From Candidatus Saccharimonadota bacterium (GTDB lineage Bacteria > Patescibacteriota > Saccharimonadia > Saccharimonadales > UBA10212), in the NCBI GenBank assembly GCA_013815775.1, contig JACDFN010000001.1, positions 1 through 45,882 of the forward strand: a stretch of DNA of 45,882 nucleotides, in the 5' to 3' direction. Positions 1-45,882 of this stretch are shown piece after piece (within the stretch, counting starts at the first letter, position 1; each line of letters starts with the position of its first letter). The notes beneath the pieces were generated by a model, which saw only the letters and a list, made by a program, of their open reading frames with translations, searched no databases and was not told where the DNA came from. A program made the translations under genes and the position numbers.

Positions 1-119
1 CCTGCGACAAAATTGCTTTGCAACTGCGCAAGGCGGCCTAGCATTACTCACTTAAATCCCGGCCTTACCTTCCCCTAAATGTTGAGTGCGGAGCGCAATT
101 GGCTCCGTCACAGCACTTT

Positions 120-196
120 TGGTACACCCGACAGGATTCGAACCTACGACCTTTGGCTCCGCAAGCCAACGCTCTATCCAGCTGAGCTACGGGTGC
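120..196 (-). tRNA. tRNA-Arg, anticodon GCG, CCA encoded
   Basis: Reverse complement folds as a cloverleaf: acceptor GCACCCG/CGGGTGT, D-arm GCTC..GAGC, anticodon arm TTGGC-TTGCGGA-GCCAA, T-loop TTCGAAT, discriminator A and CCA. Confidence 0.93.
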
Positions 197-325
197 ACGT
201 TTCAAGAACAGGGGTGATTGTATCACGCTGTAGGTATAAATACTAGAAACTGAAGGGAAGAGCAACTTTAGCAACGGATTCATTCCGCACCCACCACGAT
301 GAGGAGAACCTAGGTTTTCCCCATA

Positions 326-898
326 TTAGAACCGTAATCGGGAAGTGAGCCGCTCAATTCGGTCTGGCTTGCGGTCTTCGTGGGGGATATGTTCGCCTAA
401 GGCATTTACAATACGCTCCTCATCCGCAGGCGGGTAGTAAGCCGAGATGGGTGGCATAAATCTTTTAAGTGGCAGCAAGCTTACGCTATTAATATCTCCT
501 TCGTTAACCACTGTGAAAGATCTAAATTGCCTGAAACTGTACTTTTTATCGGCTATTCGTATTCCGGAGTTTGATATTTCATATTTTATTTCGCGTGGTT
601 TACGAGAAGCAAAAACTCCAACAATTATTCCAACGGCCAATATAACGCCAGTAGCAAAATATTCCTTGGTCAAGAAATAAATTCCGGCAGCAAGAACCAA
701 TGTACCGCCTGCCAGGGCACCGTACCATCCGCTACTGTGTTGGTGGTCTATATATTCCGAAGCAGTCCAAGAAATTGTATCAGCAGTTTTACTTAAGGGC
801 TTTTCGGAATTAGCACCCGAATTGTCCGGTACCGGTTCCTGATTTTCATCGCTGCTGTCTGGCTTATACTGCCATGATGCGTCTGAGTTTTCATCCAT
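326..898 (-). CDS. Hypothetical membrane protein with two predicted TM segments
   Basis: 190-aa ORF; hydrophilic N-terminus, then GWYGALAGGTLVLAAGIYFL and TGVILAVGIIVGVFA hydrophobic segments, then a PH-like soluble tail. Confidence 0.7.
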   Translation of the reverse strand: MDENSDASWQYKPDSSDENQEPVPDNSGANSEKPLSKTADTISWTASEYIDHQHSSGWYGALAGGTLVLAAGIYFLTKEYFATGVILAVGIIVGVFASRKPREIKYEISNSGIRIADKKYSFRQFRSFTVVNEGDINSVSLLPLKRFMPPISAYYPPADEERIVNALGEHIPHEDRKPDRIERLTSRLRF

Positions 899-1041
899 AA
901 TAATAATCTAGTAGTAGTTATAACTTAAGCATATTGTAACGGAATCGATTGCTTTAGACCATAAAGGCTGCCTGGCTATGTAAGGTGTTTCTTGATATAC
1001 TTACCCCGTTATTTTACCAATTTAGCTACATTAACAAATAA

Positions 1042-1127
1042 GGAAGGGTGACCGAGCGGTTGAAGGTACCGGTCTTGAAAACCGGCAAGCGAAAGCTTCG
1101 TGGGTTCGAATCCCACCCCTTCCGCCA
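1042..1127 (+). tRNA. tRNA-Ser, anticodon TGA, CCA encoded
   Basis: Acceptor GGAAGGG/CCCTTCC, long variable arm, anticodon loop CTTGAAA, TTCGAAT T-loop, GCCA 3' end. Confidence 0.95.
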
Positions 1128-1207
1128 GCACATTCAACACTGGAAGCTTCGTAATTTACTCAACCGATAAGCTACTGTCGGCTTTCGTGTAAAGTGTCGC
1201 TTATAAA

Positions 1208-1230
1208 ATTCAAGACAGCTTGTCTTGAAT
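1208..1230. repeat. Perfect 10-bp inverted repeat, 3-nt loop
   Basis: ATTCAAGACA-GCT-TGTCTTGAAT. Confidence 0.85.
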
Positions 1231-1254
1231 TATGGACGAAGAGCTGTTCGTAAA

Positions 1255-1294
1255 ATTTGTTTTTCAAATACGGCACGTCATTTGAAAAACAAAT
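1255..1294. repeat. Perfect 15-bp inverted repeat, 10-nt loop
   Basis: ATTTGTTTTTCAAAT-ACGGCACGTC-ATTTGAAAAACAAAT. Confidence 0.85.
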
Positions 1295-1315
1295 CCAAGG
1301 ACAAGCTCTGAGGAA

Positions 1316-1408
1316 GGAGAGGTACCCAAGAGGCTGAAGGGGTCGGTTTGCTAAATCGATAGGGGGGCGCAAGCTCCCGCGAGGGTTCGAATCCCTCCCT
1401 CTCCGCCA
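1316..1408 (+). tRNA. tRNA-Ser, anticodon GCT, CCA encoded
   Basis: Acceptor GGAGAGG/CCTCTCC, anticodon arm TCGGT-TTGCTAA-ATCGA, long variable arm, TTCGAAT, GCCA. Confidence 0.95.
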
Positions 1409-1520
1409 TACTAGTCTTAGTTGAATTAGAGTCGGGGTCCCAAGCATTGTTTTTTACATTTTTTTATTGACATACCCCCTAATAAACATAACAATAATTA
1501 TGAATACATAACCTTAACTT

Positions 1521-3341
1521 ATGAAGGACCTACAAATGCTAAAAACAAAACTATTAAATAGTAGTTCCTCCTTTTCAAAGCGTCAGATGACTATATTCGC
1601 TGTGTTGTTTGCGGTCATTGGGGGCTTTTTTCTATATAGGACTTTTGCAGCTGGGCCTTTGGTGGCTAGTTTAGAAGCAGAGCAAATGACATTACCCGGT
1701 GGTGGTAGCGTTATTGCTGACGCCAATGCCAGTAGCGGTAAAGCTGTGAAGTTAAGGGGTTCCGGTGTAATCCAGGGACTTGTATCGTTGCCATCCTCGC
1801 TTACATCATTTGACATAGTAGCAAAAGCTAACAAGTGCCACGGTAAATGGCCATCCATGAGAGTTGAACTGAGTGGAGTTCAACTTATTAGTACCGTAGT
1901 TTCATCTAATAGCTGGAAGACATATAGTGCCAACACCAACGCTGCCAGTGGTAGTCGTAACGTCTATGTGAGCTACACCGGTGGAAGCGACTGCACGACC
2001 ACACTCTATTTGGATGTTAGCCGTTTTTATGGACCGACTAATGAAGTTACCCCTCCGCCAACTATATCCCTAAGTGCTACACCATCTTCTGTAAGTCCCG
2101 GGTCGCCGGCTACGCTAACCTGGAATTCGGCTAATGCAACCAGCTGTACAGCCAGCGGAGCTTGGAGTGGATTCCAGCCTACAAGCGGTTCTACATCTAC
2201 CGGAGCCCTAAATAATACCAGCACCTATAGTTTAGGGTGCACTGGAAGTGGGGGGGATGCCAATGCTAGTACCACTGTTACGGTTACCACTGCTACGCCT
2301 CCGCCACCACCTCCGCCACCCTCAGGCACAAACTACGACCCACGTAACGGCGGCCGTCTCTTTTCAATCTTGGCTTCTTGGAATCAGCGTATCCCGCTAA
2401 ATCCAGCACTATCCCCCAACAATTCAGCTCAAATAAATAAGATCGTCGAGCTGGTGAACGCCAGGGGGTGGCCGATGGGCACTAGAGCCTATACCGCGGC
2501 CACATATTTCGTAGACTCTTCCACGCCGAAGCGAACTGTTTACACGGTAGAGGGCGGGCCTCTCTACAACGTGCCAATCCCGAATGAGATATACCTTCCT
2601 CAAGATGTTCCTCTCTTAGACGTTTCGCTGGTCACAGTAGACCTACAGCGTGGTTGCGTCTGGGATATGGGCGGAGTCAAGCTGAGGACAACAGATAGCA
2701 ACCTTGATACTCAATACGCCTGGAACTACAAGGTAGACTCACCGGGCTGGTCACAATATTCTGGAACTCCAAGTGCCTCAGGCTCCGCCTTTCCCGGAGG
2801 ACTCATCTTCCCTGAGGAGATAAAAGCGGGTCGAATCGATCACGCTCTTAGGTTCAAGTACCCATTCCACCGTGTCAGTGGCCGCGTAGGCGGCCAAGGT
2901 AGCTGGGGCCAGGCTCCGGTAGATCCCGCCAATTCATCCGATATGTGGGGACCGAGCTTGACAACCTACTCCGGTGTCTCCGGCTACTCGGGCTCCGAAG
3001 AGTCGTATACGATACCCGAGGGTGGACGCATCCAACTAGACCCGAATCTGAATCTCGACACCTTCCAGCCCGCTCTTAACAGGTGGCAGAAGATTGTTGC
3101 GAGGGCGCTCCAGGAGTATGGAGCATACTTCGTGGATTACGGAGGTAACTTTGCCTTCGACTTCAATAGCCGTATGGCCTACCAGAACGACCCATATGTA
3201 GCGTCCGATGTACTAGGAACTTCAGACGACTACGTCTACATGCCCAACGAGCTAGCTAAATACTTACGATCGCTTGCGTCTGGGCCGCAGAAGACTCCTG
3301 TCTGGAACCCAGCCGGTAATAGAGACCCTGCCTGCTCCTAG
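1521..3341 (+). CDS. Secreted/anchored multidomain protein: carbohydrate-binding-like module, Ig/PKD-like module, Pro linker, large C-terminal domain of unknown function
   Basis: 606-aa ORF; N-terminal TM (MTIFAVLFAVIGGFFLYRTFA), β-rich CBM-like segment with YVSYTGGSDCTTTLYLDVSRF, Ig-like TISLSATPSSVSPGSPATLTWNSANATSC, TPPPPPPPPSG linker. Confidence 0.75.
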   Translation: MKDLQMLKTKLLNSSSSFSKRQMTIFAVLFAVIGGFFLYRTFAAGPLVASLEAEQMTLPGGGSVIADANASSGKAVKLRGSGVIQGLVSLPSSLTSFDIVAKANKCHGKWPSMRVELSGVQLISTVVSSNSWKTYSANTNAASGSRNVYVSYTGGSDCTTTLYLDVSRFYGPTNEVTPPPTISLSATPSSVSPGSPATLTWNSANATSCTASGAWSGFQPTSGSTSTGALNNTSTYSLGCTGSGGDANASTTVTVTTATPPPPPPPPSGTNYDPRNGGRLFSILASWNQRIPLNPALSPNNSAQINKIVELVNARGWPMGTRAYTAATYFVDSSTPKRTVYTVEGGPLYNVPIPNEIYLPQDVPLLDVSLVTVDLQRGCVWDMGGVKLRTTDSNLDTQYAWNYKVDSPGWSQYSGTPSASGSAFPGGLIFPEEIKAGRIDHALRFKYPFHRVSGRVGGQGSWGQAPVDPANSSDMWGPSLTTYSGVSGYSGSEESYTIPEGGRIQLDPNLNLDTFQPALNRWQKIVARALQEYGAYFVDYGGNFAFDFNSRMAYQNDPYVASDVLGTSDDYVYMPNELAKYLRSLASGPQKTPVWNPAGNRDPACS

Positions 3342-3456
3342 CAGGCACTTTAAGGAACTTACGGGATTCCTTAAATAAGCCTTTTAGGCTTCACATATAG
3401 CTCCATGCTCGACTATTCCGGCATCCTTAAGCATTTGACTTATCAGGTGTGAATAT

Positions 3457-4152
3457 TCAAAGGCTTTTAGCAAAAACTAAAGCATCGACGTGTTTGGCGC
3501 CCGATTGGCGTAACATTTGGGTCGCCGCAGCAAGAGTCGCTCCGGTAGTCACTACGTCATCTATAAGAAGTACGCTGCGACCTTTTACTAAATTTGGTCG
3601 ACGGAGATAATAACTGCCACCTGCCTGAGCGCGCCGGGCTTCTCGCCGACTACCAACTTGCCGCTGCTGTCCAAGGCGCCCTAGAGCACAACAGCTTTCT
3701 ATTTTTAATATTTTCGAAAGATGGCCAGCCAGTAGTTCGGCATGCCCAAAACTTCTTTGGCGCATACGGCTCGTGGCGGTAGGAATAGGCACAACTGAGT
3801 AATTGGTGTTTTTTATTTCCTCATCACCGCTATAAGATAGGAAAGTTTCGGCCATCAGGCTGGCTATTGGCGTAGCGGCTGCACGCAGATGGCCAAATTT
3901 GTAAGCTCTAATTAGCTCTTTTGCTGCACCCCGGTAATCTGTAGTTACCCAGATATGTCGGGGGCCACCAAAATGTCTACACCCAGAGCAAGTTTGTGAT
4001 TTTTCGCTCAAACTACCACAGCGCCAACAACGAGCCCCAAAAGGAATTATCTCGCTGGATATGCAAGCCCGACAAAGAGCACTGCCTTCTGATGCGCAGA
4101 TCACGCATAGAGGAGGAGCCAACCACCCTATAGCTAACTCAATCATACTCAT
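3457..4152 (-). CDS. comF: ComF family phosphoribosyltransferase-like protein
   Basis: N-terminal Cys pairs (CVIC..CRAC..CWRC..CSGC) and PRTase motif VLLIDDVVTTGATL. Confidence 0.9.
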   Translation of the reverse strand: MSMIELAIGWLAPPLCVICASEGSALCRACISSEIIPFGARCWRCGSLSEKSQTCSGCRHFGGPRHIWVTTDYRGAAKELIRAYKFGHLRAAATPIASLMAETFLSYSGDEEIKNTNYSVVPIPTATSRMRQRSFGHAELLAGHLSKILKIESCCALGRLGQQRQVGSRREARRAQAGGSYYLRRPNLVKGRSVLLIDDVVTTGATLAAATQMLRQSGAKHVDALVFAKSL

Positions 4153-4293
4153 CTATTTAGCTTCGGCCGGTTTGATTAATGTATATAATCTATGGTCTTT
4201 GTATCAAAAGTCAACCATGACCGTTTTAAATAATAATTACTGGCCTAAGAACCGTGTTGTAAATCTACTGTTGTAAATGTTAGCTATAACATG

Positions 4294-4321
4294 TTGCTTG
4301 GGAGGGCTAATAGGCTATACT
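4294..4321 (+). promoter_or_regulatory. Candidate promoter for hsp20
   Basis: TTGCTT-N16-TATACT; the -10 is overlapped by an AGGCTA-TAC-TAGCCT inverted repeat (4312-4326). Confidence 0.45.
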
Positions 4322-4377
4322 AGCCTTAACATAAACATGCAAATTAGAAAATAATCCGTAAGTTTGGAGGAATAGCC

Positions 4378-4851
4378 ATGGCTAGAAGTAGCCAACAAGA
4401 TGACCTTTTGATGGGTGATGACATAACCGCAGCTTTTTTGAGTGAAGAGGATGAAGTACAAGTTGATAATTCTAGCGAACCACAACGTACACCGGAAGCT
4501 GAAGAATGGGACGACGAGTCTCCCGTAGCTGGACAGCTAGCAGTGGATGTTTATGAAACCAAGGAAAAGTTGATAGTCAAAGGCCGTGTAGCAGGTGTCA
4601 ATAAAAGTGACCTCGATGTTAGTATCTCTGATAATACGCTTACTATTCGCGGCACCCTTAACGCCGGTAATGAAGATGGGGTAGAGAACTACTTTCTGCA
4701 AGAGTGCTACTGGGGTGAGTTTAGCCGGAGCATAGTTTTGCCTGTACCCGTTAAAGAAGATGAGATAGAGGCTGTTTTAAAAGACGGCGTATTGACTGTA
4801 GGTTTTGCTAAACTCAAACAAGACACAGTCAAGAAAATTCAAGTCATGTAA
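4378..4851 (+). CDS. hsp20: Hsp20/alpha-crystallin family small heat shock protein
   Basis: ACD pattern: LAVDVYETKEKLIVKGRVAGVNKSDLDVSISDNTLTIRG...FSRSIVLPVPVKEDEIEAVLKDGVLTVGFAK; upstream GGAGGA Shine-Dalgarno. Confidence 0.93.
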   Translation: MARSSQQDDLLMGDDITAAFLSEEDEVQVDNSSEPQRTPEAEEWDDESPVAGQLAVDVYETKEKLIVKGRVAGVNKSDLDVSISDNTLTIRGTLNAGNEDGVENYFLQECYWGEFSRSIVLPVPVKEDEIEAVLKDGVLTVGFAKLKQDTVKKIQVM

Positions 4852-4868
4852 AACAAATATTGAACATT

Positions 4869-4900
4869 TAAAAACACCCCCTGCATAGGAGGTGTTTTTA
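4869..4900 (+). terminator. Rho-independent terminator (possibly bidirectional) between hsp20 and the pilin array
   Basis: TAAAAACACC / GGTGTTTTTA 10-bp stem downstream of hsp20 and facing the end of the minus-strand array. Confidence 0.8.
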
Positions 4901-4934
4901 ATCAGTATCGTACTTTGTTAGCAATAAAAGGGAA

Positions 4935-5348
4935 CTATCCGTTGGCTATTTTACTGAGCGTAAACCTCACCAGGACCTGCGCTAAGGCTACTATAATCAA
5001 ACCTATGATGGCATAGAGTATGGTGTTTTTAGCGCTTGTGACACTCGTGTCGTTTCCACCGCTTGTTATGTAGCGCAATCCACCGACTATTATCATAATG
5101 ACGGCAATTACCCCTACAATGGCTGAAAGTAAGTTAATGACAGACCGAATTAAGTCGTTTATTTTTTCAGTGGCATCGCCGCTACTACTACAGTCTCTAG
5201 TTGGATTTTCGCTGAATTCTAGTTCAGCACCGGTGCAAAGTCCGCCAATAATATCGTTCTCTTGGGCATATGCCGGAACAGCCTGAGCAAAATTAAAGCC
5301 TAAGACTATAGCTATTGAGGCCAGGAAACCAGTTATTCTATACATCAC
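4935..5348 (-). CDS. T4SS pilin-like protein (VirB2/TrbC type), paralog 7 of array
   Basis: Signal peptide ending AQA/YAQ, two hydrophobic helices: VIAVIMIIVGGLRYITSGGNDTSVTSAKNTILYAIIGLIIVALAQVLVRF. Confidence 0.85.
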   Translation of the reverse strand: MMYRITGFLASIAIVLGFNFAQAVPAYAQENDIIGGLCTGAELEFSENPTRDCSSSGDATEKINDLIRSVINLLSAIVGVIAVIMIIVGGLRYITSGGNDTSVTSAKNTILYAIIGLIIVALAQVLVRFTLSKIANG

Positions 5349-5387
5349 TTTTATTTTACCAGGTTTTACTTCTATAATTGCGCTAAG

Positions 5388-5816
5388 TTAGGATGCTATC
5401 GATGTGGTGTTGCTTAGAACAAACCGTACTATTACCTGGGACAACGCAACAATGATTAGGCCGATTAAGGCATAAAGTATGGTGTTTTTAGCGTTCCCAA
5501 CTTTAGTGCTATCACCGCCACTTGTTATGTAACGCAAACCACCAAATATAATCATAATAACGGCTATGACTCCAATGATGACCGACAATATATTAACTAT
5601 GCGGCGCAGTAAATCGCTGAAGTTGCCCGTTGAGGTATTAGGATCTTCGCAGGTTGCTTCGCCTTCTGCGATAACTAACTCCTGAGCACCTTTACACAGA
5701 CCTCCCTGTATCGGCCCTGTGCCTTGTGCATGCGCGACTACTGGCACCAGAGTAGGTACAGAAAACATAAGCGCTGAACTCAAGATTAACAGTTTGTTTT
5801 TAATTTTTTGAAACAT
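5388..5816 (-). CDS. T4SS pilin-like protein, paralog 6
   Basis: Signal peptide; IIGVIAVIMIIFGGLRYITSGGDSTKVGNAKNTILYALIGLIIVALSQVIVRFVLS. Confidence 0.85.
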   Translation of the reverse strand: MFQKIKNKLLILSSALMFSVPTLVPVVAHAQGTGPIQGGLCKGAQELVIAEGEATCEDPNTSTGNFSDLLRRIVNILSVIIGVIAVIMIIFGGLRYITSGGDSTKVGNAKNTILYALIGLIIVALSQVIVRFVLSNTTSIAS

Positions 5817-5904
5817 TTTAATTCCTTTGGTTATTTATCTTACAGTATATACGCTCTTATACCACAGTCAACACGCTTATGGCAACGAATGGCAGTCATC
5901 TACA

Positions 5905-6393
5905 TCAATCTGGCTGAGTACCGGGTTTAATCCCTCCACTCGAAGGGGGCGGTGTGGTGTTGGGCTGGCTAGAACTCTTCGATTTAGGGGGAGGGGTTGT
6001 ATCCGTTGCGGTACTTAGCACAAATCTAACTATTACCTGAGCTAGCGCTACTACGACCAGCCCTATAGCCGCATACAATATAGTATTTTTTGCGTTGGCT
6101 ACTTTGGTTGTATCTCCGGCGCTGGTTATGTACCGCAGCCCACCAAACATAATCATAACTACCGCCACTACTCCAATAATTACCGAGAAGACGTTTAAGC
6201 CGCTTTCTATGGTACTGTCCAACTTTTTGGGGTCGTTGCTGCCACTTTCTCCGGCACCAGCATTTGCACCGCACTTAATCTGTTCGGCCGTAGTGGTGCC
6301 CGGGCACTGTGCGTAAACGGAACCTAATAAAAAACTGAACGTAAAAATAATAGTAGCTATAAAAACCAATACTTTATTTAATAGTCGATGCAT
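5905..6393 (-). CDS. T4SS pilin-like protein with Pro/Ser-rich C-terminal tail, paralog 5
   Basis: Signal peptide; VIIGVVAVVMIMFGGLRYITSAGDTTKVANAKNTILYAAIGLVVVALAQVIVRFVLS then TTPPPKSKSSSQPNTTPPPSSGG. Confidence 0.85.
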   Translation of the reverse strand: MHRLLNKVLVFIATIIFTFSFLLGSVYAQCPGTTTAEQIKCGANAGAGESGSNDPKKLDSTIESGLNVFSVIIGVVAVVMIMFGGLRYITSAGDTTKVANAKNTILYAAIGLVVVALAQVIVRFVLSTATDTTPPPKSKSSSQPNTTPPPSSGGIKPGTQPD

Positions 6394-6398
6394 AAGCT

Positions 6399-6821
6399 TT
6401 ATTGAAGCACCCTGTCGGTTATAAATCTAGTCATAGCCCATGCTAGTGCAATAATAACCAGTCCAATAAGCGAATAAACAATGCGCCTTCTGCCTAAAGC
6501 TACTGCTTCGGTGCTTCCGCCTGAAGTTATTAAATTAAAACCACCCAGTAATATTATGAAAATTGCAAATACGGCAGCTACTGAGGCAATGATGGTGGCA
6601 ACATCGTTAATTGTTTCTGTTATGGGGTTAGAGGTGCCGCTTTTAGTTTCTTCGTTGTCTTTGCAAACCGAGCTTTCCGCAGACGAGTTAGTCTTAGTAT
6701 CTTTGCAGCTTCCCTTAAAAAAATTGAACTGGGCGCTAACGGTAGGGGCACTTGCAAGCAGTACCGCGCTGTATAAAAACAAGGATAGAATAACTAGGTT
6801 TATTCTATTTCTAAACATCAA
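6399..6821 (-). CDS. T4SS pilin-like protein (divergent), paralog 4
   Basis: Signal peptide; AIFIILLGGFNLITSGGSTEAVALGRRRIVYSLIGLVIIALAWAMTRF; start overlaps upstream stop by 4 nt. Confidence 0.8.
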   Translation of the reverse strand: MMFRNRINLVILSLFLYSAVLLASAPTVSAQFNFFKGSCKDTKTNSSAESSVCKDNEETKSGTSNPITETINDVATIIASVAAVFAIFIILLGGFNLITSGGSTEAVALGRRRIVYSLIGLVIIALAWAMTRFITDRVLQ

Positions 6822-7105
6822 TTTCCAACCCTTGTAATCACAAAATTAACAATAGCAACGGCCAGGGCTGCGATTACTAATCCGACGGCTATATGTAAAA
6901 GCCTCATCTTTGACTGGGCAATTTTAGCTGGATCACCTTGGGCAGTTATATAACGAAGACCGGCAACTACAAAAAGCAATACCGCCAGCGCCCCTAAAAT
7001 TACATAGACGAGTGCAAAAATCTTATCTATCGTCTTGCCGTCTGCTTTTGTACCCGGCAGATTGCTGTTATCTAAAAGACCGGCTAGATAATACAGTCGC
7101 TTCAT
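6818..7105 (-). CDS. T4SS pilin-like protein (short), paralog 3
   Basis: VILGALAVLLFVVAGLRYITAQGDPAKIAQSKMRLLHIAVGLVIAALAVAIVNFVI. Confidence 0.8.
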   Translation of the reverse strand: MKRLYYLAGLLDNSNLPGTKADGKTIDKIFALVYVILGALAVLLFVVAGLRYITAQGDPAKIAQSKMRLLHIAVGLVIAALAVAIVNFVITRVGN

Positions 7106-7108
7106 TTC

Positions 7109-7507
7109 TTAACCAATTGCCCTTCCAATGAACGATACAACTACAGTGGCCATCATCACAATGACCAGACCGAATATTGCGTTCAAAATTCTCTTTCTGG
7201 CAGAAGCAGCTTTCTCTGGATTTCCATCAGATGTCATGTAGGCGACGCCGGCTATAATTATGTATATTACCGCCAATATACCAGCGGCGTAGAGCATCAT
7301 GTCTATGATGGCGAAAGCTATAGCCCAAACATCATCAGGAAATTTTACTTTGGGGGTACAATTTCCAAGGCCATCGCGTTCGCCGTCCTTAATGTATTTC
7401 CACCAACGCGGCAAGCCAAAAAACGGATTTTTAGACTGATCGAGGTCACAAGCATCACCGATATCAACATTATTTATATTCGGGAGCTGCGCTAAAAACC
7501 ATTGCAT
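7109..7507 (-). CDS. T4SS pilin-like protein, paralog 2
   Basis: AAGILAVIYIIIAGVAYMTSDGNPEKAASARKRILNAIFGLVIVMMATVVVSFIG. Confidence 0.8.
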   Translation of the reverse strand: MQWFLAQLPNINNVDIGDACDLDQSKNPFFGLPRWWKYIKDGERDGLGNCTPKVKFPDDVWAIAFAIIDMMLYAAGILAVIYIIIAGVAYMTSDGNPEKAASARKRILNAIFGLVIVMMATVVVSFIGRAIG

Positions 7508-7509
7508 CG

Positions 7510-7974
7510 CTAATCAAACACTCCCCCCGGTATTAGCCATTGCAAAAATGCCGATACGAATATAAATGCTAGCAGGGCAATCAGAGCGTTAGTTATGTGG
7601 TTTTTGGCTTCGGTGACAGCGTTTGGGTTATCGCCCGCCATAATGTAACGAATCCCTCCAAATATTATCATCGCCACTACTACCACGCCAACCCCTATGC
7701 TCAAGAAGTTAACTAGCAGCTGTAATTTTTTTACCACAGCATTCTCCTTTAAACATTCCTGGAGTTTCTTAGTGGTATTAGCATCATCGCACTTCGGGTC
7801 ACCAATGCTAGTGGACTTCTCGGTTTTAGCTGGGGGAGGAGTGGTGCCACCACTTCCGCCTCCACCAGGGTCAGGAATAGCAAGTGCAACCGCTGGGGAT
7901 ATAAATAACGCTAAAGCAAAACATGCAGTCGCTGCCATCACGATTCGTCTAAAATGAGTTTTTATCTTTTTCAT
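7510..7974 (-). CDS. T4SS pilin-like protein, paralog 1 (first in operon)
   Basis: ORF track start at 8097 shortened to MKKIKTHFRR.. because the candidate promoter lies inside the longer ORF; VVVAMIIFGGIRYIMAGDNPNAVTEAKNHITNALIALLAFIFVSAFL. Confidence 0.8.
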   Translation of the reverse strand: MKKIKTHFRRIVMAATACFALALFISPAVALAIPDPGGGGSGGTTPPPAKTEKSTSIGDPKCDDANTTKKLQECLKENAVVKKLQLLVNFLSIGVGVVVVAMIIFGGIRYIMAGDNPNAVTEAKNHITNALIALLAFIFVSAFLQWLIPGGVFD

Positions 7975-7999
7975 ACGCAGTGGAGAAATTCTTAAGTGA

Positions 8000-8028
8000 A
8001 CTATACCATAATCGAGTTTGACTGACAG
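8000..8028 (-). promoter_or_regulatory. Candidate sigma70-like promoter for the pilin operon
   Basis: On the minus strand: CTGTCA (8028-8023), 17-nt spacer, TATAGT (8005-8000), about 26 nt before the ATG at 7974. Confidence 0.6.
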
Positions 8029-8047
8029 CTCTTGGGGACAGTACAGA

Positions 8048-8076
8048 TTGTGCCGTATAAACGCTTGTGGTATAGT
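8048..8076 (+). promoter_or_regulatory. Candidate sigma70-like promoter for the VirB6-VirB4 operon
   Basis: TTGTGC (8048-8053), 17-nt spacer, TATAGT (8071-8076), 24 nt before the ATG at 8101. Confidence 0.6.
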
Positions 8077-8100
8077 TTCATCAGATACAGAACCCATAAA

Positions 8101-10893
8101 ATGAAAACGAACAAAAAAATATTCTTTGGGCTATCCTTCTTTATTGCGTTAGGGTTTTTTGTATTAGGCGGACAAAAGGTGCAAGCTGCTCCAGTCAACG
8201 ACGATAGTTTTAGAGATACCTTGTATGTGATTACCGCTCTTGAGAATGATCAACCCAAAACTATTACCGTAAAGATAGCTGGCAAAGATTTTACTTTTAC
8301 CGATAAAAATACAACCGATAAAGACAATAACCTAAAAACCACCACTAATGATAGCTTTATCTGCGAGCAAAAAAACCCAACAACCGGTATTACCATAACC
8401 GGGAAACCGCAGCCAATACCGGGTGGTGGCAGCTCTTACGCCGGGTTTATTACTGTCAATTATATGAATAATACAGACGAAAAGTGTACTAATAACGCTG
8501 ACGAAATTGTTGTTAAGCTACCAATTAACCCCGTCTATAACGCGCCTGGGACAGGGGGCGGAGCTGGAACCGTGGGTAATGACGAAGCGCCCGATGTTTG
8601 TTACATTGATTCCGGTGGTTTTCCGCTAGCATGGGTTTTTTGCCCGCTTTTAAGCGCCGGTAATGCTTTAGCTAACGAAATGCTCAATCTTTTTCAGGAC
8701 CAGCTCTCATTTACTGTGAATCAAGACCTTGGCAACCAGGATAGCCAAAACAGAGTAAAGCTCGCCTGGTCACTTGTAAAAAACATATCAAGTGCCGGTC
8801 TCGTCATCATCATGTTAATTATGGTCTTTTCCCAGGCTGTTGGCAGCGGCTTGTTCGATGCCTACACTATTAAAAAAATTCTGCCGCGACTGGCAATAGC
8901 GGCCATTGTCATGCAGTTGTCTTGGGCGCTTTTTGGCTTTGTAGTAAACCTGGTTAACGACATAGGAAACGGCCTAGCGGCCTTTATGTTCGCCCCGTTT
9001 GGGGGCAGCGATAACCTAGAACTTGGCGCCCTTCTGGCCAACGCAGGTATAAGCGTTGTAGAAGCCGCAGCCATAAACTGGGTGGCCCTTATAGCCGTAG
9101 TTGGCTTGGCTGCCGCCGCACTCCCGACGACACTATTCCTAGTTTTTGCAGCCATAGTAGCCCTCTTCACTGCTTTAGTGACCTTAGTTCTTCGAAAAAT
9201 AATAATAATAATGTGTCTTATATTGGCACCACTGGCGCTTTTGGCCTGGATTCTACCCGGAACTCAGCGCTACTGGAAGCTATGGGCGGATAATTTTACG
9301 AAGGTGCTGGTTATGTTCCCGATAATAATTGCCATTGTGGCGTCTGGTAGAATCTTTGCCTACGTGGTGGGTACACAGGATAATAATAAATTTCTAAGCC
9401 TTATCCTAGTGCTGGTTGGCTTTTTTGGGCCTTTATTTTTACTGCCAAAAGCCTTTAAATGGGGTGGCTCGGCAATGGCCTATGCAGGCAATGCAGCCTC
9501 GAGCTTTGGAGGAAATGTAAAAAAAGTGAGCGAAAAGCCAATAAAAGAATACGGGCAGCTACGACAAGGTAGCATTGCCAAACAATATAATCCCGATGCC
9601 AGTAGAGGCAGACGGGCGCTTAGCCGTATCGGTTCTGGACACTTCCTTCCCACCGAACGTTCCCGTCGGCTAACCATTCGCGCCGGTGACCAGTGGGCCG
9701 CAGACCGTAATGAAGAAGCCACCGCTTATGCCGGCAGAGTATCAGAAATAGCAATGAGTAAAGGCTACACGGCATATGAGCTAGATAAAAACGGCAACCG
9801 GATCAAGGATGCCAACGGCAAAGATGTAATAGCTAAAGATAAAAATGGTAATGAAAGAGTTTGGACTCCTGGGGTAGGCGCAGCTAAGCAAGCTCTTATA
9901 GACCTGGCCGGTACCGACCAAACTTCTGACCATGCGAAGCGAGCCGGGCAGGCCGCAGCCAAACAATTGATTGATACTAGTTCATGGATTGAGCTGCAAG
10001 GCAGTACAATTACGAGAGGCGCTAACGCCGGGAAAAGGATATTTGACGCAGGAGCCAACGAAATCTGGGAGAAAACACTTACCACCAGCCCTGAACACTA
10101 CTCTAAAACTCTTAGGAGCAGACCGGATCTTGTGCCACATATGCTCCAATACACTTACGGTGATAATAAGGTTAAGGACCTCTACCCAGAAGAGTTTGCT
10201 GGCATTGATTCCAGCAACCACGATGCAGTGGCGGCCAAAGCAGCCCAGGTCCGTCAACGTAGAGGCTTAAACAAGAATCAAAGGCTCTCAGATGCAGACA
10301 GAATGATAATGTCCATAAAAGACCAGATGAATCCCGAAGATCTTTCCAGCGTGGCTCAAGGCTTCTATCAGGAGATTGCTCGGCTGGGAGATGCCCAAAG
10401 AGGTGGCAACCCTGTTGACGGCCAACGGGTCTCTAACGCTCTGCACGGAGTACTCAAGGGTCTGGCCGATACGGGGCTTCCCGGGCAGCAGGTAATCGCC
10501 AGGTTATCGGGTGGTAGCTTAGGAGAAGACGTTAATAAAGCGCTGGCGAATGGTACAGCCAGTAATAACATTGATGATTATCTTCATCATTCTCAAGCTT
10601 CTGGTAGGGGACGCCCCGCACCTCCACCTGCCAACCAGCAAACAGCTGGAACTCAAGCAGCAGCAACTCCAGGCTCATCTCAAGGCGGTCCGATAGGTGG
10701 TGACCCCAGTGTATTAAAAATTGACCACGATGCTCTCGCTGGAGCCGTAGCCAGTGCTTTCAAGGAAGTTTTGCGTACCAGCCCCCAAACCGTTTTTCAT
10801 CCTACCGAAGGTACGTCTACTTATTCTCCGCCTTCGGCTCCAGCCGAAAAACCTCCTGAGCCAGAACCGCCTCAGCAACCCCCTAGCGCATAA
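8101..10893 (+). CDS. VirB6/TrbL-like polytopic membrane protein with long hydrophilic C-terminus
   Basis: Signal-like N-terminus, multiple TM helices (residues ~240-480), then ~450 aa soluble region and Pro-rich tail; immediately upstream of PrgI/VirB4 genes. Start trimmed from 8032 to the ATG after the promoter. Confidence 0.8.
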   Translation: MKTNKKIFFGLSFFIALGFFVLGGQKVQAAPVNDDSFRDTLYVITALENDQPKTITVKIAGKDFTFTDKNTTDKDNNLKTTTNDSFICEQKNPTTGITITGKPQPIPGGGSSYAGFITVNYMNNTDEKCTNNADEIVVKLPINPVYNAPGTGGGAGTVGNDEAPDVCYIDSGGFPLAWVFCPLLSAGNALANEMLNLFQDQLSFTVNQDLGNQDSQNRVKLAWSLVKNISSAGLVIIMLIMVFSQAVGSGLFDAYTIKKILPRLAIAAIVMQLSWALFGFVVNLVNDIGNGLAAFMFAPFGGSDNLELGALLANAGISVVEAAAINWVALIAVVGLAAAALPTTLFLVFAAIVALFTALVTLVLRKIIIIMCLILAPLALLAWILPGTQRYWKLWADNFTKVLVMFPIIIAIVASGRIFAYVVGTQDNNKFLSLILVLVGFFGPLFLLPKAFKWGGSAMAYAGNAASSFGGNVKKVSEKPIKEYGQLRQGSIAKQYNPDASRGRRALSRIGSGHFLPTERSRRLTIRAGDQWAADRNEEATAYAGRVSEIAMSKGYTAYELDKNGNRIKDANGKDVIAKDKNGNERVWTPGVGAAKQALIDLAGTDQTSDHAKRAGQAAAKQLIDTSSWIELQGSTITRGANAGKRIFDAGANEIWEKTLTTSPEHYSKTLRSRPDLVPHMLQYTYGDNKVKDLYPEEFAGIDSSNHDAVAAKAAQVRQRRGLNKNQRLSDADRMIMSIKDQMNPEDLSSVAQGFYQEIARLGDAQRGGNPVDGQRVSNALHGVLKGLADTGLPGQQVIARLSGGSLGEDVNKALANGTASNNIDDYLHHSQASGRGRPAPPPANQQTAGTQAAATPGSSQGGPIGGDPSVLKIDHDALAGAVASAFKEVLRTSPQTVFHPTEGTSTYSPPSAPAEKPPEPEPPQQPPSA

Positions 10894-10932
10894 GAGTTGC
10901 CAATGACGCTTATGTATCAGATACTGTAAGCT

Positions 10933-11925
10933 ATGGCTATTTATAAGGTAATTCAGGATATTGAGGCCGAGGACAAGCTTGTTGGACCGCTAAGCCTGAA
11001 GGGTTTTATTTACGCAATTATTGCAATGACCCTGGCCTATCTTAATTTCCGTATATTGCTTAGTACCGGTTTTAACCCTTTGGGTATTCTAATCGTATTA
11101 ATATTATCCTTTCCAATGTTTCTTTTTGGGGTTTTAGCCTCGCCACTAGGGCGCGACCAGCCCACGGAAGTGTGGCTGTTGAGCCATGTACGTTACTTTT
11201 TGAAGCCCCGTAAACGAACCTGGGACCAAGCCGGAGTAATTGAACTGGTAACAATCACCGCTCCAAAGAAAGTGCAAAGGCAGCTGACTAAAAATTTTAG
11301 CCCCAACGAAGTAAATAGTCGCCTCCAAGCTCTTGCCATGACGCTGGATAGCCGGGGTTGGGCCGTAAAAAACGTGAATATAAACCTTAATCCTACCCAG
11401 GGATATAGCGCTCAAATAATTCAACCAGGTTCCGACAGACTAGTAACCGCCAGCAATATGCCTCAAGACGTTTCATCTTTGGATATTCAAGCATCTGAGG
11501 ATATTCTTGACGAACAAAATAACCCAACCGCTCAAAATTTTGCAAGGCTTATGCAGCAAGCCGAAACAAACAGAAGGATTCAAACTGTTAGCAGGGTTAA
11601 TGACGCTAGAGGGGGAGTGGTCCAACAACCGGTGGATTTTAGCTTTCTGGATGAACAACAAGTAGCCACAGAAAGTTCTGGGCATACCAGGTTTGTTACT
11701 CACACGATAGTTGGGCCTGAACCCAAGCAAGTGAGCCGTATCATTCCTGTTCCCCCGCCAAACGCCATTCCTAAGGTGACAGGCTTAGCGCAAGCTGATA
11801 AAATTGAACTCATAAAGGCCGCTAAAAACGATAAGGTTTCCACGCTCGCTAAACTGGCCAATCGTCGGGCCCGGGTTGTTCAAAACGGACCCAACGAAGT
11901 GGAAATTACCCTTCATTCAGAATGA
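10933..11925 (+). CDS. PrgI family (VirB3-like) T4SS inner-membrane protein
   Basis: N-terminus MAIYKVIQDIEAEDKLVGPLSLKGFIYAIIAMTLAYLNFRIL...LGRDQPTEVWLLSHVRYFLKPRKRTW typical of PrgI proteins preceding VirB4. Confidence 0.85.
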   Translation: MAIYKVIQDIEAEDKLVGPLSLKGFIYAIIAMTLAYLNFRILLSTGFNPLGILIVLILSFPMFLFGVLASPLGRDQPTEVWLLSHVRYFLKPRKRTWDQAGVIELVTITAPKKVQRQLTKNFSPNEVNSRLQALAMTLDSRGWAVKNVNINLNPTQGYSAQIIQPGSDRLVTASNMPQDVSSLDIQASEDILDEQNNPTAQNFARLMQQAETNRRIQTVSRVNDARGGVVQQPVDFSFLDEQQVATESSGHTRFVTHTIVGPEPKQVSRIIPVPPPNAIPKVTGLAQADKIELIKAAKNDKVSTLAKLANRRARVVQNGPNEVEITLHSE

Positions 11926-11959
11926 ACTTAAGTTAAACCAAAACGGGTGGAAGAAAAGC

Positions 11960-12781
11960 ATGAATCCTAGCCAACAGATAAATCCCAGTCAGATGCCAAA
12001 TAGTCAGGCTTTTCCTGTTGCCGTCCAGACAGGCAAGACTTCTCAGCCAACTAACCCAAATAGTACTCAAAATAGCCTCCAGATTAGCGAAATACGCGAC
12101 GGCATTGGCATTATGAGCGACGGGTCTTTTAGGGCTGCGCTGATGTGTAAGTCTATAAATTTTGACCTGATGAGCGACCAGGAGCGGGAAGCGGTGGAAT
12201 TTAGCTACCAAGGGTTTTTAAATTCGCTTTATTTTCCAATTCAGATTTTCATTCGTAGTCAGAAAGTAGACCTCCGCCCCTACCTAGAAAAGCTTGATAA
12301 AACCAGGACCGAGCAAGCTAACATGCTACTGGCCATGATGATGGATGACTATATTGGCTTCTTATCTGATGTTGCCCAGCAGACAAATATAATGGATAAA
12401 AGGTCTTATGTAATAATCAGCTACCCAGACCCTGATGAAAATTTTAGAAGTGCGATTAAACAAAGTACAGGATTTTTTAATGGCATGCTTGAGTTGTTCC
12501 GGGGTAACAAGCCTCCCCATGTAGTCATCAATGAAAGTGTTTTAGAAAATGCTAAAACCGAGTTAAAGAATCGTGTTCAAGCTGTTATGCAGGGTCTGCA
12601 GCAATGCGGCGTTCAAAGTTTGCCTTTAGATACACAGGAATTAATTGAACTATTCTACGGTGCCTATAATCCAGATACGGCTACCAGACAACAGCTTAAA
12701 AATTTTAACGACTTAAATGCCCCCATTGTCACTAAGGCTGCAGCTCCAGCGCCCGGCGCTACCACGGGGGCAATAAGATGA
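11960..12781 (+). CDS. VirB4/TraC N-terminal-domain-like protein
   Basis: ISEIRDGIGIMSDGSFRAALMCKSINFDLMSDQEREAVEFSYQGFLNSLYFPIQIFIRSQKVD; 4-nt ATGA overlap with the VirB4 gene. Start trimmed from 11876. Confidence 0.75.
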   Translation: MNPSQQINPSQMPNSQAFPVAVQTGKTSQPTNPNSTQNSLQISEIRDGIGIMSDGSFRAALMCKSINFDLMSDQEREAVEFSYQGFLNSLYFPIQIFIRSQKVDLRPYLEKLDKTRTEQANMLLAMMMDDYIGFLSDVAQQTNIMDKRSYVIISYPDPDENFRSAIKQSTGFFNGMLELFRGNKPPHVVINESVLENAKTELKNRVQAVMQGLQQCGVQSLPLDTQELIELFYGAYNPDTATRQQLKNFNDLNAPIVTKAAAPAPGATTGAIR

Positions 12782-14703
12782 AACTTCCTTTCAACAAGAA
12801 GCCGCCCGTGCCTGAAGATGCCGGGTTCAATAATCAGATGCTTGAGCAGCAAGAGGTGAATACGGCATTTCAGAAGGGCGTAACGGCTCTGCGGGATTTT
12901 ATCGCTCCTAGTTCTCTTGAATTTAATAGCAATTATTTTCAACTGGGTACACGCTATGCGCGCTCATATTACGTTTATGGCTACCCCCACCAGGTATACA
13001 CCGGTTGGTTATCCGGCATGATTAACCTGGATGAAATAGTAGACCTATCGATGATAGTTCAGCCCGTAAAATCCGAGGTGGTACTTAATAACCTTCGCAA
13101 AAAGGTTAGCCAGCTTGAAGCAGGCATCCAGATAGACTCCGAGAAAGGTCGAGTTCGTGACCCCGCTAAACAGGCAGCCATCCTAGATGCCGAGGAGATG
13201 CGCGATAAACTTCAGGTGGGAGAAGAGCGCTTTTTCCGCTTTGGGCTTTATTTCACTCTATACGCCAACTCCATGGAGGAGTTAGAAATTGTAAGCCACA
13301 AAGTGGAGTCCTTGCTTGGACAGCAACTAATATATTCCAAGCCTGCTAGCGCCCAACAAGAACAAGCCTTTAACAGCACTCTCCCGCAGTTTACAGATCA
13401 ACTCCAAATATACCGTAACCTCGACACCGGAGCTATAAGCACCAGTTTTCCATTTACTTCTGCTGACTTAACCCAGGATAACGGCATTCTCTACGGAATA
13501 AACATGCATAACTCTGGGTTAGTTATTTTTGACCGTTTCTCTCTAGAAAATGGAAACAGCGTAGTCTTCGCTAAGTCCGGAGCCGGTAAGAGCTTTACGG
13601 TAAAGCTTGAAGCTCTACGGAGTATGATGTTTGGTACCGATATTTTTATTATCGACCCAGAAAACGAATACCAAAAAATGTGCGACGCCGTAGGTGGGGC
13701 ATATGTTCGCTTGAGCTTAAACAGTACAACGCGTATAAACCCCTTCGACTTACCGCAGGTCATAGATACCGATGAAGCCGATAACGCCCTTAGAAGCAAC
13801 CTGATAACATTGCATGGATTACTTAGGCTTATGATGGGCGGCGCACAGGCCCAAATGCTAGGTAACGGCACGACTGCCACCATGCCGGCCCTAAGCCCAT
13901 CAGAAGAGGCTGATCTTGACGCCGCTTTAATAGAAACCTACGCTAAGGCGGGTATCACTCCAGACCCTCTTACCCACGGTTCGCTACCGCCAACGGTTAA
14001 CGATCTTTACGACACCCTGCTTCATATGGGCGGCACTGGCCCGCAGCTAGCCCAAAGGTTGCGCAAATATACGACTGGTACATTTGCCGGCATTTTCAGT
14101 CAACAGAGCAATGTTAACGTCAATAACCCTATGGTAGTTTTCAACATTCGCGATCTGGAAGACGAACTAAGGCCGGTAGCTATGTATATAGTCCTTAACT
14201 ATATTTGGAACAAAACAAAAGCTGACAAGAAACGACGACTATTAATCGTTGATGAGGCCTGGCAGTTGATGCGCTATGAAGACAGTGCAAACTTCCTTTT
14301 CTCTTTGGCCAAGCGTGCTCGAAAATATAACCTCGGTATAACTACCATTTCGCAAGATGTTGAAGATTTTATGGCATCAAGGATGGGTCGAGCAATAGTG
14401 GCTAACGCCAGCATGCAAATGCTTCTCAAACAATCGCCTTCGGCGGTAGATGTACTGGCTGATGTATTTAAGCTAACCAGCGAAGAAAAGAAAAGACTTA
14501 GCCAATTCCCGGTTGGTCAAGGCTTGTTCTTCGCCGGCCAAAGCCACGTACACATCCAAGTAATCGCCAGTCCGACTGAATCTGGCTTAATAAGCACTAC
14601 CCCGAGCCCTACTCGACGACCAGCCGTGAATACAAACCCCCAAAACGAACCTACTTATTCCGATAATCTACCGCCAGAGTCTCAGCAGGCCACCGGAGCA
14701 TAA
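12778..14703 (+). CDS. virB4: VirB4-like T4SS ATPase
   Basis: Walker A AKSGAGKSFTVKLEALR, IIDPENEYQKMCDAVGG, Walker B LLIVDEAWQLMRYEDSANFLFSLAKRARKYNLGITTISQDVEDF. Confidence 0.95.
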   Translation: MKLPFNKKPPVPEDAGFNNQMLEQQEVNTAFQKGVTALRDFIAPSSLEFNSNYFQLGTRYARSYYVYGYPHQVYTGWLSGMINLDEIVDLSMIVQPVKSEVVLNNLRKKVSQLEAGIQIDSEKGRVRDPAKQAAILDAEEMRDKLQVGEERFFRFGLYFTLYANSMEELEIVSHKVESLLGQQLIYSKPASAQQEQAFNSTLPQFTDQLQIYRNLDTGAISTSFPFTSADLTQDNGILYGINMHNSGLVIFDRFSLENGNSVVFAKSGAGKSFTVKLEALRSMMFGTDIFIIDPENEYQKMCDAVGGAYVRLSLNSTTRINPFDLPQVIDTDEADNALRSNLITLHGLLRLMMGGAQAQMLGNGTTATMPALSPSEEADLDAALIETYAKAGITPDPLTHGSLPPTVNDLYDTLLHMGGTGPQLAQRLRKYTTGTFAGIFSQQSNVNVNNPMVVFNIRDLEDELRPVAMYIVLNYIWNKTKADKKRRLLIVDEAWQLMRYEDSANFLFSLAKRARKYNLGITTISQDVEDFMASRMGRAIVANASMQMLLKQSPSAVDVLADVFKLTSEEKKRLSQFPVGQGLFFAGQSHVHIQVIASPTESGLISTTPSPTRRPAVNTNPQNEPTYSDNLPPESQQATGA

Positions 14704-14709
14704 AACTAG

Positions 14710-17700
14710 ATGGCAGAACCAGCACGCCAACTAAACGAACGGGAGGGTAATACTCACGATAACCATAAGCCGGGACAAGTTTTTGAGCCAAGAATAGTTG
14801 AGGGTAACGGTGGAGGCGACTCCATACCACGAGGAAAATTAGTTGCGGCAAAAGAACCCACATATGATCAGCCTGGCAATGAATCATCCACTCCTGACAA
14901 GCCTAATTTAAAAGCTCTAGAGGGTGGCGGAGAACCTTCAAGGCCAAAGGACAATCTACGCAGTAATGCTGAGGATGAAAATTCAACATCAGAAAATTTA
15001 CTAAAGGCAGAGAGTAGTGCAGAAGTAAGCCCTCAACGACACGAAAACCCGGTAGGTGATGGCTATAAATCTGCTGGCAAGCAAAAAGGACTGATGTCGC
15101 GTTTTACTAGTCGCCGGGCCTTAATTGGTATAGGTGCCTTAGGAAGTGCCACGATAGTAGGCGCTGTTCTGCTATTTAGTTTTTTGAATATTTTTAAACT
15201 CGATGGCTTAATGAGCAATGTTACAGCTAAGGCCTTCCTGCGGAGCAGCGCCGTTTTAGACGGAAGGTCTAGCAAATGGGTTTCGGCCTACATTCAGGCC
15301 AGGATGCTTGATATGGGCGACAGCGCTGACATGAACAATAATGAAAATATACTGTTTCGGAGCAATAAGGTTGACACAAACAGCCCTTTCACAGACTGGT
15401 ACAAAACCCTTCGAGCATCGAAATTTGAATTGGAGGTCTTTGAAAAACAAGGTATCAAGTTTACTTCAGCAGTAACGGCTGATGGCAAGATTAGGCCTGG
15501 CCGCATAGACATAAAGGGTCAAGACTCCATACCTATCAAAGTAAGTGCTAGTGATTTTAGCAAAATTAGCAGCGGAGACATCGAAACAATAAACAAATAC
15601 CAAACCTACGTTGATACAGAAGTGTTCAAAAATGATAAAGCTGCCCGTAAAGCTATCAAGCAGGTGGTTAAAGAGAATACTCTCTGGCACCAAATTTATC
15701 AGCGGCGCCACCTGCGTAAATCTATCCAAAACATGACAGGAGTAAGAGATTGGCGATTTTTTGAGCAGACTAGAGATAAAGCAAACGAAAGTGGTGCTGC
15801 TGTACGAGCTAAAGTGGTCGATAAAATGGTACCTGACGCTACACTGCTGGGCAGGGTTACCCGTTGTTTGTTTGGAGTCGAGCAGTGCAATCCCAGCCGC
15901 GACGTTGCTGATCCCAAAAACCGAGCGACCGTTCAAGCCAAATACGGTACCGATAAGGCAAAAACTAAAGAGGAAATTAAAAAAGAACAGGAATTTTTAG
16001 CTCAGCTGAAAGACAAAGGTATTGACCCAAGTGATTTATCGGAAGCATTAAAGAAAATTTTAACCAGGGCTAATCTTATTACTAACTTGCTTTTCTTGCC
16101 AGATACCCTAGATATGATCGCCTTTATTGATGACAATCTAGAAAAACTTGTTAAGTTAGTTGTGCTGGCAAGAGGGGCGCAAGCCGCTGGTTTGTATCAA
16201 GAATTCTCAACAGCTAACGACCAGCTAAAAACCGGTCAAGTCACAGGGGAAGAAGTGAATCACTTTATGCAAATACTCAGCTCGGCCGGCAGTAGCGACG
16301 GATGGGCAAAGGTTGTAGAGGGTAAGGGAGACCCCGGCACCGCCTCTTCGACTGGCAAGTGTAGCAGAGAAGAATTAGCCAAGGCTGAAAAACAACCCAA
16401 TAAATATCAGAAAGAGTACGCTCTCCTATGTGCCGATGAGCGTATAGGTAGTACCGCTAAAGCACAACAAATTCAAGATGAATATAAAGCTACGGTTGGC
16501 ATCATTGTTGGGCCAATCGCAGATGCCTGGACGGGAGCTAAAGGCAATATTATAACAGGAACGTTCATTCGGGCAATTCAGTGGTTCAGCGGATTAATTG
16601 CTAGTGCACTTAGCGGTGTTTTTGGAGCAATCCTGGATATTTTAGGTCTTAAAGATAATGTCGAGAAAGCAATATTCTGGGTATTCGGTAAGCTTTCGGC
16701 TTTTATAGGCATCAACATAATCTCCGGTAACGAATCCGGAGGGAAATTTTATAACTGGCTAGTGCAGGGTGGTGCATATACCGCCGAGTCAGACGCTCGC
16801 CAAAAGGGCGCAAGCCTGACTAACGGCGCCAGCCTCGCCTCAACTCAGCTAGCTATTAAGCAACACCAGACCGACAGGCAGGAAGATATGAGTTTATTTG
16901 ACCGAGTAGCTTCGCTAGATAATCCAGACTCATTGGCATACAAAAGCTTAATTGCCGCTGATAGCTTACGATCAAACCCAAGCGCCGCCATGGCTTCGAG
17001 CTTAAAAAATATGTGGCGGGGACTTGGTAGCAGTTTTTCTACGATTCTTGTAGGGCAGTCGAGTGCGGCAACATTAGATGGTTATGCGGCCAGCAAGTTC
17101 GCCGGTATAGAGACCTATGATTATCCGCCTAAGTGTTCGACATTGAACCCAATACTATCTAAGCCCATAGATGGGACTAACGCATTGGACGTTTTTGCCA
17201 ACCCCTCAAAATATAATCTTAAAAACGCGCCTATTGGGTTATCGCAAGATGAAATTAATTCACTCAATGACTGGGACGTAATGACAAACAGCGATGAGTT
17301 CTATAATACAATCTACGGGATAATCGGCGAGAATACCGAAGATGCCGATGACATTGCTGTTCAGATCTATAACTGCCACCTGCTAGACACAGCTATTCGC
17401 GGCAGTTTAGGTTACCTATACGGCTACAGTAAGGACAATGGTCTAGAAGATAACGTTGCTAGCAGCCCGCCACCTGGCACCACTCCGCCGCCTCCAGGCG
17501 ACCCGACTTCTCCAGTTACCGGCACCGCGCAACAAATTGCCAAGCAGATATTGGCAGCAGCTGCGGCTGGGAAAATAAAGTTTAATGTACTATTTGGCTC
17601 AGATATATTTGACGGCTCAACTCCCGAGCAAAACGTTGAACAAACGGCGGCTGGCCTGCCAGCTAAGACCACCTCTACCTGCGGAAGCAGTGGTCGCGGG

Positions 17701-17970
17701 GCGCAGGCTCCTAGTCCAGTAGTTGCCATGGATCTAAACCTATTAAAGTTTATTCTGGAGGTCAGCCAAGGCCAAAATATTCAAATTAATGCTTTGGCTG
17801 GGCAATGCCATAGTTCGGGGTCTAGGCATTACGAGGGTAAAGCAGTTGATTTCGGATGCCCTTTCAACGCTTCTGCCGCTGACGCCGTAGCAGGAAAATA
17901 TGGGGTTTCTAGAAATTCTGAAAATTGCGCTCAAAACGCCCACTACCATTATTCTGTGGGGGGAAGCTAA
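14710..17970 (+). CDS. Large T4SS-associated protein with disordered N-terminus, TM segments and a C-terminal M15-like peptidase motif
   Basis: 1086 aa; TM ALIGIGALGSATIVGAVLLFSFLNIF; C-terminal SRHYEGKAVDFGC (SxHxxGxAxD) and HYHYSV. Confidence 0.75.
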   Translation: MAEPARQLNEREGNTHDNHKPGQVFEPRIVEGNGGGDSIPRGKLVAAKEPTYDQPGNESSTPDKPNLKALEGGGEPSRPKDNLRSNAEDENSTSENLLKAESSAEVSPQRHENPVGDGYKSAGKQKGLMSRFTSRRALIGIGALGSATIVGAVLLFSFLNIFKLDGLMSNVTAKAFLRSSAVLDGRSSKWVSAYIQARMLDMGDSADMNNNENILFRSNKVDTNSPFTDWYKTLRASKFELEVFEKQGIKFTSAVTADGKIRPGRIDIKGQDSIPIKVSASDFSKISSGDIETINKYQTYVDTEVFKNDKAARKAIKQVVKENTLWHQIYQRRHLRKSIQNMTGVRDWRFFEQTRDKANESGAAVRAKVVDKMVPDATLLGRVTRCLFGVEQCNPSRDVADPKNRATVQAKYGTDKAKTKEEIKKEQEFLAQLKDKGIDPSDLSEALKKILTRANLITNLLFLPDTLDMIAFIDDNLEKLVKLVVLARGAQAAGLYQEFSTANDQLKTGQVTGEEVNHFMQILSSAGSSDGWAKVVEGKGDPGTASSTGKCSREELAKAEKQPNKYQKEYALLCADERIGSTAKAQQIQDEYKATVGIIVGPIADAWTGAKGNIITGTFIRAIQWFSGLIASALSGVFGAILDILGLKDNVEKAIFWVFGKLSAFIGINIISGNESGGKFYNWLVQGGAYTAESDARQKGASLTNGASLASTQLAIKQHQTDRQEDMSLFDRVASLDNPDSLAYKSLIAADSLRSNPSAAMASSLKNMWRGLGSSFSTILVGQSSAATLDGYAASKFAGIETYDYPPKCSTLNPILSKPIDGTNALDVFANPSKYNLKNAPIGLSQDEINSLNDWDVMTNSDEFYNTIYGIIGENTEDADDIAVQIYNCHLLDTAIRGSLGYLYGYSKDNGLEDNVASSPPPGTTPPPPGDPTSPVTGTAQQIAKQILAAAAAGKIKFNVLFGSDIFDGSTPEQNVEQTAAGLPAKTTSTCGSSGRGAQAPSPVVAMDLNLLKFILEVSQGQNIQINALAGQCHSSGSRHYEGKAVDFGCPFNASAADAVAGKYGVSRNSENCAQNAHYHYSVGGS

Positions 17971-17971
17971 A

Positions 17972-19231
17972 ATGTTGGCAGAAAAAATTATATCCGCTAG
18001 TAAGTTTCTGATACTAATCCTATTTATCTGCACTATAATTTATCCGAACATTGCTGCTGCTCAGGGCAGTACTTATAGAAAATTACAAACTCCTTTCTAT
18101 GACCCAAACGGCTCCCAGACCACTTCCTGCGGAAGTGCTAGTTTAATTGGATCAGAAAATGCCGAGAAGGTTTTTAACTTTTTTAGGGGCAAGGGAATGG
18201 AAGCATGGCAAGCCGCCGGAATCATCGGTAATATGACCGCAGAATCTGGTGTTGAACCCCAGCGTCTTCAGGGAACTCCAATAGATGTAAAAACACCGGC
18301 TGAGTCTTTTTCCGGTAGCCTTGGCTGGGGCATCGTGCAGTGGACACCTGGCAGCAAATTTATCGATACCATCAACCCTATAAGCAAGGCTAACGAACTT
18401 GGGGTGCAGCTAGAGTTTTTATGGAAACAGCTAGAGGGCAAAGGGCCGCTACCCGAGAAACAAGCAGGTGATGAACTTAAAAGAACTACCGATGTAGAGA
18501 GCGCTACCGTTGCCTTCCAAGGAACAGAGCCCGGCGGAACCGTGCAGTACGAGGGTAAAAGCTATGGTCCCTATACTGGTTTTGAGAGACCGGCGGATAA
18601 GCAAGGAAGTATTGCTTTTCGGATTGACACCGCAAAAAGCATATTTGCTAAGTACGGGTCAAATGATGGAGGCGGTGCAGCGGAGTGCGTGTTAGGTGGC
18701 AGCTTAGGTATTTCAGGAGACTGCCAGGCAAACGGCATAGTCTATGAGGGTCAATATACCCAGCAGCAGTTAAGAAAAATTTTTGGCCCGCCGGTCCGTG
18801 ACACTAAGGTAAATCTGGTTAACATCGACTTCTTCGGCAGTAAAATACCAGTACATAAACTAGTTGCTCCCTGCCTCAAAGCCATAGAGCAAGAGCTAAT
18901 AGCTAAAAATGTAAGCTACAGACCCGAAGCCTTAAAGGGTGGTTTCTGGTGTATAAGAGAAAATGACGGCCAAATAGGCGACAGCAGCTACCATGTATAC
19001 GGAGCCGGGTGTGACATCAACCCCCTTACCAATAATTACTTCAGTGATGGCAAGGCAAGACCCTACACCCCCAACTGTCCAATTGCAACGGGGGTGATAG
19101 ACAGTGGCAATTGTTATGATTTACCCCCGGATTATGTGTCGACCTTTGAGAAATATGGGTTTGCGTGGGGTGGTAACTATAGCTCTATAAAAGATTACAT
19201 GCATTTTGAGTGGCATGGGGTAAAACCATGA
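17972..19231 (+). CDS. Bifunctional peptidoglycan hydrolase: phage-tail-lysozyme-like domain plus VanY/M15-type carboxypeptidase domain
   Basis: Signal peptide; EKVFNFFRGKGMEAWQAAGIIGNMTAESGVEPQRLQ..LGWGIVQWTPGSKF; C-terminal SYHVYGAGCDINP and MHFEWHG. Start trimmed from 17900. Confidence 0.85.
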   Translation: MLAEKIISASKFLILILFICTIIYPNIAAAQGSTYRKLQTPFYDPNGSQTTSCGSASLIGSENAEKVFNFFRGKGMEAWQAAGIIGNMTAESGVEPQRLQGTPIDVKTPAESFSGSLGWGIVQWTPGSKFIDTINPISKANELGVQLEFLWKQLEGKGPLPEKQAGDELKRTTDVESATVAFQGTEPGGTVQYEGKSYGPYTGFERPADKQGSIAFRIDTAKSIFAKYGSNDGGGAAECVLGGSLGISGDCQANGIVYEGQYTQQQLRKIFGPPVRDTKVNLVNIDFFGSKIPVHKLVAPCLKAIEQELIAKNVSYRPEALKGGFWCIRENDGQIGDSSYHVYGAGCDINPLTNNYFSDGKARPYTPNCPIATGVIDSGNCYDLPPDYVSTFEKYGFAWGGNYSSIKDYMHFEWHGVKP

Positions 19232-19274
19232 TTGATCCAAGAATAAAGTGTAATAAAGCTGGGAGTTTACGCTC

Positions 19275-20744
19275 ATGAAGAAAAAAGCCATTTTAGTACT
19301 CTCGGCTATTGTTTTCGTACTGGTTATCTACGGCCTATATAGCACCGCTTTTATTGAAGTATCCGTTACCGGCCAAGGTAGCTCCGAAATTTCCTATAAA
19401 TTTATAAACCAAGATACTTCTAAGGAGAAGGTGATTAAGAGCGGCTCTACTAAACTAAAAACCAGAGTGTCTAAGGGAAATTACGAGATTTTGGTCAAGC
19501 AGGGTGAAGTCAGTTATGTATCGATAATAAAAGCTGCAGGATTTCTAAAAACTTCCTCGATTAGCGCTAGCCTTAAGCCGGAAAAGAGCCGGCAATTCGT
19601 GGGCAATAACCCCGGTTCATGCATGAACTACAACGACAGTATACTTGTTACGCATACCTGTGGAACTACCTACAACAAGGTCAACGTCCACGTCCCGGCA
19701 AACTCTTCTTTACCAACCTATATTGCCCAAAGCTCAAGCCTATCCATATTCGGCTATTTGGGAGGTGTAGTGAACACTAGCGAAGGCAGTCTGGCTTTGG
19801 TCCGCGCTCTAGGAGATGACGTTAGCAGCTACTTTATCCACCGTATCGACCAAAGCCTTAAATCACTTGGTTCAACTGCACTGCCAAACCTTGACGTAAA
19901 CAAATTCTACGTCATTAAATCCTATGGGAGTGGATTCATAATTTATGATACTTCTTTCCAACAGGTACTTATTTATCCTAGCAGAGCTGCAAAACCGATG
20001 ACGGTTAAGTTTGATACCCCGGGTGAAAAGAATTTAATTCTCAAAGATATAGACTTTCGAAGCAATGGGTTTACTAAGCTATACACTACAGATGACGGCT
20101 CTAAGGATGCCCGGTCGGAAGTGGTGGCTGTCCGAGAAGGGAAATCCAAGCACTATGTTTTTAATAAAAAATTTCTACAGGCTAAACTATGTGGGGAGCG
20201 GTCTTTGTGCGTAGTCACAGGCGAGCGGCTCGAGGTCTATGATATAGCGCAAGAAAAACCGAAGTTTTCTTTTGCCCTTAATGGGACGGAGCTGGTGGGA
20301 ACTTCCGGCAAGAACATCCTAATCAAACATGGCCGAGGGATAATAAACTTGGACCTGGACAAACGCAGCGGGTTTATTGAATTTGGCCTTGATGATTATG
20401 ATTACTGCGGAATACAAGAAGATGCTGGAACGTATTTGCTCTGTTTAATTAACAATAAGAATAAAAAGGTTGCTCTGCGCATAGACACGGGCTCCGACAA
20501 CACTGACAGTGTAGATAAAAAAATAAACCAGCTCCTCAATACGCCGGAGGTTTCTGATGTATCTATCTACGGTAAGTTTATCTTTATATCTCCTAACCTG
20601 GGGGAGCTTGTGTACGACAGTAGAACTAACGGCTACGGATACAACCCTGCCACCAAAAAAGCTGCTAATGACAAAATAAACCAGGAGATAGATCGGTTAG
20701 GAATAGACAGGAGAGTATATTCTATTACCAACACGATTCCCTGA
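19275..20744 (+). CDS. Hypothetical membrane-anchored protein, PEGA-like N-terminal segment and beta-rich (propeller-like) ectodomain
   Basis: 489-aa ORF, single N-terminal TM then extracellular repeats; no family recognised with confidence. Confidence 0.65.
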   Translation: MKKKAILVLSAIVFVLVIYGLYSTAFIEVSVTGQGSSEISYKFINQDTSKEKVIKSGSTKLKTRVSKGNYEILVKQGEVSYVSIIKAAGFLKTSSISASLKPEKSRQFVGNNPGSCMNYNDSILVTHTCGTTYNKVNVHVPANSSLPTYIAQSSSLSIFGYLGGVVNTSEGSLALVRALGDDVSSYFIHRIDQSLKSLGSTALPNLDVNKFYVIKSYGSGFIIYDTSFQQVLIYPSRAAKPMTVKFDTPGEKNLILKDIDFRSNGFTKLYTTDDGSKDARSEVVAVREGKSKHYVFNKKFLQAKLCGERSLCVVTGERLEVYDIAQEKPKFSFALNGTELVGTSGKNILIKHGRGIINLDLDKRSGFIEFGLDDYDYCGIQEDAGTYLLCLINNKNKKVALRIDTGSDNTDSVDKKINQLLNTPEVSDVSIYGKFIFISPNLGELVYDSRTNGYGYNPATKKAANDKINQEIDRLGIDRRVYSITNTIP

Positions 20745-20751
20745 GCAGGCT

Positions 20752-21828
20752 TTATCGAAGTTTAGAGGCAGTTGTTGTGGGTATTAAGTTGTGTGTTCCA
20801 GAAGAAAAGTATTCTACCACGGCGTCGGCGTCAGTAGTAGTTATAATAGTTTGATAATTACTCAAGTAATCAACGAGTGCGTGCCGGCGTGCGCCGTCTA
20901 GCTCAGAGAAAACGTCGTCCAGTAAGAGGATCGGTTTTTGACCCCGGGCTTTAGATATTAAACCAAGCTCAAAGATTTTTATGGCCAGAAGCAGACTCCT
21001 TGTTTCCCCGCGTGAAGCAGTTTGGTTGGCGGGTTGATGGTTTAAGATAAAAGTTATGTCTTCGCGGTGGGGCCCGTAAGCGGTAAAACCTCTCTCGTAA
21101 TCGAGACTACTGTTCTTTTCCAGTCTTGAAAGCATTTGGCTAGCGTAGCTGCCGACCGGGAACTGTACTTCGTATTGGATTGTGACAGCCGACTTGTGCT
21201 GGGCAATTTCGCTGTAAGTTTTGCTTATATTTTTATTTATTTTGTCTATCAAGACTTGACGTGCTTGGGCAATTTTGGCGCCTTGCTCACTCAAGCGAAC
21301 ATTCCAGGCAAAAAGTTGAGACTCTCCGAAAGAACGCCCACGCTTAAGAAGTGCGTTACGTTGAGCTAGCATACGACGATAATTGCCCACGAGCGCTTTA
21401 TAGCCCGGTAAGCTTCTCTCTAGCAGGCTATCAATATATTCGCGGCGATGTTGGGGCCCGCGTGTAATCATCTGAAGATGGTTGGGTTCGAAAAAAACTA
21501 CAGGAACAGTGCGCTCCAAGCTAAGACGCTTAAAAGGCTTATCTCCTAGTAGAAACGACTTTTCCACTGTCTGATTACTTCGAGTAAGCTTTAAAACTCT
21601 AGTGTCAGCTCCGTAAAAGCCTTCTAACCGAGCCCAAGGGGCTTTGTGAGATATGAGCTCTTGGTCTCGAGCTCTATATGAACTGCCGCTAGACAACATA
21701 AGAATTGCCTCTAGAAGATTTGTCTTTCCACTGGCATTAGGGCCCACCACAATGTTAACTGCCGGGTCAAATTCAAAGGAGTCATCCGTATATGACCGGA
21801 AGTTCTGTAGACGAAGGGTTGTGACCAT
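20752..21828 (-). CDS. recF: DNA replication and repair protein RecF
   Basis: LRLQNFRSYTDDSFEFDPAVNIVVGPNASGKTNLLEAI; ...GETRSLLLAIKIFEL...PILLLDDVFSELDGARR; downstream of dnaN. Confidence 0.96.
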   Translation of the reverse strand: MVTTLRLQNFRSYTDDSFEFDPAVNIVVGPNASGKTNLLEAILMLSSGSSYRARDQELISHKAPWARLEGFYGADTRVLKLTRSNQTVEKSFLLGDKPFKRLSLERTVPVVFFEPNHLQMITRGPQHRREYIDSLLERSLPGYKALVGNYRRMLAQRNALLKRGRSFGESQLFAWNVRLSEQGAKIAQARQVLIDKINKNISKTYSEIAQHKSAVTIQYEVQFPVGSYASQMLSRLEKNSSLDYERGFTAYGPHREDITFILNHQPANQTASRGETRSLLLAIKIFELGLISKARGQKPILLLDDVFSELDGARRHALVDYLSNYQTIITTTDADAVVEYFSSGTHNLIPTTTASKLR

Positions 21829-21856
21829 GATAATCTAGCAGCCTTCAGCTACCCAG

Positions 21857-22948
21857 CTAACTGCGGAGTGGCATTATGAGGTGCATATAGTTTTGCTCCG
21901 ACTGGCTGCGCAAGATACAGGGTTCAAGTTTGCCATTAAAACAAAACTCTACCTCGGCTGAGCTAAATGCGTTCAAAGCGTCAATGAGATAACGAGAGTT
22001 AAGCGTTACCTCTCCACCCCCATTCACTTCGGCTTTGGCGGTGGCTGTGTTTTCGCCCAACTGTGAAGCGATTGCATTGATACTTATGTCGCCACTGGCC
22101 TTATCGGCTTTGATAGTTATACTGCCCGCACTTTCCCTAGCGAACAGGCTTGAAACCTTGGTAATGTTTAAAAAATCTGTTCGGCTGAGACGAACGGTTG
22201 TGGCAAATTTTACGGGAATTAACTTGCGGTAATCTGGGTAGTTCCCCTCAATTAACCTCGCTACTAAAATAACGTCGCCAACTTCAAAGCGTACTTGTTG
22301 ATCATCGTGTGTTATTTTTATTTCTTTATCACTGTCCCCGATAATTCTCAGTAGGTCGGCGGCGGCGGTGGCCGGCACTAGGAAGTTGAGAGATGTTTTA
22401 GTTTTTCCTAGCTTGTACTCGGCTAGACGGTAACTATCGGTAGAGGCAGCTATGATGCTCCCGTCAGAACTATGAAAATAAACACCTGTTAAAACTGGTC
22501 TAGCATCATCGGCACTAGCAGCGAAGACAATCTGCTGAAGCGCCTTTTTAAAGACTGTAGCGTCAGTGTTCCATGTGCTTCCTCCGGTAATTGCTGGCAT
22601 TACGGGGAATTCCTCAGAGCTGGTTCCGTTTATTGTGGATTTGTATTGGTCGTTAGTAATGTGCAGTTTATTGTCAGCAAGCTCTATTTTCAGTACGCTT
22701 TCGGGTAGACTAGAGACAAATTCTTGCATTAATCTGGCTGGGACTGTGATGGAGCCAGTTTCCTCAATCTTGGAACCTACGAATTGAGTGATAGCAATAT
22801 CTAGGTTGGTGGCTGCGATACTAAGCCTGTTATTGTCTGTTTTTAATAAAACATTGGAAAGAATGGGGAGGGTATTGCGTGTGTTAGCTACACGGGCGAC
22901 TGTGTTAATTGCTTTGCTTAGGTTTTCCTGGGTAACTTGGAGTTTCAT
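21857..22948 (-). CDS. dnaN: DNA polymerase III beta clamp
   Basis: MKLQVTQENLSKAINTVARVANTRNTLPILSNVLLK...; C-terminal QNYMHLIMPLR. Confidence 0.97.
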   Translation of the reverse strand: MKLQVTQENLSKAINTVARVANTRNTLPILSNVLLKTDNNRLSIAATNLDIAITQFVGSKIEETGSITVPARLMQEFVSSLPESVLKIELADNKLHITNDQYKSTINGTSSEEFPVMPAITGGSTWNTDATVFKKALQQIVFAASADDARPVLTGVYFHSSDGSIIAASTDSYRLAEYKLGKTKTSLNFLVPATAAADLLRIIGDSDKEIKITHDDQQVRFEVGDVILVARLIEGNYPDYRKLIPVKFATTVRLSRTDFLNITKVSSLFARESAGSITIKADKASGDISINAIASQLGENTATAKAEVNGGGEVTLNSRYLIDALNAFSSAEVEFCFNGKLEPCILRSQSEQNYMHLIMPLRS

Positions 22949-23196
22949 TCTATAATTCCTATTAGTATATTATTTTAGTTGTAGTAGTAAGGGCTGTGGA
23001 TAGCGGGTAAAAGCCGAAAACACTACTGTTAAACCGGCCCGTATATTGTGTATATGATTTACTGAAGCATGTGCTTATCCTGCTCATAAGTAGGTACCTA
23101 ACAATAATAAAAGACCCAAGCCCTGTGGAGAGCGTGTAGAACAACCTGATTTTTACAAAGCTTTTGCTCAGGCTTTCCACTGGATGTACACAAAGC

Positions 23197-24585
23197 TTAA
23201 GCATAAAGTCTCTCCTTAAGTTCGTTGACGTTTTGCTTAATCGTACCGTCATAGCTTAACTCTTTTTCGATTTTATCAACCGAATGGATAGCGGTTGTAT
23301 GATCTTTTCGACCCAACTCGTGAGCTATCTTCGGGAAGCTTAGATGAAGCTCACTTCTAAGCATATACATAGCAATTTGGCGGGGCACTACAATGTCTTT
23401 ATCTCTCTTGGGACCTAGTATTTCCTCAAGCGATATATGAAAATGTTTAGCCGTCCGTTCTATTATCTGCCTGGCGTTGATGTGTTTAGGACGGGAACGG
23501 CCGCTATCAAACATAGTTGATACTGCTTGTAGACTAGGTTCTATTTTTCTCATCTCACAAAAAGCGATAACCTGATTTAAAGCTCCTTCAAGTTCACGAA
23601 TATTGCTTTGAACTCTTGTAGCTAAAAACTCTACTACTTCGTTAGATAAATCAAAACTCAAACTAGAAGACTTGCTATGAAGTATTGCGCAGCGTGTTTC
23701 GAAGTCGGGGTTTTGCATGTCGATTGTCATCCCCCAGGCAAACCGGCTGCGTAGCCGTTCTTCTAGTGTGGGGATATCTTTGGGGGGCTTATCACTGCTC
23801 ATAATGATCTGCTTGTTTGCCTGGTATAGAGCGTTGAAGGTATGGAAGAATTCTTCCTGTATTTTCTCCTTGCCAGCTAAAAACTGCACATCGTCTACAA
23901 TTAGCACATCCGCTCCACGGTAAAACCCCGCGAAACTACTGGCGTTTTTCTTAAAGCGGATCGCATCGACGAACTCTTGAACAAACTGCTCAGTAGAAGC
24001 ATAAATTACCTTGCCGCCATTTCTTCCAGTTGATATGGCGTTACCCAAAGCTTGTATAAGATGGGTTTTACCAATCCCAACGCCTCCATATATGAACAAA
24101 GGATTGTATTTAGTGCCTGGTTTCTGAGCTATGGCTTGGCAGGCTGCGTAAGCAAGTTCGTTTCCGGCGCCAACTACAAAATTTTCAAAAGTATATCTTT
24201 CATTTAGTCCTTGACGGTAGGAATGGGTGACATCTGCTATGCGAGACTTAATCGATAATTGGTTTGCCGGTACGGCACGGCTAGAAGCAGCATGGTTGTT
24301 TGCTCCAGAGGGCTCGCCGTGACGCTGTGTTGGGACTATGCCGGTGTGGATCTTGTATTCAACCTTCTTGGGCTGGGCTCCATTTTTTGCTAATACTTTA
24401 ACTACGAGTTCGTTGAATTTTTTTTCAAGCTGGTTCTTGACGAATATATTGGGCACACCTATTACAGCTAAGTCATCTTTACACTTTATTAACTGGGTAT
24501 GCTTAAACCATGTAACAAAATTTCCACGGGAAATGCTAAGCTCGATTTCCCCTAGAACTGCTTGCCACAAGGCGGTTTCCTGCAT
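23197..24585 (-). CDS. dnaA: Chromosomal replication initiator DnaA
   Basis: YTFENFVVGAGNELAYAAC, NPLFIYGGVGIGKTHLIQALGN, VLIVDDVQFLAGKEKIQEEFFHTFN, C-terminal ELGRKDHTTAIHSVDKIE. Confidence 0.98.
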   Translation of the reverse strand: MQETALWQAVLGEIELSISRGNFVTWFKHTQLIKCKDDLAVIGVPNIFVKNQLEKKFNELVVKVLAKNGAQPKKVEYKIHTGIVPTQRHGEPSGANNHAASSRAVPANQLSIKSRIADVTHSYRQGLNERYTFENFVVGAGNELAYAACQAIAQKPGTKYNPLFIYGGVGIGKTHLIQALGNAISTGRNGGKVIYASTEQFVQEFVDAIRFKKNASSFAGFYRGADVLIVDDVQFLAGKEKIQEEFFHTFNALYQANKQIIMSSDKPPKDIPTLEERLRSRFAWGMTIDMQNPDFETRCAILHSKSSSLSFDLSNEVVEFLATRVQSNIRELEGALNQVIAFCEMRKIEPSLQAVSTMFDSGRSRPKHINARQIIERTAKHFHISLEEILGPKRDKDIVVPRQIAMYMLRSELHLSFPKIAHELGRKDHTTAIHSVDKIEKELSYDGTIKQNVNELKERLYA

Positions 24586-24639
24586 GTATCCTAAACCCTC
24601 ATTAAAAGTAACATCGTAAGTTACTATAAACTATAGCGA

Positions 24640-24831
24640 ATGGCTGGTTGTTTTTCCACAGGCGTAACAAAAATCACTACAGTCGCGGTAGTTTTTTGGC
24701 TGTAAGGTGATAACTTATGCACAAGATGCTGCTTACCCTGTTATATTGTGGACAAAGCTTGGTCAAGAGTGGAAAACCTGTTAGAATTTGGGGGTTATTA
24801 TTGTTAATTTAACGCTTCATCATTACCCAAT
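24640..24831. other. oriC: Candidate chromosomal origin (oriC-like) with DnaA-box-like 9-mers
   Basis: TTTTCCACA (24652-24660), TTATGCACA (24715-24723), TGTGGACAA (24747-24755, inverse of TTGTCCACA), AGTGGAAAA (24768-24776), then AT-rich GTTATTATTGTTAATTTAA; lies between dnaA and rpmH. Confidence 0.6.
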
Positions 24832-24969
24832 ATGCCTAAAAGAACATACCAACCTAAAACGCGGCGACGAAGCCGTGAACACGGTTTTCTAAAGCGCATG
24901 GCTACCAGCGCCGGACGCAGGGTAGTCAAGCGTCGCCGAGATAAAGGCCGCACCCTGCTTACTCGTTAG
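24832..24969 (+). CDS. rpmH: 50S ribosomal protein L34
   Basis: [45 protein letters not shown]; absent from the ORF track because it is only 45 aa. Confidence 0.97.
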
Positions 24970-25050
24970 TTTGCACCGCGTAGTCTGCTTCCTGACGGCG
25001 CGTAGCTCTGCACCCTATGCTTACTAACGGTCAAACTCCTACAACTTCTG

Positions 25051-25085
25051 CTTTTAGCTTTTAGCTTTTAGCATTAAGCTAAAAG
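25051..25085 (+). repeat. Three tandem CTTTTAG heptamers followed by complementary GCTAAAAG abutting the rnpA start
   Basis: CTTTTAG x3 (25051-25071), C, ATTAA, GCTAAAAG (25078-25085), G, ATG at 25087. Confidence 0.8.
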
Positions 25086-25086
25086 G

Positions 25087-25446
25087 ATGATTTCCCGCGA
25101 GCATCGCTTCCATGGCTATGGCAGCCTCAGATATGTATACCGCAACGGTGTGACAGTCAGGGGACCTTTATTCTCCCTGAAAGCGGCTCCTAATCCAAAA
25201 CGAAAAGGCTATCGTCTGGCTGTTGTGGTCAGCCGCAAAGTACACAAGTCTGCGGTGGCGCGTAATCGTTTACGCCGACGCCTGTATGAAGCGGTGAGAG
25301 CGCTGGAGGACAGCATCGTCCACCCGTACGATATCGTCATAACCGTATTCCAAGATTCTTTAGTAGACGAACCGCCGATTTCCTTGAGCAAACAGGTCAA
25401 AAGGCAACTTACTCAAGCAGGCGTACTAGTAAAACTCGTTCGCTAA
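25087..25446 (+). CDS. rnpA: Ribonuclease P protein component
   Basis: REHRFHGYGSLRYVYRNG...RLAVVVSRKVHKSAVARNRLRRRLYEAVR. Confidence 0.95.
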   Translation: MISREHRFHGYGSLRYVYRNGVTVRGPLFSLKAAPNPKRKGYRLAVVVSRKVHKSAVARNRLRRRLYEAVRALEDSIVHPYDIVITVFQDSLVDEPPISLSKQVKRQLTQAGVLVKLVR

Positions 25447-25512
25447 CCTGCTTCTTACTAATGAGGTGAAATCTCACATGTTATTATAAGTGCCAAGAGG
25501 TTATCTATTTCT

Positions 25513-26427
25513 ATGTTCACAACTTTTGTTGTCCAGCCAATTTTCAATCTTCTGGTGCTTATCTATGCCCTAATCCCAGGACATAATTTCGGCTTAGCAA
25601 TAATTCTTTTCACAATTTTAATACGCATATTGATGCTGCCCTTAATTCGTAAGCAACTGCACCACGCTAAGGCCATACGCCAACTACAACCCGAGCTTAA
25701 AAAAATTAAATTAAGTACTAAGGGCGATCGTCAGAAACAGTCACAGATGACAATGGAACTTTATAAAGAGCGCCAGATTAACCCCTTCGCCTCTTTAGGA
25801 GTTGTTTTGGTCCAAATTCCTATTTTAATCGGTCTCTACTATGCCGTGAAGCGTATCGTTGAGAACCCCCAACAGATAGTCGACTTTTCGTACTCATTTA
25901 TAAGTAACATCAGCTGGCTGAAAACACTAGCGACTGACATTAACATGTTTGATGAAACACTATTAGGCGTTATTGACCTTACGCGCAAGGCAGTAGGAGA
26001 GGGAGGGGTGTACTGGCCGGCAATGCTGCTAGTTATTGGGAGCGCTGGTGCACAGTTTTTGCAGAGCCGCCAACTTATGCCCAAGAGCGAAGACGCCCGC
26101 CCGCTTAAGAAAATTTTAAGCGAGGCAGGGAAGGGTAAAACTGCTGATCAAACGGAGGTTAACGCTGCCGTTGGACGGGCCACTCTATACCTTATTCCCG
26201 GGTTTGTATTTATCATTTCCTTAAATTTTCCTTCTGCACTACCCCTCTACTGGTTTACCGGAAGCACCATTGCCTTCCTCCAGCAGAGAAGGATTTTAAA
26301 AGAAGATGTTTCGGAAGCTGAAGCCGTGGCTGCAGTATCCGAGCCAGACCCAGTGACTAAAAAACAAAAAGCAAAAGCCCGTAAAAATGCAAAAAATTCT
26401 CGTTCAAAAGGCAGGAGAAAGAAATGA
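25513..26427 (+). CDS. yidC: YidC/Oxa1 family membrane insertase
   Basis: HNFGLAIILFTILIRILMLPLIRKQLHHAKAIRQLQPELKKI...; FPSALPLYWFTGSTIAFLQQ; basic C-terminus. Confidence 0.95.
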   Translation: MFTTFVVQPIFNLLVLIYALIPGHNFGLAIILFTILIRILMLPLIRKQLHHAKAIRQLQPELKKIKLSTKGDRQKQSQMTMELYKERQINPFASLGVVLVQIPILIGLYYAVKRIVENPQQIVDFSYSFISNISWLKTLATDINMFDETLLGVIDLTRKAVGEGGVYWPAMLLVIGSAGAQFLQSRQLMPKSEDARPLKKILSEAGKGKTADQTEVNAAVGRATLYLIPGFVFIISLNFPSALPLYWFTGSTIAFLQQRRILKEDVSEAEAVAAVSEPDPVTKKQKAKARKNAKNSRSKGRRKK

Positions 26428-26924
26428 ACGAGAATATGGAAGAGGCAATCTTATACGCTAAGAAATATTTAGAGGATTTACTATCATTCTTCGGTCTGAA
26501 CACAGATGTGCATGCTACTTCTGAAGACCAGGAGGTTATTGAGCTGAGCGTTCCCTCAACTCACTTAAATGGGTTTTTAATTGGCCAGCGAGGGGACACT
26601 ATGCGTTCGCTTCAATACATAATTGGCACGGCCTTAAAGAGTCAAAACTTTTCGCACACCAGAGTTAATGTTGACATAGCTGATTACAAAAAAAATCGGG
26701 CTGAGAGATTGGTTAAAGAGGCGGAACAGTGGTTTAAAGAGGTCCAAGGTAGCGGCCAACCGAAAGAACTGGGGCCAATGAATGCTGCCGAAAGAAGGGT
26801 AGTGCACAAGGCAGCCGGCGAGCACGGGCTGGAAACCGAATCGGTCGGCGAGGGCAGGGACCGCCATATAGTACTAAAGCCGGCGGCGGCCACGACCGAC
26901 CCTTCCCCTCCCGAGGAAGAATAA
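26424..26924 (+). CDS. jag: KH/R3H RNA-binding protein (Jag/KhpB family)
   Basis: GFLIGQRGDTMRSLQYIIGTALK (KH) and MNAAERRVVHKAAGEHGLETESVGEGRDRHIVLKP (R3H); ATGA overlap with yidC. Confidence 0.93.
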   Translation: MNENMEEAILYAKKYLEDLLSFFGLNTDVHATSEDQEVIELSVPSTHLNGFLIGQRGDTMRSLQYIIGTALKSQNFSHTRVNVDIADYKKNRAERLVKEAEQWFKEVQGSGQPKELGPMNAAERRVVHKAAGEHGLETESVGEGRDRHIVLKPAAATTDPSPPEEE

Positions 26925-26947
26925 AATACTTTACTTGTTAAGTATTT
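26924..26947. terminator. Candidate bidirectional terminator spanning convergent stop region of jag and the GT4 gene
   Basis: AAATACTT-N8-AAGTATTT stem with A/T-rich flanks. Confidence 0.4.
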
Positions 26948-28025
26948 CTTTATAGACGCCGAGGGTTTGCTGGGCCATTTTTTTCCAAGAATATTGCTGG
27001 GCAAGCTTCAGACCGTTTTCACTCATTTCTTTTGCTAAAGCCTTATCGTCAAGTAGCTGTTGAATCTTCTCGGCCATATCTTTGGAGCTGTTGGGGTCAA
27101 AATATAGTGCCGCCTCTTGGTAAATTTCAGGGAGACAAGTCGCGTTGCTTGACGCCACGGGCAAGCCATAAAGCATTGCCTCCAGACCCGGTAATCCAAA
27201 TCCTTCGCTTAGTGACGGAAAGACATAGACCTGAGCGTTTTGGTAAAGCCATCTAAGCTCCCCTTCGGAAACAAAATCTGTAAATATTACGTCGCTAACC
27301 TTCTTATTTGTAAAGTATTTTTCGAGTTTTTGGTAGTTACCGTCGGTTTTACCGGCCAGAACTAGGCTAAGCTCAGGGTACGTCCACTTTAATTCTTGGA
27401 AAGCGTCCACCAGTCGCCTTAAATTCTTGTGGCGCTGTGCCCTGCCGACGTAGAGCAAGTATTGTTTACCCTCTAGACTTTTTATTGGCATAGGATCGGC
27501 CGTAATTTTATCTGCCGCCTCAGAGGTTACAACAATTTTATCTAAGTTTAGTCGGGTATAGCTGCTCAAGTCTTTTTTTACAAACTCGCTGGGCGTTATA
27601 ATTTTCTTAGACTTATGGGCAACTACCCAAACGACCCCCCTGTAGACCCATTGCTTCAATTTGAATACCAACCAGTTCTTTGTCGGATTATGAAACCTGG
27701 CGGTGGTCAGGTCGTGAACAGTGGTAACGGTTTTTTTGGGGTACAGCACCGGTTGGTGAGTCATAGAAAAATGCACCAAATCCGGCTTCAGGCTCCATAT
27801 CTGACGAAGAAGACCAAACTGCTCAGCAAAGGTAAATTCCCTATAAGGAGAGGCAACTTTTTTAAACTTCGGGCTCGTTGGCTGCCAAGTTTTGTAATCA
27901 TCGGGCTTAAGCAGTACCGTGTAATCGTTTTGATTATCGATTTTTTGCAAATAGTGCAGCAGCCGCTCCACATAACGGCCTGTGCTAGTCCGGAGTTCCC
28001 TTGCGTCAATCACTACTTGTGCCAT
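26931..28025 (-). CDS. Glycosyltransferase family 4 (GT-B)
   Basis: YLLYVGRAQRHKNLRRLVDAFQEL...VYVFPSLSEGFGLPGLEAMLYGLPVASSNATCLPEI. Confidence 0.9.
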   Translation of the reverse strand: MAQVVIDARELRTSTGRYVERLLHYLQKIDNQNDYTVLLKPDDYKTWQPTSPKFKKVASPYREFTFAEQFGLLRQIWSLKPDLVHFSMTHQPVLYPKKTVTTVHDLTTARFHNPTKNWLVFKLKQWVYRGVVWVVAHKSKKIITPSEFVKKDLSSYTRLNLDKIVVTSEAADKITADPMPIKSLEGKQYLLYVGRAQRHKNLRRLVDAFQELKWTYPELSLVLAGKTDGNYQKLEKYFTNKKVSDVIFTDFVSEGELRWLYQNAQVYVFPSLSEGFGLPGLEAMLYGLPVASSNATCLPEIYQEAALYFDPNSSKDMAEKIQQLLDDKALAKEMSENGLKLAQQYSWKKMAQQTLGVYKEILNK

Positions 28026-28077
28026 AAACTTTAACTACTACTATATCTTAAAAGAAGAAAGAGTCTTATATTCCACC

Positions 28078-29070
28078 ATGGCAAAACGAGCATTAATCAC
28101 TGGGATAACCGGCCAGGACGGCGGCCACTTGGCCGAGCTACTCCACAAGAAAGACTACAAAGTTTACGGCATTATTCGAGGGCAACATAACCCCAAGCGT
28201 ATTGTCGTCGAACAGGAACAGCCATACGTCAACCTAATAGAGGCAGATCTAACTGACGGATCTTCTCTAGTCCGGGCAATTGAAACTGCACAACCGGAAG
28301 AACTCTATAATCTGGCAGCAGTGAGCCATGTGGGCTACTCCTTTAAAAATCCGCAACTTACAGCAGAGGTTACCGGTAAAGGAGTGCTGAACGTATTGGA
28401 GGCAATTCGATTATCTGGCGGCGAAAAAACAATTCGCTTTTATCAAGCGTCAACATCCGAAATGTTTGGGGGGCTTGACTATAACCGGCCTGGCAAAGGT
28501 TACGATGAAGATGCCCTGTTTCACCCGCGCAGTCCTTATGGCGTTGCTAAATTATACGGACATTGGATTACCAAAAACTATAGAGAAAGCTATGGTATAC
28601 ACGCAAGTTGCGGAATATTATTTAATCATGAGGGGCCACGCCGAGGGCTGGAATTTGTGACACGAAAAATTAGTAACTCGGTTGCCCGGATACATCTCGG
28701 CAAACAGGATCATATTGAGCTTGGTAATTTAGATTCAAAGAGAGATTGGGGCTATGCAGGTGACTATGTAGACGGTATGTGGCGCATGCTCCAACAAGAT
28801 GAGCCGGGAGACTATATTCTTGCTACCGGAGAAACTCATTCTATTGGAGATTTTCTGGAACTTGCCTTTAAAGAAGTAGGCATTGATGATTGGAAGCCGT
28901 ACGTAAAACAGAACCCAGCTTTCATGCGACCTGCAGAAGTTGATATTCTTCTTGGAAACCCCGCAAAAGCCGAAAGCGTTTTAGGCTGGAAAAGACAAGT
29001 AGATTTTCCTGGCCTAGTAAAGATGATGGTCCAGTACGACTTAGGGATTGAGACCAAAAGATCTACTTAA
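28078..29070 (+). CDS. gmd: GDP-mannose 4,6-dehydratase
   Basis: MAKRALITGITGQDGGHLAELL; YQASTSEMFG; HPRSPYGVAKLYGHWITKNYRE; NHEGPRRGLEFVTRKI. Start trimmed from 27982. Confidence 0.93.
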   Translation: MAKRALITGITGQDGGHLAELLHKKDYKVYGIIRGQHNPKRIVVEQEQPYVNLIEADLTDGSSLVRAIETAQPEELYNLAAVSHVGYSFKNPQLTAEVTGKGVLNVLEAIRLSGGEKTIRFYQASTSEMFGGLDYNRPGKGYDEDALFHPRSPYGVAKLYGHWITKNYRESYGIHASCGILFNHEGPRRGLEFVTRKISNSVARIHLGKQDHIELGNLDSKRDWGYAGDYVDGMWRMLQQDEPGDYILATGETHSIGDFLELAFKEVGIDDWKPYVKQNPAFMRPAEVDILLGNPAKAESVLGWKRQVDFPGLVKMMVQYDLGIETKRST

Positions 29071-29990
29071 GAGCTAAGAATATCTTCGATAGTTTGGTTG
29101 ATTGGTATTAATGGCTGCCAGCCTGTCTCTTTTTTGAGACGTTCGTAGCTGCCGTATATTTCGTGAGCGTCAGTTGGACGTATCAAAGAAGGGTCGGTTT
29201 CAACCTTAAGTCCGCTTGATCCCGTTTCATCAATTATCATATTTAGTATTTCTTCACCAGCTATACTTCGGCCGGTGCATATATTGTATGTACTAAACTT
29301 CAACTCCTTGGTTGCCAATAAAAAGTAAGCTTTAACAACGTCTCTAACATCCGTGTAATCTCGCCTAGTTTTAAGATTTCCGACTTTAACAGGAGTATCT
29401 TGCTCACCAGCTTCCAGTACTTGTTTAATAAGGTCTGGCACCAAAAAGCCCTGCAACTGCCCCGGCCCTATATGGTTAAAAGGTCTGACGATAATGCAAT
29501 CCAGCCCGCTTTCCTTATATTTTTTAGCTTCGTCTTCCATTGCCATTTTACTTTTTGTGTATGGAGAAACATCATTGGCAACCTTTGAGTCCTCTGTCAA
29601 AGGCATTGGTTGCATGCTGTCATAAACCGAGCCTGTGCTTATTGCCAGTATTCGGGTTTTAAGCTTTTGCTCACTAACCCTATTGCAAATATTGCTCAGG
29701 ACAGAAACATTTACTTTCATATATAAATCAGGTTGCTCAAAAGACTGGCCTACGTTAGCTAGTCCCGCCAAATTAATTACTGCCTGGTACGGTGCAAGAT
29801 CAAGCTTACCGACCTGTTCCTGGTCAGTTAAGTCACATATGATGAATTCATCAACTAACCTATCTATCTCACTTTTAGATTCTATTTCCCGGGCTATTCC
29901 ATCAACCTTGAACCCAGCGTCAACCAGAGCCCTAGTCAAGTGCTTTCCCACGAAGCCGTTAATCCCAGTTACTAATATTTTGTCTGCCAT
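29067..29990 (-). CDS. rmd: NAD-dependent epimerase/dehydratase, probable GDP-6-deoxy-D-mannose reductase (Rmd-like)
   Basis: MADKILVTGINGFVGKHL; SPYTKSKMAMEDEAKKY; VRPFNHIGPGQ; adjacent to gmd. Start trimmed from 30029. Confidence 0.75.
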   Translation of the reverse strand: MADKILVTGINGFVGKHLTRALVDAGFKVDGIAREIESKSEIDRLVDEFIICDLTDQEQVGKLDLAPYQAVINLAGLANVGQSFEQPDLYMKVNVSVLSNICNRVSEQKLKTRILAISTGSVYDSMQPMPLTEDSKVANDVSPYTKSKMAMEDEAKKYKESGLDCIIVRPFNHIGPGQLQGFLVPDLIKQVLEAGEQDTPVKVGNLKTRRDYTDVRDVVKAYFLLATKELKFSTYNICTGRSIAGEEILNMIIDETGSSGLKVETDPSLIRPTDAHEIYGSYERLKKETGWQPLIPINQTIEDILSS

Positions 29991-30058
29991 TAAATATAGC
30001 CTACACGAAATCAATACTATTCCGAACAATGACTCGCGGCTTCAATTGCTCATAAGAG

Positions 30059-30886
30059 GTGAAAGTTATAGAATTAAGTGAAGTGAAAGACCTAAAAAAT
30101 CGCTATCGATATTCCACTATTTTGCTTAAGCAGCTTGTAAAAACCGATTTCAAGTTACGTTATCAGGGTTCGTTTTTGGGATATGTTTGGACGCTGCTAC
30201 GGCCGTTAGCTTTATTTGCAATTTTATATGTTGTCTTTGGGAAGTTCCTAAAAATTGGCGACTCTGTTCCTCACTTTCCCATCTACCTACTACTGGGCAT
30301 AGTCGTATGGAATTACTTTGCCGAGGTAACCAGCGGCAGCGTTGCTGCTATTGTGGGCAAGGGTGAATTAATCAGAAAGATTAACTTTCCTAAGTATGTC
30401 ATTGTGCTTGCCGGTTCTTTCTCAGCACTCATAAACCTATGCATCAACTTTGTTGTCGTCGGGTTATTCTTGTACATCAACGATGTAGACATTAGAACTA
30501 TCGCGACTACTTTACCGATTTTCATCGTAGAGCTGTTTATTTTTTCATTAGCGTTAGCGTTTTTCTTAAGTGCAGCTTATGTTCGCTTTAGAGATATAAA
30601 TTATATTTGGGAAGTTATAATGCAGGCGGCGTTTTATATTACCCCAATTCTATATCCACTAAGCCTTCTGCCTGAAAATGCCGCTAAAATTATCATGCTA
30701 AATCCAATGGCTCAAATAATACAAGATATGCGCTACGTTTTGGTTACAGACAAAACCTTGACGATGAGCGGAGTTTATAACTCGCACTACATAAGGGCGG
30801 TACCGGTTGGGGTAACTATTTTACTGGTGGTTATTGCGGCCGTATACTTCAAAAAACGCTCACGTTATTTTGCGGAGGATGTTTAG
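30059..30886 (+). CDS. wzm: ABC-2 type polysaccharide exporter permease
   Basis: LKQLVKTDFKLRYQGSFLGYVWTLLRPLALFAILYVVFG; ISP..; GTG start. Confidence 0.9.
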   Translation: MKVIELSEVKDLKNRYRYSTILLKQLVKTDFKLRYQGSFLGYVWTLLRPLALFAILYVVFGKFLKIGDSVPHFPIYLLLGIVVWNYFAEVTSGSVAAIVGKGELIRKINFPKYVIVLAGSFSALINLCINFVVVGLFLYINDVDIRTIATTLPIFIVELFIFSLALAFFLSAAYVRFRDINYIWEVIMQAAFYITPILYPLSLLPENAAKIIMLNPMAQIIQDMRYVLVTDKTLTMSGVYNSHYIRAVPVGVTILLVVIAAVYFKKRSRYFAEDV

Positions 30887-30889
30887 CTT

Positions 30890-32068
30890 ATGAGTGACGA
30901 AATTGCTATTAGAGTAAATAACGTTTCTAAGAATTTTAGACTTCCTCACGAGAAAAGTTCTACCTTAAAGGGTGTTTTTACAAGCTTGGTATCCAAAAAA
31001 CGAAAAGGGTATGAGACACAACATGCTCTTAAGAACATCTCTTTCGAGGTCAAAACTGGGGAATTCTTCGGTATAGTCGGGAGAAACGGTAGCGGTAAAA
31101 GTACCCTGCTAAAAATTTTGGCTAACATATATCAGCCCAACAAGGGCACAGTTGAGGTTAGAGGAAAGTTAGTGCCTTTTATTGAGTTAGGAGTTGGGTT
31201 TAATCCAGAGTTATCCGGTCGAGAAAATGTATTTCTGAATGGTGCCCTGCTTGGTTTTAGTAGAAAAGAAATGCAGGCTATGTACAAAGACATCGTCGAG
31301 TTCGCCGAACTTGAACGGTTTATGGATCAAAAGTTAAAAAACTACTCTTCAGGCATGCAGGTTCGATTGGCTTTTTCCTTAGCAATCCGAGCTAACACAG
31401 ACATTCTGCTAGTGGATGAAGTGCTGGCTGTTGGTGATGCCGATTTCCAGAGAAAATGCTTCGAATATTTCAAAACACTCAAGCGTAATAATAAAACGGT
31501 GGTGTTCGTTACTCATGATATGGACGCTATTAGGGAATATTGCGATCGAGCACTAATGATTGAAGGTAGTAAAATTGTTAAAATTGGTTCTCCGGATTCA
31601 ATAGCGCAAAGCTACCACAAGCTATTCGCAACCCCTACCACCAATAAGGAAGGTGCAAGCCAAGACCGGTGGGGCGACAAGTTAGCCTACACCTCTGATA
31701 TGTCAATTCAATTAGAATCAAATACCATTACTGTCACACAAAAGGTGATGGCTAACCAAAGTTTGAGCGGTCCAGTAATAGGGTTTAGAATCAGGGACGC
31801 TGCCGGCAAGGAAGTGACAGGTACAAACACAGCGATAGAAAATACCAAAATACACGATTTAAGGCAGGGCAAAAGCATAACCTTGGAATGGAGGTTTGCC
31901 AACATTTTAGCGGACGGTCAGTATTTAATCGATCCCGCCGTTCTTCATCAGGACGGTATTACAGTGTCTGATTGGTGGAACGATTCAAAGCGATTCACTG
32001 TAAAGAAGAATCGTCACCTTCCATATACTTTAGATCCAGGATTCACACTTAGAGTTAGCAATGATTGA
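30890..32068 (+). CDS. wzt: ABC polysaccharide exporter ATPase with C-terminal Wzt-like carbohydrate-binding extension
   Basis: GIVGRNGSGKSTLLKILANIYQPNKG; YSSGMQVRLAFSLAI; LLVDEVLAVGD; ~150-aa beta-rich C-terminal extension (GFRIRDAAGKEVTGTNT). Confidence 0.92.
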   Translation: MSDEIAIRVNNVSKNFRLPHEKSSTLKGVFTSLVSKKRKGYETQHALKNISFEVKTGEFFGIVGRNGSGKSTLLKILANIYQPNKGTVEVRGKLVPFIELGVGFNPELSGRENVFLNGALLGFSRKEMQAMYKDIVEFAELERFMDQKLKNYSSGMQVRLAFSLAIRANTDILLVDEVLAVGDADFQRKCFEYFKTLKRNNKTVVFVTHDMDAIREYCDRALMIEGSKIVKIGSPDSIAQSYHKLFATPTTNKEGASQDRWGDKLAYTSDMSIQLESNTITVTQKVMANQSLSGPVIGFRIRDAAGKEVTGTNTAIENTKIHDLRQGKSITLEWRFANILADGQYLIDPAVLHQDGITVSDWWNDSKRFTVKKNRHLPYTLDPGFTLRVSND

Positions 32069-32948
32069 CACAAAAGCAATTACTACATTTGCGCAATATA
32101 ATGAAGACTTGATTCTATTGGCCCTCTCGCATGATAAGAGCGAGGGATTCTACGTGGACGTAGGAGCGAACTACCCCACAATAGATTCAGTCACAAAACT
32201 TTTTTACGAAAAAGGTTGGCGAGGTATTAACATAGAGCCTGTTAAGTCGCTTCATCAGGAATTACTTAAAGAGAGACCAAAGGACATAAATTTAATGTGT
32301 GGAGCAGGCGTAAAGCCCGGCAATTTATTATTGCGCGAGTATATAGGTGCGACTGGGCACTCTACGTTTGACGAAGAAGTTAAAAAGCAACGTGGAGACA
32401 GTTCAGAATATAAGGAGTATGAGGTACCGATAAAAACTCTAAATGATATCTTTACAGAAAATAAAGTTAAACAAATTGATTTTTTGAAGGTAGATGTTGA
32501 GGGATTCGAATATGAAGTAATTCTTGGCAATGATTGGGATAAGTATAGGCCGGAATTTATTTGCGTAGAAGCTACTCACCAATCGAAGGACTGGAAAACT
32601 CATCTTAAAAAAAATAAGTACAAGCTATTCATATCAGATGGCCTAAACGAGTACTACGTAGCAGAAGATTCATGGGATAAAGCGACAAATGGTTTTGAAG
32701 AGAGGATTGTAATGCTTGACTATCGTGCTCTGAAGCAACACCAACAACAGTCTTGGTCCAAAGACACAGAGCAGTTATTATTGCTAACGAACATAGTTAA
32801 ACGCCATGACAAAACAATTAGAGACCTTAGTGAGGCACTTGCACGTTCCTCGAGACTGTCCTTGACTGATCAAACGTGGCCGAGAAGATTAAAAAGGGCC
32901 ATTAAAGGCCTTACGGTCGATTGGTATAAATTTAAAACTAAAAAGTAA
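32061..32948 (+). CDS. FkbM family methyltransferase
   Basis: FYVDVGANYPTIDSVTKLFYEKGWRGINIEPVKSLHQEL; IDFLKVDVEGFEYEVILGNDW. Confidence 0.88.
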   Translation: MIDTKAITTFAQYNEDLILLALSHDKSEGFYVDVGANYPTIDSVTKLFYEKGWRGINIEPVKSLHQELLKERPKDINLMCGAGVKPGNLLLREYIGATGHSTFDEEVKKQRGDSSEYKEYEVPIKTLNDIFTENKVKQIDFLKVDVEGFEYEVILGNDWDKYRPEFICVEATHQSKDWKTHLKKNKYKLFISDGLNEYYVAEDSWDKATNGFEERIVMLDYRALKQHQQQSWSKDTEQLLLLTNIVKRHDKTIRDLSEALARSSRLSLTDQTWPRRLKRAIKGLTVDWYKFKTKK

Positions 32949-32949
32949 T

Positions 32950-34248
32950 TTAACTTCGCTTTTCTATAATCTGAAAAATGGAATTGGAGGTTTTGCTCCA
33001 ACTAAATTTTGCTGCTTGGGAGGCACCATTCTCGACCAATGATTTGGTTTTACTGTTATTCGAGGATAGTAAGCTGCGGACCTCTTTTCTAATACCAACA
33101 GACCTTTTTGTATACAATGGGACGGTGCCTGCTACTTCCACTACGGCACCGTTCTTGTAGCATATTACCGGGCATTTATGGGCCATAGCTTCCAGAACAG
33201 GTAACCCGAAGCCTTCATATGTGCTTGGGTAGACAAAGGCCAGAGCATGTTTATATAACCAGTCACGGGTTTTGTCGTCAGTAAAGCCCAAAAAAACAAT
33301 ATCTCCAAGGTATGAGGAACTTCTAAGGGAACCCTGGATTTCTTCCGTGGCAATATTTTCCGGCCCCTGCATCGTATCTCCAGTTAAGAATAGTTTAATT
33401 TTGACACCCTCTGCTCTAAGCGCATTAAAGGCAGTTATCAAATCTTCTAACTTTCTCCTTCTATCAGCTCCACCTACATATAAAAGATAGGGCGTTCCTA
33501 GGTCATGTTTAAATGGTTTAGCTAAATACCCCCAGGAGGTCTTTTCGTACCTTAGCAGCGATGGGGGTTCATCGTCACCCTCTACTGGGGATACACCTAA
33601 ATGTGTTATCTCAATTTTCTTCGGACTAGCCCCAACAAAATTAATAAAATCGATTTTAGTTTGCTCAGAGATAGCGAGCATAAGGTCAGCTCTCCGGGCA
33701 TTAATTTTTAATTTTTTCAAGTATAGCCAGCGCCTTGCTGTGCATCTTAAAGCTGCCTTTCTAGAGTAGCCTCTTGTTCTAGCAGTAGAATATGACCATA
33801 AATATTCCCATTCCAATACATAAGGAATAATGTCATAAACTATTAATACTTTTCTTAATCCCCACTTTCGCGGTAAGTTCTGAGATTGGTCGGGTTGTAT
33901 GAAAACGTCTATCCCCTTCAAGTCTTTAGTTATAGAGCTGCCAATGTAACGGTCCTTCAACTCGCCTAATTGTCGGATGGTACTTTTTATTAAGCGTTGC
34001 AACCTACCTATAGGAGAAGTCTTCTGGGCGAGCTTCTTTTCTGTTAAATACCGTATCTCGTAATTCATTCCATCAAGTTTTAGTAGCCTAACAGGATTGT
34101 TGAGATCACTTTTGAACATAAAAAAAACGAACCGGTGCTTTTCGCGATCTTTATCAGAAATATGGTTAATAAAGTTTAATACTGTAAAACCTATGCCTCT
34201 CATTCTGTGAGCGCTTTGGAGAGCAGATATATCGATGCCTATTGTCAT
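32950..34248 (-). CDS. Glycosyltransferase family 4
   Basis: YLLYVGGADRRRKLEDLITAFNAL...AFVYPSTYEGFGLPVLEAMAHKCPVIC; ATGA overlap with neighbouring GT. Confidence 0.9.
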   Translation of the reverse strand: MTIGIDISALQSAHRMRGIGFTVLNFINHISDKDREKHRFVFFMFKSDLNNPVRLLKLDGMNYEIRYLTEKKLAQKTSPIGRLQRLIKSTIRQLGELKDRYIGSSITKDLKGIDVFIQPDQSQNLPRKWGLRKVLIVYDIIPYVLEWEYLWSYSTARTRGYSRKAALRCTARRWLYLKKLKINARRADLMLAISEQTKIDFINFVGASPKKIEITHLGVSPVEGDDEPPSLLRYEKTSWGYLAKPFKHDLGTPYLLYVGGADRRRKLEDLITAFNALRAEGVKIKLFLTGDTMQGPENIATEEIQGSLRSSSYLGDIVFLGFTDDKTRDWLYKHALAFVYPSTYEGFGLPVLEAMAHKCPVICYKNGAVVEVAGTVPLYTKRSVGIRKEVRSLLSSNNSKTKSLVENGASQAAKFSWSKTSNSIFQIIEKRS

Positions 34249-35411
34249 GACAACTCCTTAGCAACTTTTAAAAATTCTTCTGCGCTTTTTACCCAAGAAA
34301 ACTCCCTTGCTCGCTCTGGTCCCTCAAGCCTTGCTTTATCAGTTTTGTTATCGATATTTCTTAAGTAATCCTCCATGGCTAAGGTTAATTTCTCTAAGTT
34401 GTCACTTGGCACCATTTTCCCGGCACTACCTACCACTTCGGGTAAGGATGAGTTATTGGCAGTTATAACAGGTACACCGCAGGCCAGAGCCTCAAGTGGG
34501 GGCATTCCAAAACCCTCATAGTGGCTAGGGTAAACTAGCATTTTAGTTCCCGATATTATTGCCGGTTTGTCTTCATCTTTAACATAAGATGAAGGTCTGA
34601 TGATATTGTATCCTTCGTTTACCTTACTGATGATCTTCTGAAAGAGAGTGTCGGTTTTCCAGCCACTTACCCCAACTAGCAGCAAAGAGGTATCCTTAAT
34701 TATATCTTTAGGTAAACTGCAGAAGGCTTCAACCAAACTATCAAGGTTCTTGCGAGGCTCAAGGTTTGAAAGGGCTAGAATATAATCTCCTTCAATCCCG
34801 TATTTACTTTTTACTTCTTCAATTTCCTTTTTACTCCTTCTGTAGAATAGTCTCGGATCAGTTGCGGGGGTTGCTACCACCACCATGGCTGGGTCAATTT
34901 GATAAAAATCTATTATTTCATTTCGAGCATTTTGGGAAATTGTTAGAACTCTGTTTGTTTTTTCAATAGATTTACGGACCTGTTTAGTAAGAAAAACAGC
35001 ATTACCCTCATCAGAATATTGGCGATGTAGCTCAAAGGAAAGGTCAAAAATTACAATCGCAGATTTGCTAAAAGCTAGCGGCATACTAACAAACCTTGGG
35101 AATATATAAACTCCTGGACCACACCATAAATCAAGGGGAGGCAGCATTCTCCTGCGCCACAACGCACTCATAACTCTGAATGAGAGGGGTACGGTTTTAA
35201 AGCCAACATGCTTAAAACCAAATTTCAAAAACTTCGCTTTTGTATCATGAGGAATAATTACACTAATTTTTGGGACTTCTAATCCTAAATATTTTCTATC
35301 TTCCAATAGTTCATCTATTCCTTTTAAAATACCTAAGATATATTGGCCAACACCGCTGAAATGGCCTTCGACCAAACCTAGACCATCAATATAGATTGAT
35401 TTTTGCTTCAT
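34245..35411 (-). CDS. Glycosyltransferase family 4
   Basis: YILALSNLEPRKNLDSLVEAFCSLP...MLVYPSHYEGFGMPPLEALACGVPVITANNSSLPEVVG. Confidence 0.9.
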   Translation of the reverse strand: MKQKSIYIDGLGLVEGHFSGVGQYILGILKGIDELLEDRKYLGLEVPKISVIIPHDTKAKFLKFGFKHVGFKTVPLSFRVMSALWRRRMLPPLDLWCGPGVYIFPRFVSMPLAFSKSAIVIFDLSFELHRQYSDEGNAVFLTKQVRKSIEKTNRVLTISQNARNEIIDFYQIDPAMVVVATPATDPRLFYRRSKKEIEEVKSKYGIEGDYILALSNLEPRKNLDSLVEAFCSLPKDIIKDTSLLLVGVSGWKTDTLFQKIISKVNEGYNIIRPSSYVKDEDKPAIISGTKMLVYPSHYEGFGMPPLEALACGVPVITANNSSLPEVVGSAGKMVPSDNLEKLTLAMEDYLRNIDNKTDKARLEGPERAREFSWVKSAEEFLKVAKELS

Positions 35412-35475
35412 ATGACTTAGTCATAGTTTAACAGAGGACATAGTACTAACTACAGCGAACATTATTAAATTATTC

Positions 35476-37443
35476 TTATAGCACACCGGAAGTAGAGGTG
35501 TGCCAAAAAGGTAGATTAGCGTTGTTGTAGAGGACCAGATTCCCATCTGGTTGCATGATCATTCTTAAAGAGCCGCGGCCGGAGGTAGAGCTATGCCATA
35601 AAGGACGAGTAGACTTATCGTAAAGCACTAGGTTTCCATCTGGCTGCATGGCCAGGAAGGAGACCTGTTTACCGTCAGTCCCCGTTGCCCAGGTAGGCCT
35701 AGTTGGAGAATAAAGCACTAGGTTTCCATCTGGCTGCAAAATAAGACGAAAGCGCCTATCGGCAGTTTCAATACTCTGGCCTGGGTATAATCTTCCTACC
35801 CCCAAAGTAGTATTAATATACGAAAGATGGTCTGGTCTATGAATAGTATAGGAAGCCCAAACGGGAGTATTAGAAGAGTTATAAATAACCATGTTGCCAT
35901 CGGTTTGCAGTACAACTTGCGATCCGGGGTTACCAGAGGTTTCGGAGTTCCAAAGAGGAACATTGTTGAGACTATAAAGCACTAGGTTTCCATCTGGCTG
36001 CATAACTACCCGGCTAGCTCCCGCTAAGGGACCGGTGCTCCAAACAGACTTAAAGTTAGAATTAAGAGTTAGGTTGCCATCTTTTTGCAAAGTTAAAACA
36101 GTCTGAGAGTCTGGTGATAATAGATAATCGTCCTTGTTTAATATACCCCCTGAACCAAGTGTCGTATTAGTCGAGTTAGATGGACTAATGGCTGTATTGA
36201 CATTAACCGTGAAGAAAAGTCCGAGGTCGTTTAGCCATGAGCGGCCTTCAGCTACGAGGTTGTAGTACTCACTATACGTCCCAGCTGCATTTGGTGCCTG
36301 AAGAGCAAATTCAAATGTAGCGATCCCTCCGGGTGATATTGTGTTTTCCAACATTTTTGCGGCTCTGCTATTAGAGACCCAAGTTGAGTCGGCAAAAATG
36401 CCAACACTATCCATCGGTCTTGAAGCAGCAAGGTGGAAAAACGATTGATCCCAGGTTTGGGTACCCATATTACGAGCTTTAACACGGACGTAGATTTTAC
36501 CGCCCGGAACTACTGTAGGCACAGAAGTAAATGTTTGTGTTCTGGCTGAGTTGGAGTAAGCCCATTGACCCTCATATAACCAAGCCCAAGGAATGTTTGA
36601 ATTTGGCGAACCGAACCAGTCTATGTACATTCTCCAGAAGTTACGGTTACCGTATGCACCGCAACTATCACCGCTGCCGTATAAGTTATTCAAGGCCGAA
36701 ACGTTGGGCTGGTAGGGAGTGTAGTTATAGAGACCTGCGGTAGCCTGGTTTTGCATACTAACGTCTGTCCCCCCACAGCCGGCGTTAGGATTATATTGAA
36801 CGAAGCTTGTACGCCCACCGCCAAAGTTATATAGATTAGGCTGCTTAGCGTAGCGCTGGAATTGGCGCGCGGCGTTGTAGACTTGGTTAAAAAATCCATA
36901 ATACTCAGCGTCACATGGGGCAGTATCGGGACAGCCATATCCGGTTGCGCTTCTGTATTGAATGTTCCACGGCCAATCGTCGGTAACTAAACTTTGCTCT
37001 TTCTGAAGCAGCACAATCATTGCCTTAGCACTAACCCCGCAAGCTTGTGCTACGTCATAAATAATTTGTGCGGCGGACTTTGAACCCGCACTAACCGACC
37101 CGCCACAGTAAGCGTCGGGCGACTTGGCGGGTATTGCTTGGGAATAATCCTTAAGGCAAGTATAAGGCGGGGGATTTCCCCTGGAGGTTCCGTATTCGGC
37201 GCGGGTCATGCTGCCAGAGTAAATTTTTGTTCCGTTGGTGTCACAAACTGGAACTTTAGTGTTTAAGAATGTCTGAATATCACCGGGGTTCATAGTGTTA
37301 GGATTGAAAAATATAGCGTCGTCAATGATTCGGCCTGCTTGCCAATCGCTGCCTGATAAAGCTGAAGCCGGTGGACTGAAGACAAGTGCACTTAATAAAG
37401 AGATGGTGGCGACCGATAAGTAGAATTTTATGTACCGTGCCAT
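35476..37443 (-). CDS. Secreted surface protein: N-terminal lysozyme-like/unknown domain, NBR1-Ig-like domain, two B-lectin domains
   Basis: Signal peptide; NBR1-Ig-like VPGGKIYVRVKARNMGTQTWDQSFFHLAASRP; four QPDGNLVLY and one QTDGNMVIY motifs (QxDxNxVxY) plus a degenerate QKDGNLTLN. Confidence 0.85.
   Translation of the reverse strand: MARYIKFYLSVATISLLSALVFSPPASALSGSDWQAGRIIDDAIFFNPNTMNPGDIQTFLNTKVPVCDTNGTKIYSGSMTRAEYGTSRGNPPPYTCLKDYSQAIPAKSPDAYCGGSVSAGSKSAAQIIYDVAQACGVSAKAMIVLLQKEQSLVTDDWPWNIQYRSATGYGCPDTAPCDAEYYGFFNQVYNAARQFQRYAKQPNLYNFGGGRTSFVQYNPNAGCGGTDVSMQNQATAGLYNYTPYQPNVSALNNLYGSGDSCGAYGNRNFWRMYIDWFGSPNSNIPWAWLYEGQWAYSNSARTQTFTSVPTVVPGGKIYVRVKARNMGTQTWDQSFFHLAASRPMDSVGIFADSTWVSNSRAAKMLENTISPGGIATFEFALQAPNAAGTYSEYYNLVAEGRSWLNDLGLFFTVNVNTAISPSNSTNTTLGSGGILNKDDYLLSPDSQTVLTLQKDGNLTLNSNFKSVWSTGPLAGASRVVMQPDGNLVLYSLNNVPLWNSETSGNPGSQVVLQTDGNMVIYNSSNTPVWASYTIHRPDHLSYINTTLGVGRLYPGQSIETADRRFRLILQPDGNLVLYSPTRPTWATGTDGKQVSFLAMQPDGNLVLYDKSTRPLWHSSTSGRGSLRMIMQPDGNLVLYNNANLPFWHTSTSGVL
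35621..36002 (-). repeat. 28-bp identical direct repeats within B-lectin coding sequence
   Basis: TAAAGCACTAGGTTTCCATCTGGCTGCA at 35621-35648, 35711-35738 and 35975-36002. Confidence 0.85.
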
Positions 37444-37447
37444 ATGT

Positions 37448-37987
37448 TTATACCTCTATAACCTTAGACTGGAAAGCTTCAGCTGTTGCTGACTTATAGA
37501 TAACTTTTATCGTCCAGGGGCCGCCTCCTAAAGGAGTATCCCACTCCATAGGGGCGCACTGAGTGTAGGATACGTTTTGAAAACCACTGGAAGATTTTGT
37601 TTTAACTTGAGAGCCCTGTGTGGCGGTTGCAGTGCAGGTTCCTCCTTCTTCAAATACACCTGTAACATATGCCCTTACTAAAACACCAGTTGCCTCTGTG
37701 ATTACTACAGTGGCCGGGTTTGTCTGTGATGAAGAAGGAGGGTTTTTAATTTGCTCGTCACGATTTACGATTTCTTCTTTATGTTTATTGGCTTCGTCTT
37801 TTTCCTCGTCTGTGGGGGGGTCTAGATTAACCTCTTGGCCGTCCTCTGTAATTAGCTGGGCCTGGTCGTTCAGAGGAGCCTTATTATTGCGAGCCACGGC
37901 CAAATATAAAAGCGCGGAACCTGCGATGATTATCGCCGCCGATGCCAAAAGAACCTTGCGAAGTTTTTTATTTCGAATAGTTACCAT
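37448..37987 (-). CDS. Hypothetical membrane-anchored protein with small C-terminal Ig-like extracellular domain
   Basis: N-terminal TM VLLASAAIIIAGSALLYLAVA; acidic linker; PATVVITEATGVLVRAYVTGVFEEGGTCTATATQGSQVKTKSS tail. Confidence 0.65.
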   Translation of the reverse strand: MVTIRNKKLRKVLLASAAIIIAGSALLYLAVARNNKAPLNDQAQLITEDGQEVNLDPPTDEEKDEANKHKEEIVNRDEQIKNPPSSSQTNPATVVITEATGVLVRAYVTGVFEEGGTCTATATQGSQVKTKSSSGFQNVSYTQCAPMEWDTPLGGGPWTIKVIYKSATAEAFQSKVIEV

Positions 37988-38106
37988 GTTTGTTTTTAAA
38001 TTTGTACTTTTATTTTAACATAAGAATTTAATTGTAAACAAATAAGTTCTTAGGAAATTCTCACTAACTTACTAACCTCTCATATTGATATACAATAAGT
38101 ACCTAG

Positions 38107-40218
38107 ATGCAGAAGATAAATAAGGGTGGCAAAACCATGAAACAGTGGCTGGCCAAGGGATGGGTTCAGTGGCTTATAGCTGCTACCTTCTTCTTCTTGT
38201 TGTCATGGCTTTACTTGGGCAGGTCAATAACCGATTGCTCTACGTCCTCGGTAGCCTTTAACAGTGATAGTACCGGTGGCTTTGGTTGGTTTCAATGGAT
38301 AGGGGGTAATGATTTATCCTGGGACTACAGTACGAAAACGAACTTCCCATACGGAGAATCCGTTGATAGGCCGCACTTTATTACATCTACTCTAATCATT
38401 TTTATTTATAAAATTTTTGCAACTTTTACAACGCCAACTTGCGGAATAAACCTACTAATTCTATTAGGGTATATGTCTACAGCACTGGTAATGTTTGGGT
38501 TTATAAAATGGCTGCTTAGGCGCCCAGACATAGCACTTTTTGCCGGTTATGCAGCCGCTTTCGTGCCATACCATCAACTTAAATCAACCAGTCATATAAC
38601 TTACGTGTATGGCAGCTTTTTCATAGGTATTATTTGGGCGTACTTTTGGTTTATAAGTAAACCATCTTATAGGCGTGGAGCTCTGCTTGGCCTGATAGGC
38701 GCCTCTGGTTTTTACTTTGACGGCTATTTCATTTTCATCAGCGGGGTAATGCTTGGTGCTTTATTTGTCTCATCTTTCCTTGTGGATGTCTGGAGGCTGA
38801 TTTTTAATCGACGGGACACACAGAAGATCTTAAAAGCCGCCTTTATCCGTTTACGTTATCTCGCATTTTCAGCTTTAGTGCTGGCGCTTCTTCTGCTACC
38901 TATCCTCTCCACATATATAAGCCAAGGGGATTCAATAAAACAATCATTGGCAACAGCTAGGAGTAACATCAGGACTGAGACTCTTCTATACGGCTTAAGA
39001 CCGATTGAGTTTATATTACCGAGCTTTAACAATCCAATAATGTCAGATGGCTACCCTGCATGGCGGGCAACCAAATACCATGGCTCTAACTCTCACGAAG
39101 CTACTTTGTTTGTTGGGTATACTATTCTTCTACTAGGGACAATTGCCTATTTTGCTCTTTTCTTTCGTAAGGCCAGGTCTATCACCTTTAAAACACTGCA
39201 TTATCAAAATGTGGTATTTGTTATTACTCTTGTGCTCTTGGCCTCCCTCATCCTTGCTTTACCAGCGGAAGTTACGGTCTTTGGACAAGTTTTTTCAACA
39301 CCGACAGCATACTTAGTACAGCTGACTGCTAGCTGGCGTGTTCTTGCCAGACTCTTCCTTGCTATAGACCCGTTGCTGATAATGCTGGCTGCTCTAGGCC
39401 TATACGTTATCACTAAAGGTTGGAGGAAAATTTGGCAAGTGTCATTTGTGACTGTTTGCGGGGTTATACTTTTCTTCGAGTACTTGCCCTCACCACTTGG
39501 CAGCACAGGCGACTTATATAAAGACAGCCCGGAAGTTTACCGTCAACTTGCCAAAGATCCAGACGTTGATCTTATAGCCGAATACCCTTTAGCCGACTTT
39601 AGCAATTCCCCCTCCGTATTTACCTTTCAGCAAGTACATAATAAAAACCTACTAAACGGCAACGCCGCTGAAATTATTAAGGGGCCACTTCACTCCAGTA
39701 TCGCTGGTTTAAATGACCCCCAGACACTCGGGGCTTTAAAAATGATGGGCATAGACGTGGTAACTACTTATGGTTTCGACCCAAAAAATTCTGACCTAAC
39801 TGCCTATTACCCAAACAATAGAGGAAGAGGGGGCATTTTTTCATACACAATAAGCAGAAACGTGCCGCCACTTGATACGATCTTAATACTAAGCAAGGGG
39901 TACGAGTCTTTGTTTGTGGATGAACGCCAGATAAGCCATCGCGCCATAACCGGTCCGGCGACGATGAAAGTATTTAAAATTTGGTCCGGACAAGCAAGCG
40001 GTAGATACACCGTTAGTTTCAATGCGCAGGCCGTTGTTTGCGATAAGACCGCTCAAGTTACTGTAGATCAAGCCGGGAAAAACTTATGGTCTGGGAGTGT
40101 AGGAGCAGATTTGCCTGTAAATATAAGTTTTACGGCAAATGGGGACAAACCTATAAACCTGGTACCAACCTGCTCTTTAGACATTACTTTTATGAGTGCA
40201 AAGGAGTCAGCTAACTGA
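38107..40218 (+). CDS. Polytopic membrane protein, probable GT-C-type glycosyltransferase
   Basis: 703 aa; multiple TMs, luminal/extracellular C-terminus; likely start at second Met (MKQWLAKGW, 38137). Confidence 0.65.
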   Translation: MQKINKGGKTMKQWLAKGWVQWLIAATFFFLLSWLYLGRSITDCSTSSVAFNSDSTGGFGWFQWIGGNDLSWDYSTKTNFPYGESVDRPHFITSTLIIFIYKIFATFTTPTCGINLLILLGYMSTALVMFGFIKWLLRRPDIALFAGYAAAFVPYHQLKSTSHITYVYGSFFIGIIWAYFWFISKPSYRRGALLGLIGASGFYFDGYFIFISGVMLGALFVSSFLVDVWRLIFNRRDTQKILKAAFIRLRYLAFSALVLALLLLPILSTYISQGDSIKQSLATARSNIRTETLLYGLRPIEFILPSFNNPIMSDGYPAWRATKYHGSNSHEATLFVGYTILLLGTIAYFALFFRKARSITFKTLHYQNVVFVITLVLLASLILALPAEVTVFGQVFSTPTAYLVQLTASWRVLARLFLAIDPLLIMLAALGLYVITKGWRKIWQVSFVTVCGVILFFEYLPSPLGSTGDLYKDSPEVYRQLAKDPDVDLIAEYPLADFSNSPSVFTFQQVHNKNLLNGNAAEIIKGPLHSSIAGLNDPQTLGALKMMGIDVVTTYGFDPKNSDLTAYYPNNRGRGGIFSYTISRNVPPLDTILILSKGYESLFVDERQISHRAITGPATMKVFKIWSGQASGRYTVSFNAQAVVCDKTAQVTVDQAGKNLWSGSVGADLPVNISFTANGDKPINLVPTCSLDITFMSAKESAN

Positions 40219-41336
40219 TGTTAATTTTTATATATGGAACAACAGGGGAGTTAATTAAAATAGCTCCCATCTTGAAAGCTGTTCCGCGGGAACAATATTT
40301 GTTAATAAATACGGTCCAACAGGCCAAGCAATTGCCGAAACTTCAAGCCCAACTCTTGATTAAAGACGATTTTTTATTAGCAAACGGCTATAAGGGAAGG
40401 GATCTTGAAAATTATTTTCAAGCATTGAGGTGGTTGCCTGCGGTATTTAAGAACTTCTTTAATAACCGCAAGAAAATCAAAAGGGCAATTAAGGAAAATT
40501 CATCCACCCAAAACCTTGTTCTTGTACACGGAGATACCAATACCACCGTTCTTGGAGCTGTCTTCGGTAGGCTTTTAGGGATGCCGGTAGCCCATGTAGA
40601 AGCCGGGCTGCGTAGTTTTGATATTATGCACCCGTTTCCGGAAGAGTTAAATCGAAGAATCGTCAGTCGTATTGCCAGACTTCATTTTGCACCCGGGGAT
40701 CAGCCTGTTAAAAATCTGAACAAAAACAAGGGTGTAGTTATTAATACGGCCTATAACACAGTCAAGGACAGTATCGACCTAGTGCGCCATATTGACACAA
40801 TAGAACTTCCTAAAAATCTTCCGGAACACTACGGCATAGTTTCAATACACCGCAACGAACTATTATCGGACAAGAATGGGTTAAGGGATTTTCTTAAAGT
40901 CTTAAGCGAAGGAGAACTTACAAGTAGTAATTTAATATTTCTGGAACACCCCGTTACGGCTGAGAAAATACGGGTTCTTGGATATGGCAAGTACTTGGAG
41001 TCGCCAAATATAATAAGGTTACCAAAATTGGACTACCCAACCTTCATGAAGCTACTGGGGGGAGCCAATTTTGTACTAACGGATAGTGGAGGGCTGCAAG
41101 AAGAGTGCACATACCTTAATATTCCTTGTGTTGTGCACCGCAAAGTTACCGAAAGGATGGAGGGTTTAGGAGCGAACGTCGAACTTACCGGTATGAAAGC
41201 TGAATTGGTGGCCGAAATTTTAGCAAAACTACTAAAACGGACCAGCTCAGCAAGTGCCTCAGAAAACCAAACATCCCCTACCCAGATAATTACAAATTAT
41301 CTGGGTAGGGGAGGATATATTACCCTTGCTCGCTAA
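40218..41336 (+). CDS. wecB: UDP-N-acetylglucosamine 2-epimerase-like protein
   Basis: VHGDTNTTVLGAVFGRLLGMPVAHVEAGLRSFDIMHPFPEELNRRIVSRIARLHFAP; LTDSGGLQEECTYLNIPCVVHRKVTERMEG. Confidence 0.88.
   Translation: MLIFIYGTTGELIKIAPILKAVPREQYLLINTVQQAKQLPKLQAQLLIKDDFLLANGYKGRDLENYFQALRWLPAVFKNFFNNRKKIKRAIKENSSTQNLVLVHGDTNTTVLGAVFGRLLGMPVAHVEAGLRSFDIMHPFPEELNRRIVSRIARLHFAPGDQPVKNLNKNKGVVINTAYNTVKDSIDLVRHIDTIELPKNLPEHYGIVSIHRNELLSDKNGLRDFLKVLSEGELTSSNLIFLEHPVTAEKIRVLGYGKYLESPNIIRLPKLDYPTFMKLLGGANFVLTDSGGLQEECTYLNIPCVVHRKVTERMEGLGANVELTGMKAELVAEILAKLLKRTSSASASENQTSPTQIITNYLGRGGYITLAR
41275..41311 (-). terminator. 17-bp perfect hairpin inside the wecB 3' end, 9 nt past the stop of the convergent GT2 gene
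   Basis: CCCCTACCCAGATAATT-ACA-AATTATCTGGGTAGGGG; followed on the minus strand by ATGTTTGGTTTTCTG. Confidence 0.6.
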
Positions 41337-42258
41337 TTATGTAGAGTGGCCGGTTCTGGGTTTCGTTATGAATGCTTTCTACGTATAGAGCCAAAAGCCA
41401 ATTACTAATTAAAACCAGACCTACCAGTAAGCTGACAAATAGCGCCAGGAGTGCCGTGCCGGTTACTGCCAACCCCAGCGGGTCACCAAAAACATACTTC
41501 TCAACAAGTAAAAAAAGACCTGCTATAGCTGAAATGAAGGTCACTAACCCACCTAAGAAACCGATAAATCGAAGAGGTTTAGTGGTTTGGGACACAAAAG
41601 CATGTAGCGCCAATTTTACGAGCTTGTTAAATCCATATGTCGCCTTTCCGCTATGCCGAGCTTGCGCTTCAAATTCAATAAAGGTGCGTCTGTAGCCTAG
41701 CCAGTCCACCAATCCGCGGGTAATGCGACTGCGCTCGGTTAGCTTATTAAATTCATCTATTACCAACCTATCCAATAACCTAAAATCCGTCGAGCGAGGA
41801 ATTGTTTCTCCGTCACTAATTGCATTAAGCAGCTTATAAAAAACTTTGGAACCAATTTTTTTCACCAAACCTTCTTTAGCATTTGCTGTTCGTATCCCGA
41901 CTACAACCTGATATCCGGATTGCCATTTTTTTAAGAACTCACCCAAATAATCTATGGGGTGTTGGCCATCGGCATCAATCATTACTGCCGCATCGCCCTT
42001 GCATTTACTTAGTCCCGCGCTGCTTGCCGCCTCTTTACCGAAATTTCGGGAAAAAGAAATGTAGTGTACGCGTTCATCGCTCTTGGCCAGGCTTTTTATA
42101 GCATCAAGCGATTCATCTTCACTTCCATCGTCAACATAAATAATTTCAAAATCAGGTTGGAGAGTAGTTATAACGTCTGAGATTTTTTGGTGGTGCCAAG
42201 CTAAATTACCAGCCTCGCTATGCACTGGGATAATTATGCTAACTAGCTGCTTGCCCAT
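41320..42258 (-). CDS. Glycosyltransferase family 2 (polyprenyl-phosphate sugar synthase type, GtrB/DPM1-like)
   Basis: VSIIIPVHSEAGNLAWHHQKI; IIYVDDGSEDESLDAIKSLA; AAVMIDADGQHPIDYLGEF; two C-terminal TMs. Confidence 0.92.
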   Translation of the reverse strand: MGKQLVSIIIPVHSEAGNLAWHHQKISDVITTLQPDFEIIYVDDGSEDESLDAIKSLAKSDERVHYISFSRNFGKEAASSAGLSKCKGDAAVMIDADGQHPIDYLGEFLKKWQSGYQVVVGIRTANAKEGLVKKIGSKVFYKLLNAISDGETIPRSTDFRLLDRLVIDEFNKLTERSRITRGLVDWLGYRRTFIEFEAQARHSGKATYGFNKLVKLALHAFVSQTTKPLRFIGFLGGLVTFISAIAGLFLLVEKYVFGDPLGLAVTGTALLALFVSLLVGLVLISNWLLALYVESIHNETQNRPLYIISEQG

Positions 42259-43504
42259 GTTTGCCTACAATTCTAAAAATAGTATTAGTGATGAAGTATA
42301 TTATAACTCCTAGAATTACAGATACCCATAAGCTGACTATCATGTTTTGTGGGTTAGTGCTAAGTTGCCATGGCAAAAGGAGGCAAGGCAAAATCACCGA
42401 AAGAGCTAAAAGTAAGCTTCGTCGACTTCTAAGTATAAGCAAGTAAAAAGCGTAGAGCGTAACTGCCACAAGCGATAATTGAAACAAAGTCGCAAATATA
42501 AGGATTTGCCCCTGATTAGCAAATTCTGGTCCAAGTAATGCTTGAGTAATAAAGTTCTTAAATAGAACTTCTAGTAAAAGTGCCCCAGTTCCCATAATTA
42601 GCAGTACTTTATAGGCACTTCTTATAATTCGACGATTACTCATAGGATTATTAGGATCCATTTCAGGCAATATTATCCAAACTAACAAAAAAGATATGTA
42701 GTAAACTGCATTGCTGAGAATGCTAATTCCGCTATAGACTCCGGCAGTATGGGTGTCGAATAGGGCTTTGGCGAAAATAATATCAATGTTTTGTAAAATA
42801 CCTAGTCCTCCCACTACGATAACCGCTCCTGCAGTATAAAGAGTTAAGCTACTCAGGAATTTTCTTTCTGAATTTGTGAAGGGAGAGAACATGGAAGAAA
42901 TTTTCGGTAATTTTACTCCGGCCACCAACCGCAGAATCAGCATTCCCATGATAGTACCTATCATTACCCCCCAAAGAGCGCCTACTGTACCCCATATGGC
43001 ACCAAGTGTGACCGCCATGACAAACTTAAAAAAAGCTCCTGAAAACGCGTATACGCCTACCTGAACCAAACGCTTATGCCCCTGAAGATACCCTGTCCAT
43101 ATTACAGCTGGAATCGCCGTGATTAGAATCACAGCGAGTATTAAAAAGGTAAGGGGCTCATCAATTCTAAGCCCAGTATTAATAAGAGGTGAAAATGCCA
43201 ATACAAGTATTGTGGCGGCTATAAAAAACCAGATTAGAACTTTTTGAATTATTTGCGATTTTTCCCGGGCATCCTTCTCCGGATACTTTTTCACAAGGTA
43301 AATACTAATTATGTTGAATGCTAGTAAAATCGCCAGCACCTGATTAGATAAAGCTAAAATGACAGTGAAATTACCAAAGCTACTTGTATCTAGAACACGA
43401 GAGAGTACCGGGTAAGTAAGATAGTTGAAAAAAGCACCACCAAGGGAGAGGACAGTAAACATACTCGACCGCACATAAAAATTTGATAACTTTATTTTTA
43501 ACAT
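42239..43504 (-). CDS. Polysaccharide/oligosaccharide flippase (Wzx/MATE-like)
   Basis: ~12-14 hydrophobic segments; MLKIKLSNFYVRSSMFTVLSLGGAFFNYLTYPVLSRVLDTSSFGNFTVILALSNQVLAILLAFNI. Start trimmed from 43597. Confidence 0.85.
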   Translation of the reverse strand: MLKIKLSNFYVRSSMFTVLSLGGAFFNYLTYPVLSRVLDTSSFGNFTVILALSNQVLAILLAFNIISIYLVKKYPEKDAREKSQIIQKVLIWFFIAATILVLAFSPLINTGLRIDEPLTFLILAVILITAIPAVIWTGYLQGHKRLVQVGVYAFSGAFFKFVMAVTLGAIWGTVGALWGVMIGTIMGMLILRLVAGVKLPKISSMFSPFTNSERKFLSSLTLYTAGAVIVVGGLGILQNIDIIFAKALFDTHTAGVYSGISILSNAVYYISFLLVWIILPEMDPNNPMSNRRIIRSAYKVLLIMGTGALLLEVLFKNFITQALLGPEFANQGQILIFATLFQLSLVAVTLYAFYLLILRSRRSLLLALSVILPCLLLPWQLSTNPQNMIVSLWVSVILGVIIYFITNTIFRIVGKHGQAAS

Positions 43505-43656
43505 AGGACCTACCAACCAATGATAGAGGACTTTCAATAGTTGCACAAAGTGCTGCACTGGTTGGTGTATTATGTTTGAGTAAAATAAAAGAAACACTAA
43601 GTACCTAGGTATATTCTACGAACACTGGCTAGCCATATTTTGTAAAAAGTTTGAAT

Positions 43657-44805
43657 ATGAGAATACATATTAAAGATTCGTCCTTTATTATTTCAACAAA
43701 TGGATTTGCGGACGGTCCTGCACAGGCTCTTCGAGATTATCTTCTTGATGTACCGTGCGAAACACTAACGGTGCTAAATCATCCTTTAGTAAGCGAGAAT
43801 AAAGGCGAGCATCTTGTTACGACCTATACCCGAGGTAAGGAAAAAACCGCAAAAAAATATAATCTTCCAAATAAGCCACCCTATACATATTTGTTTGACC
43901 CTTTAGTACCCTTGAGTCTGCCAGCCAGCACTGCCTGGTTTGGATTTAATAATCTGGCCGCTCTAAGAGGATTGGTGAGACGAAAGCGAGGTTCTGTAGA
44001 CAATGTGTATTATTGGGCGGTAGATTTCGTGCCTAACCGATTTGGGGAAGGAGTGCTTACAAGAGCCTATAACAAACTCGATGGTTACGTTAGTAAAAAT
44101 GTAGACGCTAGAATTGAACTCTCAAAAGCAGCCCTTGCGGGCCGTACTAAACATTTGGGGTTAAGTAATAAAAGTTTAGCTACAGCTTTTGTAGTACCAA
44201 TGGGGGCATGGTTGGGTAAAATTCCAAAGGCTAATACCAGCAATTGGAAAAATAAAAAAATAGTCTACCTCGGTCATTTGGTTGAGAGACAGGGGGTAGA
44301 TAGGCTCATAAAAGCCATTGGCATCTTAAATAAAGAGGGCATAGATATAAGGTTGGAGGTAGTGGGAGATGGCCCGATGCTAAACAATCTTAAAGAAATG
44401 ACGAATGAGCTAGGGATATCGCAAAAGGCAAAGTTCCACGGATTCGTAAAAGAGCATAAAGACGTTGAAGCCATTCTTGCAAGCGCAACGGTAGCGGTGG
44501 CTCCATACGTTAAAGACGAAAAAAGCTTCACCCAGTTCGCAGACCCCGGCAAGCTAAAGGCATACCTAGGCGCAGGACTACCGATAGTGCTGACTGATGT
44601 ACCCCCTAATGCATCCGGAATAGAGTCGGCTGGCGCGGGAATAGTAGTAAATGACTCACCTGAGTCAATTGCCGAGGCGATTAAGTCATACATTACTAAT
44701 CAGGCAAAATGGTCAGAGGCACATAAAAATTCACTTATTTATGCTAAGCAGTTTGACTGGAACGATATTCTTACAGAGGTTCTGGGCAAGATAGGCTTTA
44801 AGTAG
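43657..44805 (+). CDS. Glycosyltransferase family 4/1
   Basis: KIVYLGHLVERQGVDRLIKAIGILNKEGIDIRLEVVGDGPMLNNLKEM...AVAPYVKDEKSFTQFADPGKLKAYLGAGLPIVLTDVPP. Confidence 0.9.
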   Translation: MRIHIKDSSFIISTNGFADGPAQALRDYLLDVPCETLTVLNHPLVSENKGEHLVTTYTRGKEKTAKKYNLPNKPPYTYLFDPLVPLSLPASTAWFGFNNLAALRGLVRRKRGSVDNVYYWAVDFVPNRFGEGVLTRAYNKLDGYVSKNVDARIELSKAALAGRTKHLGLSNKSLATAFVVPMGAWLGKIPKANTSNWKNKKIVYLGHLVERQGVDRLIKAIGILNKEGIDIRLEVVGDGPMLNNLKEMTNELGISQKAKFHGFVKEHKDVEAILASATVAVAPYVKDEKSFTQFADPGKLKAYLGAGLPIVLTDVPPNASGIESAGAGIVVNDSPESIAEAIKSYITNQAKWSEAHKNSLIYAKQFDWNDILTEVLGKIGFK

Positions 44806-44807
44806 AA

Positions 44808-45882
<1,075 letters not shown>

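What the first reader, a model, noticed from the sequence alone, without database searches (positions are those of the whole stretch)
4935..20744. Origin-linked type IV secretion-like machine with no relaxase, seven pilin paralogs and built-in cell-wall hydrolases
Two divergent operons encode seven VirB2/TrbC-like small proteins on one side and VirB6-like, PrgI/VirB3-like, VirB4-N-like, VirB4, a 1086-aa M15-tailed protein, a lysozyme+M15 protein and a 489-aa ectodomain protein on the other. The locus ends 8 bp from recF and sits within 20 kb of dnaA. No relaxase, VirD4, VirB11, integrase or direct-repeat boundary is visible, so this looks like a resident chromosomal envelope machine rather than a mobile element. 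In an epibiotic or symbiotic CPR cell it could serve contact with, or penetration of, a host bacterium. T4SS-like genes in Saccharibacteria-type genomes are already known; the complete module composition and its function are the open part.
Basis: partly seen in the sequence, partly recalled or inferred. Interest (0 to 1): 0.8.

Follow-up and report, generated by a model that had tools for sequence, protein, structure and literature searches.

The report
Epibiont secretion machine with shuffled host-facing parts
This is the already-described chromosomal type IV secretion system of Saccharibacteria (tiny bacteria that live on other bacteria); comparing about 100 relatives shows a near-invariant inner engine, while the parts expected to face the host cell, tipped with cell-wall-cutting enzymes, are repeatedly exchanged between lineages, which makes them candidate host-range determinants.

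Summary
The locus (4935-20744) is a resident member of the Patescibacteria T4SS published by Wang 2023 (essential in S. epibionticum, SEML1_0006-0019) and Quinonero-Coronel 2025. Missing relaxase, pilin arrays, proximity to dnaA, and lysozyme plus peptidase genes next to virB4 are therefore known. Gene order from PrgI to recF/dnaN was kept in 95 of 95 loci tested. One correction: two VirD4/TrwB-like ATPases lie elsewhere in this genome. What I did not find in the literature: VirB4 is more conserved than DnaA, yet VirB6 and everything between virB4 and recF are hypervariable. The 1086-aa protein belongs to an unnamed family; after a linker it carries exchangeable C-terminal modules (M23, VanY, LAS-type, M14, GDSL, CHAP, or none). 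The lysozyme protein does too (NlpC, C39, CHAP, M23, M15, amidase). Between sister species with VirB4 98% and RecF/DnaN/DnaA 97-100% identical, these genes fall to 35-40% identity, and their trees reject the species grouping. In the window itself the large protein groups with other families. In one lineage VirB6, the large protein and its companions stand together elsewhere. Best reading: a conserved secretion engine with a recombining host-wall interface. Host matching is inferred, not shown.

The parts
4935..5348 (-). T4SS pilin 1 (VirB2-like), far end of the array
   Evidence: PF18895 E 1.3e-15; belongs to the variable tail of the array
5388..5816 (-). T4SS pilin 2
   Evidence: PF18895 E 3e-15
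5905..6393 (-). T4SS pilin 3
   Evidence: PF18895 E 4e-15
6399..6821 (-). T4SS pilin 4
   Evidence: PF18895 E 6e-13
6818..7105 (-). T4SS pilin 5
   Evidence: PF18895 E 6e-14; reciprocal best hits at position 3 from VirB6 in 13 of 14 cases
7109..7507 (-). T4SS pilin 6, positional ortholog across the order
   Evidence: PF18895 E 2e-12; reciprocal best hits at position 2 from VirB6 in 35 of 37
7510..8097 (-). T4SS pilin 7, VirB6-proximal, positional ortholog across the order
   Evidence: PF18895 E 4e-8; reciprocal best hits at position 1 in 39 of 39
8032..10893 (+). VirB6-like polytopic membrane protein (likely start ATG 8101); hypervariable
   Evidence: 6 of 21 family members match TrbL/VirB6 PF04610, best 8.7e-6; 6 hydrophobic segments; 40% identity between sister species
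10933..11925 (+). PrgI/VirB3-like inner-membrane protein
   Evidence: PF12666 E 1e-8
11876..12781 (+). TrsD-like protein (VirB4 N-terminal half encoded separately); likely start 11960
   Evidence: NF041427 TrsD E 1.5e-6, below its cut-off; found in 79 of 79 loci
12778..14703 (+). VirB4 ATPase
   Evidence: NF045971 E 2.5e-106; solved VirB4 4ag5 E 1e-47; mean column identity 78% across 13 diverse members
14710..17445 (+). Core of the 1086-aa 'PL' protein: cytoplasmic tail, TM about residue 138-156, helical ectodomain, two hydrophobic segments at 629-672
   Evidence: one homologous family in 79 of 80 loci by iterated HMM; no Pfam family in the window protein, no PDB match; hydrophobic segments
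17446..17970 (+). Exchangeable C-terminal LAS-type zinc-peptidase-like module of PL (HYEGKAVDF at residue 1040, HYH at 1078)
   Evidence: motifs and grouping with LAS-type tails; no Pfam hit
17900..19231 (+). 'LZ' protein: hydrophobic N-terminus, phage-tail-type lysozyme, exchangeable C-terminal M15_4 peptidase (likely start 17972)
   Evidence: PF18013 3.5e-25, PF13539 2.3e-15
19275..20744 (+). 489-aa single-TM ectodomain protein: PEGA/Ig-like domain plus beta-propeller
   Evidence: AlphaFold model pLDDT 81, Foldseek propeller matches; PEGA PF08308 in a positional relative
20752..21828 (-). recF, right boundary of the exchangeable block
   Evidence: DNA homology between species resumes at its 3' end

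Best explanation
A resident, vertically inherited Patescibacteria-type T4SS. Its inner engine is PrgI/VirB3, TrsD plus VirB4, and a pilin array with two or three fixed VirB6-proximal pilins and a variable tail; a TraD/VirD4-like ATPase encoded elsewhere may couple to it. This engine drives an outward-facing module made of VirB6, a membrane-anchored helical arm (PL) ending in a wall-hydrolase tip, a lysozyme plus peptidase protein, and a PEGA/propeller ectodomain protein. I propose that the arm and hydrolases locally open the peptidoglycan between epibiont and host so that the pilus/translocon can reach the host membrane and move substrate. Because this interface must fit each host's wall and surface, the module's genes and their C-terminal enzyme modules are exchanged between lineages by recombination in conserved flanking genes, while the engine stays fixed. 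Shown: composition, synteny, hypervariability, domain exchange, phylogenetic conflict, one case of the module standing elsewhere as a unit. Inferred: surface orientation, host wall as target, host matching as the selective reason, recombination route, direction and nature of substrate.
For: Family matches. Order kept in 95 of 95. Conservation falls steeply: similarity to the window in bits/aa is VirB4 1.49, DnaA 1.15, TrsD 0.85, PrgI 0.43, LZ 0.15, VirB6 0.13, PL 0.06. PL is one family in 79 of 80 loci. C-terminal modules: PL M23 20, VanY 13, LAS 13, no enzyme detected 28, plus GDSL, M74, M14 and CHAP; LZ NlpC 28, C39 11, CHAP 9, M23 5, LAS 5, M15_4 3, plus others (Pfam on representatives). 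On the VirB4 tree the LZ module changes 35 times against 37.6 for shuffled labels, i.e. almost no inheritance signal; PL 35 against 47.9. Sister species L109/L140: VirB4 98, RecF 97, DnaN 99, DnaA 100% but VirB6 40, PL 35, LZ 36; L103/L148 at similar flank DNA divergence keeps PL 95 and LZ 96%. AU tests reject L109+L140 for PL (2e-6) and LZ (1e-6), whereas DnaN unites them. For the window, VirB4 and RecF place it in its family (support 99 and 100) but PL goes with L083/L063 and LZ with L111/L113, family clade rejected (without the C-terminal modules p 4e-6 and 0.0025). In the L067 lineage VirB6 and the PL block are both absent from the locus and stand together on another contig. Essentiality in S. 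epibionticum: PMC10633639.
Against: No host is known for this genome and no hydrolase class was linked to any host. Surface orientation rests on hydropathy and family knowledge. The hydrolases could remodel the epibiont's own wall during assembly, as VirB1 does. 28 of 80 PL proteins have no detected enzyme module, so a hydrolase tip on PL is not obligatory. The PL model is poor (pLDDT 53). Homology edges at gene ends alone would also arise from very fast evolution. Most genomes are MAGs. The sister pair tested was picked after seeing its pattern, and trees used the quick search.
Confidence: 0.6

Rival explanations
1. Ordinary member of the known T4SS whose outer genes merely evolve very fast under relaxed or diversifying selection, without exchange between lineages.
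For: PL and VirB6 are divergent in nearly all pairs, and edges of DNA homology coincide with gene ends for all pair distances.
Against: Non-homologous enzyme modules replace each other; trees of PL and LZ conflict with flanking genes and reject the species groups; LZ of L109 is 60% identical to L141 but 36% to its sister L140; one sister pair keeps PL at 95% at comparable flank divergence.
Confidence: 0.15
2. The hydrolases act on the epibiont's own wall (VirB1-like assembly factors) and the module variation tracks its own wall chemistry or phage pressure, not the host.
For: VirB1/PrgK-type hydrolases normally aid assembly of the channel in the producing cell (PMC12102498); the LZ architecture, a glycosidase plus a peptidase domain, is like Gram-positive VirB1.
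Against: Own wall chemistry would not be expected to change between sister species with 98-100% identical core proteins (inference); the variation extends to VirB6 and the arm, not only to enzymes.
Confidence: 0.25
3. The system is mainly a DNA or nucleotide uptake machine, with VirB4 and the distant TraD-like ATPases moving host DNA inward.
For: T4SS-mediated uptake was proposed as a nucleotide source because competence genes are dispensable (PMC11665869); a TraD-like ATPase exists in this genome and has weak similarity to CedB/CedD DNA importers.
Against: No uptake component was found in the locus; the distant T4CP gene was not essential in ML1 (PMC12102498).
Confidence: 0.2
4. A degenerate or masked conjugative element (ICE) inserted near the origin.
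For: T4SS homology to Gram-positive conjugation systems.
Against: Same position in 95 of 95 loci, no MobA/TrwC relaxase, one distant tyrosine recombinase.
Confidence: 0.02

Closest known systems
Southlakia epibionticum ML1 T4SS (SEML1_0006-0019; Wang et al. 2023, PMC10633639)
   Same: Gram-positive-type conjugative T4SS with a pilin array, no coupling protein or relaxase recognised in the cluster; peptidase and lysozyme genes directly downstream of virB4 (PMC12102498)
   Different: Seven pilins here against six there; the exchange of host-facing modules is not described in the text read
Patescibacteria-clade MPF-FATA T4SS (Quinonero-Coronel et al. 2025, PMC12102498)
   Same: VirB4, TrsD, PrgI, VirB6, pilin arrays of 2-11 genes, location near dnaA/dnaN, relaxase mostly absent, VirD4-like genes far from virB4 (about two per genome, as here)
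   Different: That study does not treat the PL family, the exchangeable hydrolase modules, the phylogenetic conflict or the fixed order of VirB6-proximal pilins in the text read
VirB1/PrgK/TraG-type wall hydrolases of Gram-positive conjugation systems
   Same: Membrane-linked glycosidase joined to a peptidase domain
   Different: Phage-tail-type lysozyme domain, many alternative second domains, and a second separately encoded arm protein (PL) with its own hydrolase module
Amplified VirB2-type pilin genes of Bartonella and Anaplasma T4SS (cited in PMC12102498)
   Same: Tandem paralogous T4SS pilins, varied host contact suggested
   Different: Here the VirB6-proximal pilins are fixed orthologs; the strongest variation is in VirB6, PL and LZ

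Membership tests
Patescibacteria T4SS (MPF-FATA derived) | VirB4 of the FATA type | tested here: met
   NF045971 above cut-off, E 2.5e-106; VirB4 in 122 of 129 good genomes of the order. The published VirB4 tree itself was not rebuilt.
Patescibacteria T4SS (MPF-FATA derived) | TrsD, PrgI/VirB3 and VirB6 next to virB4 | tested here: met
   TrsD and VirB6 identified through weak or family-level matches
Patescibacteria T4SS (MPF-FATA derived) | VirB2-like pilin array | tested here: met
   Seven PF18895 pilins
Patescibacteria T4SS (MPF-FATA derived) | Chromosomal position near dnaA/dnaN/recF conserved | tested here: met
   95 of 95 loci
Patescibacteria T4SS (MPF-FATA derived) | Required for growth on a host | not testable with these tools
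   Published for S. epibionticum only (PMC10633639)
Conjugative element / ICE | Relaxase | tested here: not met
   No PF03432 or PF08751 in the genome; other MOB classes not all tested, PF13814 search uninformative
Conjugative element / ICE | Integrase beside the module | tested here: not met
   Only one tyrosine recombinase, on contig C4
Conjugative element / ICE | Coupling protein (VirD4/TraD) | tested here: inconclusive
   Absent from the locus; PF02534 absent, but TraG-D_C and TrwB_AAD_bind ATPases occur elsewhere
M15 peptidase (tail of the 1086-aa protein) | Match to an M15 profile | tested here: not met
   No Pfam hit for whole protein or tail; LAS-type motif pair only
VirB8 | NTF2-like VirB8 domain in the locus | not tested
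   No Pfam VirB8 match seen; some relatives carry a further small single-TM protein that was not folded

The most novel reading that the evidence does not exclude
Host specificity of Saccharibacteria is set largely by an exchangeable interface module of an otherwise fixed T4SS: VirB6, the PL arm with its hydrolase tip, the lysozyme/peptidase protein and the ectodomain protein are re-assorted among species, partly gene by gene, by recombination (perhaps after natural transformation) between conserved virB4 and recF flanks, each allele fitting a particular host wall.
Probability: 0.4. Interest if true: 0.85.

Novelty: new member of a known kind. Interest (0 to 1): 0.6.

Why it matters
What the essential T4SS of Saccharibacteria does, and what sets their narrow host range, are open questions (PMC11665869). 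[quoted passage not shown] The present comparison points to specific genes (VirB6, PL, LZ, ectodomain protein) as candidates and gives ready tests: allele-host association among existing isolates, and wall-digestion assays with the C-terminal modules. It also defines an unnamed protein family, PL, present in nearly all these loci, that annotation pipelines miss.

Tried and rejected
Structure of PL: model too poor (pLDDT 53), no Foldseek or profile match in the PDB; a likeness to phage tape-measure proteins (hydrophobic segments plus wall enzyme) is only an analogy and was not tested. Profile comparison of the window's PL tail with VanY, M15_4 and M23 groups of relatives gave no significant link, so the M15 label was dropped. 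ICE reading rejected. Using the sharp edges of DNA homology as proof of replacement was rejected because fast evolution in genes between slow ones gives the same edges; the argument rests on tree conflict, module exchange and unequal sister pairs. Literature searches on hypervariability or recombination of this T4SS found nothing.
Full report
WHAT IS THERE. The window begins at the first base of contig C1 of a 747-kb, 4-contig, 99%-complete genome; VirB4 relatives place it in the order of Saccharibacteria. Between hsp20 and recF lie two divergent gene sets. On the minus strand are seven pilins, all above Pfam's cut-off for T4SS_pilin. On the plus strand are VirB6-like, PrgI, TrsD-like, VirB4, a 1086-aa protein (here PL), a lysozyme + M15_4 protein (here LZ) and a 489-aa ectodomain protein. 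The last stop codon is 7 bp from recF.

WHAT IS ALREADY KNOWN. Wang et al. 2023 (PMC10633639) showed by Tn-seq that the homologous cluster SEML1_0006-0019 of Southlakia epibionticum is essential on its host, carries pilins and lacks recognisable relaxase and coupling proteins. Quinonero-Coronel et al. 2025 (PMC12102498) described the system across the phylum: VirB4 clade within MPF-FATA, TrsD, PrgI, VirB6, pilin arrays of 2-11 genes, nearness to dnaA, relaxases rare, VirD4-like genes mostly far from virB4, and peptidase and lysozyme genes directly downstream of virB4 in ML1.

RESIDENCE. VirB4 occurs in 122 of 129 good genomes of the order. In 95 of 95 loci with the needed genes the order PrgI-TrsD-VirB4-PL-(recF/dnaN, opposite strand) is kept, and hsp20 flanks the pilin side in 57 of 57. 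No MobA/MobL- or TrwC-type relaxase and only one distant tyrosine recombinase exist in the genome. The Replic_Relax search was uninformative. A 960-aa TraG/TraD-like ATPase and a 907-aa TrwB-like ATPase lie on other contigs, in line with the two VirD4-like genes per genome implied by the published counts. A coupling ATPase is thus possible.

CONSERVATION FALLS FROM INSIDE TO OUTSIDE. Across 79 other loci, similarity to the window in bits per residue is VirB4 1.49, DnaA 1.15, DnaN 1.02, TrsD 0.85, RecF 0.72, PrgI 0.43, LZ 0.15, VirB6 0.13, PL 0.06. PL is nevertheless one family: an iterated profile started from the window protein recovers 79 of 80 positional counterparts, with no reversed decoys. 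It has an N-terminal TM and in 58 of 80 cases further hydrophobic segments near 60% of its length. Pfam and the PDB hold no relative of its core.

EXCHANGEABLE ENZYME MODULES. After a linker rich in P and G, PL ends in M23 (20), VanY (13), LAS-type (13), GDSL, M74-like, M14 or CHAP modules, or has no enzyme detected (19 short ends plus 9 with a shared non-enzyme tail). LZ ends in NlpC/P60-like (28), C39 (11), CHAP (9), M23 (5), LAS-type (5), M15_4 (3), SLT, amidase_2 and others (Pfam of representatives; remaining members assigned by similarity and motif, so individual labels are approximate). On a VirB4 tree of 79 loci each label changes at least 35 times. For LZ this is hardly fewer than for shuffled labels (37.6, minimum 33); for PL it is fewer (47.9, minimum 41), partly through one clade with the shared tail.

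EXCHANGE, NOT ONLY SPEED. L109 (UBA6040) and L140 share VirB4 98%, RecF 97%, DnaN 99%, DnaA 100%, yet VirB6 40%, PL 35%, LZ 36%. DNA similarity stops about 100 bp into PL and resumes at the recF stop, while the pilin array stays 83% identical and collinear. L103 and L148, with comparable DNA divergence, keep PL 95% and LZ 96%, at 85.7% DNA identity over 12.3 kb. The PL and LZ trees reject L109+L140 as a clade (p 2e-6 and 1e-6; VirB6 0.014) though DnaN unites them, and the nearest relatives of the two genes differ (PL of L109 with L145, LZ with L141), so they also move separately. This pair was chosen after its pattern was seen. Over 64 loci the best partner by VirB6, PL or LZ is the VirB4-best partner in 22-27%, against 44-55% for TrsD, PrgI, DnaN and RecF. 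The window shows it too: VirB4 and RecF place it with its own family (support 99 and 100), PL with L083/L063 and LZ with L111/L113. The family clade is rejected also when the C-terminal modules are removed (p 4e-6 for PL, 0.0025 for LZ).

THE MODULE AS A UNIT. In the lineage of L067/L078 the locus runs PrgI-TrsD-VirB4-recF without the PL-LZ-ectodomain block, and in L078, where the left side is also held, VirB6 is missing too, with the last pilin directly next to PrgI (L073 also lacks the PL block; its left part is cut). In the genome of L067 these genes stand together on another contig: VirB6 971 aa, PL 1010 aa, a lysozyme-position protein of 445 aa that my LZ profile did not recognise, and a 209-aa single-TM protein. 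This supports a physical and functional unit, with the caution that it is a MAG; the other two genomes gave no hit, perhaps through incompleteness.

PILINS. Arrays hold 3-8 genes, mostly 6. The VirB6-proximal pilin 7 finds its reciprocal best hit at position 1 in 39 of 39 cases, pilin 6 at position 2 in 35 of 37, pilin 5 at position 3 in 13 of 14; pilins 1-3 wander. This suggests fixed special subunits plus an expandable set, rather than seven interchangeable variants.

MECHANISM. The most likely working model is a conserved engine that assembles a pilus/translocon through an outward module whose arm and hydrolases open the wall at the contact site. The module is re-assorted between lineages because it must fit the host. 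The first half follows from established roles of VirB3/4/6 and VirB1-like enzymes; the host-matching half is inference. PMC9040727 found host range poorly matched to strain phylogeny and a T4SS-secreted protein among the most variable core genes, which fits but does not prove it.

LIMITS. No host is known for this genome; most genomes are MAGs; trees were quick searches with long branches in PL, LZ and VirB6; the PL fold is unknown; only open-licence papers were searchable.

Noticed in passing
Own genome C1:74805-82471, outside the window (L033 9805-17471): A high-GC (0.55-0.58 against about 0.44) island with a second, actinobacterial-looking T4SS set: ParA-like ATPase, small membrane proteins, SCO6880-family protein (4e-15, just under its cut-off), VirB4-like ATPase, lytic transglycosylase-like protein; no relaxase seen. 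Possibly acquired from an actinobacterial host.
   Followed up: partly
Own genome C4:56514-59396 and C2:61708-64431: Two VirD4/TrwB-like ATPases far from the T4SS locus; candidates for a coupling protein or for unrelated HerA-like roles.
   Followed up: partly
L067, L078 and L173 (G150:C48): A lineage in which VirB6 and the PL block are missing from the T4SS locus and, in G150, found together on another contig.
   Followed up: partly
Order-wide genomes, for example G101:C1:29550, G051:C2:5330, G142:C1:148429: A second VirB4 type, about 38-39% identical, occurs in a number of Saccharibacteria genomes; its neighbourhood was not read.
   Followed up: no
G054:C3:19944-21764 and G096:C4:64002-65771: VirB4 copies with in-frame stop codons: pseudogenes or sequence errors.
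   Followed up: no
L116 17786-20755: A second copy of the PL family downstream of the first set in one genome.
   Followed up: no
PL family alignment A2: Two PL proteins have a weak match to the Exo_endo_phos family and single ones to M14 or GDSL enzymes, so not all modules need act on peptidoglycan.
   Followed up: no
Several relatives, for example L043:1519-2115, L046:15762-16388, L098:17398-18024: An additional small single-TM protein without Pfam family sits between the PEGA protein and recF; its C-terminal sequence made me suspect an NTF2/VirB8-like fold, which was not tested.
   Followed up: no
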